The translations under genes were made by a program, and so were the position numbers. Below are positions 1-64,000 of a DNA stretch of 64,000 bases, in pieces. Each line of letters begins with the position of its first letter. The first letter of the stretch is position 1. The stretch is from NCBI GenBank assembly GCA_015655145.1, contig JAATFO010000061.1, positions 1-64,000 of the forward strand. Reading direction: 5' to 3'. Source of the DNA: Enterobacterales bacterium (GTDB lineage Bacteria > Pseudomonadota > Gammaproteobacteria > Enterobacterales > Enterobacteriaceae). The notes below the pieces were generated by a model that saw only the letters and a list, made by a program, of their open reading frames with translations, searched no databases and was not told the origin of the DNA.

Positions 1-1221
1 AGTTTGCATGCGGTTGCACAAAGCGGGGTTTATCCGCTGGAAATCTTTATGGCGATGGCCAAAGGAATGGTGAAACAGGCATCCATTATTTTCCTGATTC
101 TGTTCACCGGGGGAGTATTGGCCGTGATTGAGAAAACCGGTGCAATTGCGACGGCACTCAATTCATTGTCACGCAGTTCGACGCTCAGCGACACACGCAT
201 CGTGCTAATCTTTGCGGCGATCTTCGCCCTGCTTGGCACCACCGGCGTCGTGGTTAACGCGGTGGTGGCATTCGTCCCCATCGGCTTATTAGTTGCTCGC
301 TCTATGGGCCTGTCGCCAATACTTGGCGCGTCATTGGTCTATTTGACCTGCGCCGCGGGTTTTAATGTGGCGATTCTTAATCCCGCAACCACCGGTTTGA
401 CGCAGCACCTGGCACAGTTGCCCATGTTCTCAGGCATGTTACTGCGTGGCTTCACCTGCCTGTTATTTGTGTTGAGTGCCGTGATCTATATTCTGTGGGC
501 GGTGCATCGCATGCGTCAGCAAGGTGCCTTACGCCCGAAACCAATAGACGATCTGGCCGATGAGTTACGTGTCACCGGTCGTCACAAACTGATTTTGGCC
601 ACCACGGCGTTGGCGTTGATCCTGTTTATCGCCGGTACAGTGAAATTCCATTGGGGCACCGATGAAATGTCAGCCATGTTCATCATACTGACGATCATTG
701 TTGGTGTGCTGGGGCGTATCTCAGGTTCAGACATTGCCAATACCTTCCTTGGCGGCTGTTCGAAACTGGTGAAAGGTGCATTTATTGTCGGTATGGCGGC
801 GGCCATTTCGTTGGTGCTGCAGCAAGGCAACGTGCTCGATCCGATTGTCGGCTTTTTATCGGATCTACTGGAACCGGTATCCATTCATGTCGCCACCATC
901 GGCATGTTTATCAGCGCAACGTTAATTCACTTTGGGATCTCATCGGGTTCAGGCGAATCTGCGTTGTTGATTCCAATTTTCTCACCACTGGGTGATAACC
1001 TCGGCCTGACGCGGCAGGTGATGGTACAAGCCGTGCTGCTCGGTGAAGGTCTCGCCAACTGCATGAGCCCAACCTCAGGTGTCCTCATGGCGGTGTTGGC
1101 AACCGCTGGGGTGCCCTACGGAAAATGGCTGCGTTTTGTGGCCCCGGTGATTGCGATATGGTTTGTGATTTGCGTGGTGATGCTGCTGGTAGGCGTAGCG
1201 ATTAAGTGGGGACCGTTCTGA
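1..1221 (+). CDS. YfcC/DcuC-family carrier, 5' end cut by window edge
   Basis: This is the C-terminal 405 or so residues of a polytopic inner-membrane carrier. The frame is open to the first base of the window, so the true start lies outside. I see about ten hydrophobic segments. Family-like signatures include the early GTTGVVVNAVVAFVPIG loop (residues 78-94 of the visible part), a polar NPATTG stretch and the late SGSGESALL and NCMSPTSG motifs. These resemble the C4-dicarboxylate/YfcC anaerobic carrier family (DcuC fold), whose members are usually 450-510 residues long. The substrate cannot be read from sequence; candidates are dicarboxylates, basic amino acids or small peptides. No terminator is obvious after the stop. 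The next gene, 427 bases away, belongs to a different unit. Confidence 0.75.
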   Translation, partial: SLHAVAQSGVYPLEIFMAMAKGMVKQASIIFLILFTGGVLAVIEKTGAIATALNSLSRSSTLSDTRIVLIFAAIFALLGTTGVVVNAVVAFVPIGLLVARSMGLSPILGASLVYLTCAAGFNVAILNPATTGLTQHLAQLPMFSGMLLRGFTCLLFVLSAVIYILWAVHRMRQQGALRPKPIDDLADELRVTGRHKLILATTALALILFIAGTVKFHWGTDEMSAMFIILTIIVGVLGRISGSDIANTFLGGCSKLVKGAFIVGMAAAISLVLQQGNVLDPIVGFLSDLLEPVSIHVATIGMFISATLIHFGISSGSGESALLIPIFSPLGDNLGLTRQVMVQAVLLGEGLANCMSPTSGVLMAVLATAGVPYGKWLRFVAPVIAIWFVICVVMLLVGVAIKWGPF

Positions 1222-1648
1222 CCCTCAACTGAATGGCCGTTAAATTAGCGCAATGCTGGCCTGTTCGTCTCCTGAGGTGTCCCTGTCTGATTGTCCTCGT
1301 GCCGTGCAAACGCGGCACATACACTCGGATAGTTCCGCAGCCAGCGCAATATGCGGCGACGTAATTCCCCAAAAACAGGTGCCGGTTCATCCAGTTCAGG
1401 GGCACCAGCCATAAAGGGCCGTCATTCCTGACATTACATGGTTCTGAAGGCAGCATGAGCCAGGGCGGGAACTGTCATGACAATGCGGCTGCAGAACGTT
1501 TTTTCCAGCAACCAGAAAAGCTGTCAGGCTGCCTGTTTTTTTAACCATAATATAACGTTCTGATGTGGCGGAGGGATGAAGATCACAGTCAAATCAATGA
1601 AAAACAAGCAGAGTATGGACATCAGATATTTAATGAATACAGATTAAG
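1222..1648. other. Intergenic stretch, no gene recognised
   Basis: 427 bases separate the carrier from the LevR-like regulator. An 84-codon minus-strand frame spans part of it but lacks recognisable motifs and a ribosome binding site, so I do not call it. The last 150 bases are AT-rich and should hold the promoter of the regulator. No convincing -24/-12 element is visible here, which suggests ordinary housekeeping transcription of the activator. Confidence 0.5.
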
Positions 1649-4357
1649 ATGAACAGAAAAGATAAAATTCTACAAAAATTGCATGAACTTTATCAGATTA
1701 ATTGTTACGGGGTGACAACAGAGCATTTATCTGAGCAAACCAATATATCCCGGGCTAACGTCAGTAACTATCTGAATCTGCTTGTTAAAGAGGGCGTAAT
1801 TGAAAAGTCTGCCACTCGTCCGGTGTTGTATAGTGTGCGGGGAGCCTCTCACCCAGAGGCGGAAAAAAACAGCGAAGCGAATAAAGAGCCGTTTCAGTAT
1901 TTACTCGGTTATAACGGTAGCCTGAAAAAACAAATCAATCAGGCAAAAGCGGCGGTGATGTATCCACCAAAGGGCCTGCATACTCTTCTGACCGGCGACA
2001 CCGGGGTAGGGAAAAGTCTGTTTGCCAGCCTTATGCATAAACATGCGGTACATAGCGCTCAGTTTGAGCAGAATGCCCCATTCATTGTGTTTAACTGTGC
2101 GGATTACGCAAGTAATCCTCAATTGCTGGTCTCCCATATTTTTGGTCATGTCCGGGGAGCCTTTACCGGCGCGGACAGGGATAAACCCGGTCTTATCAGC
2201 GAAGCGGATGGGGGAATGCTGTTTCTGGATGAAGTGCACCGCCTGCCCCCTGAAGGTCAGGAAATGATTTTTTATTTCATGGATACCGGGAGTTACGGCT
2301 ACCTCGGGGAAACGCAGCGTAACCGAGAGTCCGGGATACTGCTGGTCTGTGCGACAACGGAAGACCCTGGATCCACCCTGTTGTCGACCTTTTTACGGCG
2401 AATACCGATCAACATTAATCTCCCCAGCCTGTCTGAGCGTTCGCCGGAAGAGCAGGTTGAACTGCTTAAATTTCTGCTTGAGATCGAGTCAAAACGCATT
2501 AACTGCACCATCAGCATCGACCTTGACAGCACCAAAGCGATTATCGGCTCTTCTTTTATCGGCAACGTCGGTAAATTAAGATCGACCATACAGTCCGTCT
2601 GTGCAAACTTCTTTATTGAGAAAACGAACACCGATGACAATATCATCATCAATTTTTATCATCTCGATTTAAAGACCAAAGTGGGGATATTTAATCTTAA
2701 TAAAGACAGTGATTATCAGGCCCGGTTGCACCATACCATTGGCGAAAAAATCATTGTGTCGCCGGATCGGCCCGACTATGTTGTTTCCAATAATTATTAC
2801 CAGGTTCTGAACAAGCACAACACGCCATTTCAGGTATACGATTTCATCGATAATAAAATGCATTTTGTCCTGGATCAAAAGCTGAATGACAAAGAAGTCA
2901 GTCGTTATATCACCTCGGAGATCAATAATTATCTTTCCTTTACCATTCCCAGGAGTCACCAGAAACTCGACCACGGCATTAGCAAGAAGACCATGGATTT
3001 TTGTGAGTCTATTCAAAATGAGGTTTCGCTTCAGCTTGGCAAAACGCTGGGGCAGAACTTCCAACTTTTCCTGGGCTATCATCTGCAGAATATCATTGAG
3101 AGTCCGGGTATTCATCGAATTAACTCCTGGACCCGGCGTTATGAAACGCGCATGTTTGCAGAATATGAGTCCGCGCTGACGATTAAAAAACGTCTGTTGG
3201 GTGAATTTGATATCGCGATCAGTAATGACGAGGTGGCCTACCTGACTATCCTGCTTGCCTCCTTTGTGGTACATGACCACGGGAAGATGGTGCATATCAT
3301 TGTGGCCACACATGGCGATATGATCGCCAGTAATATGGTGGATATAGCAAAAAAGCTGATTGGGGAAACAAATATCTCTGCAGTGAACATGCCGCTGGAT
3401 ATCCTGCCCAATCAGGCTATTGAAGAAATCAAAAAGACCATGATGTCCACACCGGATACCCTCGGGTTTCTTTTACTGGTTGATATGGGTTCGCTGTCTC
3501 AGGTCGGTGAGATTATCGCCCAGGACTGTCATATCCCTGTCCGCACGCTGGATATGGTATCCACCCCGCTGGTCATTGAGGCGCTCCGCCGTACCATGAT
3601 CCTGAATGCCGACCTCAATGAAATTCATCTCAGCCTGCAGCACTTCAGAGGATACGGCGTCAATAAGCCTGATTACCTGGCGGCCATTGAGCGCCAGATG
3701 GCCATTCTGGCCATCTGTTCCACGGGTGAAGGTATCGCCAAAAAACTGCAGGAATTCCTGCGTTCTGTGTTGGATGATATGGACAGAAAAGATATTCATA
3801 TTATCAACCTGTTGGTCGAAGAGGTGTTGCAGGACAAGTTCCAGTTGCTGACCGAATACCAGATACTTCTTTCTGTCGGAGTCATCGACCCACAGCTCGA
3901 TGTCACGCATATTCCCCTGTCCGACTTCTTTTCTCCCAGGGGAGAACAGGTATTCCAGCATGTTATCGGAGGGAAATACCCGTATCACCAGACCGGAAAA
4001 ACGCCGGTCACGTTGACCAGACTCTCCGAACAGTACCTGCAGGATTTTCTGGTTTTCCTGAACCCCAGAAAAATTGTCCCGATCGTGATGTCCTTTATCC
4101 ACAAACTGAAAGAGCTGCGTGAACTGAAGGATTTCGGCCCTAACTTGCTGAACATCTGCGTACATATCTGTATGGCGCTGGAACGCTCACTGCGCAATGA
4201 AACAATTGAGTACAGCAAGCAGAACCGACAGGAAATCATTGACAGCGATCTGTTCCGCCTCTACCAGAAAGCCAATGCCCTTCTGGACGACAAAATTGGT
4301 ATCTGCCTGACCGATGACGAATTACTCTACGTTATTGATATGATTGAGAAGAGATAA
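1649..4357 (+). CDS. LevR/DgaR-like sigma-54 activator with PRD and PTS domains
   Basis: The 902-residue protein has the layout of PTS-controlled sigma-54 activators. A winged HTH covers residues 1-65. An AAA+ domain follows with Walker A GDTGVGKS (116-123), the sigma-54 contact loop GAFTGA (170-175) and Walker B LFLDEV (191-196). A PTS regulation domain lies at about 450-540. An EIIA-Man-like domain starts near 543, with ATHGD giving the likely phospho-histidine (about 555). An EIIB-like part and a second PRD near 800-900 complete it. Length and order fit LevR of Bacillus and DgaR of Salmonella. Phosphorylation by HPr and by the cognate EIIB normally sets activity, so the factor should report both carbon status and substrate. 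It sits tail to tail with the mannose-type PTS operon at 4428-8632, whose promoter carries a sigma-54 motif, and is the obvious activator of it. Confidence 0.9.
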   Translation: MNRKDKILQKLHELYQINCYGVTTEHLSEQTNISRANVSNYLNLLVKEGVIEKSATRPVLYSVRGASHPEAEKNSEANKEPFQYLLGYNGSLKKQINQAKAAVMYPPKGLHTLLTGDTGVGKSLFASLMHKHAVHSAQFEQNAPFIVFNCADYASNPQLLVSHIFGHVRGAFTGADRDKPGLISEADGGMLFLDEVHRLPPEGQEMIFYFMDTGSYGYLGETQRNRESGILLVCATTEDPGSTLLSTFLRRIPININLPSLSERSPEEQVELLKFLLEIESKRINCTISIDLDSTKAIIGSSFIGNVGKLRSTIQSVCANFFIEKTNTDDNIIINFYHLDLKTKVGIFNLNKDSDYQARLHHTIGEKIIVSPDRPDYVVSNNYYQVLNKHNTPFQVYDFIDNKMHFVLDQKLNDKEVSRYITSEINNYLSFTIPRSHQKLDHGISKKTMDFCESIQNEVSLQLGKTLGQNFQLFLGYHLQNIIESPGIHRINSWTRRYETRMFAEYESALTIKKRLLGEFDIAISNDEVAYLTILLASFVVHDHGKMVHIIVATHGDMIASNMVDIAKKLIGETNISAVNMPLDILPNQAIEEIKKTMMSTPDTLGFLLLVDMGSLSQVGEIIAQDCHIPVRTLDMVSTPLVIEALRRTMILNADLNEIHLSLQHFRGYGVNKPDYLAAIERQMAILAICSTGEGIAKKLQEFLRSVLDDMDRKDIHIINLLVEEVLQDKFQLLTEYQILLSVGVIDPQLDVTHIPLSDFFSPRGEQVFQHVIGGKYPYHQTGKTPVTLTRLSEQYLQDFLVFLNPRKIVPIVMSFIHKLKELRELKDFGPNLLNICVHICMALERSLRNETIEYSKQNRQEIIDSDLFRLYQKANALLDDKIGICLTDDELLYVIDMIEKR

Positions 4358-4361
4358 AAAA

Positions 4362-4393
4362 CCGAAAAAGACGCCTCACGACGGCTTTTTCGG
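4362..4393 (-). terminator. Terminator between the regulator and the PTS operon
   Basis: Inverted repeat CCGAAAAAG / CTTTTTCGG with a 14-base loop. Read on the minus strand the stem is followed by TTTTTT, a classic intrinsic terminator for the operon that ends at 4428. On the plus strand it lies 5 bases after the regulator stop but has only G residues after the stem, so it would be weaker in that direction. Confidence 0.75.
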
Positions 4394-4427
4394 GGGGATA
4401 TACTGTCATCAGACTGAGACGCACGCT

Positions 4428-4991
4428 TTACTCAAGATTTGCATGCCACTTACTGACCTCTTCGAACGAAAGTACTTTTTCCTTCATAATTTCGAGACAC
4501 ACCAGATCACCAAAAATCATCAGCGACTGTTCGAACAACGTGGTCATTGGCTGGATGCTCGTGATGCTGCCACCGCCGACCTTTGAGCCGCAATGAAAAT
4601 CAACAATAACGTCGGCCACTCTGGCAATGCTGCTGGCTGGGTTTGACGTCAGGTGAACCACTTTCGCGTGATATTTTTTGGCGCAGGTGGCAATGTGTTT
4701 CGGGATAATGGATTCCCCGGAGCCAGATCCCACGACAAGAACATCGTTTTGACCAATGGGCGGTTCGTTCACCGCCCCCACCACGCAGGCATTGACTCCC
4801 ACGTGATTCAGACGCTTCACGGTGGTTTCCAGCGCGAGCATCACGCGGCCGACGCCGATAAAAAACACTTTCTCCGCATTCAGCAGGATACGGGTGTAGT
4901 CCTGAATTTGTGTTTCGTCGATGTTTCTTAAGACCGTGTTGATTTCCCCAGTGATTCGGTTCACCTGTTCTTTGTATGTCAGCTCGCTCAT
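4428..4991 (-). CDS. SIS-domain sugar-phosphate isomerase, 6-phospho-3-hexuloisomerase-like
   Basis: A single SIS domain fills this 187-residue protein, the usual size of HxlB/PHI (about 180-190). Visible motifs are FFIGVGR (43-49), the phosphosugar-binding loop GSGSGES (88-94) and IQPMTTLFEQSL near residues 145-156, where PHI enzymes have a very similar segment. PHI interconverts D-arabino-3-hexulose 6-phosphate and fructose 6-phosphate, normally in formaldehyde fixation, but no hexulose-phosphate synthase lies nearby. Here it is the last gene of a PTS operon. Its start codon directly follows the stop of the dehydrogenase (TAAATG), so translation is probably coupled. I infer that it isomerises the keto-sugar phosphate made by the dehydrogenase. 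An arabinose-5-phosphate isomerase role (KdsD-like) is less likely because there are no CBS domains. Confidence 0.75.
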   Translation of the reverse strand: MSELTYKEQVNRITGEINTVLRNIDETQIQDYTRILLNAEKVFFIGVGRVMLALETTVKRLNHVGVNACVVGAVNEPPIGQNDVLVVGSGSGESIIPKHIATCAKKYHAKVVHLTSNPASSIARVADVIVDFHCGSKVGGGSITSIQPMTTLFEQSLMIFGDLVCLEIMKEKVLSFEEVSKWHANLE

Positions 4992-6038
4992 TTACATCAC
5001 CATCATTCCTTTGCAGTATAATTTGGTATTGTTGTGCATCAGCTCAAACAAGTCGTTCAGATCATCAATCGGCACTTCCTGGGTGATCAAATCTGCTACC
5101 TGCAGTTTACCGGACTGGATCGCGGCGGCCGCTTCTTCCCATTCATTGTGAGGCCCTTGTTTGTAGACGGAGTTAAATACCCCGAGCATGGTCGCTTCCT
5201 TGCGCATAAAGCGGTCATACACTTCGCGCGGGATCTGCATGTCGGAGTGCGGGTTACCCAGCATCAGCACCTTACCAAACACGCGACAGGAACGCAGTGC
5301 ATTGACCAGACCCGGAGAAGATCCGCTGCCTTCGATACAGATATCCGCACCGTTGCCGCTGGTCTGCTCTAATACCCACGCCACAGGATCCTTCTCACGG
5401 GCATCGCACAGGTCGTCTTCACTGAATCCCAGAGATACGGCAAAAGCGATTTTTTTCTTATCCACATCAACCATCAGAATGCGGTTGGCGCCATAGATTT
5501 TGGCCCAGCGCGCAATCATGATACCGATAGGACCCGCGCCATAAATAACCACATTATCGTTGAGATCCAGATGAGCACGGCGCATGACGTGCAGCCCGAC
5601 AACTGCCGGCTCAATCATCGCGGCCTCGCGCAGGTTGGCGCTATCGTCCAGCATTATCAGGTTAAATTCCGGCACCGTGACGTATTCGCTGAATCCACCA
5701 TCCTGCCTCGAACCGAAGTAGCTGTAATTCGTACACTTCGCATACAGACGTTCTTTACAGAACAGACATTCATTGCAGGGAACCAGCGGAAAAATCGCAG
5801 CTTTACGTCCGATCAGCGCCGGATCCATGCCTTCACCGACGGCTTCAATCTGACCGGCAAACTCATGCCCCAAAACCAGCGGATAGTGGTACGGACCGTT
5901 CACGTAAGCGCGCGGCAGATCCGAACCACAGATACCTGCGGCGCCAACCTTCAGGAGCACTTCACCTGCGGCAGGTTCCGGCATGGCTCTGTCCTGCAGT
6001 TCAAACTTGCCCAGTTCGACAAGTGATAAAACTTTCAT
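4992..6038 (-). CDS. Zinc-dependent polyol-phosphate dehydrogenase, GatD-like
   Basis: Medium-chain zinc dehydrogenase of 348 residues. GICGSD (35-40) gives catalytic-zinc ligand C37. GHEF supplies H58-E59 and MIEP supplies E143. The structural zinc cluster is C88, C91, C94 and C102. The Rossmann motif GAGPIG lies at 167-172. The overall pattern is closest to galactitol-1-phosphate 5-dehydrogenase (GatD, tagatose 6-phosphate forming) and sorbitol dehydrogenase relatives. Its place after four PTS genes suggests that it oxidises the imported polyol phosphate with NAD. The partner gene encodes a hexuloisomerase rather than a tagatose-phosphate kinase/aldolase, so the product may not be tagatose 6-phosphate. 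The exact substrate is unknown. Confidence 0.8.
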   Translation of the reverse strand: MKVLSLVELGKFELQDRAMPEPAAGEVLLKVGAAGICGSDLPRAYVNGPYHYPLVLGHEFAGQIEAVGEGMDPALIGRKAAIFPLVPCNECLFCKERLYAKCTNYSYFGSRQDGGFSEYVTVPEFNLIMLDDSANLREAAMIEPAVVGLHVMRRAHLDLNDNVVIYGAGPIGIMIARWAKIYGANRILMVDVDKKKIAFAVSLGFSEDDLCDAREKDPVAWVLEQTSGNGADICIEGSGSSPGLVNALRSCRVFGKVLMLGNPHSDMQIPREVYDRFMRKEATMLGVFNSVYKQGPHNEWEEAAAAIQSGKLQVADLITQEVPIDDLNDLFELMHNNTKLYCKGMMVM

Positions 6039-6079
6039 ATTCTTCTCCCGGTGATGAACAGTGATACTTCAGGATTGAA

Positions 6080-6940
6080 TCATTTAGGCACAGCCAGCAA
6101 GCCGGCATAGGAGCAGACAATCCCAAAAATAAAGATGATGGCGATAACGGTATTGGGCTTCATTTTTTTCCTGATCATTTTCAGGATAGCGATGGTTATC
6201 AGAAGCGGAATAAGAGATGGCATCAACGTGTTAAGGATATTCTGGAACGTAATATGCACACCGTTGATATTCATCTGTGCGGGTGTGAATACGTTAACCC
6301 TGGCGGCGGCCATTCCCCCCACGACCATCAGACCAATAAGGCCAAAGGCGTTTGTAAGTTTATCGATAAGACCTTTTTTAAGCAGGTCAAGAATAACTGT
6401 GCGACCTTTTCTGAACCCGAGGAAAAACATATTCAGGCTGCAAAATATCATAATGGTCTTATAACCGACTTCAAACATAATCGGACCGGCAATATTCCCC
6501 TGAATCGCCAGGTTACAGGCGATAGCAGCAAGTATGGAATACACAATAGCCTGAATGGTATCCCCGATACCTGCAACCGGACCCATTAATCCGGAACGCA
6601 GTGAAGTAATCGATTCCGGCGTAATTTCAGCGCCGTTCGCACGCTGTTCCTCCATTGCGGAAGAAATTCCGGTGATGACTGTTCCGCAGAAAGAGGGTTC
6701 GGTATTAAAGAAGGTCAGGTATTTTTTAAGCTCTTGTGCCTGCTTTACCTTGTCATTCGGATACAATTTTCGGATAACCGGAACCATGGCATTTGTCTGC
6801 CCCAGTGCCTGTAGACGTTCATAGTTATAACAGGCCTCTGATGAGTAGTTTAATGCCCAGACTTTAAATAATTCTTTCCTGGTGAGCAGTCGTTGGGTTT
6901 TATTTTTACCATTCATAATATTTGTACTCATGATATTCAC
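6080..6940 (-). CDS. PTS mannose-family component IID
   Basis: 286-residue IID subunit of a mannose-type phosphotransferase system. The N-terminal half is cytoplasmic and has the family pattern LTRKELFKVW, then FFNTEPSFCG and LMGPVAGIGD. The C-terminal part has hydrophobic stretches and ends with a short membrane anchor. With IIC it forms the trimeric membrane channel. ATG codons at 6940 and 6931 are both possible starts. The stop of IIC lies 8 bases upstream, so the two genes are tightly coupled. The second ATG would fit the usual IID length slightly better. Confidence 0.9.
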   Translation of the reverse strand: MNIMSTNIMNGKNKTQRLLTRKELFKVWALNYSSEACYNYERLQALGQTNAMVPVIRKLYPNDKVKQAQELKKYLTFFNTEPSFCGTVITGISSAMEEQRANGAEITPESITSLRSGLMGPVAGIGDTIQAIVYSILAAIACNLAIQGNIAGPIMFEVGYKTIMIFCSLNMFFLGFRKGRTVILDLLKKGLIDKLTNAFGLIGLMVVGGMAAARVNVFTPAQMNINGVHITFQNILNTLMPSLIPLLITIAILKMIRKKMKPNTVIAIIFIFGIVCSYAGLLAVPK

Positions 6941-6948
6941 CCGGTGCC

Positions 6949-7692
6949 TTATTCTTTAGACAGAGAAGGTTTTAAATCAGAATTGATGATCACCGCCGCA
7001 ATAACAGCGAAGACGGCGATACCCATAATATCCAGTTTCAGAAAAGCAACCAGGAAGAAGCCGAGAAAAAAGAACGGCATCAGGTGTTTTTTTCCCAGGA
7101 AAGAAACCAGCATAGCAATACCCAGCGCCGGCATAATGCCACCGATAACCTGGAATGCTTCAACCAGACTTGTCGGGATCATCGCCAGCATTCTCTTCAT
7201 GAAGTCCGCGCCGAAATACACCATACAGAATGCCGGCAGGCCAACCAGAATAAAGAAGGTAAAAAATGATGGAATATAGTTCATCATTCGCATACCGGTG
7301 ATGTTGCCTTTATCCAGCATGGCTTCCGCTTTATGTACCCACAGGGCGTTGATGCTCAGTGCGGCCTGGAAAGTCAGAATGCCCAGCAAGGAGAACGGGA
7401 CGGCGAACACCACGGCGGTAGATGGATCTGCGCCGCTCAGAATGGTCATTGCAGTACCGAAAACTGAGGCAACCGGCAGGTTACCCGGCATGGTCCCACC
7501 CACCGTCATCCAGCCCAGGTAAGCCAGGTTAATATAGGCGGCAGCTTTCATCCCCTCAATTGGGTCACCGAGTACCAGCGCCACCAGAAAACCAGAAATA
7601 ATGGGGTAAATCCATGAACGGGTTATCAGGTGTACCCCCCACCAGTTGGTGATGGTGGCAATCAGGGCAACCAGAATGGCTGATATTAACAT
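6949..7692 (-). CDS. PTS mannose-family component IIC
   Basis: 247-residue hydrophobic protein with about seven to eight membrane segments, typical of the SorM/ManY/AgaW type IIC subunits (about 250-270 residues). LVALVLGDPIEGMKAAAYI near residue 35-55 and the glycine-rich GWMTVGGTMPGNLPVASV segment that follows are typical IIC signatures. It carries the sugar path through the inner membrane together with IID. It lies between IIB (50 bases upstream) and IID (8 bases downstream) in the same operon. Confidence 0.9.
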   Translation of the reverse strand: MLISAILVALIATITNWWGVHLITRSWIYPIISGFLVALVLGDPIEGMKAAAYINLAYLGWMTVGGTMPGNLPVASVFGTAMTILSGADPSTAVVFAVPFSLLGILTFQAALSINALWVHKAEAMLDKGNITGMRMMNYIPSFFTFFILVGLPAFCMVYFGADFMKRMLAMIPTSLVEAFQVIGGIMPALGIAMLVSFLGKKHLMPFFFLGFFLVAFLKLDIMGIAVFAVIAAVIINSDLKPSLSKE

Positions 7693-7741
7693 AAGGACTC
7701 ATCCTTCATTTTGTAGGATTAAGGGTAAAATATTGTTTTAA

Positions 7742-8224
7742 TTATAAGTGCTGCAGCAAGTCGCCTGGTGCATCACTCGGAATAACATGAATTACAATCG
7801 GCAATCCCATTTTGTCTATTTCTTTAAAGGCTTCTCTTTCTGCACCAGATGCAGCCAGGTTACGAAAAAGTTTTGAACGCTTCTCATTAATTCCCATTCC
7901 CCCAACGGTTAATTTTTCGAATGTAACGCCTCTCTTCATCATATTAAGAACAGCTAATGGACTTTTTACCAGAATAATGACTCTGTCATCCTTACTATCA
8001 TTGTCGATACTATTAATAACGGCGGCCGCATTCTCTATGTTATAAATATTCAGCGTCATGTTATTCGGTACCGCCATTTCAAGAACTGAAATCATAAAAT
8101 CATCATTGACCAGCTCATCATCAACAATGATGATTTTTGTTGCAGAATAGTATTTTACCCAGCCAGTCATCACCTGGCCGTGAATTAAGCGATCATCAAT
8201 GCGCAACAGGCAAATTTTAGACAT
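7742..8224 (-). CDS. PTS mannose-family component IIB
   Basis: 160-residue cytoplasmic IIB protein. The start RIDDRLIHGQV contains the phosphorylated histidine H15, as in ManX/SorB/LevE-type IIB domains. It takes phosphate from IIA and passes it to the incoming sugar or polyol at the IIC-IID channel. Family knowledge says that the same phospho-IIB usually controls the PRD of the cognate LevR-type activator, here the protein at 1649-4357. IIA and IIB are separate proteins, which places the system with the sorbose/fructose-like (Lev, Sor) subgroup rather than with fused ManX. Confidence 0.9.
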   Translation of the reverse strand: MSKICLLRIDDRLIHGQVMTGWVKYYSATKIIIVDDELVNDDFMISVLEMAVPNNMTLNIYNIENAAAVINSIDNDSKDDRVIILVKSPLAVLNMMKRGVTFEKLTVGGMGINEKRSKLFRNLAASGAEREAFKEIDKMGLPIVIHVIPSDAPGDLLQHL

Positions 8225-8242
8225 TTTTATTCTCCAGTTTTT

Positions 8243-8632
8243 TTAAATAGGTTTTATTGCGTCCTGACCAATACTGACTGACATTTCCACAAGCTCATCT
8301 ATGCTTCCTGCATCAGGACGTTCCAGGAGAATATTCACCAGCATCGGAATATTGACACCAGTAATGATTCTGGTACCCGGGCGTTTTTTGAAGAAATAAG
8401 AAGAAGCATTAAACGGGCTGCCGGAAAACATATCGACAACAAACAGTACTGGTATGCTCTCCGCTAAGGTATCAGTTACTCCGGAAATTTTTTTGATGAG
8501 ACTTTCAACATTTTCACCCGGCATAAAATCCAGCGCGACCACATTTTCATAGCTGCCAACCAACATTCGGGATGTCTCGATCAACTCATTTGCCAACGTG
8601 CCATGAGTTACTACGATAACCGTACACTCCAT
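8243..8632 (-). CDS. PTS mannose-family component IIA, first gene of operon
   Basis: 129-residue IIA-Man domain. VVTHGTLA places the phospho-histidine at H10, and VVDMFSGSPFN is the usual second signature loop. It accepts phosphate from HPr and donates it to IIB (stop to start gap 18 bases). It is the promoter-proximal gene. The sigma-54 motif at 8719-8734 would give a leader of about 75 nucleotides. The start codon ATG at 8632 has weak purine-rich sequence upstream, and no better in-frame start is seen. Confidence 0.9.
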   Translation of the reverse strand: MECTVIVVTHGTLANELIETSRMLVGSYENVVALDFMPGENVESLIKKISGVTDTLAESIPVLFVVDMFSGSPFNASSYFFKKRPGTRIITGVNIPMLVNILLERPDAGSIDELVEMSVSIGQDAIKPI

Positions 8633-8718
8633 TTTTACCGTTCCCCTTAAATGTCATTAATATCTTGACTTCATTTTCGCTCTCAATAACAGAAAATGAT
8701 GCAGTCTGACTTTATCTA

Positions 8719-8734
8719 AGCACAACGCATGCCA
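8719..8734 (-). promoter_or_regulatory. Sigma-54 (-24/-12) promoter of the PTS operon
   Basis: On the minus strand the sequence reads TGGCATGCGTTGTGCT. Compared with TGGCACG-N4-TTGCW it keeps the invariant GG and GC with correct spacing and misses only two other positions. It lies 87 bases upstream of the IIA start. The neighbouring regulator is a sigma-54 activator with a GAFTGA loop, so the assignment is consistent on both sides. Confidence 0.8.
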
Positions 8735-8744
8735 TGTATTTATA

Positions 8745-8760
8745 TGTGATATTTATCAAT
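8745..8760 (-). promoter_or_regulatory. CRP-like site near the sigma-54 promoter
   Basis: The sequence is TGTGATATTTATCAAT on the plus strand, that is TGTGA-N6-TCAAT against the CRP consensus TGTGA-N6-TCACA. One half is perfect and the other has three of five bases. It lies 10 bases upstream of the -24 element. Catabolite control through CRP-cAMP is plausible but untested. Confidence 0.4.
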
Positions 8761-8764
8761 GGAT

Positions 8765-8821
8765 TATATTATTGTGTTTCGGGAAAAAATTTGTGTATCA
8801 GGCCAGATATAATAGTGTTTC
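8765..8821 (-). promoter_or_regulatory. Candidate upstream activator sites (two direct repeats)
   Basis: Two related 16-base words, TATATTATTGTGTTTC (8765-8780) and GATATAATAGTGTTTC (8806-8821), recur 41 bases apart, about four helical turns. They lie 30-100 bases upstream of the -24 element, where sigma-54 activators usually bind. I infer that they are binding sites of the LevR-like regulator. Confidence 0.45.
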
Positions 8822-8840
8822 AGTCTCAGTCCGGAGACTG
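8821..8840. repeat. Perfect inverted repeat at the debris boundary
   Basis: CAGTCTC (8821-8827) and GAGACTG (8834-8840) flank a six-base loop. It lies upstream of the PTS promoter region and just before a run of nine G residues, where the insertion debris begins. It could be a terminator remnant, an operator or the edge of an old insertion. Confidence 0.4.
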
Positions 8841-8971
8841 AAAACTACGAATACAGGGGGGGGGCGAATTACTGAGATATTCCTGGCATCGCAATGTACG
8901 GCAGTCCACACAGACATGCGAAAACATTAAAGTTGTGGGGTGATTTTTTCCACCAGTAATGGATAAGCGAC

Positions 8972-9121
8972 TAAGAGCCTGTCTCATCAGGCAAATTTTA
9001 CTTGCCACTTTGGCCCTGGCAATGCGCGAAATCCTCACGTACTACGTGTACGCTCCGGTTTCTCCGCGCTGTCCGTGTCCACATTGACTGCGACAATAAT
9101 ACCTACTGGGGCAGGCCCTAA
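8972..9121. mobile_element. MITE-like element, about 150 bp
   Basis: The ends TAAGAGCCTGTCTCATCA (8972-8989) and TACTGGGGCAGGCCCTAA (9104-9121) are imperfect inverted repeats, 12 of 18 bases paired. The centre carries the perfect palindrome CACGTAcTACGTG (9036-9048). There is no coding capacity. Short, non-coding, inverted-repeat-bounded DNA in a patch of insertion-sequence debris suggests a miniature transposable element. The general look is familiar from enterobacterial intergenic repeats, but I cannot name a family. Confidence 0.5.
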
Positions 9122-9193
9122 ATCCTGTTTATGATCTGTCCTTGATTTAGTGCCCACCTTGTTTTTAAATCAGTCAATGAAAGCGAGGTCACT

Positions 9194-9307
9194 ATGACGA
9201 GACAACAATATACCCCGGAGTTCAAGCGCAGGGCGGTAGCGTTACTGATCGAAAGCGGCAAGTCTGTTTCCCGTATGGCACAGGAGCTTTATGGCTTTGT
9301 TGAATAA
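9194..9307 (+). pseudogene. IS3-family orfA stub
   Basis: The reading frame begins MTRQQYTPEFKRRAVALL, the typical N-terminus of IS3/IS911-group OrfA, a small HTH protein of about 90-100 residues. After residue 32 it runs into the IS903-like terminal sequence at 9293 and stops at codon 38. The rest of orfA and all of orfB are missing. A ribosome binding site (GAGG) precedes the ATG, so a short inert peptide could still be made. Confidence 0.75.
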
Positions 9308-9310
9308 ATC
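9293..9310 (+). mobile_element. IS903-like terminal inverted repeat, solo end
   Basis: GGCTTTGTTGAATAAATC matches the outer end of IS903-type IS5-family elements as I remember it. The transposase and the other end are not in the window. It joins the IS3 orfA stub to the tssG remnant, so it marks the breakpoint of a deletion mediated by an insertion sequence. Confidence 0.55.
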
Positions 9311-9781
9311 AAAGTGGGACAACAGGATGGTTCCCACCGGGCGACCATTAAACCACACCAGGTCACGATGATGCCAGCGGGCAAGCGGGCTAAGTTCTCG
9401 TTTGCGGAGCAGCACAGGTTGGGCGACAGTCTGGTTTTGGGCAGTGAAACCGCCGGGGTGAATTACTGTATCGCTGTTGAGATGTACACCGAAAACCCGC
9501 AGGAAGCCAAAGGCTGGCCGCCTGGCGGTCAACTGCGTGAGGACATTTTCACCCTGTTGCACATTTATCTGGGCTGCGACTACGACGTCAGACTGAAACT
9601 TACCATCCCTGTCAAACTGGCTTCCCTGCCGCGTTTGGGCGATCGCGCGCTGCCCCCTCTGTCAGGCTATAACATCGTGCTGGGATTGCGGGATGATAAT
9701 CGGGATGACATGCCGAAGCAGATGGCGATGGGGAGGATTAGAGATAAGCGCAAACAAAGGTCTTTGGGCCGACAGGATTAG
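9311..9781 (+). pseudogene. tssG: 3' remnant of a second T6SS baseplate gene tssG
   Basis: The open frame (first possible start GTG at 9314, 155 codons) has TssG C-terminal features. These are LGDSLVLG, then a PPGGQLREDIFTLLHIYLG segment, a KLTIPVKL strand, and PLSGYNIVLGLR before the end. Intact TssG in this window (62081-63142) shows the equivalent LGESLFLG, LPGE...RQYVG and LGGSARLG blocks but is otherwise very different. The N-terminal half (about 180 residues) is missing. It is cut exactly where the IS903-like end begins. I infer a relic of another T6SS subtype whose remaining genes were deleted. Confidence 0.7.
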
Positions 9782-9860
9782 CGCAATGAGCGAGTCGCTA
9801 ACTGGGTTAGCGTAGTCAAGAAAAAAGCGCACTGCGAACGTCAATCGATCAAAGCATAAC

Positions 9861-9877
9861 CCCATGATAAACATGGG
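9861..9877 (-). terminator. Weak hairpin after the IIC gene
   Basis: CCCATG-ATAAA-CATGGG is a perfect six-base stem, 62 bases past the stop of the ascorbate-type IIC gene. There is no uridine run on the minus strand, so termination would be inefficient. The stretch 9782-9938 otherwise shows nothing recognisable. Confidence 0.35.
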
Positions 9878-9938
9878 ATTATTTAGCAGCTTGAGGGAAG
9901 TGAGCAACCCATGTGCATGATTAACTACACGGTTTTAC

Positions 9939-11309
9939 TCATCCTTCGTTCTCTTCCACTACTTTCTTTTTGGCCGTGAAATTATAGATAACCATCAGCG
10001 CGAAAATACTGGTTATGACCATCATGATGGTCCCTTTATCCATAAAACGCGCCATATTCCCCAGAACAATCCCGGTTACGCCGAAATCTGTATCGGAGAA
10101 GGTGGTATTGGTTAACCCAATTGCACCGAGAACCGGTAACAGGGCGACAGGCAGGAAAGTGATTAAGATCCCATGCGCGAAAGCACCGATTATGGCACCA
10201 CGTTTACCGCCGGTGGCGTTACCAAATACCCCTGCTGTCGCACCGCAGAAAAAGTGAGGAACGACACCCGGAAGAATTAACACCCATTTAAGCTGGCCGA
10301 GAATAAACAATCCAACCAGACCACCAATGAAACTGGAAATAAAACCGACCAGAACAGCATTCGGCGCATAGGGGAAAACAATCGGGCAATCCAGCGCAGG
10401 TCTGGCGTTTGGCACCAGTCTTTCAGAGAACCCGGTAAAGGCCGGGACTATTTCAGCCAGGATTAAGCGCACGCCCTGGAGGATGATAAATACGCCGGCA
10501 GCAAAGGTAATGGCCTGAATGAATGAGTACACCAGGTAGTTCTGACCCGCGCTGAAATGGCTTTCCACATAGTCTTTGCCGGCAGAAACCGACAGGATGA
10601 AGTAAATAATCATCATCGTCAGGGAAATTGAAATGGTACTGTCACGCAAAAAACTCAGGTTTTTTGGCATGTTCATTTCTTCGGTGGATTTAGACCCCTT
10701 ACCCACCAGGGATCCTATCCAGCCTGACAGAATATAACCTATCGTTCCGGTATGTGCTAAAGCGACCTGGTCGTTACCGATGATTTTACGCATATACGGC
10801 TGAGCCAGCGCCGGGAAAACAGCCATCAGCATACCCAGTGTTAATGACCCGGTGTATATAAGCTGCACGCCCTCAAAACCAGCCACCGATAAAATAATCG
10901 CCACCATGCAGGCCATATAGAAAGTGACATGACCTGAAAGATAGATATATTTAAAGCGGGTAAAACGGGCAACAATAATGTTGGCCGCCATGCCGAACGC
11001 CATAATCAGCGTGGTAGGGGCGCCATATTTCGCCAGGGCAATCGAGACCATGGCTTCATTATTAGGAATGATCCCCTGAACATCAAACGCCTGTTTGAAT
11101 ATGTCCCCCAGTGGTGTCAGTGAGCTGACCAGAACGGAAGCCCCGCCCGCCAGCACTAAAAAACCCAGGATAGTTTTAACTGTACCTTTAATGACGTCGG
11201 GTAACGGTTTTTTCTGCGCGACAAGTCCAAATAATGCCACCAGTCCTACCAGGATAGAGGGCACTTTTAGGATGTCGACGACTACCTGCAAAAGGTTTTG
11301 AATAAACAT
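9939..11309 (-). CDS. PTS ascorbate-type component IIC (UlaA/SgaT family)
   Basis: 456-residue polytopic membrane protein with ten or more hydrophobic segments, the size of UlaA (about 465). Family-like features are the N-terminal FIQNLLQVVVDILKVPSILVG start and the repeated GFAGTLGG-like half-repeats. The segment ending in FCGATAGVFGNATGG is typical of this fold. It works with separate IIA and IIB proteins encoded directly upstream. The substrate is unlikely to be ascorbate, because the operon has a transketolase instead of the ulaDEF decarboxylase and epimerases. A pentose, pentitol or sugar acid entering the pentose-phosphate pathway is more plausible. Confidence 0.9.
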   Translation of the reverse strand: MFIQNLLQVVVDILKVPSILVGLVALFGLVAQKKPLPDVIKGTVKTILGFLVLAGGASVLVSSLTPLGDIFKQAFDVQGIIPNNEAMVSIALAKYGAPTTLIMAFGMAANIIVARFTRFKYIYLSGHVTFYMACMVAIILSVAGFEGVQLIYTGSLTLGMLMAVFPALAQPYMRKIIGNDQVALAHTGTIGYILSGWIGSLVGKGSKSTEEMNMPKNLSFLRDSTISISLTMMIIYFILSVSAGKDYVESHFSAGQNYLVYSFIQAITFAAGVFIILQGVRLILAEIVPAFTGFSERLVPNARPALDCPIVFPYAPNAVLVGFISSFIGGLVGLFILGQLKWVLILPGVVPHFFCGATAGVFGNATGGKRGAIIGAFAHGILITFLPVALLPVLGAIGLTNTTFSDTDFGVTGIVLGNMARFMDKGTIMMVITSIFALMVIYNFTAKKKVVEENEG

Positions 11310-11350
11310 ATTAACCTCAATGGTAAGGTGTGCTATTACGTATACAGGAA

Positions 11351-11623
11351 TTATTTTTTATCAAAATACTCACGTATTTTCTGTTCGATTTCTTTGAGGT
11401 CAATAATGTTATTAACGATAATGACCTTTTCCGCCGGAAGATTCGCGCTGTAGGCAATATCTTTGGCCATAACAAAAACATCTGCCACATCAGGTGTTAC
11501 AGAGCCTAAGTCGGAATGCTCTACTTCGGCAGTAACATTAATGTTTTTTAGCACCTTCTTAATGTTCATTTCCATCATGAAGCTGCTACCCAGACCTGAA
11601 CCACATACCGCCATAATTTTCAT
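11351..11623 (-). CDS. PTS ascorbate-type component IIB
   Basis: About 90 residues of lactose/ascorbate-type IIB fold. The start MKIMAVCGSGLGSSF contains the phospho-cysteine P-loop CGSGLGSS. The ATG at 11623 is preferred over one at 11635 because GAGG stands six bases before it. The protein ends with a charged helix ending in EYFDKK, as in UlaB-like proteins. Gaps to IIA (38 bases) and IIC (41 bases) are short, so the genes are co-transcribed. Confidence 0.9.
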   Translation of the reverse strand: MKIMAVCGSGLGSSFMMEMNIKKVLKNINVTAEVEHSDLGSVTPDVADVFVMAKDIAYSANLPAEKVIIVNNIIDLKEIEQKIREYFDKK

Positions 11624-11661
11624 ATCACACCTCATTAACCGTTAAACATAAATAGTATGGA

Positions 11662-12126
11662 CTATTGTCTGGCAGCATGACCGGCCAGCAAAATCGCATT
11701 CAGTTCTTCTTTGCTGCGTGCATTGAAGATTCGCTCCATTGCGTCATCATCAGAAAGTACTTCAGCAAGCTGGGAAATCATGTCAATGTGACTGTTACTG
11801 TCCGGCGCGGAGAACATAAAAATGGCGTCCACCGGATCGTTTTCATCAGCATCAAAGATGACTGCATTACCGAGCTTTACAATCGACAAACCCAGCGCTT
11901 TAGCGCCTTGTTCCGGTCGGGCATGAGGCATTGCAATCCGCGGAGCAATCACAAAATAAGGGCCAATTTCTTCTTTTTGCTGGATTATCGCGTCAATATA
12001 ATCCTGCGATATTGAGCCGTCATCCAGCAGCGGGCGCCCGGCGACCCGAATCGCTTCTTTCCAGTCAGACACGGACTCAATGTACTGAATTTTTTCGTTG
12101 GTTAACCAGTTTGCCAGGTTTGCCAT
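11662..12126 (-). CDS. PTS component IIA (fructose/ascorbate UlaC type)
   Basis: 154-residue IIA domain of the mannitol/fructose superfamily. APRIAMPHARPEQG contains the phosphorylated histidine, and the preceding IGPYFVI strand is typical. It accepts phosphate from HPr and gives it to the small IIB encoded next. It follows the transketolase gene by 46 bases in the same operon. Confidence 0.9.
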   Translation of the reverse strand: MANLANWLTNEKIQYIESVSDWKEAIRVAGRPLLDDGSISQDYIDAIIQQKEEIGPYFVIAPRIAMPHARPEQGAKALGLSIVKLGNAVIFDADENDPVDAIFMFSAPDSNSHIDMISQLAEVLSDDDAMERIFNARSKEELNAILLAGHAARQ

Positions 12127-12172
12127 ATTCTGTTTCCCGATAAAAAATCACGTTCTGAGTTATTTATGTTTT

Positions 12173-14167
12173 TTACTTCAACATACTACGTGCGACATCA
12201 AGGACGTTCTCTTTGGTGAACCCAAAGTGTTTGAACAATACGCTCGCCGGCGCCGATTCACCAAAGGATTTCATACCAATGACTTTACCGTCCAGACCAG
12301 TATAGCGTTGCCAGAACCCTTCAATGCTGGCCTCTACGGCCAGACGGTTGCGGACGTTTTTCGGTAGTACTGATTCTTTATAGTGCTCATTCTGTTTATC
12401 GAAGCGCTCGGTACATGGCATTGAAACCACGCGAACCTGATGGCCTTCTTCTTTTAGGGCCACCGCCGCCGCGACGACCAACTCTATCTCTGAACCGGAA
12501 GAAATCAGTAAAATCTCGGGTTGTTCGTCACAATCAACCAGGACATATCCGCCGCGCGTAATACTTGCCAACTGGCTGGCAGTCCGGGGTTGTTGTTTAA
12601 GCGGTTGCCGGGTGAGGATCAATGCTGTCGGTCCGTCCTGGCGTTCTACAGCCTCTCGCCAGGAAACAGCCACTTCCACCTGATCACATCCTCGCCAGGT
12701 TTCCATATTTGGCGTCAGTCGCAAAGAAGCTAACTGCTCTACCGGCTGATGAGTGGGGCCATCTTCCCCAAGCCCAATTGTGTCATGCGTGTAAACAAAT
12801 ACTGAACGGATTTTCATCAGTGCCGCCATACGCACGGCATTACGGGCATATTCCATAAACATCAGGAAGGTGCCGCCGTAAGGAATAAATCCACCGTGTA
12901 ACGCCAGACCATTCATAATGGCTGACATACCAAATTCACGGACACCGTAGGAAATATAGTTCCCTTGTGGATATTCAGCAGAGAAATCGACAGACTTCTG
13001 GTGGCGGGTAAGATTTGAGGGCGAAAGATCCGCCGATCCCCCCATTAATTCCGGCAGCAGGGTAGCAAAATGGTTAAGACATTGCTGGCTGACTTGTCGG
13101 GTCGCGAGATTTGCCGGATTAGCCTGTAATGCTGCGATGAACTGATTCATGTCTTCTGCCCAGTTTGCCGGCAGTTCACCGCGCATGCGGCGAATAAACT
13201 CAGCGGCAAGTTCCGGCCACTGTTGTTGGTAAGTCGCAAATAGCTGGGTCCATTGCTGCTCATCGCGGGCGCCCTGTTCGGTTGCATCCCACGCCTGATA
13301 GATGTTATCAGGGATGTCGAAAGGTTCGTAAGGCCAGTTCAGTTCTTTACGTACCAGCGCCACTTCCTCCGCGCCAAGGGCAGAACCATGACAGTCATGG
13401 CTGTTTGCTTTGTTTGGTGAACCAAAACCGATGATAGTTTTGCAACATAACAGACTGGGTTTATCCGTCACCCTTTTTGCTTCCCGGATGGCAGCATCAA
13501 CCGACTGTGGATGATGCCCGTCAATACCGTCGATTACATGCCAGCCATAGGCCCGAAAACGGGCGGCGGTATCTTCAGAGAACCACCCCTCAACATGTCC
13601 ATCAATAGAAATACCGTTATCGTCCCAGACGGCAATCAGTTTTCCGAGTTGTAATGTCCCGGCGAGGCTACAAACTTCGTGGGAAATACCTTCCATCAGG
13701 CAACCATCACCCATAAACAGCCAGGTATGGTGGTCGACAATAGCAAAACCGGGTTTATTGAACTGCGCCGCCAGCGCCTTTTCTGCAATGGCCATGCCGA
13801 TTGCGTTTGCCACTCCCTGTCCCAGCGGGCCTGTCGTTGTCTCAACGCCTGGGGTGTAGCCATATTCGGGATGTCCAGGGGTGCGGGCATGCAACTGACG
13901 AAATTCACGGAGATCATCGATTGTCACATCATAGCCAGTCAGGTGCAGGAGAGAGTATAGCAGCATGGAGCCATGTCCGTTGGACTGGACATAGCGGTCA
14001 CGATTAAACCACTGCGGGTTTTTAGGGTTGTGACAAAGATGGTGACGCCAGACGACCTCTGCAATATCTGCCATGCCCATTGGCGCGCCGGGATGGCCGG
14101 AATTGGCTTTCTGGATCGCATCAATACTCAGAAACCGAATCGCATTTGCTAACTCTCTGTTTACCAT
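12173..14167 (-). CDS. Transketolase in a PTS operon
   Basis: 664 residues, equal in size to TktA/TktB (663-667). The thiamine-diphosphate motif starts at [14 protein letters not shown] and ends at the [10 protein letters not shown] segment. The substrate and cofactor histidines in GHPGAPMG and [10 protein letters not shown] and the pyrimidine-domain segments ([26 protein letters not shown]) are all present, so it should be active. It transfers two-carbon ketol units between pentose, hexose and erythrose phosphates. It heads an operon with an ascorbate-type PTS. Salmonella has a comparable cluster with a split transketolase and a Ula-type PTS (STM2340-2344, from memory). I infer a dedicated enzyme for the sugar imported here, additional to a housekeeping copy elsewhere. 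Confidence 0.93.
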
Positions 14168-14251
14168 AACTCATCTCTCTTCAAATCAAATGTCTTCAGC
14201 AGTACGGACGATCCTGTCGGTACCGTTAACAACGGCGCAGTAAAGTATGTA

Positions 14252-14508
14252 TAGTCATATGAGACTAAGGCTCGTCATTCCGTACCTGATTTCCATATAT
14301 TTACACCATCAGGGCTGTTAATATCGGCGGTTACCAGTTTTGTTCCGATACAAAAATCAATATTTAACTCATGAAATACATACCAGTAGGATAAATTTCC
14401 CCCATACTGATAGCTTGCTGTTCGTATCATGGCGATCTTTGCTATAAGTATAGACATATTTTATGTGTCTAGTCATATTTATGATGCACCTGGACGTGTA
14501 CAGATACA
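14252..14508. promoter_or_regulatory. Divergent control region between tkt operon and gntR-type gene
   Basis: The 14168-14676 gap serves both operons. The word TAGTCATAT occurs twice, at 14252-14260 near the tkt side and at 14470-14478 near the regulator side. An inverted repeat AGACATA-TTTTA-TGTGTCT lies at 14452-14470, and TGTA-CAGA-TACA at 14497-14508. Such small palindromes are typical operators of GntR/HutC-type repressors. I infer that the regulator represses both directions. No single site stands out clearly enough to be sure. Confidence 0.4.
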
Positions 14509-14676
14509 ACATGTAAGATCAAAATAGGGATGGACATGTCGGCAATGAATGTAAATTCGTTAACTTGATCACATCTCAATGTAATCAGGCTGGTACGGAG
14601 AGAGAAAAGTCAGTCATACATGTGCAGACAGGGCTCCAGGGAGCCATTCCTTCACTCTTATCGGGAAGAAAAGCTG

Positions 14677-15411
14677 ATGGTCGATGGCATTACAGAGAAG
14701 CAAAAAGAGGTTGTTGATTACATCCTCAGAAAAATCAAGGAGGATGGCCTTCTGCCAGGGGACAAAATTGATACTGAAATTGCCATAGCAAAGAATATCG
14801 GTATTACCCGTGCCACCGTTCGGGAAGCAACCCGAATTCTTATTGAGCAACAGAGAGTTTACCGGGTTAAGGGTTCGGGACTTTTTGTGAGTTCAATCGG
14901 GAAAAGTAACCACTCAGGCCGATTCCACGCGCTTTCACCTTTTGATTATCAGGCTCAGAAACAGGGGTATAAAGGGGTACGAAAGGTTATCTCTGTCAGT
15001 GTAATGAAAGTTCCATCACCGGATATGGCGCAAGCCTTGCGTATAAAAAACAGTGATCAGGTGTACAAAATCTTACGTCTGATGTGCTTTGATGATATTC
15101 CCGTGGCGCTTGAACACGTGCATCTGCCGGTAACCATGTTTAATAGCATGGAGTTGAGCAAACTGGAAACATCGAAATACGCCTATATTGAGCAAATTAC
15201 AGCTAAAAAGGTTCAGCGCCGGGATCAAAATTTAACGGCCATAAATTTAACTGACCCGGAAGTAATGAGCCTGCTCAATTTAACGGAAAATGATGCCGTT
15301 ATGGAGCTGTACGAGACCGTTTATCTCGATGACGGGACGCCGTGTGAAGTGAATATTGCGATTATCAATACCCGGCTTTTCCCGTTAAGACAAAATACAG
15401 AACGGCCATAA
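14677..15411 (+). CDS. GntR-family regulator, HutC subfamily (UTRA domain)
   Basis: About 244 residues. A GntR winged HTH occupies the first 75, with GDKIDTEIAIAKNIGITRATVREA as the recognition region and VKGSGLFV as the wing. A UTRA ligand-binding domain follows, as in MngR, FrlR or TreR (about 240 residues). The ATG at 14677 is preferred over the one at 14620. GGGAAG stands nine bases before it, and the family normally begins shortly before the HTH. The gene is divergent from the transketolase/PTS operon and is probably its substrate-responsive repressor. The effector is likely the phosphorylated sugar. Confidence 0.85.
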   Translation: MVDGITEKQKEVVDYILRKIKEDGLLPGDKIDTEIAIAKNIGITRATVREATRILIEQQRVYRVKGSGLFVSSIGKSNHSGRFHALSPFDYQAQKQGYKGVRKVISVSVMKVPSPDMAQALRIKNSDQVYKILRLMCFDDIPVALEHVHLPVTMFNSMELSKLETSKYAYIEQITAKKVQRRDQNLTAINLTDPEVMSLLNLTENDAVMELYETVYLDDGTPCEVNIAIINTRLFPLRQNTERP

Positions 15412-16020
15412 GACGTAGTAACCCAAAGGGCACTGCGATTACCTAATGAATTCAGCGAGTGACTGATTTTTATCCCTGACAGGCTGTGATCCTGTACTCC
15501 CTCTGATTCGGACGCATCATCACCCGTTGACGTTCACAAGCGTGGTGATGCGGGTGTGGCTGGCCAGTTTAACGCTGCCCGTTGGCGTCATCGTCCTGAG
15601 CCCGATGTGAACCGAGTTGAGCCGCAGTGCGGCTTCGGTTAACTGTTTATTTAATGGCGTTAAGCAGTTATCTTTTCTGGTTAATGACGGAGCACACTGG
15701 CGTGTTTTACGTGGTTTGTCGAAAGTGATGGAGGAGATGTGTCATTCCGTTGAGGGTATCTTACTGGAATGACACCGAATTTCTAACACTCCTTGTTATC
15801 AGATCATACAGTATGTTCAGCGCGAATTTGATGTCGAATCCAGGAATCCTGATCTTACCCGTCATTGATAAAAGGGCTTCGACTGACGTTCTTTTTTGCA
15901 TTTTAACGTCAATAAGTCATCTGGTTCTGTTGTTTTTTACACCGCAACTGAAATCCATCGACAGCAAAATTACGTTGATGGTCGGGCATGGGTTTGGTTA
16001 CTTCGATACGCTTTATATCA
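15412..16020. other. Intergenic stretch with possible gene debris
   Basis: 609 bases between the GntR-type gene and the argR paralogue. No complete gene is visible. Around 15629-15770 one plus-strand frame runs open for about 45 codons without a good start and could be the tail of a lost gene; I do not recognise it. No clear terminator follows either neighbour. Confidence 0.35.
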
Positions 16021-16536
16021 TCACGTGTTGCCGGGAGAAGGGGAATCGGAAAAGTCATCGCGCCCCAGCAGGCGTGAAATATGTTTATACAGATGAATGA
16101 CCGAATAATCCCGTCGCAGACTGACCCAGACGGAAGTATTGGCGGCCACGATGCCCAGAACCCCGGGAATGTTCTGTAAATCCAGTACCCTGGCAATAAC
16201 ACGGGCGTAGCCGGAAATGGTCAGTATCAACACAAAACAGGCATTATGCTCCACGCCCAGAACCATGGAAGACAGCGGATTTTCGATAGCTGGCTTGGTC
16301 TGATGGCGTTCATCGAGGGTATATACTTTGACGCCCCTGGCGTTGCGAACCTTGGTGACCCCAAGGCTTTTCAATAAACGGGAAACGCTGGATTGGCCGA
16401 TCCGGGTATAGCCAGCGCGGACCATCTCACGGCGAATTTCATCCTGGGACACATAATTGTTGCTACTAATCAATTGATGGCAGAGGACGAGTTTGCGTTG
16501 TTCTTCTGCAAGCAAATCAGCGGTTTTTTTTATCAT
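16021..16536 (-). CDS. ArgR paralogue at the end of the arc operon
   Basis: About 171 residues when started at the ATG at 16536; an upstream in-frame ATG at 16587 would add 17. The N-terminal winged HTH matches ArgR, with QDEIRREM and GQSSVSRLLKSLG equivalent to the SR recognition motif. The C-terminal hexamerisation/arginine domain has GYARVIARVLD and GVLGIVAANT. In E. coli ArgR these blocks read AAQLIARLLD and GILGTIAGDDT. The two aspartates that bind arginine are therefore N and T here, and the glutamine is R. The protein may bind arginine differently or not at all. It lies 111 bases after arcD and probably controls this operon. Confidence 0.85.
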   Translation of the reverse strand: MIKKTADLLAEEQRKLVLCHQLISSNNYVSQDEIRREMVRAGYTRIGQSSVSRLLKSLGVTKVRNARGVKVYTLDERHQTKPAIENPLSSMVLGVEHNACFVLILTISGYARVIARVLDLQNIPGVLGIVAANTSVWVSLRRDYSVIHLYKHISRLLGRDDFSDSPSPGNT

Positions 16537-16647
16537 GAATAGCCCATTTTTACTGAGTGGTTTATTTGAAAATATATATTTCATCAATATATTGGGTAAG
16601 CAAATCAGTGTACCGATTTGCTTATGTCATTTTCATTTACCGAATCA

Positions 16648-18090
16648 TTAAACCGCTGAAGAAATTAGCTGGATTTGCCCCCCGGTAATCATGACCACGG
16701 TCACTACCGCCAGAATGACCACCAGTCCCGCGATGGCCATTTCAAAAGGTTTAAACAACACCGAGGCCCCGATGCTGTTTTTATGCCAGGCGTACACCGC
16801 GATCCCAGGCACAAACAGCAACGAACTGAGCATCATTTGTTCGCCCGCGGCATAGCATAGCCAGATGCCATAGAGGGTGGCGATCAGGGCCAGAACGATA
16901 TCGCGGGCACGACCTTCCTCATGTGGGCCGTTTCCGCCCAGCCAGGCCAGTTTTAATCCGTAGGCAGCACTGAACACATACGGCGGCAAGATGGCGGCGG
17001 TGGCAATGGAGAACAGAGCCTGATAGCCCGCGCTGTAAAACAGGGTTAGCAGTAAAAACAACTGGATCAGTCCGTTGGTGACCCACAATGCCGCCACTGG
17101 CGAGTTATTGCCGCTGGTTTTGGCGAAAAAATGTGGGAACATGCCATCTTTGGCGGCGACAAAAGGCAATTCCGCGGCAAACAATGTCCAGGCGAGTAAG
17201 GCGCCGGCCACTGACAGGATCACCCCAGCGGCGACGAATTTTGCCCCCCAGGGGCCGACGATATGTTCCAGCACCCCTGCCATGGAGGGATTCTTTAACT
17301 GGCCGAGCGTGGCCTGTTCCAGTACGCCCATAGATAACAGACTTACCAACAGGTAAATAGCCAGACAGCCTAATAACCCCAGCACCGTGGCTTTGCCGAT
17401 ATCGTTACGTCGGGCTGCGCGGCTAGAAACCACCGTGGCCCCTTCAATACCAATAAAAACCCAGGTGGTGATCAGCATGGTGCTTTTAACCTGATCGAAC
17501 AGCACCGGATGCTGATTGCCCACCGTGATAAAATGACCCCAGAAATCATGGCTGAACACCCCGAGGCGAAAAGCCACGACTGCAGCGCAGATAAAAACCA
17601 GCAGTACCAGAACCTTCACCACGGTCAGGATGGTATTGATCAGCGCCGCTTCCTGCACTCCTCTTAATACCAGGGCATGCACCAGCCACAGCACAACCGA
17701 AGCGCCCAGGATGGACTGCCAGTTATTGCCCAGTCCAAATACCGGGAAAAAGAAACTCAGGGCGCTAAACAACAAAACCGCATAAGAGACGTTGCCGAGC
17801 CAGGCGGAAAACCAGTAACCCCAGGCGGCCTGGAAACCGATAAAATCACCGAAGCCGGCGCGGGCATAACTGTAGATACCCCCTTCCAGATCCGGCCTGC
17901 GATGGCTAAGAAATTGAAAAATCAACGCCAGGCAAATCATCCCCACCGCCGTGATACCCCAACCAATCAGCAAGGCGCCGGTAGAGGCTGAGTAGGCTAA
18001 ATTTTGCGGCAGGCTGAATACGCCACCGCCGATCATCGAGCCGATGATTAATGCGATCAACGCGCTCAAACCCAGTTTTTTATCAGACAT
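16648..18090 (-). CDS. arcD: Arginine/ornithine antiporter
   Basis: 480 residues when started at the ATG at 18090 (MSDKKLGLS); the open frame extends 27 codons further but that part is not ArcD-like. It is an APC-superfamily transporter with about twelve to thirteen membrane segments. The first helix carries IIGSMIGGGVFSLP, and DLEGGIYSYA and FIGIEGATVVSSRA are the usual substrate-site motifs. ArcD exchanges external arginine for internal ornithine and so feeds the deiminase pathway without energy cost. Gene order arcA-arcC-arcB-arcD supports the call. Confidence 0.93.
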   Translation of the reverse strand: MSDKKLGLSALIALIIGSMIGGGVFSLPQNLAYSASTGALLIGWGITAVGMICLALIFQFLSHRRPDLEGGIYSYARAGFGDFIGFQAAWGYWFSAWLGNVSYAVLLFSALSFFFPVFGLGNNWQSILGASVVLWLVHALVLRGVQEAALINTILTVVKVLVLLVFICAAVVAFRLGVFSHDFWGHFITVGNQHPVLFDQVKSTMLITTWVFIGIEGATVVSSRAARRNDIGKATVLGLLGCLAIYLLVSLLSMGVLEQATLGQLKNPSMAGVLEHIVGPWGAKFVAAGVILSVAGALLAWTLFAAELPFVAAKDGMFPHFFAKTSGNNSPVAALWVTNGLIQLFLLLTLFYSAGYQALFSIATAAILPPYVFSAAYGLKLAWLGGNGPHEEGRARDIVLALIATLYGIWLCYAAGEQMMLSSLLFVPGIAVYAWHKNSIGASVLFKPFEMAIAGLVVILAVVTVVMITGGQIQLISSAV

Positions 18091-18211
18091 ACGATCCTCC
18101 GCGAGCACTGGCGGGATAATTAATGAGGGACTGGAGAGCGACACAGCCGACAGGATCACTGTTGTTATCATGGTCCATTTGCTGGCGGCATCGCCCTTGT
18201 TACAGGAGATG

Positions 18212-19216
18212 TCAGTCGCTGAGCGTTGCCACCATCATCGCTTTGATGGTATGCATACGGTTTTCCGCCTGATCGAAAACAACAGAGTGCAGGGACTCGA
18301 ATACTTCATCGGTCACTTCCAGCCCTTTCAGCCCATAGGTCTGCTCAATCTCCCGGCCGATCACCGTCTGTTCGTTGTGAAAGGCGGGCAGGCAGTGCAT
18401 GAACTTGACCTGCGGGTTGCCAGTAGCTTCCACCATCGCCATATTTACCTGGTAGGGGGTCATAAGCGCCACTCGTTCCGCCCAGGCGTTTTTGGGTTCG
18501 CCCATCGAGACCCAAACGTCGGTATAGAGGAAATCCACTCCGGCCACGCCCCTGGCGATATCTTCGGTCAGGGTAATGGTCGCGCCGGTATGGGTGGCGA
18601 TGGCGCGACAGCGCGCCACCAGTTCCTCACAGGGCTGGAAGCTTTTCGGTGATATCAGTCGAATATTCATCCCCATTTTGGCAGCCCCCACCATCAATGA
18701 ATTGCCCATGTTGTTACGGGCGTCGCCGAGATAGGCGAAGGCGATCTTTTCCAGAGGTTTGCCGCCGGCGTGTTGATGCATGGTCATCAGGTCCGCCAGG
18801 ATTTGTGTTGGATGGAATTCATCGGTCAGCCCGTTCCAGACCGGAACGCCGGCATACTGGGCCAGCTCTTCCACGATGTGCTGACCATAACCGCGGTATT
18901 CAATCGCGTCATACATTCTGCCCAATACTCGGGCCGTGTCCTTCATGGACTCTTTAATCCCAATTTGTGAACCGGTAGGCCCGAGATAGGTGACATGCGC
19001 TCCCTGATCAAAGGCGGCCACTTCAAAAGCACAGCGAGTTCGGGTGGAGGTTTTTTCGAAAATCAGTGCAATATTTTTGCCTTTGAGATGTTGTGATTCG
19101 GTACCGCTGTATTTGGCCTTTTTTAGATTCGTTGCCAATGCCAGCAAGAATCGGATTTCTTCTGAGCGGTAGTCCAGCAGTTTGAGAAAATGCCGAAGAT
19201 GTAAATTAATGGACAT
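18212..19216 (-). CDS. arcB: Ornithine carbamoyltransferase, catabolic
   Basis: 334 residues, the standard length. STRTR (carbamoyl-phosphate loop), the FHPTQ-type loop and HCLPAFHN (catalytic cysteine and ornithine site) are intact. In this operon it runs in the catabolic direction: citrulline plus phosphate gives ornithine and carbamoyl phosphate. It lies 52 bases after arcC and 121 bases before arcD. An anabolic ArgF/ArgI is expected elsewhere in the genome; position rather than sequence makes this the ArcB copy. Confidence 0.95.
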
Positions 19217-19268
19217 AGTATTTTTCCTTATCAGACGTTATGAGCGGCGTCAGTGCCGCTCGACAGAA

Positions 19269-20186
19269 TTAATCTGGCGTGATCAGGGTGCCGGTGTCGC
19301 CATGCATAATGGCGACACCTTGTTCCATGGCGCCGATACCCGCCGTGCCGCCGGTTGTTTTTACGAACTCGCAAACCGCCTGGATTTTCGGTCCCATGGA
19401 ACCGGCGGCAAAATGCAGAGACGACAGCATCTGGGGAGTGCTATGGCGCAGCGGGGTTTGTCGGGGCGTACCCCAGTCGAGGTAAACGGCATCGGCGTCG
19501 GTAAGGATCAGCAGCGCATCGGCGTTGATCTGGCATGCCAGCAATGCCGCAGACAGATCTTTATCAATGACCGCCTCAATGCCCCGGAAGCCATTGCCGT
19601 CGCGTGTTACCGGGATGCCACCGCCGCCGTTGCAAATCACCAGGTGGCCGCGGGCTGCCAGAGCATATATGGCATCGCGCTCAATAATGTGCAGTGGTCG
19701 GGGAGAGGGCACCACGCGGCGCAGATAGTGGCCGTCCGCTTTCATGGCCCAGCTCCGCTCGGCCTGTAACGCCTCAGCCTGTGCGGCGGTATAGACCGGA
19801 CCGATAAATTTGCTGGGTTTAAGAAAGGCATCGTCGTTGGGATCCACTTCCACCTGGGTCAGCAATGCGCTGATTTCTCTGCCCGGTAGTTTGTTTTTCA
19901 GCGCCTGTAACAGCATGTAGCCAATCATGCCCTGGGATTCGGCGCCCAGGATGTCGAGGGGCCAGGGCTTGGCCTGGGTATCGACACTGTTTTGTAGTGC
20001 CAGCAATCCGACTTGCGGCCCGTTGCCATGGACCAGAATGATTCGCCATTCATGGCTCAGGGCAGCCAGGGTCTCGGCGGCGATAGCAACATTGCGGCGT
20101 TGAATTTCCGCTTCCAGCGGCTCGCCGCGGCGCAGTAAGGCATTGCCTCCCAGCGCCACAACCAGGATCGGTTTGTTCATATTCAT
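19269..20186 (-). CDS. arcC: Carbamate kinase
   Basis: About 305 residues with the amino-acid-kinase fold. VALGGNALLRRGE is the start signature, HGNGPQVG the substrate loop and CNGGGGIPV the later glycine-rich motif. It makes ATP from carbamoyl phosphate and ADP, the energy-yielding step of arginine deimination. The ATG at 20186 has AGGA five bases upstream. The longer frame to 20225 would overlap arcA and is rejected. Confidence 0.95.
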   Translation of the reverse strand: MNMNKPILVVALGGNALLRRGEPLEAEIQRRNVAIAAETLAALSHEWRIILVHGNGPQVGLLALQNSVDTQAKPWPLDILGAESQGMIGYMLLQALKNKLPGREISALLTQVEVDPNDDAFLKPSKFIGPVYTAAQAEALQAERSWAMKADGHYLRRVVPSPRPLHIIERDAIYALAARGHLVICNGGGGIPVTRDGNGFRGIEAVIDKDLSAALLACQINADALLILTDADAVYLDWGTPRQTPLRHSTPQMLSSLHFAAGSMGPKIQAVCEFVKTTGGTAGIGAMEQGVAIMHGDTGTLITPD

Positions 20187-20211
20187 CTGTTTCCTGTTTC
20201 CCAAAAGAGAA

Positions 20212-21432
20212 TCAAATTCCGTCACGCTCTAGCGGACAACTCATGCAGCGGGCGCCGCCACGACCACGGCCCAGTTCATCACCGGGAATGGTCAGCACGG
20301 TAATGCCGGCTTTATCATATTTTTCATTGGTATAGGTATTGCGCTCATAACCGATAACCACACCGGGGCGCACCGCCAACACGTTATTGGCATCGTTCCA
20401 CTGCTCGCGTTCCGCTTCGAACACGTCGCCGCCGGTGGTGATCAGTTCGATATGGTCCACGTCCAGCACCTGCTCCAGGGCCCGTAAAAAAGAGGGTTTT
20501 TCGGTCATCTTCACGCCACCCTTATCATTGGGGGTCAGATCCCAGTAGCCCTGGTTGACCTTGATGACCTCCGGATAAATGGAAAATTTATTAATATCCA
20601 GATGTGTCATGACTGTATCTAAATGCATACATGAGCGATGTTTGGGCAATTGCAGTGCAATAACCCTGGCGGCCTGATGATGTTTAAATAAGGATTGCGC
20701 CAGTAGCTCCACGCCTTGTGGCGTAGTACGTTCAGACAGGCCGATTAATACCGCGCCGCGACCAATCACCAATACATCACCCCCTTCAATAGTGGCGTTG
20801 TCGTAATTAATCGTTTCGTTGTCGAAATATTTAATAAAGGGCTGGTTGGCAAAAAGAGGATGCCAGCGATAAATAGCGCGTAGATTATTGCTTTCGCGCC
20901 GTCGGGCTTCTTTTGCCATCGGGTTAATAGAAACGCCATTATATATCCAGCAGGATGTATCCCGGGTAAATAAATGATTTGGTAATGGTGAAATAATAAA
21001 ATCGGTCAGACTATGGCTATTCACCACCATATTAGAAAAACCTGTCGGTACTTCGCTATAGGTTAAACCGCCAGTCAGTATATGCGCTAACTCCTGGTTG
21101 GACAGGGTGCGCAGCCAGCACCGTATGTCCAGAGCGAATGAGGGGCCCAGGCGGAAATCTGATACCTGAGTGTTTAGCAGCCATGCCCTGGCTTCTTCGT
21201 TGGCCAGGGTTTCGGCCAGCATGTCGGTTAATAATAAGACGTCCACATGCTCTTTACGTAGAGTGGCAGCAAAAATGTCATGTTCTTTACCCGCTCTCTC
21301 AACGGATAATACATCATCAAATAATAGTTCTTGACAATTTGACGGCGTTAAATGTTTCAGGCTTAAATTTGGTCGGTGCAGCAGGACACGGCAAAGTCGC
21401 CCTATTTCTGATCCAACATAATGACTTGGCAT
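20212..21432 (-). CDS. arcA: Arginine deiminase, first gene of the arc operon
   Basis: 406 residues, the usual length. Catalytic groups are visible: [19 protein letters not shown] (general-base histidine) and [13 protein letters not shown] near the C-terminus with nucleophile C396. It hydrolyses arginine to citrulline and ammonia in the cytoplasm. The pathway supports acid resistance and anaerobic ATP supply. Two FNR-type boxes upstream agree with anaerobic induction. Confidence 0.95.
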
Positions 21433-21580
21433 AATGAATAAAACCTCTGTTGAAATTAAAAAGTTGAAACTTTTCGCACTATCTCCCCGACGAATATTTA
21501 ATATCCGAACGAATAATCATTAAAGGAAGTAATATATCTTTGCGATGGCGGAGATATTATCGATGAGCCGTCATTCAAAA

Positions 21581-21594
21581 ATGATCAAGATCAA
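21581..21594 (-). promoter_or_regulatory. FNR box upstream of arcA, proximal
   Basis: On the minus strand the site reads TTGATCTTGATCAT, nine of ten defined bases of TTGAT-N4-ATCAA. Its centre is 155 bases upstream of the arcA start. If FNR acts at -41.5, transcription would begin near 21546. Confidence 0.65.
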
Positions 21595-21629
21595 ATTTAA
21601 TTTATTATTTTCCGTGTCGTAGCGATTAT

Positions 21630-21643
21630 TTGATAACAATCAT
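21630..21643 (-). promoter_or_regulatory. FNR box upstream of arcA, distal
   Basis: TTGATAACAATCAT on the plus strand, nine of ten defined bases. It lies 49 bases from the proximal box, which would place it near -90 in a tandem arrangement. The motif is symmetric, so orientation is not fixed. A third, badly spaced copy (three-base spacer) lies at 21655-21667. Confidence 0.55.
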
Positions 21644-21667
21644 TATTTGTGTAATTGATGTAATCAT

Positions 21668-23142
21668 AAAAATGAATGTTTATGTGATTTTCCTGCCTTG
21701 AATTCCGACAAAAGCCGATGTTATCTTGCTGGCAGGATAATTGCTGCATAACTAATGTATTGATTTTTTGGTAATTACTTATTTATCACGGCGACCTGAT
21801 CAATGTTTATGCATTGTGGCGGATTTTTTATCCCCACAGAAAAATATTACGTTGGAAAACTATGCTAAAATCAATGAAATAAACCGTAATAATGAATTGT
21901 GACGTAAGGGGGTATTAATTAAAAAAATACCCTGTAAACAATTAATTAGATTTTCCTCTGTAGCATGGTATTTAATACTTTTTCGCTTTTATTGCATAAA
22001 ATTCTTCACCGGTGAGCAACTATGGGGCAAGTAACAGAATAATTAATCACTCATGAATGTTAGATTAGCGTTGTGAACGGTTATGTTGAAGAAATATCAT
22101 TTAGATAAAACCGCCGTCAGTCAGTATCGTCTCCTGAATTTTTACACAATTCCCGGCATACTTATCCACTCAAACCACGAATGCGGAACGTACTGGATTT
22201 ACATGTCTGGCGCCTTCATGTAACGGGAAGTTAATTAAATGGATATTTGTCAGGTTAGAATATTTATATGTTTATGGAATAAATTTCCATTGAAATTAAT
22301 TAAACGGTGTGTAAAATGAAAACTTACATTTGGGTGTTTTTTATGCAGCCGCGCAATTGTATTGATTAAAATCATTATTTTTATTTTTTAAGGTTCAAGT
22401 TTTCTTAGCTAAATGCAGTAAAATAAATCGGGAGATGGGCGGTTACAGAACGATACAATGAAAAAATGACCCAGGATATAAAGTCGCGAGGTCATTTATC
22501 CCACGATGACAAAAGTAGCGTATTGCAGTGTAAAAAACGGAAATGACAATTTCTCGCACATGACGCTGTTTACGCGGTGAATAGTCAATAGACACATTAT
22601 CATGATTGATGTATCGGCTAACCGCCGTGGGCGGTAGCGTGCCTGCTTGCTAACGGCAAAGATTAAACATAGCGAGCAGAGGGATAAAACAACCACGTTG
22701 AGATGCGATGGGATGTCAGAAAGATACCACTAAACATTTCATAAAAAAGAGCGTGTTTTATCTTCTGGCGGTGAAAGGACGTCCGTATTAATGACATAAA
22801 AGAATCGACTAAACCATTTTAGGTAACACCATTCCTGATTACTCAGGAGGTTCATACCGTCACCTGGAATACCTCATGGAAATAAAAAAACAGCGGACGT
22901 GAAGGAAAACATTAATGATGATAAACAGCGCCGCCTGTCCGCGGATAAATGAGGACAGCGAACAGTTTGGCAGTAACAGCTATCCGCATGAATCAGTGTT
23001 CGTCCCGAATTATGGCTTGCCTGAGGTAAAACAGTGGCTGCATGACGGTATCAAATAGTATAAATGCGGGCGGGTTCTTTGCTGCAGTTCCCGATTCAAT
23101 GGCTGTTTCCTCTCTATCGACAGCACCAGAGATAATTATTTT
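21668..23142. other. Long AT-rich intergenic region, promoter and leader of the polysaccharide operon
   Basis: About 1.5 kb without a supportable gene between the arc promoter and the first glycosyltransferase. It is AT-rich, as expected for H-NS-bound DNA. An ops element at 22630 shows that transcription on the plus strand passes here and continues through about 500 bases of leader into 23143. No complete 39-base JUMPstart is seen around the ops core. A 66-codon minus-strand frame at 22496-22696 has no family features. Confidence 0.5.
22630..22641 (+). promoter_or_regulatory. ops element (RfaH recruitment site)
   Basis: GGCGGTAGCGTG is an exact ops core as found in JUMPstart sequences of LPS, capsule and other long enterobacterial operons. 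The preceding ACCGCC can pair with GGCGGT. RfaH binds the exposed non-template strand during pausing and suppresses Rho-dependent termination. It points into the glycosyltransferase/wzy/wzx operon about 500 bases downstream. Confidence 0.8.
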
Positions 23143-24231
23143 ATGCGCATAGATTATGTGATTACCGGTCTGGAGATCGGCGGCGCCGAATATCAGGTTG
23201 TTGCACTGCTTGAACAACTGGCGCTGCGTGGTCACCAGATGCGACTGATTTCGCTTATTCCCCCCTCATCGGCAATCTTTACCGATCGTCTGGCGGCGGC
23301 CAATATTCCCGTGCATTCACTGGCAATGCGTTCAAGTAAAGATTTGCCACAGGCGCTCTTTCGCTTGCGAAAAGTACTGCGGCAATCCCGGCCAGATATC
23401 GTTCATGGCCACATGATCCACGCGAACCTGCTGAGCCGACTGGTGCGCCTGTTATTGCCTTCACTCACGGTGATCTCAACCGCGCACAGTACCCGGGAAG
23501 GTGGAAAACTGCGCGACTGGGCATACCGTCTGACAAGCCCGCTTAGTCAGATGAACACCTGCATCAGTGAAGCAGCGACACATCGCTTTATCAGCGAACG
23601 GGTTTTCCCGCGCGGCAAAACGCGTACTATTTTTAACGGTATCGATACGGAAAAATTCCATCCGGCAGAGCCAAAGCAATCACACGGCGGGCCATTTCGC
23701 TGGCTGGCGGCGGGAAGGCTGGCGGAAGAAAAAGATTATCCGGTGTTGATAACTGCCTTCAGCCAGTTACCTGCCAGCACACTATTGATTGCCGGTAACG
23801 GTCCGTTACTGGCATCACTAAAGCAACAAGTCATACAGGCTGGACTGGAGGACCGTGTTGAGTTCCTTGGCGTTCGTTACGATATCGCACAACTTTACCG
23901 TCAGGTTGATGGTTTTGTGTTGTCATCCGAGCGGGAAGGTTATGGTCTGGTGGTGGCGGAAGCTATGGCATCTGAACTTCCCGTGGTGGTGACCCACTGC
24001 GGTGGTCCTGCTGAGATTGTCGGTGAAGATGGTGCGGCGGGTTGGGTGGTGCCGGTTAAAAATCCATCCGCGCTGGCCAATGCGTTGGCCTCGGTAGAGG
24101 CGCTTTCCGGCGCCGAAAGAGCATTATTGGGGAAAACGGGCCGCAAAAAAATTCAGGATAATTTCTCCCTGCATCAAATTGTCACGCAATGGGAACACCT
24201 TTACGCCATGCTTAGTCACCAGGCTGATTAG
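23143..24231 (+). CDS. Glycosyltransferase, GT4 family
   Basis: 362 residues with the GT-B layout of family 4. The N-terminal acceptor half starts RIDYVITGLEIGGAEYQV, where GGAE is the glycine loop. The C-terminal nucleotide-sugar half has AAGRLAEEKDYPVL, then SSEREGYGLVVAEAMA (the E-x7-E motif). It is cytosolic or peripheral and adds a sugar to a lipid-linked glycan. It is the first gene after the ops leader. Donor and acceptor cannot be predicted. Confidence 0.9.
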   Translation: MRIDYVITGLEIGGAEYQVVALLEQLALRGHQMRLISLIPPSSAIFTDRLAAANIPVHSLAMRSSKDLPQALFRLRKVLRQSRPDIVHGHMIHANLLSRLVRLLLPSLTVISTAHSTREGGKLRDWAYRLTSPLSQMNTCISEAATHRFISERVFPRGKTRTIFNGIDTEKFHPAEPKQSHGGPFRWLAAGRLAEEKDYPVLITAFSQLPASTLLIAGNGPLLASLKQQVIQAGLEDRVEFLGVRYDIAQLYRQVDGFVLSSEREGYGLVVAEAMASELPVVVTHCGGPAEIVGEDGAAGWVVPVKNPSALANALASVEALSGAERALLGKTGRKKIQDNFSLHQIVTQWEHLYAMLSHQAD

Positions 24232-24497
24232 CCGGGTTAGTCATTTCGCCAGAAAAGATTCTGTTATCGCCGGAATCGCTGATTACTAAAACCTCACTCC
24301 ATTTTTCCACTAGCGTACATTTTTTAGCAAATCCAGCATTAACCCGGCGGTATTCTTTTCGGTGGTCGTATTTCAACCTGTGCAGATGTTATTGGATAGA
24401 CCTCCGCCATCTTTCAGGCTACCAATCGGTCTGGTCATAAAACGAGCGTGGCTTCAGTGACCAGATATCGTGCGCGATGTCGAACAACAAGGATGTT

Positions 24498-25781
24498 ATG
24501 AAAATAGTGTTAATCGGTACCACAGCAAATTGTGTGGTTGGTTTCAGATCCGACCTGATTAAATTGCTGCATCAACAGGGGCATCAGGTGTACGCCTTTG
24601 CCCTCAATTACACTGAAAAAACCCGTCAACAAGTAACGGCTCTGGGGGCTACTGCCATTGATTACCGATTCAGCAGAACAGGATTGAATCCGTTAAAAGA
24701 TATTTATGATACCTGCATGTTAAGCCGGCAGTTAAAACAACTACAACCCGATCTGGTGCTGTCTTATTTCTCCAAACCCGCCATTTTCGGCACCCTTGCG
24801 GCCGTTATGGCCGGAGTGAGAAAGCGTTATGCTATGCTTGAAGGATTGGGTTACTTGTTCACCGAACAGCCGCAGGGTGTGAGCTGGAAAGTAACGCTAC
24901 TGAAAAAAATACAAGTCATGCTTTACCGCTACGTGTTCCCAAAATTGGATGCATTACTGCTGCTTAATCCAGATGATTGCCATGATCTACTGGTCAATGC
25001 CAATATCAACGTTAAACGCACCCATGTGCTGGGTGGCATTGGGCTTAATCTGGCCGATTACCCCTTTTCAGTGCCGCCAACCAGGCCGGTATCGTTTATT
25101 TTTATTGGCCGTTTGCTGGCTGAAAAAGGGGTGTATCAATATGTATCCGCCGCCAAACAGGTTAAGCAGCGCTATCCCGATGTGCAGTTTTATATGTTGG
25201 GTGCGATTGATAAGCACAACCCGGGTAGTCTGACAGAACAACATCTGGACCAGTTAATCAAAGATGACATTATTATCTCACCGGGTCATGTAACGGATGT
25301 ACAGGCATGGATCGCCAAATCCAGCGTGTTTGTGTTGCCATCCTATTACCGTGAAGGCGTCCCCCGTAGTACGCAGGAAGCGATGGCGATGGGGCGCGCA
25401 GTATTGAGCACGGATGTCCCGGGCTGCCGGGAAACCGTTGTCCATGGCAAGAACGGTTATCTGGTGCCACGCTGGTGCCACGAAGCACTGGCAGAAAAGA
25501 TGATTACCTTGATAGAACATCCGGAAAAAATTACCGCGATGGGGCTCGTCAGCTACCAATTGGCGCAAGAGAGGTTTGACGCCGATAAAGTCAATCGTCG
25601 CCTGTTGAAGATGCTGAATATTCCGATGAATTCTCCCGCCATGGAACCTGACGTTATCGGTTCGTGTAATGACTCCAGTACAAAAATATCGTCAGATGTT
25701 GGCGCTGATGGCACTAACGCCACGAAAGCCACGAAAGCCACGAAAGCCACGAAAGCCACGAAAGCCACGAAAGCAAAGTAA
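24498..25781 (+). CDS. Glycosyltransferase, GT4 family, with repeat-encoded tail
   Basis: About 427 residues. The ATG at 24498 has AAGG five bases upstream; an in-frame ATG at 24477 is possible. The GT-B fold is seen from KIVLIGTTANCVVGFRSDLI to FIGRLLAEKGVYQY and PSYYREGVPRSTQEAMAMG, the E-x7-E-like region of PglA/WbpH-type GT4 enzymes. After about residue 390 the chain ends in a low-complexity tail of six ATK units encoded by a 9-bp tandem repeat. Catalytic parts are intact. The lysine-rich tail might bind membrane lipid or simply be a recent expansion. Confidence 0.88.
   Translation: MKIVLIGTTANCVVGFRSDLIKLLHQQGHQVYAFALNYTEKTRQQVTALGATAIDYRFSRTGLNPLKDIYDTCMLSRQLKQLQPDLVLSYFSKPAIFGTLAAVMAGVRKRYAMLEGLGYLFTEQPQGVSWKVTLLKKIQVMLYRYVFPKLDALLLLNPDDCHDLLVNANINVKRTHVLGGIGLNLADYPFSVPPTRPVSFIFIGRLLAEKGVYQYVSAAKQVKQRYPDVQFYMLGAIDKHNPGSLTEQHLDQLIKDDIIISPGHVTDVQAWIAKSSVFVLPSYYREGVPRSTQEAMAMGRAVLSTDVPGCRETVVHGKNGYLVPRWCHEALAEKMITLIEHPEKITAMGLVSYQLAQERFDADKVNRRLLKMLNIPMNSPAMEPDVIGSCNDSSTKISSDVGADGTNATKATKATKATKATKATKAK
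25719..25772 (+). repeat. Six copies of a 9-bp coding repeat
   Basis: The unit GCCACGAAA repeats six times without a mismatch and encodes Ala-Thr-Lys each time. The array ends two codons before the stop of the glycosyltransferase. Because the unit is three codons long, changes in copy number keep the frame. Perfect identity implies recent slippage expansion. Confidence 0.9.
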
Positions 25782-25836
25782 TCCCACGACATGTGGACAA
25801 CGGCTACAACGGATTGTAAACATTAAGAGAAAACCC

Positions 25837-27183
25837 GTGAATGTAATTTCCCCTTTTTTTACCTTACTTTTCATTGTGTTTGTGATGCTGAGTTCAGTAA
25901 ATATCTATATTGGCAGTTATCTCAATTGGTTTATTTAACTAATATTACTGGCGCTCGCTGTAGCCGGTACTTTGGTGGCATCCCCGGCTCCGCTAATGCA
26001 AACTGTACGAGTCCGTTTGCACTATTTCCGTGATTATAAACCCCTGTTGGCGGGCTGGTTGCTGTTCATCGCGGGTATTGTCATCGCTGCTTACGTAAAT
26101 GATGGCGTCGGTTTATATACCGTGGTGAAGTACTTGGTTTTTCTGTTGGTTTTGGTGGGACTGGTGCTCATCACGCCGCTTTCTGCGGCTTTTTTGGAAA
26201 AGTCGCTCTGCGTTGCACTGTTTATTTCCCTTGCCCCGCTTATTTTTCTGATCCTGTTTGGCCAGCTTGACACGATCGTGATACTGGGAGATGGCCGCAT
26301 GGGGTGGATTGCCAGTTTACCGGGTGTTATCTGGAAAGTGGGGGCCTGTGTCTGGCCTTTTGCGGTCTGGCATTGTCTGAAGAGATTCAGCTTTGGTAAT
26401 GGCATGCTGGCGCTGAGTGCTGTCGTGATCATGGCGCTGGATGGGAGTCGTACAGCAATGTTATGGCTGGTTCTGGTTTGGTTCGTTCTGACCGTGATTG
26501 CGATAGCCACGCATGTTAATCGAAAACCGCTACGTGTATCGGCGGGTTTGCTGCTGGCCATACTGCTTTCCTTCTGTGTGATTCAACCCATGTTGCTGAA
26601 CCGGGCCGTCGACCACAATGTTCAGGCAACCTCTGAATTCAAAGCGTGGGTCATCGAACAAGGTCATCGGCACGAAAACAGGCAAGGGAGGGAGGATGTC
26701 TCGGCTATTAGCCCCGGTGAGGACGGACAAGGGGAAATACGCACCACGGCGAAAAGGTTCACATCCACTCGCCTGATCAATGGCGAGAATGGTGTACGTC
26801 TGGAAATGCTGCGTGTTGGCTGGCAACAGGCGGTGAATAAATTCCCTTGGGGAGGCGGGTTCGGCAGTACACGGGTGATGGATCTTGGCGTCAGAAACAA
26901 CATCCACATGACATACCTGCAATTATTAGCTGATGAAGGCGTACTGGCGTTTGTCGGTTACCTGATATTCATCCTGTTTCCGGTATACCGCGGTTTAGGC
27001 TACATCGCGGCAAAGCGCGAAGGGTTTGTCGAACGTTTTGAACAGTTGCTTTGCCCTTTGTCGGTCATCGTGCTGATGCTGTTTATTGGGTGCTTCCATC
27101 CGTTGAGTAATGAACTCACGGAATGGGGGGTTGTTTTAACTGCTATTGCCCTTGTGATCACCCATGTCCCGCATCGTCACTAA
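25837..27183 (+). pseudogene. Wzy/WaaL-like polysaccharide polymerase or ligase, interrupted by an in-frame stop
   Basis: From GTG 25837 one frame encodes a first membrane helix, then meets TAA at 25936-25938 and continues in the same frame to 27183. The later part (open from the TTG at 25972, 403 residues) has many membrane helices, a large periplasmic loop around residues 215-300 and the late FGSTRVMDLGVRNNIHMTYLQLL region typical of O-antigen ligase/polymerase (Wzy_C) proteins. Codons right after the stop encode more hydrophobic residues (LILLALAVAG), as expected for an unbroken second helix. I read this as a nonsense mutation. Translation restart at the TTG could still yield most of the protein. 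The last 20 bases overlap wzx. Confidence 0.7.
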
Positions 27184-28390
27184 CACTTTTTGGCTTCTGC
27201 TGGCTCAAATCGGGGGATTGTTTATTCCATTGATTGAACTGCCGGTACTGGCTCGTGCGCTTGGCCAGCAAGAATATGGCCAGGTTCTGTATGCGCTGGG
27301 CCTCGCTTTGACCGCCTCTGTTTTCGTCGAGTTTGGTTTTAACTTCAGTGCGGCCCGTAGTGTGGTGAATGCCCAGGGCGATCGGCGCAAACTGGCGCAG
27401 TTGGTCGCCAACGTGTTGCTTGCCAAACTGTTATTAAGCCTGGCCGTTGGTCTGGTAATCGCAATGCTGATGGTGTTTGGTACCAGTGCTACGGTTATTC
27501 CCGGTCAATGGTTTATCTGGGTTTCACTGTTTATTCTGGCCTTTGGCTTTACCCCACTGTGGTATTTTATCGGTACTGAGCGGTTGATCTTTCCGGCATT
27601 ACTGGATCTGTCGCTGCGTAGCATCGGCTTATTTCTCATCATCCTGCTGGTCTCTTCGCCGCAGCATGCGCAGCGCGTTCTGACAATCCAGGCCAGCGTA
27701 GGCGGGTTCAATACCTTGCTTACAACATTATTGATGATCCGTGTGACCGGTTTAGGCCGTATAAGCCTGCGTGGCGCGTGTGCTGTTTTGCGCGAAAGCT
27801 GGGAGTTGTTTTTGTACAAAGGCTCTCAAAGTATTGTGGGATCGATTGCCTCTACATTACTGGGCTTGTTAGACGGTGTGCGTGCTGTGGGGATGTTTGT
27901 TCCAGCCGAAAAGCTGGTGCGAGCGGCGAGCGGATTAGCCGCCTCGATGCTGAATATCGCTTTTCCCTACCTGGTCAGGGTGCGGGCTGGCTCTGCCCGG
28001 CACGCCAAAAAAATCGTCAGTTTGACACTGATGGTGCTGGCTGGGTTGACGGTTGTTTTTGCTATGCTTACAGTCTGGCTGGCGCCATGGTTGGTTAATC
28101 TGGTATTCGGGCCCGGTTATCAAGGTACGGTGAGTCTGTTGAGAATCGTGGTCTGGATTGCCCCGCTGCGCATATGTAGCATGGCGCTGGCCATTCTCTG
28201 GTTCATTCCTGATGGTAAAGAACAGGTTGCAAGCCGGGCAATGATGGTTAACCTCGTGACTATCTGTGTGCTGGCTTTTTTGCTGGTACCGACATTCGGG
28301 GGATTGGGGATGTCCATCGCCTTCCTCGCCGCCGAAATTATCATGTTTTGCGTGCTGTTCTTTTTATTCTGCAACAGGTCAGCATGTTAG
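27164..28390 (+). CDS. Flippase of the Wzx/polysaccharide transport family
   Basis: 408 residues with about twelve membrane segments of the MOP/PST superfamily. The N-terminal PLIELPVLARALGQQEYGQV pattern is typical of Wzx. It would move lipid-linked oligosaccharide across the inner membrane. It overlaps the end of the polymerase/ligase frame by 20 bases, so the two were translated together. Sugar-nucleotide synthesis genes are absent from this short cluster, so the precursor must come from elsewhere. Confidence 0.88.
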   Translation: MSRIVTNTFWLLLAQIGGLFIPLIELPVLARALGQQEYGQVLYALGLALTASVFVEFGFNFSAARSVVNAQGDRRKLAQLVANVLLAKLLLSLAVGLVIAMLMVFGTSATVIPGQWFIWVSLFILAFGFTPLWYFIGTERLIFPALLDLSLRSIGLFLIILLVSSPQHAQRVLTIQASVGGFNTLLTTLLMIRVTGLGRISLRGACAVLRESWELFLYKGSQSIVGSIASTLLGLLDGVRAVGMFVPAEKLVRAASGLAASMLNIAFPYLVRVRAGSARHAKKIVSLTLMVLAGLTVVFAMLTVWLAPWLVNLVFGPGYQGTVSLLRIVVWIAPLRICSMALAILWFIPDGKEQVASRAMMVNLVTICVLAFLLVPTFGGLGMSIAFLAAEIIMFCVLFFLFCNRSAC

Positions 28391-28410
28391 CGTCGACGCT
28401 AATACCTGCA

Positions 28411-28458
28411 TTACCCGCTTACCCGCTTACCCGCTTACCCGCTTACCCGCTTACCCGC
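28411..28458 (+). repeat. Six copies of an 8-bp tandem repeat after wzx
   Basis: TTACCCGC is repeated six times without mismatch, starting 21 bases after the wzx stop, then two copies of AAGCTGC follow. It is outside coding sequence, so copy changes would alter only the 3' end of the operon transcript. It is a good strain-typing locus. Confidence 0.9.
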
Positions 28459-28477
28459 AACAAGCTGCAAGCTGCAA

Positions 28478-28502
28478 ATGGGCGGCATATCCCGCCCATT
28501 TT
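28478..28502 (+). terminator. Intrinsic terminator of the polysaccharide operon
   Basis: ATGGGCGG / CCGCCCAT stem with a six-base loop, followed by TTTT. It comes directly after the tandem repeats and about 90 bases after the wzx stop. Confidence 0.7.
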
Positions 28503-29040
28503 CCCGGGTGAAACCCTCCTTAGCAATACAGAAAAAACGGGCGCGTTTTAGCCGGGGAATACTTTAGCCTGCGCGATTTACTGTGTATCCTCTTTGTCCC
28601 TTCCAACAGTGGCATCGCCATCTCTTCCCTGTTCATCCACCTTTCCCAACCAGATGTATTTTTAATGATCCCCAAACAGCACCGGGTCACAACTCATGGC
28701 GTCGTTTCTCAGGGGGAAATTCCTGTTTCTGGCGAAACGTTACCTATCTGTCGTTGACGGGTGCAATAATTCACGCGCGCTGAGGAGAACGGTCCTGCCC
28801 GATTTTTCAGGGCATGCGCGGCATAATTAGGGTGATATTATGCTGTACACAGTGGTCTTCTCCTGAGGAGTTAAACAGCATGATAAAAGCAAGAAAACGA
28901 TGATTTAAGCCTGTATGATAACAAGATGTTAATCTATTAATTCGTCTCGTTCTCTATATCTATAAGAATTCGCGTTGCAAACATGCACAGCGCCAGTGCA
29001 TCAGCAATGCGCACGATGACGGTTATATACAGGAATAATC
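28503..29040. other. Intergenic region before the DapA-family gene
   Basis: About 540 bases with no recognisable gene. The last 150 bases are AT-rich and should carry the promoter of the gene at 29041, which has AGGA seven bases before its ATG. No regulator is encoded next to it. Confidence 0.4.
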
Positions 29041-29946
29041 ATGCAAGACACATTTTATGGTGTGATCCCGCCAGTTCCGACGGTGTTTGATGACCACAAT
29101 GAATTCGATGCGCCAGGTATGGCAATGTTGCTGGATAAACTCATTAATGATGGCGCCACGGGTCTGTTGATTCTGGGGAGCGGTGGTGAGTTTTGCCATC
29201 TGTCTTCAGCTCAGCGTTGCCACATTGCCGCGTTTTGTTTGCAGCATGTTAATCATCGGGTCCCTGTTTTAGTGGGTATTGGGGCGCCGGGAACGCAGGA
29301 ATCTATTGATATTGGCCGACATGCCCAGGAACACGGGGCAGACGCCGTGCTGGCCATCAACCCTTATTACGCTAAAATCAGCGATGAAGGGATGTATCAA
29401 CACTATAAACACATTGCCAGCGCCATCGGTATTCCCGTCTTTCTTTATAATTTTCCGGCACTGAGCGGGCAGGATATTGGCATTAACACCATTATCCGTC
29501 TGGCGAAAGACTGTCCCAATATTGTGGGTATTAAAGATACTATTGATAATATCAGCCATATCAGGGCGCTCATTAATCAGGTACGGCCAGTTCGCGAAGA
29601 TTTTATTATTTTTTCTGGTTATGACGAATATCTCATGGACACGCTTATCCTCGGCGGTAATGGAGGTATTCCGGCAACATTTAATTTTATGCCGGAATTA
29701 ACTCGCGGTATTTATCAACGTTATTTACAGGGCGATTATCAGCAAATGTTGCATCTGCATCGGCAGGTATCGCAGTTGTCTGATCTGTATGAGCTCGACA
29801 CGCCCTTCTTTAGTGTGATCAAAGAGGCGATTCGTTATTGTGGCTGTAACATTTCCACTCAGGTTTTACCGCCATCATTGCCACTGTCAGCCGACAAAAA
29901 AGCCCGGCTGTTTGCTCTGATTGACACGGTGAAACAACAGCAATAA
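29041..29946 (+). CDS. DapA/NanA-family aldolase or lyase
   Basis: 301 residues, class I aldolase TIM barrel of the dihydrodipicolinate synthase family. The Schiff-base lysine is K165 in GIKDT, the proton-relay tyrosine Y136 in YNFP, and the carboxylate-binding loop is GSGGE (46-50). The sequence resembles YagE/YjhH-type 2-keto-3-deoxy sugar-acid aldolases more than the biosynthetic DapA, which is normally about 292 residues. Likely reaction: cleavage of a 2-keto-3-deoxy acid to pyruvate and an aldehyde. It is a single gene without partners, so the substrate is open. Confidence 0.85.
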   Translation: MQDTFYGVIPPVPTVFDDHNEFDAPGMAMLLDKLINDGATGLLILGSGGEFCHLSSAQRCHIAAFCLQHVNHRVPVLVGIGAPGTQESIDIGRHAQEHGADAVLAINPYYAKISDEGMYQHYKHIASAIGIPVFLYNFPALSGQDIGINTIIRLAKDCPNIVGIKDTIDNISHIRALINQVRPVREDFIIFSGYDEYLMDTLILGGNGGIPATFNFMPELTRGIYQRYLQGDYQQMLHLHRQVSQLSDLYELDTPFFSVIKEAIRYCGCNISTQVLPPSLPLSADKKARLFALIDTVKQQQ

Positions 29947-30136
29947 AACGAACGGATTTCATCTGGTCGTGTGGCGGAGCAGAGAATATCCGGCAGCCTT
30001 TTTCGGGTTAGATAGCGATTCACCCCGGTGAGCTGGCAATCACCCAACAAGGTGAAAAAGGACATGCCCGTGACCGCACTAAGAACATATGCCGGGTAAC
30101 CACCTGGCGTAGCAATTTGATATCAGGAGTTGAAGT

Positions 30137-30964
30137 ATGACCGAAATGATTAGCCGCCGTGGTCTGCTGGCGATCGGTGCTGCACTGGCCACCAGTGTGG
30201 CGTTGCCTTCTTCCGCGCAGGATCCAAAGACACTTTCGGATCATATGCGCCATATGAATGAGATCCCGCCAGACGCCCCCAAAGTAGCGATGCTGATTTA
30301 TCCGAATATGGTTGCCCTCGATCTGATTGGGCCAATGACGGTGCTTAAAATTTTACGTTGTAACGTACAACTGGTGTGGAAAGATAAACAGCCCGTCGCC
30401 ACTGATGTTGGCATCCCGCTGATGGCGACGCAAACGTTTGACGAATGTCCGGCCGAACTCGATGTGCTGTTTGTCCCCGGCGGCCTAATGGGAAGTATCG
30501 CTTGTATGAATGATCCCGTGGTGTGCGCTTTTCTCGCCGATCGCGGATCGCGCGCCCGCTGGGTGACGAGTGTCTGCACCGGAGGGCTGGTGTTGGCGGC
30601 GGCTGGATTACTGAAAGATTATAATGCCACCTCACACTGGGCAGTAGCCGACCTGCTACCGCTGATGGGCGCGCGTCATGTTGATCAACGCGTAGTCCAT
30701 GATCGTAATCGTCTCACGGGTGGTGGAGTAACGGCGGGTATTGATTTTGCCTTGTTACTGGCCGCGCAGTTGAAAGGGGAAGAAGCCGCGAAACGTGTGC
30801 AACTGATTATTGAATATGCCCCAGCGCCGCCATTCCACAATGGCACACCCGCAGAGGCAGGGCCGGAACGGGTTGCCGCAATGCGTAAAGGTCGGGTCTC
30901 AATGGATGCTCAGGCACGTGCCGCCGCACTGGCGGCGGGGAAACGGCTGGGCTATACCGCATAG
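30137..30964 (+). CDS. Tat-exported DJ-1/PfpI-family protein, isonitrile hydratase-like
   Basis: 275 residues. An N-terminal twin-arginine signal is visible (SRRGLLAIGAAL, then cleavage near SSAQ), so the enzyme should act in the periplasm. The DJ-1/PfpI domain covers about residues 48-230. The nucleophile is C147 in VCTGG, and D62 in LDLIGP lies 85 residues before it. P. putida isonitrile hydratase InhA has its Asp17-Cys101 pair at almost the same distance. AGG AG stands seven bases before the ATG. Most InhA-like proteins are cytosolic, so export is unusual. The function is a family guess. Confidence 0.8.
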   Translation: MTEMISRRGLLAIGAALATSVALPSSAQDPKTLSDHMRHMNEIPPDAPKVAMLIYPNMVALDLIGPMTVLKILRCNVQLVWKDKQPVATDVGIPLMATQTFDECPAELDVLFVPGGLMGSIACMNDPVVCAFLADRGSRARWVTSVCTGGLVLAAAGLLKDYNATSHWAVADLLPLMGARHVDQRVVHDRNRLTGGGVTAGIDFALLLAAQLKGEEAAKRVQLIIEYAPAPPFHNGTPAEAGPERVAAMRKGRVSMDAQARAAALAAGKRLGYTA

Positions 30965-31056
30965 CAGAGCGGGGCGGTAGATATCGCCATCTCCCTGGAT
31001 GATCTGCCGCTCGTCCCACCCATTTAACCCGCGGCGCGGCCTTTTGTCACCGTGGG

Positions 31057-33366
31057 TTACTTTTCCTCTGGCGCCTCAGACAGGGGAACAATTTTTATAT
31101 TAATCATCCCGATACCCAGTTTGCGCGGATCCTGACCAATAATATTATCAAGGTTACTTTGTTGTGGCTGCGGTGGGGCAATAATCAATGTCGCGGCATT
31201 CTCAGGGTTACTAAAGCGCAGTGTGGTGGTGGTGACCGTTGCAGCTAAATCCAGGGTTTGTTGTTGATTTCCAACCCGAACAGCAACGGGCTGATGGATA
31301 TTCGGACCATAGGCTTTAGCACTGATCACCAGGTCAAAACGCGCGGGTAATGGTTTGGCATATTCAATGGTTACCTGCGCCGCCAGATTGGCATTGGACC
31401 AGCGGCCCCAGTTCTCCAGACGAGAGATCCCGGTAAACTGTTTGACGGATGCTGGCGCGCCAGGGACATTGAAAATAAAACTGTCGGCCTGATAACGGAT
31501 ATCATTGTCGGGGATTTTTAGCAGATCAACATGCTGTTTAAACCGCGCATCATCAATGGGGGGGTTATCAAAGCTGACTGTGCCCTGATATTTCTCCTGG
31601 GTGATATGCAGTATCTGTGGTTGTCCTCCCAACTGGCCCTGCGCCAGGCAGAGATCAGTTGAAATCGCCAGCGCGGGTGACCATAAACGGCCCATTTTGT
31701 AGCAACGATCAATCCAGACAAACTTGTCGCGTGCGCTAAAATCCGCCAGTTGGTAACGCAATGGCGCCGAATATTCGCCTTCTGGCATCGGTTCCACTTT
31801 ATTGTCTGAAACACGTAATAGCAGCGGCAAGCGAAAATGGGTTCCGGAAAAACTGAAGGTGCCCTTGTTCTGATCGATTTCATAGTGGGTGAGAGACTTA
31901 GGAAAATTCCACAGTTGAATAATATCGGGTTTCCACTGATTAACTTTTTCTTTGATATTGATAAACATCGCAGAAAGCGACTGACTCGATAAACTGCTGC
32001 GCCCCAGCCCGATATAGTTATCGCCGCCAAGAATATCCAGCACCGTTGCGCCGTTGTCCAGCGAGCTGCGTTTCACGGTGATCTGTCTGTTTTGCGGTTG
32101 GTCACCGCGAATAATGATGAACAGATTATTGCGTTTTTGCTGATTGAGGTACTTGTAGGCGGTGTTGTTCATCGCCAGATGATCGGATGACACCACAATA
32201 ACGGTGTTTTTAAAATAGGGCGAAGCTTTGATCCGGGTGATCAGATTTGCAATGTGTTCCTGGCTACAGGTCACCGCGCTGAAAGACTGATTCAGTTGGC
32301 CCTCATAGTAGTAATTTTTCCGCTGGCAGGAGCGCGAGATAAAACCATCAGGATGGTGCGTATCTACCGTCAGTGTAAATAACGAGAAACGCTGAGGTTG
32401 TTGTGAAAGTTCAAGGTATTTCTGATAGACCTCGTCCAGTACCGTATCGTCATAAAACCCCCAGTTATTGTGATAGTCGGGATCGTCGACAATACCTTTC
32501 AACTCCTGTAAACCGTCGAGATGATCAAAACCATGCGATTTCAGGAACACATCTTTGCCGGCAAAGCGCAGATCAGCGCCTTGCATAAAGTAATTGGCAT
32601 AACCAGAGCTCTTCAGGATATCGCCGAGACACACATTTTGCGGGAAGAAACTGGAAAGCGAGGCTGACGCATTGCCTTCAAAGGGCGCGAATAAAGGAAT
32701 GCCGCATTGTGACGCGACCATGCCTGCAATGGTGTACTCCGTGCCTGGTAGTTGTTCGGTATGGCTGAAATCAATGGCATCTTGCTGTTTTATCCGCCCC
32801 AGTTCAGGGGTCAGCTCGGGAAATGTTCGGTCATCGAAATAGGTGCGCTCCAGGCTTTCAGCATAAATGTAAACGAGGTTTAGTTTAGGCGCAGGAATGA
32901 TTTTGTGAGGCACTTTGTAATAAGCGTCGAAATCTGAACCCGACTGGCGGGTTTGTGATTGGATCAATGCGCTGACTTGCTGAAACGCTGGGGTGGTTTT
33001 GATTGAAATCAGCGCCAGTGCCAGCGCGAGAACACTGTAGCCAAAATGATGCGGATGGCCTTTGCGCCGCCGCAATACCCAGGAAAGCATGAAAAAAACC
33101 AGTACCAGCACCAGTATGAGCCCTGCCGCCGGCAAAATATATTTACCGAATCCGGCACCCGTCATACTGCTGGTGAGGGTGTAGATGACTGCGTCGTTGA
33201 TCCCTTCCCCGGTAAAGTAATTACTGGCATACAGGGTCGCATTGAGGATGATAAACAGCCCGGAGACCACCAGGATGGCGATGAACCAAAAGGCGTTCCG
33301 TCCGGCTTTTACTGAATAAATCGCAACAGATGCGAGAAAAAAAATGACTGAAAGTAATTCAGACAA
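31057..33366 (-). CDS. opgB: Phosphoglycerol transferase I
   Basis: 769 residues, close to E. coli OpgB/MdoB (763) along the whole length. The TTG at 33366 is the likely start: GAGG lies before it and the first residues SELLS match the E. coli protein. Four N-terminal membrane segments precede a periplasmic sulfatase-like domain with ESLERTYFD (metal/nucleophile loop), THHPDGF and SSDHLAMNN. It transfers phosphoglycerol from phosphatidylglycerol to osmoregulated periplasmic glucans. It is a single gene here, as part of the conserved core near the tRNA-Leu genes. Confidence 0.95.
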
Positions 33367-33826
33367 CGTGATTCCTCTCTTTAATCATAGGGCGCGCGGT
33401 CTGTCACGCCCGCTCGTTGTGCGCAGAGAAATTTTTGTAATTTTTCAATCTATCGTGGCTGTCATATTGCTGCAACATGTGATGTCAGAAATGTGGCATA
33501 GTTCAGAACTGGTTTAGGGATAGTTGATATTTTTGGCGGTGAAATGACATTAAGCTGCGCGATACCCGTATTGTCCAGAGAAGGCTTCGCCTGCCGGTTC
33601 CACCATGGATGAGAGGATCCCTCATCGATTTCACTGACAGAAATTCCGCCTCTTTCACCACATTCTACTGCCGGGCAGGCATAAAAAAGCAGCACAATTT
33701 GTCGGTATCAGCGAAGATGATGGGCGATGGATAGTGATGAGCAGCCGGTGCTTATCATCGCCTCAGTCAGTGTTATTGCAGTGCCCCGCTATTTTTTTCT
33801 TATCGGTTTAATGTGAAAGAAGGAAA
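33367..33826. other. Intergenic region between opgB and the dehydrogenase gene
   Basis: 460 bases that should hold both divergent promoters. A 77-codon minus-strand frame (33462-33695) lacks a ribosome binding site and recognised motifs. No operator stands out. Confidence 0.4.
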
Positions 33827-34864
33827 ATGATGAAAACTTATACAGTAGCGGTCATTCCTGGTGATGGCATTGGTGTGGATGTCACAAAAGCGGCATGGCA
33901 GGTGTTGGAGAAAAGTGCGCAGAAGCATGGTATTCATTTGCAACCATCCTGGTTTCCCTGGTCATGTGATTATTACCTGAAACATGGGATGATGATGCCG
34001 AAAGAGGGCATTGCGATCCTAAAACAGTTCAATGCCATTCTGTTGGGCGCGGTTGGCTGGCCAGCGCAGGTGCCGGACAATGTTTCGTTACACGGGCTAT
34101 TATTGCCGATTCGTCAGCAATTCGACCTTTTTGCCAATGTACGTCCGCATCGCTTATTGCGCGGGGTCCAGGGGCCATTGCGCGAGGCGGCATTTGATAT
34201 CCTTTGCATCCGTGAAAACACCGAAGGTGAATACAGCGGTGCTGGCGGGCGTATACATCAGGGTACACCACAGGAAGTGGCGGTTGAAACGTCGATTTTT
34301 ACCCGTCATGGCGTAGAGCGTATTTTACGTTTTGGTTTTGAGGCGGCACGTAAACGGCAGAAACGTCTGGCATCGGTGACCAAATCCAATGCGCAAAAAT
34401 ATACGATGGTAATGTGGGATGAAATCACCGATACCCTTGCTGCGGAATATCCTGATGTGGCGGTAACGCGCTATCATATTGATGCCATGGCCGCGCGTTT
34501 TGTTATGCACCCGCAGACACTGGATGTGGTGGTCGCCTCGAATCTGTTCGGTGATATTCTTACTGATCTTGGTGCTGCCATTCAGGGCGGATTGGGCTAT
34601 GCCGCATCGGCAAACCTCAATCCTGACCCGGCATTTCCCTCCATGTTTGAACCGGTACATGGTTCCGCCCCGGACATTGCCGGGAAAAATATCGCGAATC
34701 CCATTGCCGCAATCTGGTCGGGGGCGTTAATGCTGGAGCATTTGGGTGAGACATCAGCGGCAAATGACATTATGCAAGCAGTGGAACGGGTGACGGCGGA
34801 GGGGCTGGGTAATCAGGCGCTCAGTACGGACGCCCTGACGACGGCGATACTGCACCAGCTTTAA
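33827..34864 (+). CDS. Tartrate/D-malate-type decarboxylating dehydrogenase
   Basis: 345 residues of the isocitrate/isopropylmalate dehydrogenase superfamily. Signatures are IPGDGIGVDVT at the N-terminus, RENTEGEYSG in the substrate loop, and the metal-binding segment ending SNLFGDILTD. The motif ENTEGEYSGAGG and the length fit tartrate dehydrogenase/D-malate dehydrogenase (YeaU/DmlA, about 360) better than LeuB. It oxidises a 2-hydroxy-dicarboxylate with NAD, possibly with decarboxylation to pyruvate. An MFS acid carrier follows 464 bases downstream and may import the substrate. ATG codons at 33827 and 33830 are both possible starts. Confidence 0.85.
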   Translation: MMKTYTVAVIPGDGIGVDVTKAAWQVLEKSAQKHGIHLQPSWFPWSCDYYLKHGMMMPKEGIAILKQFNAILLGAVGWPAQVPDNVSLHGLLLPIRQQFDLFANVRPHRLLRGVQGPLREAAFDILCIRENTEGEYSGAGGRIHQGTPQEVAVETSIFTRHGVERILRFGFEAARKRQKRLASVTKSNAQKYTMVMWDEITDTLAAEYPDVAVTRYHIDAMAARFVMHPQTLDVVVASNLFGDILTDLGAAIQGGLGYAASANLNPDPAFPSMFEPVHGSAPDIAGKNIANPIAAIWSGALMLEHLGETSAANDIMQAVERVTAEGLGNQALSTDALTTAILHQL

Positions 34865-34874
34865 GCGCGAAGCG

Positions 34875-34892
34875 CGGCGACGCATGTCGCCG
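34875..34892 (+). terminator. Hairpin after the dehydrogenase gene
   Basis: CGGCGAC-GCAT-GTCGCCG, a perfect seven-base stem 10 bases after the stop. The following TTATGTT is a poor uridine tract, so termination is possible but not strong. Confidence 0.45.
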
Positions 34893-35328
34893 TTATGTTG
34901 GCACCCGGTGGTATGGCCGTTCTTCCCGGCAACCCGGGTGCCAGGGACCCAGGAGGAGGGCAGATAGCTGTTTTGTAACGGTTGCTTACATTCCGATGCG
35001 CCCCCTGACAATTACGTCCGCTGTATTTCATTTCAACATGCTATAAACAAATAGTTAACATCTAACGGGGCTACTGACCGCAGGGGATAAGTGGCGTTGC
35101 CACCGTCGGGCTGCTGATACCCGACCTGTACCCAAAAAATTTCGCGTTGCACAAAGGAAGCGAATCAATTTCGCTGAGCGCATGGCGCCAGGTGAATGCA
35201 TTCCGCCACCCGACCAGCAACCTGGAAGATCACGGGTATTTCTACAACGTGCACCGTGCTGGTGGGTTATTCCCATAACAATCAACATCCCACTCCCTGC
35301 GTGGTGATGTCTGAACAGGATCAACCTT
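34893..35328. other. Intergenic region before the MFS gene, with a coding-like fragment
   Basis: 436 bases. Around 35084-35278 one plus-strand frame is open for about 64 codons and has protein-like composition (for example PDLYPKNFALHKGSE), but there is no start codon at a proper distance from a ribosome binding site. It may be the remnant of a lost gene. The promoter of the MFS gene must also lie here. Confidence 0.35.
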
Positions 35329-36549
35329 ATGATCAACTGGACACCGACCCAGCGCAATGTGGCATTCGCCAGTTTTGCCAGCTGGACGCTGGATGCTTTT
35401 GACTTTTTTATCCTGGTTTTTGTATTAAGCGATCTTGCTGAAAATTTCCATACCAGTATTTCCGAGGTATCCATTGCGATTATGCTAACGCTGGCGGTCC
35501 GCCCGGTGGGGGCATTATTGTTTGGTCGACTGGCGGAAAAATATGGCCGCCGTCCGATCCTGATGGTGAATATCGTATTGTTTTCCCTGTTTGAGTTACT
35601 TTCGGCATGGTCGCCGACATTTGCGGTGTTTCTGATTTTCCGGGTTATTTATGGTGTGGCGATGGGTGGCGTTTGGGGCGTTGCGTCATCACTGGCGATG
35701 GAAACGATCCCGGATCGTTCAAGGGGGCTGATGTCGGGTATTTTTCAGGCGGGTTATCCTTGCGGTTACTTGCTGGCCTCGATCATTTTTGGTCTGTTTT
35801 ACAGCCTGGTTGGCTGGCGGGGAATGTTCCTGATTGGCGCGTTACCGATACTGTTGTTGCCGTTTATCTGGTTTTATGTCCCGGAATCCCCGGTCTGGCT
35901 GGCAGCGCGTGAGCGTAAAGAAAGTTCGGCGTTGTTGCCTGTTATCCGTACCCACTGGAAACTCTGTGTTTTCATGGTGTTATTAATGGCTTGCTTTAAC
36001 TTTTTCAGTCATGGCACCCAGGATTTATATCCGACCTTCCTCAAGGTACAACACCATTTTGATCCCCACACCGTCAGCATTATTGCTATTTGTTACAATA
36101 TTGCAGCCATGCTTGGCGGGATTTTCTTTGGTTCGCTATCTGAAAAAATCGGCCGTAAAAAGGCGATTATCCTGGCCGCGATACTGGCATTACCCATATT
36201 ACCCTTATGGGCATTTTCCAGCGGCTCTCTGGCTATCGGGGTGGGGGCTTTCCTGATGCAATTCATGGTGCAGGGCGCATGGGGTGTGATACCGACCTAC
36301 CTGACCGAACTGGTGCCGGCGAATGCGCGTGCGGTGCTGCCGGGGTTTGTTTACCAACTGGGCAATTTGATCGCCTCGGTGAATGCGACGCTGCAATCTA
36401 AAATTGCGGAAACACACGGCGGCGACTACGGGCTGGCCATGGCTATCATTGCCGGAACCGTCGCGGTATTGATTTGTGTGCTGGTGGCCTTTGGCCGTGA
36501 AACCCGCGGTATTGAGATCTCCGGGGCTGTGGCGTCACCACGGCATTAA
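35329..36549 (+). CDS. MFS carrier of the NanT/Jen-like carboxylate group
   Basis: 406 residues and twelve membrane segments. WTLDAFDFFILVFVL in helix 1, GRLAEKYGRRPIL in the first cytosolic loop and LSEKIGRKKAI in the mirror loop are MFS signatures typical of the sialate/lactate symporter group (SHS). It is shorter than NanT (about 496), which has two extra helices, so a monocarboxylate or dicarboxylate acid is a better guess than sialic acid. It follows the tartrate/D-malate-type dehydrogenase and may import its substrate. Confidence 0.82.
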   Translation: MINWTPTQRNVAFASFASWTLDAFDFFILVFVLSDLAENFHTSISEVSIAIMLTLAVRPVGALLFGRLAEKYGRRPILMVNIVLFSLFELLSAWSPTFAVFLIFRVIYGVAMGGVWGVASSLAMETIPDRSRGLMSGIFQAGYPCGYLLASIIFGLFYSLVGWRGMFLIGALPILLLPFIWFYVPESPVWLAARERKESSALLPVIRTHWKLCVFMVLLMACFNFFSHGTQDLYPTFLKVQHHFDPHTVSIIAICYNIAAMLGGIFFGSLSEKIGRKKAIILAAILALPILPLWAFSSGSLAIGVGAFLMQFMVQGAWGVIPTYLTELVPANARAVLPGFVYQLGNLIASVNATLQSKIAETHGGDYGLAMAIIAGTVAVLICVLVAFGRETRGIEISGAVASPRH

Positions 36550-36562
36550 TTATTCACTGCTA

Positions 36563-37063
36563 TCAATCTGTTACGGGGGATAGTCCCCCGTAATGGCCGG
36601 AACCTTCCTGGCAGACATCGACCCATGTGGCCTGTGTCAGTTCCGCCATTCTGGTGGGTGAAATGCGCACCGCGCTATGTGTTGCGCCCGCGGCCGGCAA
36701 CACTTCGGCAAAGCGCTTCAGCGAGATATCGCAAAACACCGGCAGGGGGTTTTCCAGACCAAACGGGCAGACACCGCCCACCGGATGGCCAGTCCAGTTA
36801 ACCACTTCATCGGTATTCAGCATCCGCGCTTTACTGCCGAATACGGCTTTCAGTTTGCGGTTATCCAGACGGGCATCACCGCGTGTCACCACCAAAATTA
36901 CCTGATCTTTCACTTTAAGTGACAGTGTTTTGGCTATTTGTCCCGCGTCGACATGATGAGCCTGCGCCGCCAGGGCAACCGTTGCCGTGCTTTCGCTCAG
37001 TTCAATGATCTCAATGTCAGGGGATCGCTCAGCAAAAAACTGCCGTACAGACTCCAGGCTCAT
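36563..37063 (-). CDS. YbaK/EbsC-family aminoacyl-tRNA deacylase
   Basis: About 166 residues. The ATG at 37063 has GGAG upstream and matches the family start; the longer frame to 37090 is rejected. Domain signatures are the IAKTLSLKV strand with its lysine, VGGVCPFGL and a late RISP segment. The family hydrolyses misacylated tRNA, as in Cys-tRNA(Pro) by YbaK or Ala-tRNA(Pro) by ProX. This protein looks like the ProX/YeaK group, but the exact specificity is open. Convergent with the MFS gene, its 3' end contains a strong hairpin. Confidence 0.85.
   Translation of the reverse strand: MSLESVRQFFAERSPDIEIIELSESTATVALAAQAHHVDAGQIAKTLSLKVKDQVILVVTRGDARLDNRKLKAVFGSKARMLNTDEVVNWTGHPVGGVCPFGLENPLPVFCDISLKRFAEVLPAAGATHSAVRISPTRMAELTQATWVDVCQEGSGHYGGLSPVTD
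36571..36593 (+). terminator. Strong hairpin inside the 3' end of the deacylase gene
   Basis: TTACGGGGG-ATAGT-CCCCCGTAA is a perfect nine-base stem 21 bases past the MFS stop. It lies within the last codons of the convergent deacylase gene. It probably ends or stabilises the MFS transcript, although no T tract follows. Confidence 0.5.
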
Positions 37064-37206
37064 GTTTTTCTCCAGACGAGGCGAAGGCAATACGCTGCCA
37101 TAACCGACATCATCTGTAAACCGGGAGCGCGGTGAAAAAACGCGGAGCTGCCGAAAACAGGGAAAGTTTCTATTCTTCTACTGCAAAATGATAAAAGTTA
37201 TCATAT

Positions 37207-37225
37207 GATATTGGTAATCATTATC
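37207..37225. promoter_or_regulatory. Fur box
   Basis: GATATTGGTAATCATTATC matches 17 of 19 bases of the Fur consensus. It directly abuts the start of the small membrane protein gene at 37230/37242 and lies 144 bases upstream of the deacylase gene. In E. coli the iron gene fhuF lies in this neighbourhood, so the box may be left over from, or now serve, a different gene. Confidence 0.7.
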
Positions 37226-37229
37226 ACTT

Positions 37230-37526
37230 GTGGTGCCTGCGATGCTGATTGCGATGTTAAGCGCCTGCGGATTGTGGGGAATAAGCTGGATGTGGGGAAA
37301 ACGACTGGATAGTGCCTGGGGTGTGCTGTTGCCGTGCGCCATGATGCCGTTACTGGCATTAATGCATTTCTCATTCACGCAATGGCGTATCTTGATGGTT
37401 ATCGCGCTGTTGATGACCGTGCTGATGCTGTTTCATGAACGTTTGCGGCATTACTTGTTGTTGCCGTCGTGCATTGCTTTAGCGGGCGGTCTGGTGGCGA
37501 TTTCGGTGAATTTCACACCGCAATGA
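37230..37526 (+). CDS. Small membrane protein, DUF1435-like
   Basis: 98 residues from the GTG at 37230, or 94 from ATG 37242. Three hydrophobic segments are visible. Length, composition and position before the tRNA-Leu genes and rsmC suggest the DUF1435 family (YjjZ-like position in E. coli). I know of no function. The Fur box ends only 5 bases before the first possible start, so if the gene uses this promoter its transcript would begin almost at the start codon. Confidence 0.6.
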   Translation: MVPAMLIAMLSACGLWGISWMWGKRLDSAWGVLLPCAMMPLLALMHFSFTQWRILMVIALLMTVLMLFHERLRHYLLLPSCIALAGGLVAISVNFTPQ

Positions 37527-37560
37527 GGACATAACCGGGGAATGCACAGCAGGGACAACG

Positions 37561-37647
37561 TGGTGCGAAGAGAGGGACTTGAACCCTCACGTCCGTAAAG
37601 ACACTAACACCTGAAGCTAGCGCGTCTACCAATTCCGCCACCTTCGC
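37561..37647 (-). tRNA. tRNA-Leu (anticodon CAG)
   Basis: The minus strand gives a full 87-base cloverleaf beginning GCGAAGGTGGCGG and ending GTTCAAGTCCCTC...TTCGCACCA. The acceptor stem GCGAAGG/CTCTTCGC-type pairing, a long class II variable arm and the anticodon CAG are visible. CCA is encoded. It is the second of two identical copies in transcription order. Confidence 0.97.
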
Positions 37648-37677
37648 ATTGAGGTTGTCTTATTCATATCGGTGCAC

Positions 37678-37764
37678 TGGTGCGAAGAGAGGGACTTGAA
37701 CCCTCACGTCCGTAAAGACACTAACACCTGAAGCTAGCGCGTCTACCAATTCCGCCACCTTCGC
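37678..37764 (-). tRNA. tRNA-Leu (anticodon CAG), first copy
   Basis: This copy is identical over 87 bases to the one at 37561-37647, separated by a 30-base spacer. E. coli has three copies (leuQPV) at the equivalent place upstream of rsmC. The pair is probably processed from one transcript that begins to the right. Confidence 0.97.
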
Positions 37765-37938
37765 CGACCTGCAATACTGTACTGTCGCGTATTGCCACCA
37801 CGGAGGCGCATTCTAGAGATTTTCCCGGTGACGTCAACTGATATTTCGTGGCAAGAGAACGATTAGCGTTAAAAGCAACACCTCGCCCGATAACACGCTA
37901 AATGAGCCGCCGCACCAGAAGGATACGCGGTCGGTGTT

Positions 37939-38964
37939 TTACTTTTTACCCCGACCATACAGCGCACGGTAGACCTTGAAGCGTCCGGTTTGCGCCATAA
38001 CTTCATGCTGACCAAACGTTTCGTCCAGCACCCGGGGATAGGGCAAGAAAGCATTAGCCACAATGCGCAGTTCACCGCCATTGTTCAAATGTTTCGCGGC
38101 ACCGCGGATCAGCGTTTGTGCTGCATCCAGGCTGGTTTGTAAACCATCATGAAAGGGTGGGTTGGAGATAATCATGTCGTAACGTGCGGTAATATCGGAA
38201 TAAACCTGACTGGCGAACACCTCGCCCTCCAGGTGATTGGCGGCCAGTGTCGCTTTACTGGCTGCCAACGCGGCGGCGCTGACATCGGTAAGCGTGAGCC
38301 GGACTTTGGGTGAATGGCGCGCCAGCAGCACAGAAAGAACCCCGGCGCCGCAACCGACATCCAAAACTTTACCCCGGGTATGCGGTGTCAATGTGGAGAG
38401 AAGCAGACGGCTGCCGCTATCAAGACCATCGCGACTGAACACGCCAGGTAACGTTTTGATGGTAACCTCATCCAGGTAATATTCTTGCCAGAAGCCGTCG
38501 GCATTAAACACTGGTGACGTTGCCAACTGACCATGATAAAAGCCGCAACGGCGCGCGCTGTCTATTTTGCTCAGTACGGCCCATTCGCTGAGCATACCTT
38601 CAGCGCTGCGCACGCCGCTGCGGTTTTCACCAATGATAAAAATATCGCAGCCAGGCGGCAGCAAAGACAACAGGTTTTGTAACTGAAACAGGGCTTCAGG
38701 CTTATTTTTGGGCCAGTAATAGAGCAGGGTATCACATTCACTGACATTGTCTGGCGTCGCCACCAGGCTAAAGTGTGCGCTTTCGCCCAGCGTGCGGCTG
38801 AGGCGCTGCCAGTGATGATATTGCTGGGTGTGGACTTTACTGTGCACGGTATCCAGTTGCGCCGGCAGATCATCCTGTAGGTCACCGGCGAAGAGTACGC
38901 GGCGTCCAATAAACTCATCTCTGTGGCGTAGAATCACTTCACTCGCCGGGGTAAAAGCGGACAT
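37939..38964 (-). CDS. rsmC: 16S rRNA m2G1207 methyltransferase
   Basis: 341 residues (E. coli RsmC 343). There are two related Rossmann domains. The C-terminal active one has [12 protein letters not shown] (SAM motif I) and NPPFHDG (motif IV). It methylates G1207 of 16S rRNA in the 30S subunit. The ATG at 38964 has AAGGAG seven bases before it. It is divergent from holD, as in E. coli. Confidence 0.95.
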
Positions 38965-39137
38965 CGGATAGCTCCTTAAAAATCAGAGCGCTGATTATAG
39001 TCGTTTGTTGGCGCATGTTCGATGGGTTTGCTAGCATATGGTCGGCATCGTTCACGTTGCTGATGCGTTGGCGCTTTTTCACAACGTGCGCTTGAGTAGA
39101 ATCAGGCCGGTATTTTCAGGGCGCAACAGGAATCATT

Positions 39138-39551
39138 ATGTCATCCAGACGTGACCAATTACTGCAACTGATGGGCATTACCCAGTACACATTGCGCCAC
39201 CCGCGGGCGTTACAGGGGGAAATGGCGATTTCGCTGTCTCCCGCCACGCGTTTGCTGATTGTCGCGGATGTCCCTCCGGCACTGAGTGATCCACTGATTG
39301 GTGATGTGTTGCGGGCGCTGGCAATGCCAGAAACAGCCGTGTTGACAATCACTGTGCAGCAACTGACGATGTTGCCTGAAAACATAACCTGTGCCTGTTG
39401 GTTATTAGGTGCCGAGACACCGCTGACCATCAATGGACCACAACTTAAAACCCCTTCGCTTGAGACGCTCGCGCACGATGCCAGCGCCAGGCGCGCACTC
39501 TGGCAGCAAATTTGTGAACATGAAGTCGATCTCTTTACTCACGACCAATGA
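39138..39551 (+). CDS. holD: DNA polymerase III psi subunit
   Basis: 137 residues, as in E. coli. The N-terminal RRDQLLQLMGITQYTLRHP is a family hallmark and includes the tail that binds the clamp loader. With chi, psi links SSB to the clamp loader. The 3' end overlaps the start of rimI by 32 bases. Confidence 0.95.
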   Translation: MSSRRDQLLQLMGITQYTLRHPRALQGEMAISLSPATRLLIVADVPPALSDPLIGDVLRALAMPETAVLTITVQQLTMLPENITCACWLLGAETPLTINGPQLKTPSLETLAHDASARRALWQQICEHEVDLFTHDQ

Positions 39552-39963
39552 TCTGGCTCAGGCGTTGGTCATTGAGCAACGTAGCCATCTTTTTCCCTGG
39601 TCGGCAAAGACCTTAGCCAGTAATCAGGGAGATCGTTATGTTAATTACCGTTGTGATGTCGCGGGTGTTATGGCCGCGTTCGCCATTACCCACGTGGTGC
39701 TGGATGAAGCCACACTGTTTAACATCGCTGTTGATCCTGACTGGCAACGCACGGGCGTCGGGTACGCGTTATTGTCGCACGTGATTAACGTCCTGCAGCA
39801 GCGTGATGTTCTCGCCTTGTGGCTGGAGGTACGTGCGTCGAATCAAGCCGCGATGGCACTTTATCAGCGACTGGGGTTCAACGAGGTGTCACTGCGTCGT
39901 CATTATTACCCTGCGCTGGATGGCGGACGCGAAGATGCCATCATCATGGCGCTCACACTTTAG
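39520..39963 (+). CDS. rimI: Ribosomal protein S18 alanine N-acetyltransferase
   Basis: 147 residues when begun at the ATG at 39520 (MKSISLLT), matching E. coli RimI (148). The frame extends 29 codons upstream inside holD but that part is not RimI-like. The GNAT acetyl-CoA loop QRTGVGYALL and the late LEVRASNQAAMALYQRLGF are intact. It acetylates the N-terminus of S18. Confidence 0.95.
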   Translation: MKSISLLTTNDLAQALVIEQRSHLFPWSAKTLASNQGDRYVNYRCDVAGVMAAFAITHVVLDEATLFNIAVDPDWQRTGVGYALLSHVINVLQQRDVLALWLEVRASNQAAMALYQRLGFNEVSLRRHYYPALDGGREDAIIMALTL

Positions 39964-40048
39964 TGTTCGGACGGGAAGGTTGGCGGTGCCGAAAATTCTG
40001 CAATTCTTGCCAGTACGGCCGTAAAACTGTTGCGCATAACCGGAGAAT

Positions 40049-40732
40049 ATGATGCTAAAACATTGGGAGTGGATCCTGTTTGATGCCGATGACACTTTAT
40101 TTCATTTCGATGCTTTTGCTGGACTGCAACGGTTGTTTGCCATCTATGATGTCACCTTTACCGCTGATGATTATCACCTCTATCAGGCGCTAAATAAGCC
40201 GCTATGGGTGGAGTATCAAAACGGGGCAATCAGTGCGCTGCATTTACAACGTCAGCGATTTGCCGACTGGGCAAAAAGGCTGGATGTTACGCCGGATACC
40301 CTGAATCAGGGGTTTTTGGCAGCGATGGCGGAACTGTGCCAGCCGCTGGACGGTGCTGTTGACCTGATGAATGCGCTGAAAGGGCATGTCAAAATGGGGG
40401 TAATCACCAATGGTTTTACTGCGTTGCAACAAGCGCGTTTAACACGTACCGGTTTTCTGAGGTATTTCGATCTGTTGGTTATCTCCGAGCAAGTGGGTGT
40501 TGCCAAACCTCACCCGGCTATTTTTGATTATGCCCTGGCGCAGATGGGCTGGCCCGCGCGTGAACGTGTCATGATGGTTGGCGATAATCCGGACTCTGAC
40601 ATTCTTGGCGGCATAAATGCAGGTTTTGCCACGTGCTGGCTGAATGTGGATGGCCGCCTTCAACCGGCGGGTATTGAGCCAGACTGGCAGGTGGCCTCTT
40701 TACACGAATTGCAAACTATTCTTACTGCTTAA
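40049..40732 (+). CDS. yjjG: Pyrimidine nucleotidase (HAD family)
   Basis: 227 residues (E. coli 225). The HAD motif [12 protein letters not shown] provides the nucleophile and acid aspartates. Motif II is ITNGFT, motif III a lysine in GVAKPHP, and motif IV GDNPDSD. YjjG dephosphorylates non-canonical pyrimidine nucleotides such as dUMP and 5-fluoro analogues and so protects DNA. In E. coli prfC follows; here about 920 bases of spacer and the T6SS cluster follow instead. Confidence 0.93.
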
Positions 40733-41654
40733 CTGTATAAAATCAGATTTTATGGATTTTTATCCGGTGATAATTTTTATTTGCCACAATTAATCTTAAT
40801 TTGTTGTTTCAAACCCGCCTCATATCCTGCCTGTCCTGTTAAGGGATTCCTGTGGCCTCTCCTGGGCGCCGAACAATACCAATGTAAAAAAAAGTTTTAT
40901 GAATTTTTTAATATCACCAAACGTCATTTCAGCAAAAAATGAGAGTATTCGTACAGATTTTTTGAACTTTTGTCAGATTATTCTTATGGTGTTGCTAAAA
41001 ACTGGAGAAAATTTATACACTCGAGTATAGATAAGTTTTTCTTAAGTTTCTTGCCGTTATTTACAACCGTTGAATTATTGCAAAGACTCTGTAAACTTGC
41101 GCAAATCATCATTTTAATCGCATTTTTCTCATGAGTGGGCATCATCTCGTCGGCTCGTGCGGTAGCTATGGTGTAAAGAGTTGAATTTAATTGCATGAAT
41201 TTAAAGTAATTATATTTTTGTTGCTGTTATGGAGTGTGTCTTTATCGGATGGGTGCGGTTTTGTGTAATCTTTATTGATCAGATATGTTTACTAAAAAAA
41301 TAAAAGGCTTCGACCTTTAAAAACAGATTTTTGTATCTGAAAATTGCACTGTTAGGGTGCAAACCATTAAGCGTAAGGCCCTTTTTCTGCCATTTTGAGT
41401 AAGGTTGTTCAGGGTTATCTTTCTTTCCGATTTTGATACAGATAAATCTGACTACTATAGCTTTGCGCGAGGGTGCTGAGCTTTAGCGGCGAACTTATTT
41501 GGCTACCGACTGGCCCTGTTTCATGTTGCTGCGCACATCTGTGTGCTGTTCCGCAATCCGCCAGCGGTTGGCTTGAATGTGTTTTCTTACTCACTGTGAA
41601 GCGTGATCTTCTGCGGCATGTCACCTTTTTAAGCTAACTTCAATGAGGAACAGA
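40733..41654. other. Long AT-rich spacer, control region of the T6SS cluster
   Basis: About 920 bases without a supportable gene. Just after yjjG, ATAAAAT-CAG-ATTTTAT and GGAT-TTTT-ATCC could end its transcript. The middle is very AT-rich, fitting silencing by H-NS. A 70-codon minus-strand frame at 40984-41196 has no features. The T6SS promoter should lie in the last 300 bases; I see no sigma-54 motif. Confidence 0.45.
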
Positions 41655-42152
41655 GTGAAACGTCGAATCACATTAAGTCTGCTATTTGTCTTATGCATCG
41701 CGGGATGTAAAACACCGCCCCCGCCTCCCGGGGATGACACCCTTGTTTCCAGTACGGTTGAAGGCGTCACTCTGACGTATCGTCATGCCATCACTCCGCC
41801 CACGCACTTCACTGAGATTAATGAAGCGTACCGTGCGTTGTATCATGCTTCGGTCATGAGCCGTCCTGACTTTGGCGGTAAGGTGGTGAGCTATCTCGAT
41901 AATGGTCAACCTTATACGGTGTTGGGTCAGGTAGAAGATAACTGGCTGGCTGTCGCAGGAAAGGATCAGGCGGAGCTGATTGGTTATGTCTCGGCGCAGG
42001 CGCTGGTAAAAAACGATCTCTATGACAAAACGCTGAAAGCAGATCAGCGTCGTAAGCGTGTGCGCGCCGCAGTGAAAAAAACCTGTGTCACGGTGGATGG
42101 TAAAGGTCAGGCGTGTCAAAACACCAATAACGGCACCTGGATTATTGACTGA
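41655..42152 (+). CDS. SH3-domain lipoprotein at the head of the T6SS cluster
   Basis: About 165 residues. GTG at 41655 is the better start because GAGGAA lies five bases before it; ATG 41643 is the alternative. The lipobox IAGC is followed by KTPPPPPG, a proline-rich linker. A bacterial SH3-like region is seen around GKVVSYLDNGQPYTVLGQ. It ends with two cysteines near the C-terminus (KTCVTVDGKGQAC). A similar lipoprotein stands first in several Serratia/Dickeya-type T6SS clusters, to my memory. Function unknown; an envelope anchor or peptidoglycan contact next to TssJ is plausible. Confidence 0.7.
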   Translation: MKRRITLSLLFVLCIAGCKTPPPPPGDDTLVSSTVEGVTLTYRHAITPPTHFTEINEAYRALYHASVMSRPDFGGKVVSYLDNGQPYTVLGQVEDNWLAVAGKDQAELIGYVSAQALVKNDLYDKTLKADQRRKRVRAAVKKTCVTVDGKGQACQNTNNGTWIID

Positions 42153-42175
42153 ACATATTCCTGTAAGGGAACCCG

Positions 42176-42691
42176 ATGCTAAACAGCGTCTCCTTTGGGC
42201 GCCTGAGAAATCAGGCGTTTTTACTGGCATTACTCACCTTGCTGGTGGGATGCCTGTCTTCCTCACGCAGCGTTCCAGCTAATTACAGCCTGTTATTTCA
42301 GGCGCATCCGCAGATAAATGACGCTTCTCCCCTCAAAATCAGAGTGTTATTGCTGAAATCGGATGCTGACTTTATGGCAGCGGATTTTTATTCGTTGCAG
42401 AACAATGCGCAAAATGTACTGGGCACCAACCTGCTCAACAGTGATCAGTTTTTCCTGATGCCAGGCCAACTCAATAAAAAAATAACCGGACAAAGCACTC
42501 TGGATGCCCGTTACATCGGCATCATGGCCGAATATCAATCGCTCGATGGTAAAACGTGGCGTTTGTCGCTACCGCTGCCGGCGCCGAGTGAAAGCAGCGT
42601 CTATAAAATCTGGCAATGGTCGCCGGATGAATTAAAGGCTGAAATCATCGCGGATATTCGCGGTGTCCGTGTGGTGAATGAACGGGACTAA
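42176..42691 (+). CDS. tssJ: T6SS outer-membrane lipoprotein
   Basis: 171 residues. Signal sequence with lipobox LVGC and mature beta-sandwich domain of the TssJ type (usual length 155-180). PLKIRVLLLKSDADFMAADF is the characteristic first strand and loop. AAGGGA lies before the ATG. TssJ is the outer-membrane anchor of the TssJLM membrane complex. Confidence 0.92.
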   Translation: MLNSVSFGRLRNQAFLLALLTLLVGCLSSSRSVPANYSLLFQAHPQINDASPLKIRVLLLKSDADFMAADFYSLQNNAQNVLGTNLLNSDQFFLMPGQLNKKITGQSTLDARYIGIMAEYQSLDGKTWRLSLPLPAPSESSVYKIWQWSPDELKAEIIADIRGVRVVNERD

Positions 42692-42715
42692 GTGTCTGAA
42701 AATGGAAAGCCATTT

Positions 42716-44059
42716 ATGAACAGAGCAGAAAAGGTGGTATGGACCGAAGGTATGTTCTTGCGTCCGCACCATTTCCAGCAATCCGAACGTTATCTGCAAA
42801 GTACCCTCTGTGCATGGGGAACGGCGCAACGTCCCTACTTGTGGGGGTTTCTTGATATTGAATTTGATGAAGCCATGCTACGTCAGGGGAAAGTGGCGCT
42901 GACCTCCGCCAGTGGATTGCTACCTGACGGCACCTATTTTTCCTTTCGTGATCCGCAGCAGGCGCCAGTTCCGCTGGCGATCGCCGATAATCAAAGCAAT
43001 GTCAATGTGGTATTGGCCTTACCCGCCCGACGCGGCGGACGCGAAACGGTTATTTTCAGTGAAGCGGCCGATTCGCTGGCGCGTTATGTCAGCTTCGAAC
43101 AAGACGTCGATGACTTCAATGCTATGTCGGTGGGGGCGGCGGCAGTGCAGTTTGGCAAGTTGCGGCTGAAATTAATGCTGGAAAGTGAGTTATCCGCCGA
43201 ATGGACCGCCATTGGCGTGACGCGTGTCATTGAGAAGCGCAGCGATAATCAGTTACGCCTTGATAATCATTATATTCCGCCGTTATTGAATCTCATCGCC
43301 AATGCATCGCTGTGCGATTACCTCACCGATATGCAAGGATTGTTGGAACAACGCAGCCAGCAGATTAGCCAGCGCTTACAACAGCCGGGGCGTTTCAATA
43401 CCGCCGACATGGTGGACTTCATGTTACTGGCGCTGATTAATCATCATATTGGTGAGGTCAGCCACTTAAAAAGTGTGCCGTTGTTGCACCCGGAACAGCT
43501 TTATCGTCACTGGCTGGCATTTGCCACTGAACTGAGTACTTACACTCCCCAGCGCGCGCCTGAATCCCAACTCCCGGTTTATGATCATGACAATCTGGCC
43601 TGGTGTTTCAGCAAGCTGATGCTGATGCTACGGCAGGGATTATCGCTGGTGATGGAAGAAAATGCCATTCAATTGCTGCTCACCGAACGTTCGCACGGCC
43701 TTAATGTGGCGACGGTACCGGAAACCGCCATGCTTCGCCAGTTCGGCTTTGTCCTGGCGGTACGGGCGGATGTGCCGAGCGATGCGTTACACACTTATTT
43801 CCCGGCGCAGATGAAGGTCGCGCCGGTGACCAAAATTCGCGATCTGGTACAACTGCAATTACCCGGAATGGTGCTGCGTTCTATGCCCACGGCACCACCG
43901 CAAATTCCCTGGCACGCAGGTTACAACTATTTCGAGCTGGAGAAAGGCGGGGAATTGTGGAAGGAAATGGAAAAATCCGGCGCCTTTGCGTTACATCTTG
44001 CCGGCGAATTTCCTGGGCTCGATATGGAATTCTGGGCAATTCGCAGTCAGTCAGTTTGA
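42716..44059 (+). CDS. tssK: T6SS baseplate-membrane adaptor
   Basis: About 447 residues when begun at ATG 42716 (MNRAEKVVWTEG), with GGAAAG upstream; the GTG at 42692 would add eight. WTEGMFLRPHHFQQ is the standard TssK N-terminus. TssK trimers join the baseplate (TssFG) to TssL-TssM. It is cytoplasmic. Confidence 0.95.
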   Translation: MNRAEKVVWTEGMFLRPHHFQQSERYLQSTLCAWGTAQRPYLWGFLDIEFDEAMLRQGKVALTSASGLLPDGTYFSFRDPQQAPVPLAIADNQSNVNVVLALPARRGGRETVIFSEAADSLARYVSFEQDVDDFNAMSVGAAAVQFGKLRLKLMLESELSAEWTAIGVTRVIEKRSDNQLRLDNHYIPPLLNLIANASLCDYLTDMQGLLEQRSQQISQRLQQPGRFNTADMVDFMLLALINHHIGEVSHLKSVPLLHPEQLYRHWLAFATELSTYTPQRAPESQLPVYDHDNLAWCFSKLMLMLRQGLSLVMEENAIQLLLTERSHGLNVATVPETAMLRQFGFVLAVRADVPSDALHTYFPAQMKVAPVTKIRDLVQLQLPGMVLRSMPTAPPQIPWHAGYNYFELEKGGELWKEMEKSGAFALHLAGEFPGLDMEFWAIRSQSV

Positions 44060-44072
44060 AACGTAAGAATGA

Positions 44073-45320
44073 GTGCTCATGATGCAGGAACGATATTTCA
44101 CCGACAGTGATGCCACCTTGCCCGGTGTGAGCAGTAATAATCCGCTGGTCGCCGCAGCAAACCCATTGCTTAATGCGATTCCACAAATCCGCCATTCCGT
44201 GGTACATGACGATCCGGCGGGGTTGCGCCAGCGTTTGATTGACCAAATGCGTCATTTTGAACGGCACAGTCAACGTGCTGGTTTAGCGTATGAAGTGATT
44301 GTCGGCGCGCGTTACTGCCTGTGTACCGCGCTGGATGAAGCCGCCGCGCTGACGCCATGGGGAAGCCGGGGCGTTTGGCCGGGCAATGGCTTACTGGTGA
44401 CGTTTCATAATGAAACCTGGGGCGGCGAAAAATTTTTCCAATTGCTGGCAAAACTGTCACAAAACCCGCGTGAACATATTTTTCTGCTTGAGCTGATCAA
44501 TGTGTGTTTATTGTTAGGGTTCGAAGGACGCTATCGCGTTCTGGATAACGGACGCTCACAACTGGAAACCATCCGCCAGCGCCTGTTGCAGATGATTCGC
44601 GGCGTAAGAGGGGGATATGCCCCGCCGTTGTCACCGCATCCGGATGATCTGCCGGTAACCCGTAAACAGTGGCGTCCGGTGGTGCCGCTGTGGGCTTGCG
44701 GCGCACTGGTGGGGTTTATTGCTTGTGTCCTCTATATCGTCCTTAACTGGCGCCTGAGCGATTATACCCGTCCGGTACTGGCATCGATCTACCAGATTCC
44801 ATTGCCGGAAGTGAACATCCGCCATCCGGCCGCGCCACCGCCCGCCGCACTGAATCTAAAAGGCTTTCTGCGCCCCGAAATTGAGCAGGGTTTAGTGGTG
44901 GTGCGTGATGAAGCCAATCAAAGTGTCGTGACATTGCAAGGTGACGGGCTGTTCGCTTCCGGATCGACCACCGTGCGGCGCCGTTATGAGGCGGTGATTG
45001 ATCGTATCGCCCAGGCGATGAATAGCGTCAGCGGTAAAATTCGGGTGACGGGTTACAGTGATAATGTCCCCATTCGCAGTATTCGCTTTGCGTCAAACTA
45101 CGAACTCTCACTGGCGCGGGCGCAATCTGTGCAAAGCATGTTACAGAAACATCTGGCACAGCCAGAACGCGTGAAAGCAGAAGGGCGTGGCGAAACCAAT
45201 CCCATTGCGTCAAACAATAGCGCAGAAGATCGCGCCCGCAACCGTCGGGTGGACATCACGCTGTTAGTTTCGCCAGGTAACACCCAGGCGGAGCTGAACG
45301 GATTGCAGCAAGGAAACTAA
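44073..45320 (+). CDS. tssL: T6SS inner-membrane protein with OmpA-like domain
   Basis: 415 residues. A DotU/IcmH cytoplasmic domain (residues about 30-200) is followed by one membrane helix (WACGALVGFIACVLYIVL, about 210-228). The periplasmic C-terminal OmpA/MotB-type domain includes GYSDNVPI and LSLARAQSV and would bind peptidoglycan. This extended form contrasts with short TssL proteins that lack the OmpA domain. The true start may be GTG 44073 or ATG 44079/44082. Confidence 0.93.
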   Translation: MLMMQERYFTDSDATLPGVSSNNPLVAAANPLLNAIPQIRHSVVHDDPAGLRQRLIDQMRHFERHSQRAGLAYEVIVGARYCLCTALDEAAALTPWGSRGVWPGNGLLVTFHNETWGGEKFFQLLAKLSQNPREHIFLLELINVCLLLGFEGRYRVLDNGRSQLETIRQRLLQMIRGVRGGYAPPLSPHPDDLPVTRKQWRPVVPLWACGALVGFIACVLYIVLNWRLSDYTRPVLASIYQIPLPEVNIRHPAAPPPAALNLKGFLRPEIEQGLVVVRDEANQSVVTLQGDGLFASGSTTVRRRYEAVIDRIAQAMNSVSGKIRVTGYSDNVPIRSIRFASNYELSLARAQSVQSMLQKHLAQPERVKAEGRGETNPIASNNSAEDRARNRRVDITLLVSPGNTQAELNGLQQGN

Positions 45321-45323
45321 CGG

Positions 45324-48300
45324 ATGCTGAATATTCTATTTACCCTGATAACCAGTCGGTTGATGTGGGGATTTGTCGGCATCAGTGCCTTGTCGTTTAT
45401 CATCTGGGTTATTGGCCCGGTATTTTCCATCGTTGATTCGCGTCCGCTGGAGCCTGAGTACAACCGCATCATCAGCATCGGTTTGCTCTATCTGGTCTGG
45501 ATCATCAGCCATGTGGTGCCTCGTTTTTACAATGCCTGGCTCAACCGCAAGTTAGTGAATAGTCTGAATAGCCAGAAGGAAACGCCAGAGAACGAGGCGT
45601 CTTCCCGTCTGACCAATGAGGAACAGGTGCTGGCGGATCGTTTTAATGACGCCGCGGAATTGCTGAAAAAAGCCCATTTCACCACGGCGGAAGGTAAGCA
45701 TAAACCGCGCTGGCTGCAGCGGTTCAGTCGGCAGTATCTTTATCAACTGCCGTGGTATGTGATTATTGGCGCCCCCGGAGCCGGTAAAACCACGGCACTG
45801 GTCAACTCGGGCTTACAGTTTCCGCTGGCTGATCGCTTTGGAAAAACGGCGCTGCGCGGGATTGGGGGAACCCGGAACTGTGACTGGTGGTTTACTAATG
45901 AAGGCGTGTTGCTGGATACCGCGGGGCGTTACACCACGCAGGAGAGCCTGCAGGCGCAGGATGCCAGCGAGTGGCAACGATTTGTCGCGTTGTTGCGCAA
46001 GTATCGCGGACGTCAGCCCATCAATGGCGTGATCATCACCATCAGTATTTCTGATCTATTGACGCAATCCGCCGAAGCATTACAACAACAGGCGATCGCC
46101 TTGCGTCAGCGCCTGGTTGAGTTGCATGAGCAACTGGATATTCGTTTCCCGGTGTATGTCCTGGTCACCAAAGCGGATTTATTACAAGGCTTCCGCGCCT
46201 GGTTTTCTCGCTGCGACAAAGCGCAGCGTGATCAGATTTGGGGGTTTACCTTCCCCTGGGCGCAGTCAAAACTGGCGGATTTTGATCTGCTGGCGGCGTT
46301 TACGCAAGAGTATGCGTTGCTGCAACAGCGCCTTGATGCCGCGTTACCCGATACATTGCTACAAGAAAGCGAGGCCCGCGCCCGGGCGGAAATGTACCTG
46401 TTTCCGCAAGAGTTCGCCGCGTTACGCCCGCTGCTGGCGGATTACCTCAACACGGTTTTTGCCCGTTCCAGCTTTGAAACCCAATTTTCCCCGCGCGGGA
46501 TCTATTTTGCCAGTGGCACCCAGGAAGGTTTGCCCTTTGATCGGGTGATGGGCGAACTTAATCGCACATTACGTTTACCACAGAGTGAGGCGGCGCAAGG
46601 GAAAAGCGACGCCTGGGATAGCATCAATCAGGACGCGCCGATTCCCGCCAATAAAGGACAAAGTTTCTTTCTGAAAGATCTGCTGCAAAAAGTGATTTTC
46701 CAGGAAGCCGGACTGGCGGGCAGTAATCGCTGGTGGGAGTTGCGTAATCGTGCGGTGTTATGGTCGGGCTATGGGCTGTTATGTGCGGTGTTGGCGCTGG
46801 TCAGTATTCTGTGGTTTACCAGCTTTACTCACAATAAAACCTATCTGGCTGAGGTGCAGGCCCGCGTTCCGGAAGTGGAACGTCAGAGCCAAAATTTACA
46901 GGCAAACGGCGACAGCGATCTCTTCGCTTTGTTACCCTTCCTGCACAGTATATTGCATCTACCGGACACGGAGCGCGTTGACCTGAGCCATCCGCCGGTG
47001 AGCCATCGTATGGGCTTGTATCGTGGCGAGGATGTCAGCGATGCCACTTACGCGTTTTACCAAAAATCCCTTAAACAACTGTTATTACCGCAGGTTGCCC
47101 GGTTAATTACCGTCTGGTTGCGTAATGATGATGGCAGCGATGCTGATTACAGCTACGAGGCGCTGAAAGCGTATCAGATGCTCTATCAGCCGAAACATTA
47201 TGATGGCAAATTTTTACATGCCTGGCTGATGTTGAATATTCAGCGGACCTTACCGCAGAACGTGACTCAGGCGCAGGTAAAACAACTGGAATGGCACCTG
47301 ACGCAATTGCTGGAACCGCAGATCCAGCTATCGCCTTACGCGCGTGATGAGGCCCTGATAAACCGCGAGCAGGCATTGATTAATCAGATGCCGCTGGCCC
47401 AGCGTGTTTATGGTCGCCTGAAACGCCTGCTGGAACGCAATGAAAATATCAAACCGGTGTCACTGGTCGCACTGGGGGGACCGCAAAGTGAGCTGGTATT
47501 TTCGCGTAAAAGCGGCAAATCACTTAGCGAAGGCGTCCCGGGCGTATTTACGCCCAGCGGATACTGGGACAGTTTTAATAAAAATATCGATAACGTGACC
47601 GCCACATTGCATCAGGATGATCAATGGGTTCTGGGCGGATCCTCGCAGGATGGCGATAAGCAGCAAACAGATAATGCGGTGCGCCAGTTATATATGCGGG
47701 ATTTTATCCAGCAATGGGAGCGCTTTCTCAGTGATATCCAGCTTAATAACAGCGCTGACCTCTCGCAGCGGATTAATACGGCACGTTTGCTCTCCAGTAG
47801 CAACTCGCCATTACGAAAACTGGTCATTAATCTCAGTCATAATCTGATGTTAGAACGCGTGCCGGAGGGGAGCAATAACCCGCAAGGAGATAACCTGACT
47901 ACGGCGGAAAACAGCGCCACCCGGACGTTACAGGCACTGTTTCGCTCGCGTCAGAATGCGACGGCGGCAAGCGTGCAACAGCAAACCCCCGAACAGGCGG
48001 TAACCGCGTATTTCGCGCCGATCATCGAACTGGGGCAGCCGCTGGAAAAAGGCGGCAAGACCCTGGTATTTGACGACTTTTTACAACAAATAGATGACCT
48101 GTATCGTTATTTGACCGCCGTACAGGATGCGGCTAACAGCGGAATGCCGACGCCACAAGGCGACGCCATCAGTCGGTTACAGTCCAGTGCGGGGCGTTTA
48201 CCGGGCGCATTGCAAAACATGTTTACCCATATGGCGGTGGGCGCAAGCAGTGATACTCAGCAGCGTGATATGGAGAATGTACGCAAACGAATCAATGTTG

Positions 48301-48962
48301 AAGTGGGGAGTTTTTGTCGCCAGGCGATTGCCGGGCGTTACCCGCTGGTGCGTTCGGGACGTAGTGAAGTGACGCCCGATGATTTAGCGCGGATGTTCGC
48401 CCCGGGGACGGGGTTGATGGATACCTTCTTCCGCGACAACCTCGCAAACAAAGTCGATACCACCCAGGCGCACTGGCGTTTTATGCCGGGCATTGACGGT
48501 AAAACATTACCTGGCGGAGAAAGTGTCTTACGGCCGTTCCAGCAGGCACAGAGTATTCGTGATGCGTTCTTCGCTAATGGCGCCACGACACCGTCATTTC
48601 GCGTGGCCATCAAAACAATACGCATGGATAACAATATTCTCAATTTGACGCTGGATGTCGATGGACAATTATTACGTTACAGTCATGGGCCGCAGGCGGT
48701 GCAACTGGTGAGTTGGCCGGGTCCTGGCGGCACGAGTCAGGTACGCATGCAACTTGGCCTGACGAATGGCACCACATCAACGCTCGTCGCCAATGGTTCC
48801 TGGGCGCTCAACCGTTTCTTTGATCGGGCGCAGCTCGGGGCCGGCAACGGCAGCCTGAGTCGGCAGGCAACATTCAACGTTGATGGCCATCACGTTACGC
48901 TTGAGTTTACGCCAAACAGCATGCGTAATCCGTTTCAGCTTCCCGGGTTCTCATGCCCATAG
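45324..48962 (+). CDS. tssM: T6SS inner-membrane core protein (IcmF)
   Basis: 1212 residues. Two N-terminal membrane helices (to about residue 60), a cytoplasmic NTPase with Walker A GAPGAGKTT (near 150), a third helix near 475-500 and a large periplasmic domain. The P-loop is intact, unlike in some TssM proteins. Its C-terminal domain contacts TssJ. It follows tssL by 3 bases. Confidence 0.95.
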   Translation: MLNILFTLITSRLMWGFVGISALSFIIWVIGPVFSIVDSRPLEPEYNRIISIGLLYLVWIISHVVPRFYNAWLNRKLVNSLNSQKETPENEASSRLTNEEQVLADRFNDAAELLKKAHFTTAEGKHKPRWLQRFSRQYLYQLPWYVIIGAPGAGKTTALVNSGLQFPLADRFGKTALRGIGGTRNCDWWFTNEGVLLDTAGRYTTQESLQAQDASEWQRFVALLRKYRGRQPINGVIITISISDLLTQSAEALQQQAIALRQRLVELHEQLDIRFPVYVLVTKADLLQGFRAWFSRCDKAQRDQIWGFTFPWAQSKLADFDLLAAFTQEYALLQQRLDAALPDTLLQESEARARAEMYLFPQEFAALRPLLADYLNTVFARSSFETQFSPRGIYFASGTQEGLPFDRVMGELNRTLRLPQSEAAQGKSDAWDSINQDAPIPANKGQSFFLKDLLQKVIFQEAGLAGSNRWWELRNRAVLWSGYGLLCAVLALVSILWFTSFTHNKTYLAEVQARVPEVERQSQNLQANGDSDLFALLPFLHSILHLPDTERVDLSHPPVSHRMGLYRGEDVSDATYAFYQKSLKQLLLPQVARLITVWLRNDDGSDADYSYEALKAYQMLYQPKHYDGKFLHAWLMLNIQRTLPQNVTQAQVKQLEWHLTQLLEPQIQLSPYARDEALINREQALINQMPLAQRVYGRLKRLLERNENIKPVSLVALGGPQSELVFSRKSGKSLSEGVPGVFTPSGYWDSFNKNIDNVTATLHQDDQWVLGGSSQDGDKQQTDNAVRQLYMRDFIQQWERFLSDIQLNNSADLSQRINTARLLSSSNSPLRKLVINLSHNLMLERVPEGSNNPQGDNLTTAENSATRTLQALFRSRQNATAASVQQQTPEQAVTAYFAPIIELGQPLEKGGKTLVFDDFLQQIDDLYRYLTAVQDAANSGMPTPQGDAISRLQSSAGRLPGALQNMFTHMAVGASSDTQQRDMENVRKRINVEVGSFCRQAIAGRYPLVRSGRSEVTPDDLARMFAPGTGLMDTFFRDNLANKVDTTQAHWRFMPGIDGKTLPGGESVLRPFQQAQSIRDAFFANGATTPSFRVAIKTIRMDNNILNLTLDVDGQLLRYSHGPQAVQLVSWPGPGGTSQVRMQLGLTNGTTSTLVANGSWALNRFFDRAQLGAGNGSLSRQATFNVDGHHVTLEFTPNSMRNPFQLPGFSCP

Positions 48963-48972
48963 CCGCAAGGAA

Positions 48973-49680
48973 ATGATGATGAGCCACTCTCCTGCGATTG
49001 GCTGGTACGGGAAATTGCCCAGTGCCGGCGACTTTTTACAGCGCCGTTTCCCTGATGCATTAATCAGACAATGGACTCACTGGTTCCAGGTGGGATTATT
49101 GAACTGGCAAAAAAAAGAAGAGCAACGTGCGGGCGCGATGCGTCAGTTTAGTCATGCGCCGGTGTGGAATTTTGTCGTGCCGCCGATGCTGGGCAGCCAA
49201 CTGGTGCAGATGGGGTGTTTGTTGCCGGCGCGGGACAGTGTCGGGCGTCAGTATCCGGTCTGTGCGTTATGCACCTTTCCCCCCGCAGAGTGGCAATCAC
49301 AACGGTTGGCGATGGCCGGTGAATGGTACCAGCAACTGGGTCGGACCTTGCTGCATGCAGTACACAATAGCTATTCGTCCGACCAGCTTGATCAGGCATT
49401 ACTGGGGATTCCAATGCCGGTCTTAGAAGCGCGATCCGATATTCTTGATGTGCTCGGCTATGACGATAATACGAGCACCCTAAGCTGGAAACAGGTTTCT
49501 GACTGCTTTGATCCGCAGCACTACACCAGTTTCTGGTGGACAAACCAGACAGACGGTTATCCGCTTTATACCCATGTCCACAGCGGTAATTTTACTGGTC
49601 AGTTATTCTCCTTATTGTTCGATCCCGCCGGGGGCGCCAGACCTGGCCGTCATGGCCTTTATCCGCCGATGTTTGAGTGA
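48973..49680 (+). CDS. tagF: T6SS negative regulator
   Basis: About 236 residues. ATG codons at 48973, 48976 and 48979 are possible; AAGGAA precedes the first. The longer frame beginning inside tssM is rejected. GWYGKLPSAGDFLQRRFP is the hallmark of TagF/ImpM. TagF represses assembly at the level of TagH/Fha in systems controlled by threonine phosphorylation. It stands as a separate gene here, not fused to PppA. Confidence 0.93.
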   Translation: MMMSHSPAIGWYGKLPSAGDFLQRRFPDALIRQWTHWFQVGLLNWQKKEEQRAGAMRQFSHAPVWNFVVPPMLGSQLVQMGCLLPARDSVGRQYPVCALCTFPPAEWQSQRLAMAGEWYQQLGRTLLHAVHNSYSSDQLDQALLGIPMPVLEARSDILDVLGYDDNTSTLSWKQVSDCFDPQHYTSFWWTNQTDGYPLYTHVHSGNFTGQLFSLLFDPAGGARPGRHGLYPPMFE

Positions 49681-49704
49681 AATCTGCTGGTGACAGGAAA
49701 AAAG

Positions 49705-50724
49705 ATGAATATCGAAGCGCTTTTAACCCCGATAAGCCATGAGCAGCCATGCGGGGAAAATCTGGAATATGACGCTGATTATATGGCGATGGAACAGGCC
49801 TGCGCAGGGAAAACCGAACAGCAATTTGGTGACACCATTATCCCGGCGGAACCCGCGGACTGGAGCAAAGTTGAACGGCTGGCCACTGAATTACTGACAC
49901 GGACTAAAGATCTGCGGGTGATGCTGACGCTGACGCATGCCTGGACACAGTTAAAAGGGTTAACCGGTTATGCGCAGGGCTTGCAGTTAATTAATCAGGC
50001 GCTGGTGTTGTACTGGGAAACGCTTTATCCCTCACTGGACGAATACGGTGAACGCGATCCTTTTTATCGCATTAATGCCCTGGGGGCGTTGAGTGATAAG
50101 TCAGTGCTCACACTGGCGTTGCGTCAGGCGCCATTATTGCGCAGCGCCGCTGATGAAATTTCATTGCGGGATGCCTGCGCCTTACTGGACGGCAGCCGTA
50201 GCGAAGTCGCGGGTTATCCCGGTGGGCGCGTCCGTTTGACAGATGAACTGGCACGCGGTGATCAGCCCGGCATTGAAGCGATAGTACAAATTAGTGAGCG
50301 TTTACAAACTATTCAGGAAACGCTGATTAAACAGTGGGGAGGCAATGCGGTGCCAGAGATGGCGCAGACACAGAAGATGGTGAATATTGTCGCCCAGGCG
50401 TGCATGGCGACGGACATCTCCGCACTTATTCCATCATCACAACCCGATGAATCGCCAGAGGAACCGGGCGTCACGGCAACCCGCACTGCGCCAGCGCGGG
50501 AGGTAACTGACTGGCGCAGTGCGCAGATCAGTTCCCGGTTAGAGGCGCAACTGATGCTGGAAAAAGTAAAACAATACTTTACCCGGCACGAACCGAGCCA
50601 TCCGGCGCCGTTGATGATCGAACGGGTGCAGCGGTTGATCGATCTTGACTTCATGGACATTATTCGCGATCTGGCGCCTGACGGCGTTAACCAGTTGGAA
50701 CATATTTTCGGACGTCGCGATTAA
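49705..50724 (+). CDS. tssA: T6SS tail-tube cap protein
   Basis: About 339 residues from ATG 49705 (MNIEALLTPIS) with GGAAAA upstream. The N-terminal ImpA domain begins with the segment HEQPCGENLEYDADY and carries RTKDLRVMLTLTHAW. The C-terminal part is helical. TssA guides sheath and tube polymerisation. The call is firm by domain and place. Confidence 0.92.
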   Translation: MNIEALLTPISHEQPCGENLEYDADYMAMEQACAGKTEQQFGDTIIPAEPADWSKVERLATELLTRTKDLRVMLTLTHAWTQLKGLTGYAQGLQLINQALVLYWETLYPSLDEYGERDPFYRINALGALSDKSVLTLALRQAPLLRSAADEISLRDACALLDGSRSEVAGYPGGRVRLTDELARGDQPGIEAIVQISERLQTIQETLIKQWGGNAVPEMAQTQKMVNIVAQACMATDISALIPSSQPDESPEEPGVTATRTAPAREVTDWRSAQISSRLEAQLMLEKVKQYFTRHEPSHPAPLMIERVQRLIDLDFMDIIRDLAPDGVNQLEHIFGRRD

Positions 50725-50803
50725 CGCGTCCCACGCAATTTGGCAGTGAGGTTCACTGCGCCTCCTGCTCCGCTTTTACCGTGCATATCCGATGGAGAAA
50801 ACC

Positions 50804-51331
50804 ATGGCATCAAGTCAATCCAGTGGGCAGAAATTCATTGCCCGAAATCGTGCGCCACGCGTACAAATTGAGTACGACGTCGAAATCTATGGCGCAGAAC
50901 GTAAAATTCAACTGCCTTTCGTGATGGGCGTGATGGCGGATTTGGTCGGTAAACCCGTCGATCCACAACCGGCTATTGATGAACGTAAATTTCTCGATAT
51001 TGACATTGATAACTTTGATGAGCGGATGAAAGCACTGAAACCGCGCGTCGCTTACCAGGTCGACAATACGCTGACAGGTGAAGGCCACCTGAATATCGAT
51101 CTCACCTTTGACAGCATGGATGACTTCTTACCCGATGCCGTGGCGCGAAAAGTGGCGCCGCTCAATCAGTTACTGGATGCGAGAACTCAACTCTCTAATC
51201 TGTTGACCTATATGGATGGGAAACATGGGGCGGAAGAGCTGATTTCGCAAATTTTACAAGATCCGACATTGCTGAAATCACTGACACATTTACCGAAATC
51301 TGATGATGCGGCGAAAGAGGGTGAGGAGTAA
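50804..51331 (+). CDS. tssB: T6SS contractile sheath small subunit
   Basis: About 175 residues from ATG 50804, with GGAG seven bases before. IEYDVEIYGAERKIQLPFVMG is the expected first beta hairpin region (quoted loosely as residues 20-40), and DLVGKP follows. TssB pairs with TssC to build the sheath. Its last codons are 3 bases before tssC. Confidence 0.95.
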   Translation: MASSQSSGQKFIARNRAPRVQIEYDVEIYGAERKIQLPFVMGVMADLVGKPVDPQPAIDERKFLDIDIDNFDERMKALKPRVAYQVDNTLTGEGHLNIDLTFDSMDDFLPDAVARKVAPLNQLLDARTQLSNLLTYMDGKHGAEELISQILQDPTLLKSLTHLPKSDDAAKEGEE

Positions 51332-51334
51332 TCG

Positions 51335-52834
51335 ATGAGTAATCCATCTCAACAGACACAGCCGCAGGCGCCGCAGACATATAATCAGGACGAGTTTAGC
51401 GCCTTGCTGAGTAAAGAGTTTCGGCCGAAAAGTGATCAGGCGCGGGCCGCGGTGGAAAACGCGGTAAAAACGCTCGCGCAACAGGCGCTGGAAAATACGG
51501 TGACGGTTTCTGGTGACGCCTACCGGACGATTCAGGCGTTGATCGCCGAGATTGACGATAAATTGTCGCAACAGATCAATCAAATTATTCATCATGCGGA
51601 TTTCCAGAAGCTGGAAGGCGCCTGGCGTGGTTTGAATTACCTGGTCAATAACACTGAAACGGATGAGATGTTAAAGATCCGTTTTATGAGTATTTCGAAG
51701 CCGGAACTGGGGCGGACACTGAAACGTTACAAAGGCGTCGGTTGGGACCAGAGCCCGATCTTCAAGAAAATTTATGAAGAAGAGTATGGTCAATTCGGCG
51801 GCGAACCGTTTGGCTGTCTGGTAGGGGATTACTACTTCGATCACAGCCCACAGGATGTGGAACTGCTGGGTGAAATGGCGCGTATTGGCGCAGCATCGCA
51901 TTGTCCGTTTATTACCGGGACCGCGCCTGGGGTCATGCAAATGGAATCCTGGCAGGAACTGGCGAATCCGCGCGACCTGAGTAAAATTTTTCAAAACACC
52001 GAATATGCGGCCTGGCGTAGCCTGCGGGAATCGGAAGATGCCCGCTATCTGGGGCTGGTGATGCCGCGTTTTCTGGCGCGTCTGCCTTACGGTATTCGCA
52101 CCAACCCTGTGGATAGCTTTGATTTTGAAGAACAGACGGAAGGCGCTAACCACAATGATTACACCTGGACCAATGCCGCTTACGCCATGGCGACCAATAT
52201 CAACCGATCATTCAAAGAGTTTGGCTGGTGTACCTCGATTCGGGGGGTGGAATCGGGCGGCGCGGTAGAAAATCTGCCTTGTCACACCTTCCCGAGCGAC
52301 GACGGCGGCGTGGACATGAAATGCCCGACAGAAATCGCCATCAGTGATCGGCGTGAAGCGGAACTGGCGAAAAATGGCTTTATGCCGCTGGTGCACCGTA
52401 AAAACTCCGATTTTGCCGCCTTCATTGGCGCCCAGTCGCTACAGAAACCAGCCGAATACCATGATGTTGATGCCACCGCCAATGCGCGTCTTGCTGCGCG
52501 TTTGCCCTATCTGTTTGCCTGTTGCCGTTTTGCCCATTACCTGAAATGTATTGTACGTGACAAAATAGGTTCTTTCCGTGAACGCGATGAAATGGCGCGC
52601 TGGCTGAATGACTGGGTCATGAACTATGTTGACGGCGATCCGGCAAACTCCTCACAGGAAACTAAATCACGCAAACCACTGGCGGCGGCCGAAGTTCTGG
52701 TGGAAGAGGTTGAGGATAACCCCGGTTACTACACGGCAAAATTCTTCCTGCGTCCTCATTATCAACTGGAAGGGCTCACTGTTTCCTTGCGGCTGGTATC
52801 GAAATTACCGTCGCTGAAGACCAGTGATGCCTGA
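51335..52834 (+). CDS. tssC: T6SS contractile sheath large subunit
   Basis: 499 residues (usual 490-500). The ADFQKLEGAWRGLNYLV segment, MARIGAASHCPFI and the later DGGVDMKCPTEIAI are strongly conserved sheath motifs. TssC is recycled by ClpV, whose gene starts at 63269. A hairpin 140 bases after the stop separates it from hcp. Confidence 0.96.
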   Translation: MSNPSQQTQPQAPQTYNQDEFSALLSKEFRPKSDQARAAVENAVKTLAQQALENTVTVSGDAYRTIQALIAEIDDKLSQQINQIIHHADFQKLEGAWRGLNYLVNNTETDEMLKIRFMSISKPELGRTLKRYKGVGWDQSPIFKKIYEEEYGQFGGEPFGCLVGDYYFDHSPQDVELLGEMARIGAASHCPFITGTAPGVMQMESWQELANPRDLSKIFQNTEYAAWRSLRESEDARYLGLVMPRFLARLPYGIRTNPVDSFDFEEQTEGANHNDYTWTNAAYAMATNINRSFKEFGWCTSIRGVESGGAVENLPCHTFPSDDGGVDMKCPTEIAISDRREAELAKNGFMPLVHRKNSDFAAFIGAQSLQKPAEYHDVDATANARLAARLPYLFACCRFAHYLKCIVRDKIGSFRERDEMARWLNDWVMNYVDGDPANSSQETKSRKPLAAAEVLVEEVEDNPGYYTAKFFLRPHYQLEGLTVSLRLVSKLPSLKTSDA

Positions 52835-52973
52835 CCGGACACCCTGGGTATTTTATACTCGTCATACTTCAGAGTGCTGCGATGTTGGCCGATCCCGATG
52901 ACGGATGGACTGTCCTTTGGGAATAGCCGCATAACACGCATTATTTAACGGGTGTTTCGGGTGTAAATGAATT

Positions 52974-53004
52974 CGGTTATTTATTGTCACTGAATAAATA
53001 ACCG
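52974..53004 (+). terminator. Perfect 12-base hairpin between tssC and hcp
   Basis: CGGTTATTTATT (52974-52985) pairs fully with AATAAATAACCG (52993-53004) across a seven-base loop. No T tract follows, so it may be an mRNA-stabilising or processing hairpin rather than a strong terminator. The 311-base gap is the longest inside the first half of the cluster and may also contain an extra promoter for hcp. Confidence 0.5.
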
Positions 53005-53145
53005 TCCTCTCTGAAATATCCACATCGCGATATTCAGATGCGCGGCAGAGGTTAAATATGGACTGTTCTATTCAGCCCCATGCTTTCCTGTTTGCCATAT
53101 TAGTTCTTTTTCGAAAGTAATCTTAACTAATGAAGAGTTGATATT

Positions 53146-53628
53146 ATGGCTATTGATATTTTTATGAAGGTTGACGGTGTAAGTGGCGAATCGAAAGATT
53201 CTAATCACTCAGGATGGACGGATATCACCTCTTTCTCCTGGGGGGCCTCTCAGCCAGGTAATATGTCGGTTGGCGGTGGTGGTGGTGCGGGTAAGGTGAA
53301 TTTTAACGACTTACACATTAATGCGCTGATTGATAAATCGACGACGGCATTACTGAAAAATTGTGCCAGTGGTAAACATTTGACCAAAGTTGAAGTGTCC
53401 ATCTGCAAAGCTGGTGGCCAACAGATTGAATACGCAAAAATCACCCTCGAAGATGTTCTGGTGACCTCGGTACAATATACCGGTACCGATGACGGTGATT
53501 TAGTTGGCGTGTCTTATGCCTTCCAGGCGGCGAAAGTGAAACAGCAATACTGGGAACAGACCTCTACGGGTGGTAAAGGCGCTGAAAGTAGTGCCGGCTG
53601 GAATATTAAAGAGAATATAGAAGTTTAA
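53146..53628 (+). CDS. tssD: T6SS tail-tube protein Hcp
   Basis: 160 residues, the standard Hcp length. The start AIDIFMKVDGVSGESKD and the following glycine-rich loop are typical. Hcp hexamers stack into the inner tube and carry small effectors. The downstream neighbour is the small amidase effector gene tae4, which in related systems is a Hcp-borne cargo. Confidence 0.95.
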   Translation: MAIDIFMKVDGVSGESKDSNHSGWTDITSFSWGASQPGNMSVGGGGGAGKVNFNDLHINALIDKSTTALLKNCASGKHLTKVEVSICKAGGQQIEYAKITLEDVLVTSVQYTGTDDGDLVGVSYAFQAAKVKQQYWEQTSTGGKGAESSAGWNIKENIEV

Positions 53629-53840
53629 TTTTCTGCCGCGGCCCTTTTCATGTACCCAACAACTTTCGCGTTACAGGAAACGAGCATGCGCCCGTATCTT
53701 GTTGTCATGTGGAAAATTGCCGGGATAAAGGGCCGCCAGATGCGCCTGGTTATTCATCTGCGGGACCTCGACTCGCGGCAACATTAACGAAACAGCTTGT
53801 GATGGCCTCCCTGTCAGGGTGAAACATTTGAGGATAATTT

Positions 53841-54332
53841 ATGCTTGCGGTCAGACCACCATTGGGTGCGGCGTGGAGTCGGTTTTCTGAAGTTAATATG
53901 AGCGTTGAGCGGGTGGGGGATTTTCTTGGCGGCAAGGTACAGGCCAATGTACAATCCGGCGTATTTGAGAATGCCTGCCCAATACGTATGAGCTATGTGC
54001 TTAACTACACCGGTGTACCCATCCCGGCCAATAGCCGTTATGCTACGGTGACAGGCAAAGATAAGCGACGTTATATGTACCGTGTCAACGATATGATGGA
54101 TTTTTTGCTGAGTATTTTTGGTCAGCCTGACCTTACGGTAGCCTCGCCGGTGCCGAATCGGTTTGTTGATAAGCAAGGTATCATTGTGTTTCAGGGGAAT
54201 GGCTGGAGTAACGCCAGAGGGCATGTGACCTTATGGAATGGCAATGTTTGTTCTGATGCCTGTCATTTCATGGGCGGGCCTGAAAATGGCAGTTTTGTGC
54301 CGACAACGGCGTCATTATGGGTACTTAAATGA
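53841..54332 (+). CDS. tae4: T6SS amidase effector, Tae4 family
   Basis: 163 residues. The NlpC/P60-type catalytic pair is visible: C46 in NACPIRMSY and H128 in GHVTLWNG. C137 and C141 near the end match the disulfide seen in Tae4 structures. It cleaves the peptide stem or cross-link of peptidoglycan in target cells. GAGGAT stands before the ATG. There is no signal peptide, as expected for T6SS cargo. The stop overlaps the immunity-gene start (ATGA). The closest relatives I know are Ssp1/Ssp2 of Serratia marcescens. Confidence 0.88.
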   Translation: MLAVRPPLGAAWSRFSEVNMSVERVGDFLGGKVQANVQSGVFENACPIRMSYVLNYTGVPIPANSRYATVTGKDKRRYMYRVNDMMDFLLSIFGQPDLTVASPVPNRFVDKQGIIVFQGNGWSNARGHVTLWNGNVCSDACHFMGGPENGSFVPTTASLWVLK

Positions 54333-54705
54333 AAAAAAAAGGTCTTCTTGCGCTGACAATGATTTTTTTATCTCCACTGGTTCATAGCGCCTCATACCCG
54401 CGCCAGACAGCTTTGGACAAAAAGCTATTTTTCACAACTGGTTGCTAAGCCGCTGTATCGGCAAAATAAATGGTGAGGTGTTAAAAGAGGATGCCTTCAA
54501 AAGTGCGGCTGCATGGCTGGAGCAGAGTCGTTTACCCATCGATGCATTTGAGCAAGGAAATAAATTGATCGATGAGGGTTTGACGGTAAATTTATCAGGT
54601 TCGGTTGCCAGTCAATATAATACGCTAAAATGTACGTTAATTTCGCAGAGTCATGAGGCGGATGATTTGTTTTCACGTTATTACAGCAAAAATAACGGCA
54701 AATAA
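54329..54705 (+). pseudogene. tai4: Tai4-type immunity gene with a frameshift
   Basis: The ATG at 54329 opens a good periplasmic signal peptide (MKKKGLLALTMIFL...SPLVHSAS). The frame ends early at TAA 54446-54448. The mature Tai4-like domain continues in another frame, reading NWLLSRCIGKI, then AAAWLEQSRLP and YNTLKC up to TAA at 54703-54705. One added base in the A-run at 54419-54423 (or the T-run at 54428-54432) restores a single frame of about 125 residues, the normal Tai4 length. As written, the immunity domain would lack its signal peptide and start codon. The effector next door looks intact, so a sequencing error or phase variation must be considered. Confidence 0.8.
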
Positions 54706-55097
54706 ATGTGGTTAAATAGCGGCAAGATCTATTACGCAGAATAAAGGAATGTTGCGTGATAGATCTGAATAAATACTGAGGAATTCAGGGCTTGTCGCCT
54801 TACTTTTTCCGCAGATTCATGACCAACGCAGCTATCCTGCACAATAAATCCTCCCAGCGGTAATAAACATATCCAGGTGTGGATGTCGCTTTATTACCAT
54901 TGGCACCATACGGAAATATTCGCCATTTCTGGCTGACGTCTTTGCAAAATCCGTCATCGCGTTAGCATTGTGGCGCGGTTTTATACGTCATGTATTTAGG
55001 CGTTACTCGCCTTTATGAGGGCTATTCAAACCGCACGGGTTTTTTAACCAGACTCGTGCGGTTTGCACGCCGACTACATCAAACGCAGGAATACGTT
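54706..55097. other. Intergenic region between tai4 and tagH
   Basis: 392 bases without a gene. The long open frame upstream of the tagH ATG has no family content. It holds the hairpin at 55027-55065 and probably a promoter for the second half of the cluster. Confidence 0.45.
55027..55065 (+). promoter_or_regulatory. Perfect 11-base inverted repeat upstream of tagH
   Basis: CAAACCGCACG (55027-55037) and CGTGCGGTTTG (55055-55065) are separated by a 17-base loop that contains six T residues. The repeat ends 32 bases before the tagH start. It could be a protein binding site, an attenuator or a terminator for the effector unit. Confidence 0.45.
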
Positions 55098-56954
55098 ATG
55101 CGATTCACAATTATAACGACAAAAGCAGAACACCAGCCACCGCAGAGTAGCTGTGACTTTCTGCCACCAGGCGGCACCATTGGCCGTGGTATTGATAATA
55201 ACCTGGTGCTGCCTGATGATGACCGTACGATCTCGCGGCTACAGGCGATTGTTCATATCACCGCTGCGGGAGAATGCCGTATAACCAATCGCGGTAACGT
55301 CACGCGAGTGGTATTGAATGAGATCCCGCTTGAGCGAGGCCGACAGGTGGACCTGCAACATGGCGACATTCTTGGCATCGACGATTACCGCATCGAAGTC
55401 AGTGAGTTAACGGTGCAGCCCACCGCAACAAGCTATCCTTCCGCGGTGCAGCCGTACTCAACGCCGCCAGTGATACCGGTGCCATCAGAGGGCAGCCCAA
55501 CGGCCATTCCGGGTGAAATATGGGATAGTCTGGCGCAAGAATTCTCCATTTCCGACAACCTTTCCAGCCGGATGAAATCGACGGTAACGGACTCACACCG
55601 CAATCCGTTAACTGAACCTGAGGTTCACAACCGGAACCCGGAAGATCCCCTGGCACAGTACAATCACAGTGGTCCGGTCAGTGTTGACTCACGTAAACAG
55701 ACACCCCAAACACTATTCAGTCATGATGAGCTGTTTGATCGCGACAGTATCTTTGACGACCTCACGCCAAGTACCTTAGTTGCACCGACAGCGGAAAAAC
55801 CGCAGCCGGTGACGCCAGCCCGTTCGGCAGATGAACTGGATCCACTGGCGTTATTTGGCGGCGCGATGCCGGCACAAATTAACAGCGACGATCCACTGGG
55901 TTTAATGATGGACAGCGCCGTTCCCCTGATGCACCCGGACGACTTGCCGGAAAACGCCCGGACGGAGATGCCGCGCGTGCAAGAGGCGCAACCTGGATCT
56001 CCTCTTCCGGCCGAACGGGAGCCTCATGATAACCGGGAGGTTGCTGGCGTCCGGCAAGAGACGCCGTTATTTGCGACAGCGGCGCCGCTTGTGATTGATG
56101 ATGTGCCTGAACCGGTGCATGACGTGCCGACGGCACCGATTGCCGAAACATCCTCCGCGTTTAACGAAGAGACCGTATTTTCGCCCGTGCCACCGAATGA
56201 TATCGACTATGGCGGCATCACCTTACCCACGCCACAGGCCGTAGCGCGTACGCATACTCCGCCGCCTAAAGGGCGTTTGCGTATCGATCCTGTTGCCAGC
56301 AATACCCAGTCAGCCTCACCAGAATTGAAAGGCGAAGCATTACAGGGTGAGTTATTGCAGGCCCTGATTGCCGGCATGGGACTGAATGATATGCAACCTA
56401 CGCCGCATTTTGATCGCGATAACATGCAACAGCTTGGACAAATGCTCAGCCTGTTTTCACAGGGTACGGTGGCGTTGCTCTCCTCGCGGTCGATCCTTAA
56501 ACGGGGTGTGAAAGCTGATATGACGGTGATCCTTGATGATGCCAATAACCCGTTCAAGTTATTGCCGTCCGGCAAAACGGTACTGATGCAGATGTTTGGT
56601 AGCCGCATGCCAGGGTTTATGTTGCCGAAGCAGGCTGTCCGGGATGCGCTGGTCGATTTACAAGCGCATCAGCTTGGGATGATCGCCGGCATCCGCGCGA
56701 TCATTGCCGCGATGCTGCAATCCTTTAATCCGGAACAACTGGAAGAGGAAGCGCGCGCAGAGGGCATTACCTCACGCTTATCGTTGCCAGGCAGCCGTAA
56801 AGCGGCACTTTGGGCGTATTTCACCCGCCGTTATAACGAGACGGCGGGCGAGATTGAAGACGACTTCCATACCTTGTTCGGCGAAGCCTTTTTGCACGCC
56901 TATGACATGGAAGTTAATCAGTACAAAGACTCACAAACCAGCTCGGAAGAATGA
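55098..56954 (+). CDS. tagH: T6SS FHA-domain protein
   Basis: About 618 residues from ATG 55098 (MRFTIITTKAEH) with AGGA upstream; the frame upstream of it is rejected. The N-terminal FHA domain (residues 1-100) has GTIGRGIDNNLVLPD and SRLQA, the phosphothreonine-binding strands. A long acidic, proline-rich linker follows. The C-terminal T6SS-FHA domain (about 430-618) ends with the NPEQLEEEA and YFTRRYNETAGEI segments. In Pseudomonas, the kinase PpkA phosphorylates Fha to start assembly, and PppA removes the phosphate. Confidence 0.92.
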   Translation: MRFTIITTKAEHQPPQSSCDFLPPGGTIGRGIDNNLVLPDDDRTISRLQAIVHITAAGECRITNRGNVTRVVLNEIPLERGRQVDLQHGDILGIDDYRIEVSELTVQPTATSYPSAVQPYSTPPVIPVPSEGSPTAIPGEIWDSLAQEFSISDNLSSRMKSTVTDSHRNPLTEPEVHNRNPEDPLAQYNHSGPVSVDSRKQTPQTLFSHDELFDRDSIFDDLTPSTLVAPTAEKPQPVTPARSADELDPLALFGGAMPAQINSDDPLGLMMDSAVPLMHPDDLPENARTEMPRVQEAQPGSPLPAEREPHDNREVAGVRQETPLFATAAPLVIDDVPEPVHDVPTAPIAETSSAFNEETVFSPVPPNDIDYGGITLPTPQAVARTHTPPPKGRLRIDPVASNTQSASPELKGEALQGELLQALIAGMGLNDMQPTPHFDRDNMQQLGQMLSLFSQGTVALLSSRSILKRGVKADMTVILDDANNPFKLLPSGKTVLMQMFGSRMPGFMLPKQAVRDALVDLQAHQLGMIAGIRAIIAAMLQSFNPEQLEEEARAEGITSRLSLPGSRKAALWAYFTRRYNETAGEIEDDFHTLFGEAFLHAYDMEVNQYKDSQTSSEE

Positions 56955-57748
56955 TGAATATCACCATTGCTTCAATGTCGAACCAGGGAAGCCGCGAGAG
57001 CAATCAGGATCAGACCGGCGAGATCATTGGCGAACATTCCGCCTGTTTCGTGGTCTGTGACGGTGTTGCCGGTTTTCCCGGCGGTGAAGTGGCCGCAACC
57101 CTTGCCCGTAATACCATTCTTGGGCAGTTTGATGGTGGGCAACATCTGGATGCGCAGCAGATTTGTCAGTATGTCACCAACGCAAACCAGGCGATTCGTC
57201 AACAACAGAAAGTCGTTCATGAACACCGTCGCATGGGTACCACCCTGGTCAGCCTGTTTATCGACCGTGATTATCAACTGGCTTACTGGGCGCATGCGGG
57301 CGACAGTCGGCTGTATCTGTTTCGCCGTGGTTATCTGTACGATGTCACGATTGATCACAGCCTGATCCAGCAGATGAAAGATGCCGGTCATCAAACTGAA
57401 GGCATTAACAGTAATCTGCTCTATTTTGCGCTGGGTATGGGCGATGAGGGGCGTGATGCCAGTTACAGCGATGTGGTCGCGCTGGAAGATGGTGATGCTT
57501 TCCTGTTATGTACCGATGGTTTTTGGCATGGGGTATCGCAGCAACATATGCAGCAAGCATTACATATGGTCAATACCCCCCATGAGTGGCTGACCTTGAT
57601 GCATCAGGTTATTCAGAAAAATGATGAACAACTGGCGAGTCAGCAGGACAACTACAGTGCTGTTGCCGTTTGGATAGGCGCACCGCAGGACACCACATTA
57701 CTGCATTCGTTGTCAGATGCGGCTCAGTTCATTCCTCTTCGTGACTAA
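56951..57748 (+). CDS. pppA: T6SS serine/threonine phosphatase (PP2C)
   Basis: 265 residues. PP2C motifs: SNQGSRESNQDQTG, CDGVAGFPGGEVAA, RMGTTLV, HAGDSRLYL and CTDGFW with the metal-binding aspartates. Starts at 56951 or 56954 overlap tagH by 4 bases or 1. It dephosphorylates TagH/Fha and so switches the secretion system off. The antagonist kinase PpkA is not in the window. Confidence 0.93.
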   Translation: MMNITIASMSNQGSRESNQDQTGEIIGEHSACFVVCDGVAGFPGGEVAATLARNTILGQFDGGQHLDAQQICQYVTNANQAIRQQQKVVHEHRRMGTTLVSLFIDRDYQLAYWAHAGDSRLYLFRRGYLYDVTIDHSLIQQMKDAGHQTEGINSNLLYFALGMGDEGRDASYSDVVALEDGDAFLLCTDGFWHGVSQQHMQQALHMVNTPHEWLTLMHQVIQKNDEQLASQQDNYSAVAVWIGAPQDTTLLHSLSDAAQFIPLRD

Positions 57749-57773
57749 GATGAGACTTCAGGCAAGGAATCGT

Positions 57774-58751
57774 ATGAAATATTGGCTATCAGGCATGTTA
57801 ACCCTGTTGGTGGCAACCAGCAGTTGGGCGGGAAATTATAATATTGTCTCTTCCCGTACGCTTAAGCTGGATCTGTATATTGATAACATCAAAGACAATA
57901 AACCCACCAGTTGGTGTGCCAGCGAATTACGTTTGCGCATTGTGGCGAAAGGCGAGAAAAATCCGGCGATTCTGGACAGTTTTCTGCCGCGTGTGGGGAG
58001 TTTACTGGCGAAACAGTGCGCTAAGCTAAACACCCTTCACTGGCAAATGAATGACAGTCAGAACACCTTGCTGGCGCAGGGCGGGGCGGAAAAAGCAAAA
58101 AACTGGGCGGTCACCGTGGCACCCGCGGTAGCGGCACCGACGGTGAATGCACCAGCACCAGCACCAGCACCAGCACCAGCACCGACGGCAGAAGAACGTT
58201 CGCCCGCGGCGAATACCACCCCCTGGATACAGTTTAGCGTGTTAGAGGGGTGCCATTTTCGCACCTACTGGCGCGATGACGCTCCGTCCGGCGCCCTGTT
58301 TGTCGCCGTGCCAGAAAGTGTGAAATGCAGTGATGATAGCTGGCTGAATGGTCAGAGTCAGATCACGCAAATGGGTAAAAAAATCGCCATCACCTTCCTG
58401 CAAGGCTTTCCGGTTGCGGGGTTGACGAGTAAAACCAGCAATAATGATCTGCAAATTACCACGGTAAATAACGAGCGGATGGTACTGAGTAGTGAAAAAT
58501 CGCCCCAGAGTTGGATGATCTTACCCTATGTGGCGCGGTTAACGAGCTGGCAAGCCGATGGCACTATCGCCGTGCAGATGTCGTTGTCCGAATCACGTGA
58601 TGAAGACGCTTTAAAAGCCCGTCTCGATGAAGTGCGCAAAGTCTGGTCGCCTTATATTGACGGCAATCGGGCGCTGACCATTTTGCTGGTTGAGACATTA
58701 CACCCTCAGTTGAAAGACCCGGCCGCTGGCGTTTACCGCACCATTAAATAA
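57774..58751 (+). CDS. T6SS-linked exported protein of unknown function
   Basis: About 325 residues from ATG 57774, with AAGGAA five bases upstream. A signal peptide ends near SSWA, so the protein should be periplasmic. After a domain of about 90 residues with cysteines in SWCASELRLR and KQCAKL, an Ala-Pro linker (repeated AP near residues 126-136) leads to a second domain. That domain has EGCHFRTYWR and a further cysteine. Co-located proteins like this occur between pppA and the baseplate genes of related clusters, but I cannot assign a family. A role at the envelope is inferred only from export and place. Confidence 0.65.
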   Translation: MKYWLSGMLTLLVATSSWAGNYNIVSSRTLKLDLYIDNIKDNKPTSWCASELRLRIVAKGEKNPAILDSFLPRVGSLLAKQCAKLNTLHWQMNDSQNTLLAQGGAEKAKNWAVTVAPAVAAPTVNAPAPAPAPAPAPTAEERSPAANTTPWIQFSVLEGCHFRTYWRDDAPSGALFVAVPESVKCSDDSWLNGQSQITQMGKKIAITFLQGFPVAGLTSKTSNNDLQITTVNNERMVLSSEKSPQSWMILPYVARLTSWQADGTIAVQMSLSESRDEDALKARLDEVRKVWSPYIDGNRALTILLVETLHPQLKDPAAGVYRTIK

Positions 58752-58802
58752 ATTATGCGCCGTATTGTTTGCTGACGGCCTGCCGTCGCTTAAGGAATTC
58801 CT

Positions 58803-59633
58803 ATGCATTCTTTGCAGCAACTCATGGCTGACGTTTCACTGGCTGAGGCCCTGGCGCGTGTTGAAAGTCAGATCAAGGCTCGACCTGCCGATGCTGATCT
58901 GCGCGCCGCTTTTGTGCAACTGTTGTGTCTGGTGGGTAACTGGGCGCGAGCGCAAACGCAACTTCAGTCATGGCTGGCGCTGAAGCCCCAGGCTCAACCG
59001 ACGGTGACGCTGTTGTCACAGGCAATCAGTGGTGAGCTGCAACGCGCGGGCGTATTTAACGGTGAGGGAGAACCGCGCCTGCCCGGCAGTGCATTTAGCT
59101 GGGCGGCGGACCTTCTGCACGCGTTGCGAGCCGATCTGTCCGGCGAGACACACACCGCCGATGCATTACGCCAGGCGGCATTCGACGCTGCGGCGGTAAA
59201 CCCCGGTCAGGCCACCTTGCAGGATACTGACAGCGTACGGCCCTTCGCCTGGTTAATTGATGGCGATGGCCGTTTAGGGCCAGTCTGCGAGCTAATTGTA
59301 CAGGGGTGCTATTACTGGCTGCCATTCAGTGTGATCAGTGAAATGCGTTTCCAGGCGCCTGCCAGCGCCAGTGATCTGGTGTGGCGACATACATGGGTGC
59401 GCTTGATTGATGGCACCGAGCAGGTTTGTCAGGTGCCGGTGCGCTATCCGTTGGGCAGTGACGCGGATGACCGTTTCCGCCGCGCCAGTTTCACTGAATG
59501 GCAACCGCTGGATACCGCCGGGCAGCAATTTATTGGCCAGGGGCAGAAAGTGTGGCTTAACGATGAAACTGAATTTCCCGTGCTGGATCTTGAGACGCTG
59601 GCCTTTAATGCCAGTAAGGCTGGCGATGAATAA
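58803..59633 (+). CDS. tagJ: T6SS accessory protein, ImpE family
   Basis: 276 residues. The N-terminal helical part resembles tetratricopeptide-like repeats. The C-terminal ImpE/SciE domain has RPFAWLIDGDGRLGPVCEL and WLPFSVISEMRF. TagJ binds the TssB N-terminal helix and is found with ClpV-dependent systems of this subtype. The ATG at 58803 is preferred. Its end overlaps tssE by 8 bases. Confidence 0.9.
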   Translation: MHSLQQLMADVSLAEALARVESQIKARPADADLRAAFVQLLCLVGNWARAQTQLQSWLALKPQAQPTVTLLSQAISGELQRAGVFNGEGEPRLPGSAFSWAADLLHALRADLSGETHTADALRQAAFDAAAVNPGQATLQDTDSVRPFAWLIDGDGRLGPVCELIVQGCYYWLPFSVISEMRFQAPASASDLVWRHTWVRLIDGTEQVCQVPVRYPLGSDADDRFRRASFTEWQPLDTAGQQFIGQGQKVWLNDETEFPVLDLETLAFNASKAGDE

Positions 59634-60207
59634 CCCCCCGAACAGCCCGAAATACTCCGATAACAGTGAGTTACTGCGTGGTGGCTATCGTTTTCGTACC
59701 GGTAAGGCGCAGCCCGGTTCCCGTGACAAAATGCAGCCCTCGTTGCTGGATCGACTGACGGATGATGCTCCTGAGAAAATACATGAATCGGCTAACAGTC
59801 TGTTGATTTCTCACAGCACTTTACGTCGGCATGTGTTGCGCGACCTGCAATGGCTCTTTAACAGCATCAATAACGAAGCGCAGCAAGATCTGGCGCCATT
59901 TTCGCAGGTGCGTCGTTCGGTGTGGAACTTTGGCGTTGCTCCCCTTGCCGGGCAACGGATGTCCGACATTGAATGGCAGGATATCCAGCGAAAACTGACG
60001 GAAGCCATCCTGCACTTTGAGCCGCGCATTTTGCCGCAGGGATTGCAGGTTCGTTGTCTCTCTGATCCCGGTTCGCTGGATTTGCACAACGTGTTATCGA
60101 TTGAAATCAAAGGCCGTTTATGGTGTGTACCTTATCCGCTTGAGTTTCTGTTTCGCACCGATGTCGACCTGGAAAATGGCCATTTTGAGCTGAAAGAAGT
60201 GGGTTAA
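59626..60207 (+). CDS. tssE: T6SS baseplate gp25-like protein
   Basis: 193 residues from ATG 59626; the longer overlapping frame is not TssE-like. The gp25/lysozyme-like fold shows QPSLLDRLTDD, SVWNFGVAPLAG and IQRKLTEAILHFEPRI. The last segment carries the EPR motif that starts sheath polymerisation. AAGG lies eight bases before the ATG. Confidence 0.93.
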   Translation: MNNPPNSPKYSDNSELLRGGYRFRTGKAQPGSRDKMQPSLLDRLTDDAPEKIHESANSLLISHSTLRRHVLRDLQWLFNSINNEAQQDLAPFSQVRRSVWNFGVAPLAGQRMSDIEWQDIQRKLTEAILHFEPRILPQGLQVRCLSDPGSLDLHNVLSIEIKGRLWCVPYPLEFLFRTDVDLENGHFELKEVG

Positions 60208-60209
60208 GC

Positions 60210-62084
60210 ATGGACAGTAAATTGCTCGATTATTACAACCGTGAACTGGCCTATCTGCGCGAAATGGGTGCGGAATTTGCCGCGCGCTACCCCAAAGTCG
60301 CCGGACGGTTAGGCATGAGTGGGATTGATGTGGAAGACCCGTATGTTGAGCGCCTGATGGAAGGGGTCGCCTTCCTGACCTCGCGCGTACAACTGAAAAT
60401 GGACGCGGAGTTTCCTCGTTTCTCACAACGGTTGCTGGAAATGATCGCCCCTAACTATCTGGCGCCCACGCCATCAATGGCGATTATTGAACTGCATCCT
60501 GACAGCAAAAAAGGCGATATTACTCACGGATTCATGGTACCGCGCGGCACCATGATGGACAGCCAGACGCTGAAGAAAAATGGGGTAACGTGCAGCTACA
60601 CGACGGCCCACGATGTGATGTTATTGCCGTTGCACATCAGCCAGGTCGAGCTGGGCGGCGTACCGGCGGATATCCCGCTCAGCCAGTTGGGATTGAGCCA
60701 GCGCGGCGCTGTCAGTGCATTACGTATTCGCCTCGCTTGTGATGACGCCACGACATTTGATCACCTTGCTGTTGACCAACTGATGTTTTTCCTCAGTGGC
60801 CCGGATATTGAGGCGCTCAAACTGTTGGAATTGCTGATGGCGCATCAGGTTGGCATCATTTGCCAGAGCGTTAGCCCGCAACCGCAGCGCATTGTGCTGG
60901 ACGCGGCGGCCCTGCAACAAGAAGGTTTCGACGCCAGCCAGGCCTTGTTGCCGGATGACCTGCGTAACTTCGATGGTTATCGTTTGCTGCAGGAATATTT
61001 TGCTTTTCCGGCGCGCTTCCAGTTTATCAGTATCAGTCAGTTAGGATCGTTACAGGCACACAGTGAAGGTGTGCGTGAATGGGACATCATTGTACTGCTG
61101 GATAAGGCCGAGACGGCGCTGGAGAGGGTGGTCGACGCCAGCCACCTGGCGCTGCACTGTACCCCGGTGATTAACCTGTTCCCCAAAGTGGCCGAGCGAC
61201 AAAAAATCAGCGCCAGCAATTATGAGTATCATCTGGTGGTTGATCATATCCGGCCGCTGGATTACGAAATTTTCTCGGTACAGAAATTGTATGCCACTGG
61301 CGATGAGCGTCATAAAGAGCAAATTTTTCGCCCATTCTGGAACACCTTTAGCTGTGACACTGGCGACTATGGCGCTTATTTTTCGGTGCGACGTGAACAG
61401 CGTACGTTGTCAGAACATGCGCAGCGCTATGGTACGCGCACTGGCTACATCGGTTCAGAAGTTTTTTTGTCGCTGGTGGATGAACGTCATTCTCCCTGGC
61501 AGGATGATTTGCGCTATCTGACCGCTGAGGTGCTGTGCACCAGCCGTGACTTACCGCTGATGTTACTGCAACAGGAGCAAGGCAATTTCATGCTGCCTGA
61601 CTCAGTGCCTGCCAGCAAACTTACCCTGCGTAAAGGGCCGACCCCGCCACGTCCGGCACTGGCGGAAGGGCTGGCAACCTGGCGTCTGATTAGCCATCTG
61701 CAAATGAATTACTTAAGCCTGATGGATGGCGATAACGGTGAAGGTGCCGCCGCGTTACGCCAATTGCTGGGGTTATATGCCAACCTTGCTGAAGCGCCGG
61801 TCGCACGCCAGATTGAGGGCATTCGGCACTGTCAACTCCGGCCGGTACATCGGCGCGTTCCGGAACCGGGTCCGATTGTCTTCGCCCGCGGCATTGGTAT
61901 TGAACTGAATGTTGATGAACAGGCCTTTTCCGGTTCGAGTCCGTGGTTATTCGGCAGCGTACTGGAACGTGTTTTTTCCCGTCTGGTGGCCATCAATGCA
62001 TTTACTGAAATGACATTAACCAGTCAACAACGGGGTGAAGTTGGATACTGGCCGCCGCGAATGGGTAAAAGGGCATTGATATGA
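60210..62084 (+). CDS. tssF: T6SS baseplate wedge protein
   Basis: 624 residues. The N-terminus LLDYYNRELAYLREMGAEF and SGIDVEDPYVERLMEG are classic TssF signatures (about 590-640 residues). The C-terminal FARGIGIELNVDE is also family-typical. It forms the baseplate wedge with TssG and TssE. It starts 2 bases after tssE and overlaps tssG by 4. Confidence 0.95.
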   Translation: MDSKLLDYYNRELAYLREMGAEFAARYPKVAGRLGMSGIDVEDPYVERLMEGVAFLTSRVQLKMDAEFPRFSQRLLEMIAPNYLAPTPSMAIIELHPDSKKGDITHGFMVPRGTMMDSQTLKKNGVTCSYTTAHDVMLLPLHISQVELGGVPADIPLSQLGLSQRGAVSALRIRLACDDATTFDHLAVDQLMFFLSGPDIEALKLLELLMAHQVGIICQSVSPQPQRIVLDAAALQQEGFDASQALLPDDLRNFDGYRLLQEYFAFPARFQFISISQLGSLQAHSEGVREWDIIVLLDKAETALERVVDASHLALHCTPVINLFPKVAERQKISASNYEYHLVVDHIRPLDYEIFSVQKLYATGDERHKEQIFRPFWNTFSCDTGDYGAYFSVRREQRTLSEHAQRYGTRTGYIGSEVFLSLVDERHSPWQDDLRYLTAEVLCTSRDLPLMLLQQEQGNFMLPDSVPASKLTLRKGPTPPRPALAEGLATWRLISHLQMNYLSLMDGDNGEGAAALRQLLGLYANLAEAPVARQIEGIRHCQLRPVHRRVPEPGPIVFARGIGIELNVDEQAFSGSSPWLFGSVLERVFSRLVAINAFTEMTLTSQQRGEVGYWPPRMGKRALI

Positions 62085-63142
62085 GTGACGGCGGAGAGAA
62101 AGACAAAGGGCAAAAACCTGCGCGACAAAGACTACCGGCGAATTTCTGGTCAGCACTGGAATCTGCGCCCTGGCATTATGACTTGTTCCAGTTATTGCGC
62201 CGGATTGATGCGCAGGCTGGCGAGAAATACCCACTGGGCCGCGCGCCGCAACCACGGCATGAACCCTTGCGCCTTGGACAAGAGCCTTCGCTGGCATTTG
62301 CGCCCGCAACCCTGGCCAGTGTGGGTAAGCGCGACGGCTCGCCGCTGCACGATGTCGCGATCTTCAGTTTTGGTTTGTTTGGCCCCAACGGGCCCTTGCC
62401 AATCCATATGACGGAATATGCGCGGGAACGTGTTTACCATCACCAGGACACCAGCCTGACGGCGTTTGCCAACCTGTTTCATCATCGTCTGACCTTGTTG
62501 TTTTATCGCGCCTGGGCTGATGCGCAACCGACTGTCTCACTGGACCGGGCAGACGGGCAACGTTTTAGCCACTACCTGTCCAGCCTGATCGGCATGGGAC
62601 AGCCGGCGCAACGGAAAAGCGGCTGCCTGAGTGAACATGCACGCTTTACCCAGGCAGGCCACTTAACCCGCCATGCGCGTGATGCCGAAGGATTACAGAA
62701 AATCCTGCGGCAGTATTTCGCGGTGCCGGTCACGCTGGTGGAAAACGTCCCGCAATGGTTACCGCTTGAGCAACGTGATCGGGCGCGGTTAAGTGTTGGC
62801 CGTTACCGTCCGCGGCTGGGCGAATCCCTGTTTCTTGGGGTTGCCGTGCGTGATGTTCAGCACAAGTTTCGCATTGAACTGGGGCCGTTATCGCTGGCGT
62901 CGTATAACCAGTTTTTACCCGGCGAGGCGGGTGCGCGGCAACTGCGTGACTGGGTACGGCAATATGTTGGCATTGAATACGTCTGGGAGGTGCGTTTAGC
63001 GTTGAAGGCCAGTGACGTCCAGGGCGTAACGCTGGGCGGGAGCGCCAGGCTGGGACTGGCAAGCTGGCTCGGCAAACAAACGAATGGGCAGCCGCGTAAT
63101 GACCTGACCTTTAGCCCGGAGCCACGGGAAACCCTACAGTAA
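62081..63142 (+). CDS. tssG: T6SS baseplate wedge protein
   Basis: 353 residues. FWSALESAPWHYDLFQLLRRI near the N-terminus, FGLFGPNGPLPIHMTEYA and the C-terminal LGESLFLG and LGPLSL blocks define TssG/ImpH. It pairs with TssF. Its divergence from the remnant at 9311-9781 shows that they come from different T6SS subtypes. Confidence 0.95.
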   Translation: MSDGGEKDKGQKPARQRLPANFWSALESAPWHYDLFQLLRRIDAQAGEKYPLGRAPQPRHEPLRLGQEPSLAFAPATLASVGKRDGSPLHDVAIFSFGLFGPNGPLPIHMTEYARERVYHHQDTSLTAFANLFHHRLTLLFYRAWADAQPTVSLDRADGQRFSHYLSSLIGMGQPAQRKSGCLSEHARFTQAGHLTRHARDAEGLQKILRQYFAVPVTLVENVPQWLPLEQRDRARLSVGRYRPRLGESLFLGVAVRDVQHKFRIELGPLSLASYNQFLPGEAGARQLRDWVRQYVGIEYVWEVRLALKASDVQGVTLGGSARLGLASWLGKQTNGQPRNDLTFSPEPRETLQ

Positions 63143-63268
63143 ATGCCCGACGCCGCACGGGTGCGTGGTGTTTTTATCTTTGTCAGCCGGCAACGCGCAG
63201 CCGTTACCGCACTCTTCGATGTTTTCAGGCGCTATTGCAGCGTTTACTTTCCTTAAACGAGAATCACC

Positions 63269-64000
63269 ATGTCTGATATCAGCCGCGCCGTACTGTTCGG
63301 CAAACTGGACACGCTGTTATTTACCACGCTGGAAAGCGCGACGGCATTTTGTAAGTTGCGTGGCAACCCCTACGTGGAGCTTGCGCATTGGTTGCATCAA
63401 CTGATGCAACAACAGGACGGCGATTTGCAGCAAATTATCCGTCATTTTTCACTGGATGAGGGAGCGTTGACACATGACATTGTGGCGGCGCTGGACCGTT
63501 TGCCACGTGGCGCAAGTGCGGTTTCTGATCTCTCTGAACACATTGATAGCGCGGTTGAACGTGGCTGGGTTTACGGCTCGCTCAAATTTGGCGTAACGCA
63601 GATCCGTGGCGGACACGTGTTGGTCGGCATCCTTAAAACCTTCAACCTCGCCAGTGTATTGCACAGTATCTCCGGGCAGTTCAGGCGCATCAATGTCGAT
63701 ACATTACTGGAACAGTTCGGGACTATTCTGGCGCACAGTAAAGAAGCGCAGCCGGTTGCCGCCCAGTCGCTGGACGCGCCGCAGGCGCCAGCGCAACAGC
63801 AAGGCGCATTGGCGCAGTATGCGCAAGACCTCACAGCGCGGGCGCGGGCGGGCGGCATTGACCCGGTCGCCGGGCGTGATGAAGAGATCCGCCAGATGGT
63901 GGATATCCTGATGCGTCGTCGACAAAATAACCCATTGCTGACCGGTGAAGCGGGGGTAGGGAAAACCGCCGTGGTGGAAGGGCTGGCATTACGCATTGCC
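63269..64000 (+). CDS. tssH: T6SS AAA+ disassembly ATPase, cut by window edge
   Basis: The first 244 residues are visible, and the frame is open to the last base. [14 protein letters not shown] and the N-domain repeat are ClpV-like. Near the cut end [18 protein letters not shown] and Walker A GEAGVGKT (first AAA+ module) are intact. ClpV unfolds contracted TssBC sheath for reuse. A 126-base gap separates it from tssG. Confidence 0.93.

Follow-up and report, generated by a model that had tools for sequence, protein, structure and literature searches.

In Escherichia coli, the gat genes couple a galactitol-family PTS to the tagatose 6-phosphate route with its aldolase, and GatD, MtlD and the sorbitol-6-phosphate dehydrogenases all oxidise their substrates next to the terminal carbon (C2). 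A 6-phospho-3-hexuloisomerase (PHI) is taken to indicate either the fixation of formaldehyde or the synthesis of ribulose 5-phosphate. Gene sets that join a PTS, a dehydrogenase and a PHI are already known. The Streptococcus uberis operon SUB0285-0289, listed in 2009, comprises a mannitol-type PTS, MtlD, a ribulose-phosphate 3-epimerase (RPE) and PHI (PMC2657157), and a gene table for Pantoea ananatis OVR-A gives the order gatABC-rpe-fabG-hxlB with a galactitol-type PTS (PMC5817063). In the passages concerned, the former is presented as three separate reactions and neither set is assembled into a joint pathway. Fungi provide a precedent for the formation of a 3-hexulose by oxidation of a hexitol: in the passages on this step, LAD1 of T. 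reesei converts galactitol to L-xylo-3-hexulose, and for A. nidulans L-sorbose was suggested as the product instead (PMC9781776).

Here we describe a related operon in a 64,000-nt stretch of DNA (the window) from an Enterobacterales bacterium. Like the S. uberis operon, whose composition matches that of four mannitol-PTS loci in our comparison (L064, L100, L101 and L083), it combines a PTS, a putative polyol-phosphate dehydrogenase and a PHI-like protein, but it has a mannose-type PTS and a zinc dehydrogenase in place of the mannitol-type PTS and MtlD, and it contains no RPE-family gene. The P. ananatis set and Erwinia persicina pEP1 (L086) likewise pair a PTS with PHI; theirs, however, is a galactitol-type PTS accompanied by an epimerase and a short-chain dehydrogenase (SDR), and the L086 PHI is of the GAGRS type and lies outside the sub-clade described below. 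As in E. coli gat, a hexitol would be imported by a PTS and its phosphate oxidised by a zinc dehydrogenase, here one that scores 211 bits against the GatD model, but the operon contains no aldolase gene and encodes a PHI-like protein instead. With HxlA/HxlB of the RuMP pathway the operon shares a PHI-family isomerase, its fold and its near-invariant residues; it differs in seven clade-specific residues, in its other genes and in that hexulose-phosphate synthase (HPS) neither adjoins it nor was found in the genome. The fungal LAD1/LadB step resembles the oxidation that we propose, whereas its substrate is unphosphorylated and its product is subsequently reduced to sorbitol (PMC9781776, in the passages on this step). 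The preliminary description of this DNA held that no described pathway has this combination of genes. This stands for the joint pathway, which we did not find proposed in titles, abstract openings and passages of the open-licence literature and which is new as far as found, but not for the gene sets, which the two bacterial sources above already list in part.

Layout, recurrence and regulation of the operon

Six open reading frames on the minus strand (8632-4428) encode EIIA, EIIB, EIIC, EIID, a dehydrogenase and a SIS protein, in that order, with gaps of 18, 49, 8, 41 and 0 nt; the ATG of the SIS gene directly abuts the dehydrogenase stop codon. An activator gene that the preliminary description had left out is convergent with them. 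The features are as follows:

1649..4357, plus strand: LevR/DagR-type transcriptional activator; sigma-54-interaction AAA domain, EIIA-man domain and two PRDs (Pfam Sigma54_activat, EIIA-man, PRD)
4428..4991, minus strand: PHI-like SIS isomerase; 187 aa, Pfam SIS over cut-off, member of the HPS-free sub-clade
4992..6038, minus strand: GatD-like zinc-dependent medium-chain dehydrogenase (MDR), proposed polyol-phosphate dehydrogenase; 348 aa, Pfam ADH_N and ADH_zinc_N over cut-offs
6080..6940, minus strand: EIID, mannose-family PTS; 286 aa, GTG start as called, Pfam EIID-AGA 276 bits
6949..7692, minus strand: EIIC, mannose-family PTS; 247 aa, Pfam EII-Sor 205 bits
7742..8224, minus strand: EIIB, mannose-family PTS; 160 aa, Pfam PTSIIB_sorb 147 bits
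8243..8632, minus strand: EIIA, mannose-family PTS; 129 aa, Pfam EIIA-man 84.7 bits (cut-off 21.4), TIGR00824 108 bits (cut-off 98)
8719..8734, minus strand: candidate -24/-12 (sigma-54) promoter TGGCATGCGTTGTGCT, 102 nt upstream of the EIIA start; matches the consensus at 9 of 11 bases

The mannose-family PTS is complete, each of its four proteins scoring above the respective Pfam cut-off. Reading frames, gaps, Pfam and NCBIfam together confirmed the original account of four such PTS genes, a GatD-like dehydrogenase and a PHI-like SIS protein lying on one strand with tight junctions. GatD (PRK10309) is the best NCBIfam family for the dehydrogenase, but membership was rejected, as its score is far from the curated cut-off of 550. 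The nearest solved protein is also a GatD (4a2c, E 1e-56), and in the alignment to it the dehydrogenase retains the Cys/His/Glu catalytic-zinc positions and the four structural cysteines, which we take to be zinc ligands as in the zinc MDR superfamily.

All seven genes, the activator included, also occur in Providencia burhodogranariea (locus L017), and Enterococcus raffinosus (L015), from another phylum, repeats the six-gene order with a LevR-type gene ahead; EIIC is 89% and 66% identical to its respective counterparts. Adjacency of dehydrogenase and PHI is therefore conserved across phyla, and the recurrence in these two species argues for more than a chance gene set. A second PHI operon is present in the window genome on contig C5. 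A scan of a collection of genome contigs with one query sequence returned two loci. Megablast of the operon DNA (1500-9000) against an E. coli collection gave zero matches. Within a family sample of 295 genomes that included the window genome, the dehydrogenase had five weaker matches besides its own (37-39% identical), and the other 289 genomes showed none at E <= 1e-60. The assembly of the window genome (156 contigs) reaches 91.7% completeness, so a gene scored as absent from it may be unsequenced.

The activator's best NCBIfam match is DagR, at 452 bits below the cut-off of 1400, and a 66%-identical relative adjoins the Providencia operon; the gene belongs with the operon. The candidate promoter is weak alone, because 42 of 500 shuffles reach the same 9/11 score, and sigma-54 scans found 46 sites in the window against 45.6 expected and 14 in L017 against 10.3. 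Better sigma-54 sites precede the first gene in three of the four relatives examined, L102 having none. The LevR-type activator would probably respond to transport of the substrate by activating the operon at a sigma-54 promoter.

The SIS protein and its PHI sub-clade

Over its full length, the SIS protein matches TIGR03127 (RuMP_HxlB) best, at about 156 bits (155.6-156.1). Strict HxlB membership was rejected, the curated cut-off of 160 being missed by 4 bits; the paralog on contig C5 scores 170. Because both the SIS protein and the dehydrogenase fall below curated cut-offs, "PHI-like" and "GatD-like" are apt, and "is PHI" or "is GatD" would be too strong. Following a check suggested in the preliminary description, we compared the SIS protein with arabinose-phosphate isomerases and regulators and found no grouping with either: it scores 18.9 bits against KdsD (cut-off 505), 28.5 against KpsF/GutQ (cut-off 203.7) and 20.4 against MurR/RpiR, and the SIS domain is its sole Pfam domain. 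The five solved chains nearest to its structural model (pLDDT 88.6) are 1m3s, 1viv, 1vim, 1jeo and 9lj9 (Z 23-26), ranking above an unnamed sugar-phosphate isomerase, an A5P isomerase and MurR (Z about 20-21.5). Of the five, 9lj9 is titled HPS/PHI and the others "hypothetical", and we take these four to be PHI-type proteins. Since SIS folds are alike, the fold match is a weak guide to function; scores, lone domain and fold ranks together nonetheless rule out an arabinose-phosphate isomerase or RpiR-type regulator. The protein retains all 17 positions at which at least 38 of 40 PHIs agree, including R49, S91, E154, H183 and E187, and we regard it as PHI-like in sequence and predicted fold.

In trees of 40 PHIs and of 33 (the same set minus 7 rows), the SIS protein belongs to a sub-clade of 11 with support of 100/98 and 100/100, respectively, and the HPS-linked PHIs fall outside it in both. 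Within about 4.5 kb of the sub-clade PHIs, HPS was found in 0 of 11 loci, a PTS gene in all 11 and a polyol-type dehydrogenase in 10, which bears out the expectation behind the neighbourhood comparison that had been suggested. These dehydrogenases are of MDR, SDR or MtlD type, that is, of three unrelated superfamilies. Among the mannitol-PTS loci, the L083 enzyme exceeds the cut-off of the mannitol-1-phosphate 5-dehydrogenase model (369 vs 356) and those of L064 and L100 fall below it (336 vs 356 and 328 vs 357); the SDR of L063 exceeds the sorbitol-6-phosphate dehydrogenase subfamily cut-off (352 vs 304). The window and Providencia PHIs pair with the mannitol-PTS/MtlD loci (97/92 in the 40-sequence tree, only 89/79 in the smaller one), and the L102 PHI groups with mannitol-PTS loci and L082 (99/94 and 96/88). 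A single clade of the four PHIs from mannose-PTS operons was rejected (p-AU 4e-5, for a hypothesis set after the first tree had been seen). To judge from these trees, different transporter/dehydrogenase pairs thus seem to have replaced one another alongside PHI.

The sub-clade PHI occurs in 4 of 44 genomes of the family of G500 and in 1 of 25 genomes of the genus of G040, namely G040 itself; the window genome is the only one in its genus. A query built from the clade alignment found two weak matches besides the window genome in a class sample of 369 genomes, L104 and L105, the latter adjoining HPS-like genes.

Proposed route and alternatives

Judging by its family, EIIABCD would import and phosphorylate a rare hexitol, yielding its 6-phosphate. 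The zinc dehydrogenase would then oxidise a secondary alcohol with NAD(P), as its family does; C3 is the most likely position, and the product would be a hex-3-ulose 6-phosphate. The SIS protein, by family and residues, would move the carbonyl from C3 to C2. As this step would yield fructose 6-phosphate, neither an aldolase nor the tagatose and sorbose routes would be needed. The choice of C3 over C2 is marked by no sequence feature, and we infer it; if the oxidation product is shared, a single isomerase serving three unrelated dehydrogenases is to be expected. Against C3 speak the relatives GatD, MtlD and the sorbitol-6-phosphate dehydrogenases, which act beside the terminal carbon, and the above-cut-off scores of the L083 and L063 enzymes for models of that kind. 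The HPS search, the neighbourhoods and the protein families support the scheme first put forward, in which PTS import of a polyol and its oxidation are followed by a PHI-type isomerase without HPS. We give about even credence to the sequence polyol phosphate, 3-ketose phosphate, 2-ketose phosphate.

With regard to the substrate, AlsE (D-allulose-6-phosphate 3-epimerase), absent from the window operon, is above its cut-off of 271 in three sister operons (L015, 342; L018, a PHI-less Vibrio locus, 301; L102, 349), which points to six-carbon, D-allulose/fructose chemistry. According to our configuration table, oxidation of D-altritol 6-phosphate at C3 gives D-arabino-hex-3-ulose 6-phosphate, the known PHI substrate, and oxidation at C2 gives D-allulose 6-phosphate, which the AlsE of the sister operons would rescue. 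On this stereochemistry and these genes we tentatively favour D-altritol or allitol, a guess that may well be wrong, with D-altritol (= D-talitol) the most likely substrate and allitol next. A limited literature search found no bacterial PTS route for either.

Several other explanations deserve consideration. The strongest of them, though rather unlikely, is that the SIS protein descends from a PHI but has taken on a different function, such as that of an aldose-ketose isomerase, and that the substrate may be a pentitol or heptitol. Seven positions set all 11 members of this GVGRV-type sub-clade apart from HPS-linked PHIs. The first glycine-rich loop contains two of the seven, and the GAGRS serine is lost, which suggests that these proteins differ from PHI in their substrate or in how they bind it; the missed HxlB cut-off and the GmhA-type isomerases of L102 and L018 point the same way. 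Against this stand the 17 retained positions, the PHI-type nearest folds and the hexose chemistry implied by AlsE. We consider it less likely still that the dehydrogenase, whose relatives oxidise at C2, makes a 2-ketose 6-phosphate such as that of D-tagatose or D-sorbose, with PHI moving the carbonyl to C3, an RPE-family enzyme inverting C4 and PHI returning the carbonyl, to give fructose 6-phosphate without an aldolase. RPE-family epimerases are indeed encoded in 9 of the 11 sub-clade operons, and PHI has such a gene as its neighbour in many galactitol-PTS loci as well, the majority of them lacking a dehydrogenase; together with the GmhA-type isomerases, they indicate that the chemistry may exceed two steps. 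However, the epimerase of three mannose-PTS operons is of AlsE type, a C3 epimerase of 2-ketoses, and the window and Providencia operons contain none. No AlsE-like RPE-family match was found in either genome, and the single RPE-family match in Providencia is, by its surroundings, the housekeeping rpe. Dehydrogenase and PHI should therefore suffice there, which fits a 3-ketose product better than a 2-ketose.

An improbable variant has the dehydrogenase acting as a reductase, as SorE does in L-sorbose catabolism, on a ketose phosphate imported by the PTS, with another dehydrogenase reoxidising the product. Sorbose operons also pair a mannose-family PTS with a zinc dehydrogenase, and L015 and L102 each encode an SDR as an additional dehydrogenase, but the window and Providencia operons have one each, and PHI would be left unexplained. 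Least credible, and in our view highly improbable, is a PHI that lies in the operon by accident and acts in its known role, fixing formaldehyde or supplying ribulose 5-phosphate. A whole-genome search with TIGR03128 (n = 7) did find an HPS-like gene in three genomes (G1036 over the cut-off; G500 and G1034 under it), yet the other four (the window genome, Providencia, G040 and G1026) gave no HPS, their matches being weak and partial (best E 1e-5 to 2e-6). The window operon contains none, in agreement with the preliminary description; formaldehyde fixation was rejected as its role since HPS was found in neither the window genome nor Providencia. PHI is moreover part of the operon in two phyla, with zero gap in the window, and HPS-linked PHIs branch elsewhere.

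Possible significance for hexitol catabolism

Taken at its broadest, our reading is of a recurrent strategy in which PTS import, C3 oxidation by three unrelated dehydrogenase types and an HPS-independent PHI sub-family lead to fructose 6-phosphate, here from D-altritol or allitol; we consider it plausible, at somewhat less than even confidence. If it is true, rare hexitols would have a further entry to glycolysis besides the fructose/sorbose and tagatose routes, D-altritol and allitol would form a short list of testable substrates, and the operon would offer enzymes for the production of rare hexitols and 3-ketoses. Should the PHI sub-family act in the breakdown of sugar alcohols, automated annotation as "hxlB" may be misleading in enterics and enterococci.

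The PTS operon and its SIS protein

The operon and its regulatory features are arranged as follows:

8632 to 4428, minus strand: six-gene operon in the order EIIA, EIIB, EIIC and EIID (mannose-family PTS), GatD-like zinc dehydrogenase, SIS protein
1649-4357, convergent with the operon: LevR/DagR-type activator (domains: sigma-54 AAA, EIIA-man, PRD)
8719-8734, 102 nt before the EIIA start: candidate -24/-12-like site matching 9/11 bases

Intergenic gaps, in gene order, are 18, 49, 8, 41 and 0 nt, with the dehydrogenase stop codon directly abutting the SIS start codon. The candidate promoter site is weak alone (equalled in 42/500 shuffles); 10/11 sites lie 116 nt before the first gene in Providencia burhodogranariea (1/500 shuffles as good), 41 nt before it in Enterococcus raffinosus (6/500) and 56 nt before it in Vibrio madracius (3/500, with an equally good second site further up), and none was found before the first gene of the fifth locus compared, L102.

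Scored against RuMP_HxlB, the 6-phospho-3-hexuloisomerase (PHI) model, the SIS protein reached 156.1 bits over its full length, 4 bits below the curated cut-off; among the models listed, those of arabinose-phosphate isomerase and of sugar-isomerase-type regulators gave 19-31 bits. A fold search with its AlphaFold model (pLDDT 88.6; eight rows) placed five PHI-type structures nearest (Z 23-26; only 9lj9 names PHI in its title), ahead of an unnamed sugar-phosphate isomerase (21.5), an arabinose-5-phosphate isomerase (20.7) and MurR (20.0).

A separate ascorbate-type PTS set (EIIC, EIIB and, by reading, EIIA) occupies 9939-15411 with a GntR-type regulator and, by reading, a transketolase-like gene; it is probably another sugar system. 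The two PTS operons are separated by scraps (9194-9778): a 37-codon ORF that reads like an IS transposase start, and a fragment whose match to the type VI secretion protein TssG covers just its C-terminal third (Pfam, 31.8 bits).

PHI relatives and their neighbourhoods

Within the window's order, PHI was detected at E ≤ 1e-25 in 23 of 394 genomes, at 28 places. At 26 of these, neighbouring genes were assigned with BLAST, the references being genes taken from the same loci and including no glucose-type PTS: a mannose-, mannitol- or galactitol-type PTS gene lay within about 4.5 kb of PHI in 19, and a hexulose-phosphate synthase (HPS) gene in two.

In a tree of 40 PHIs, drawn from the order survey, named relatives and further searches, 11 formed one clade (support 100/98; 100/100 once seven rows were omitted): those of the window, P. 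burhodogranariea, E. raffinosus (three plasmid records) and five other genomes, and the window genome's second PHI. All 11 carry the motif GVGRV, whereas seven HPS-linked PHIs, a small and non-random comparison set, carry GAGRS. V47, V50, K59, E76, P97, H113 and T150 are identical throughout the clade and occur in none of those seven, V47 also being found in 4 of the 22 other PHIs; the clade retains all 17 positions found conserved in 38/40 PHIs or more. The clade's operons, and one related Vibrio locus, are of the following types:

Window and Providencia: mannose PTS, zinc dehydrogenase and PHI, without epimerase
E. raffinosus (L015): the same, with SDR and AlsE (D-allulose-6-phosphate 3-epimerase)
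L102: the same, with SDR, AlsE and a GmhA-type isomerase
L064, L100, L101, L083: mannitol-type PTS, MtlD-like dehydrogenase, RPE-family epimerase, PHI
L062 and L063 (window genome, contig C5): mannitol-type PTS, sorbitol-6-phosphate-dehydrogenase-type SDR, epimerase, PHI
L082: galactitol-type EIIC, with epimerase and ribokinase nearby on the opposite strand; no dehydrogenase
V. madracius (L018): AlsE, PTS genes, zinc dehydrogenase, GmhA-type isomerase, a second dehydrogenase of which only the start is present (73% identical in that part to the window dehydrogenase); no PHI seen, the contig ending within that gene

Polyol-type dehydrogenases from three unrelated superfamilies thus accompany 10 of the 11 clade loci and RPE-family epimerases nine, with HPS nearby in none. 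Grouping the PHIs of the four mannose-PTS operons as a single clade was rejected (p-AU 4e-5, for a natural group, tested after the first tree was known); apparently, different transporters and dehydrogenases have replaced one another around PHI. The C5 operon (C5:373-4075) encodes a PHI that shares 46% identity with the window PHI (BLAST). The sister operons L018 and L102 each contain a gene, at 5471-6052 and 9785-10372 respectively, for a GmhA-type sedoheptulose-7-phosphate isomerase that scores over cut-off.

PHI also occurs in other settings. Ten loci (L054, L055, L057-L061, L066, L070, L071), nine from one family of the order, combine a galactitol-type PTS, a YjbQ-like protein, an RPE-family epimerase and a PHI with GCGRS, GTGRS or GVGRS, and no dehydrogenase was found nearby; L056 is alike, its PTS not being called. 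Four further loci (L065, L067, L068, L104) carry a divergent PHI-like group with G[VC]GRE and none of the reference genes (HPS, PTS, dehydrogenases, epimerases) nearby. In E. coli CFSAN061770 (L087, 3639-7226), HPS and PHI adjoin genes for EIIBC of a glucose-type PTS and for a member of the glucose-6-phosphate isomerase family, this PHI gene being present in 132 of 5,426 E. coli genomes.

HPS and epimerases across the genomes

HPS was searched for throughout seven genomes carrying a clade PHI. The window genome, Providencia, G040 and G1026 gave weak partial matches only, the best in the first three falling inside an RPE-family gene; G500 and G1034 hold a relative below cut-off (127-128 of 200 bits), and G1036 has one HPS over cut-off, about 1.4 Mb from its PHI. 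The single RPE-family match in Providencia, flanked by genes reading as dam and gph/trpS, is by reading the housekeeping rpe. In the window genome, which is 91.7% complete, a housekeeping rpe (contig C46, by reading) and the epimerase of C5 (145 bits against AlsE, cut-off 271) were found, and no third match.

A possible route from hexitol phosphates

In Providencia, whose operon has no dedicated epimerase, the dehydrogenase and PHI seem to be enough. Gene content, gene order, conservation and the PHI clade are observations, as is the failure to find an HPS there and in the window genome; we infer that a hexitol would be imported by the PTS as its 6-phosphate and oxidised by the dehydrogenase at C3 to a hex-3-ulose 6-phosphate, whose carbonyl PHI would shift to give fructose 6-phosphate. 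Since Providencia apparently needs only these two enzymes, a hex-3-ulose 6-phosphate converted by PHI alone is the simplest scheme. Against this scheme, the dehydrogenase families concerned normally oxidise adjacent to the chain end; among the sister operons, the L083 dehydrogenase exceeds a mannitol-1-phosphate 5-dehydrogenase cut-off, and the L063 SDR that of a sorbitol-6-phosphate dehydrogenase subfamily. Two further points weigh against it: the substitutions particular to the clade may reflect a different substrate, and the sister operons, with their epimerases and GmhA-type isomerases, carry out more chemistry than the window by itself would require. A polyol dehydrogenase that forms a 3-hexulose has a fungal precedent; for one fungus, L-sorbose is reported as the suggested product (PMC9781776).

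By configuration bookkeeping, C3 oxidation would yield D-arabino-hex-3-ulose 6-phosphate only from D-altritol 6-phosphate (= D-talitol 1-phosphate) and D-mannitol 6-phosphate, and C2 oxidation of D-altritol and allitol 6-phosphates would give D-allulose 6-phosphate, which AlsE handles. Because mannitol has its own short catabolic route, D-altritol is the predicted substrate, with allitol second.

The putative dehydrogenases of the D-arabitol operon of Bacillus methanolicus are of the zinc type. That operon is a known PTS operon, and in the available text on it PHI is named in the methanol pathway only (PMC6685057). Streptococcus uberis SUB0285-0289 (RPE, PHI, MtlD and mannitol PTS) is presented as a single operon, with three reactions listed separately (PMC2657157), and the OVR-A table of Pantoea ananatis includes gatABC, rpe, fabG and hxlB (PMC5817063). 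The accessible portions of the literature searched contained no proposal of a route from polyol phosphates to PHI, a mechanism that is worth testing.
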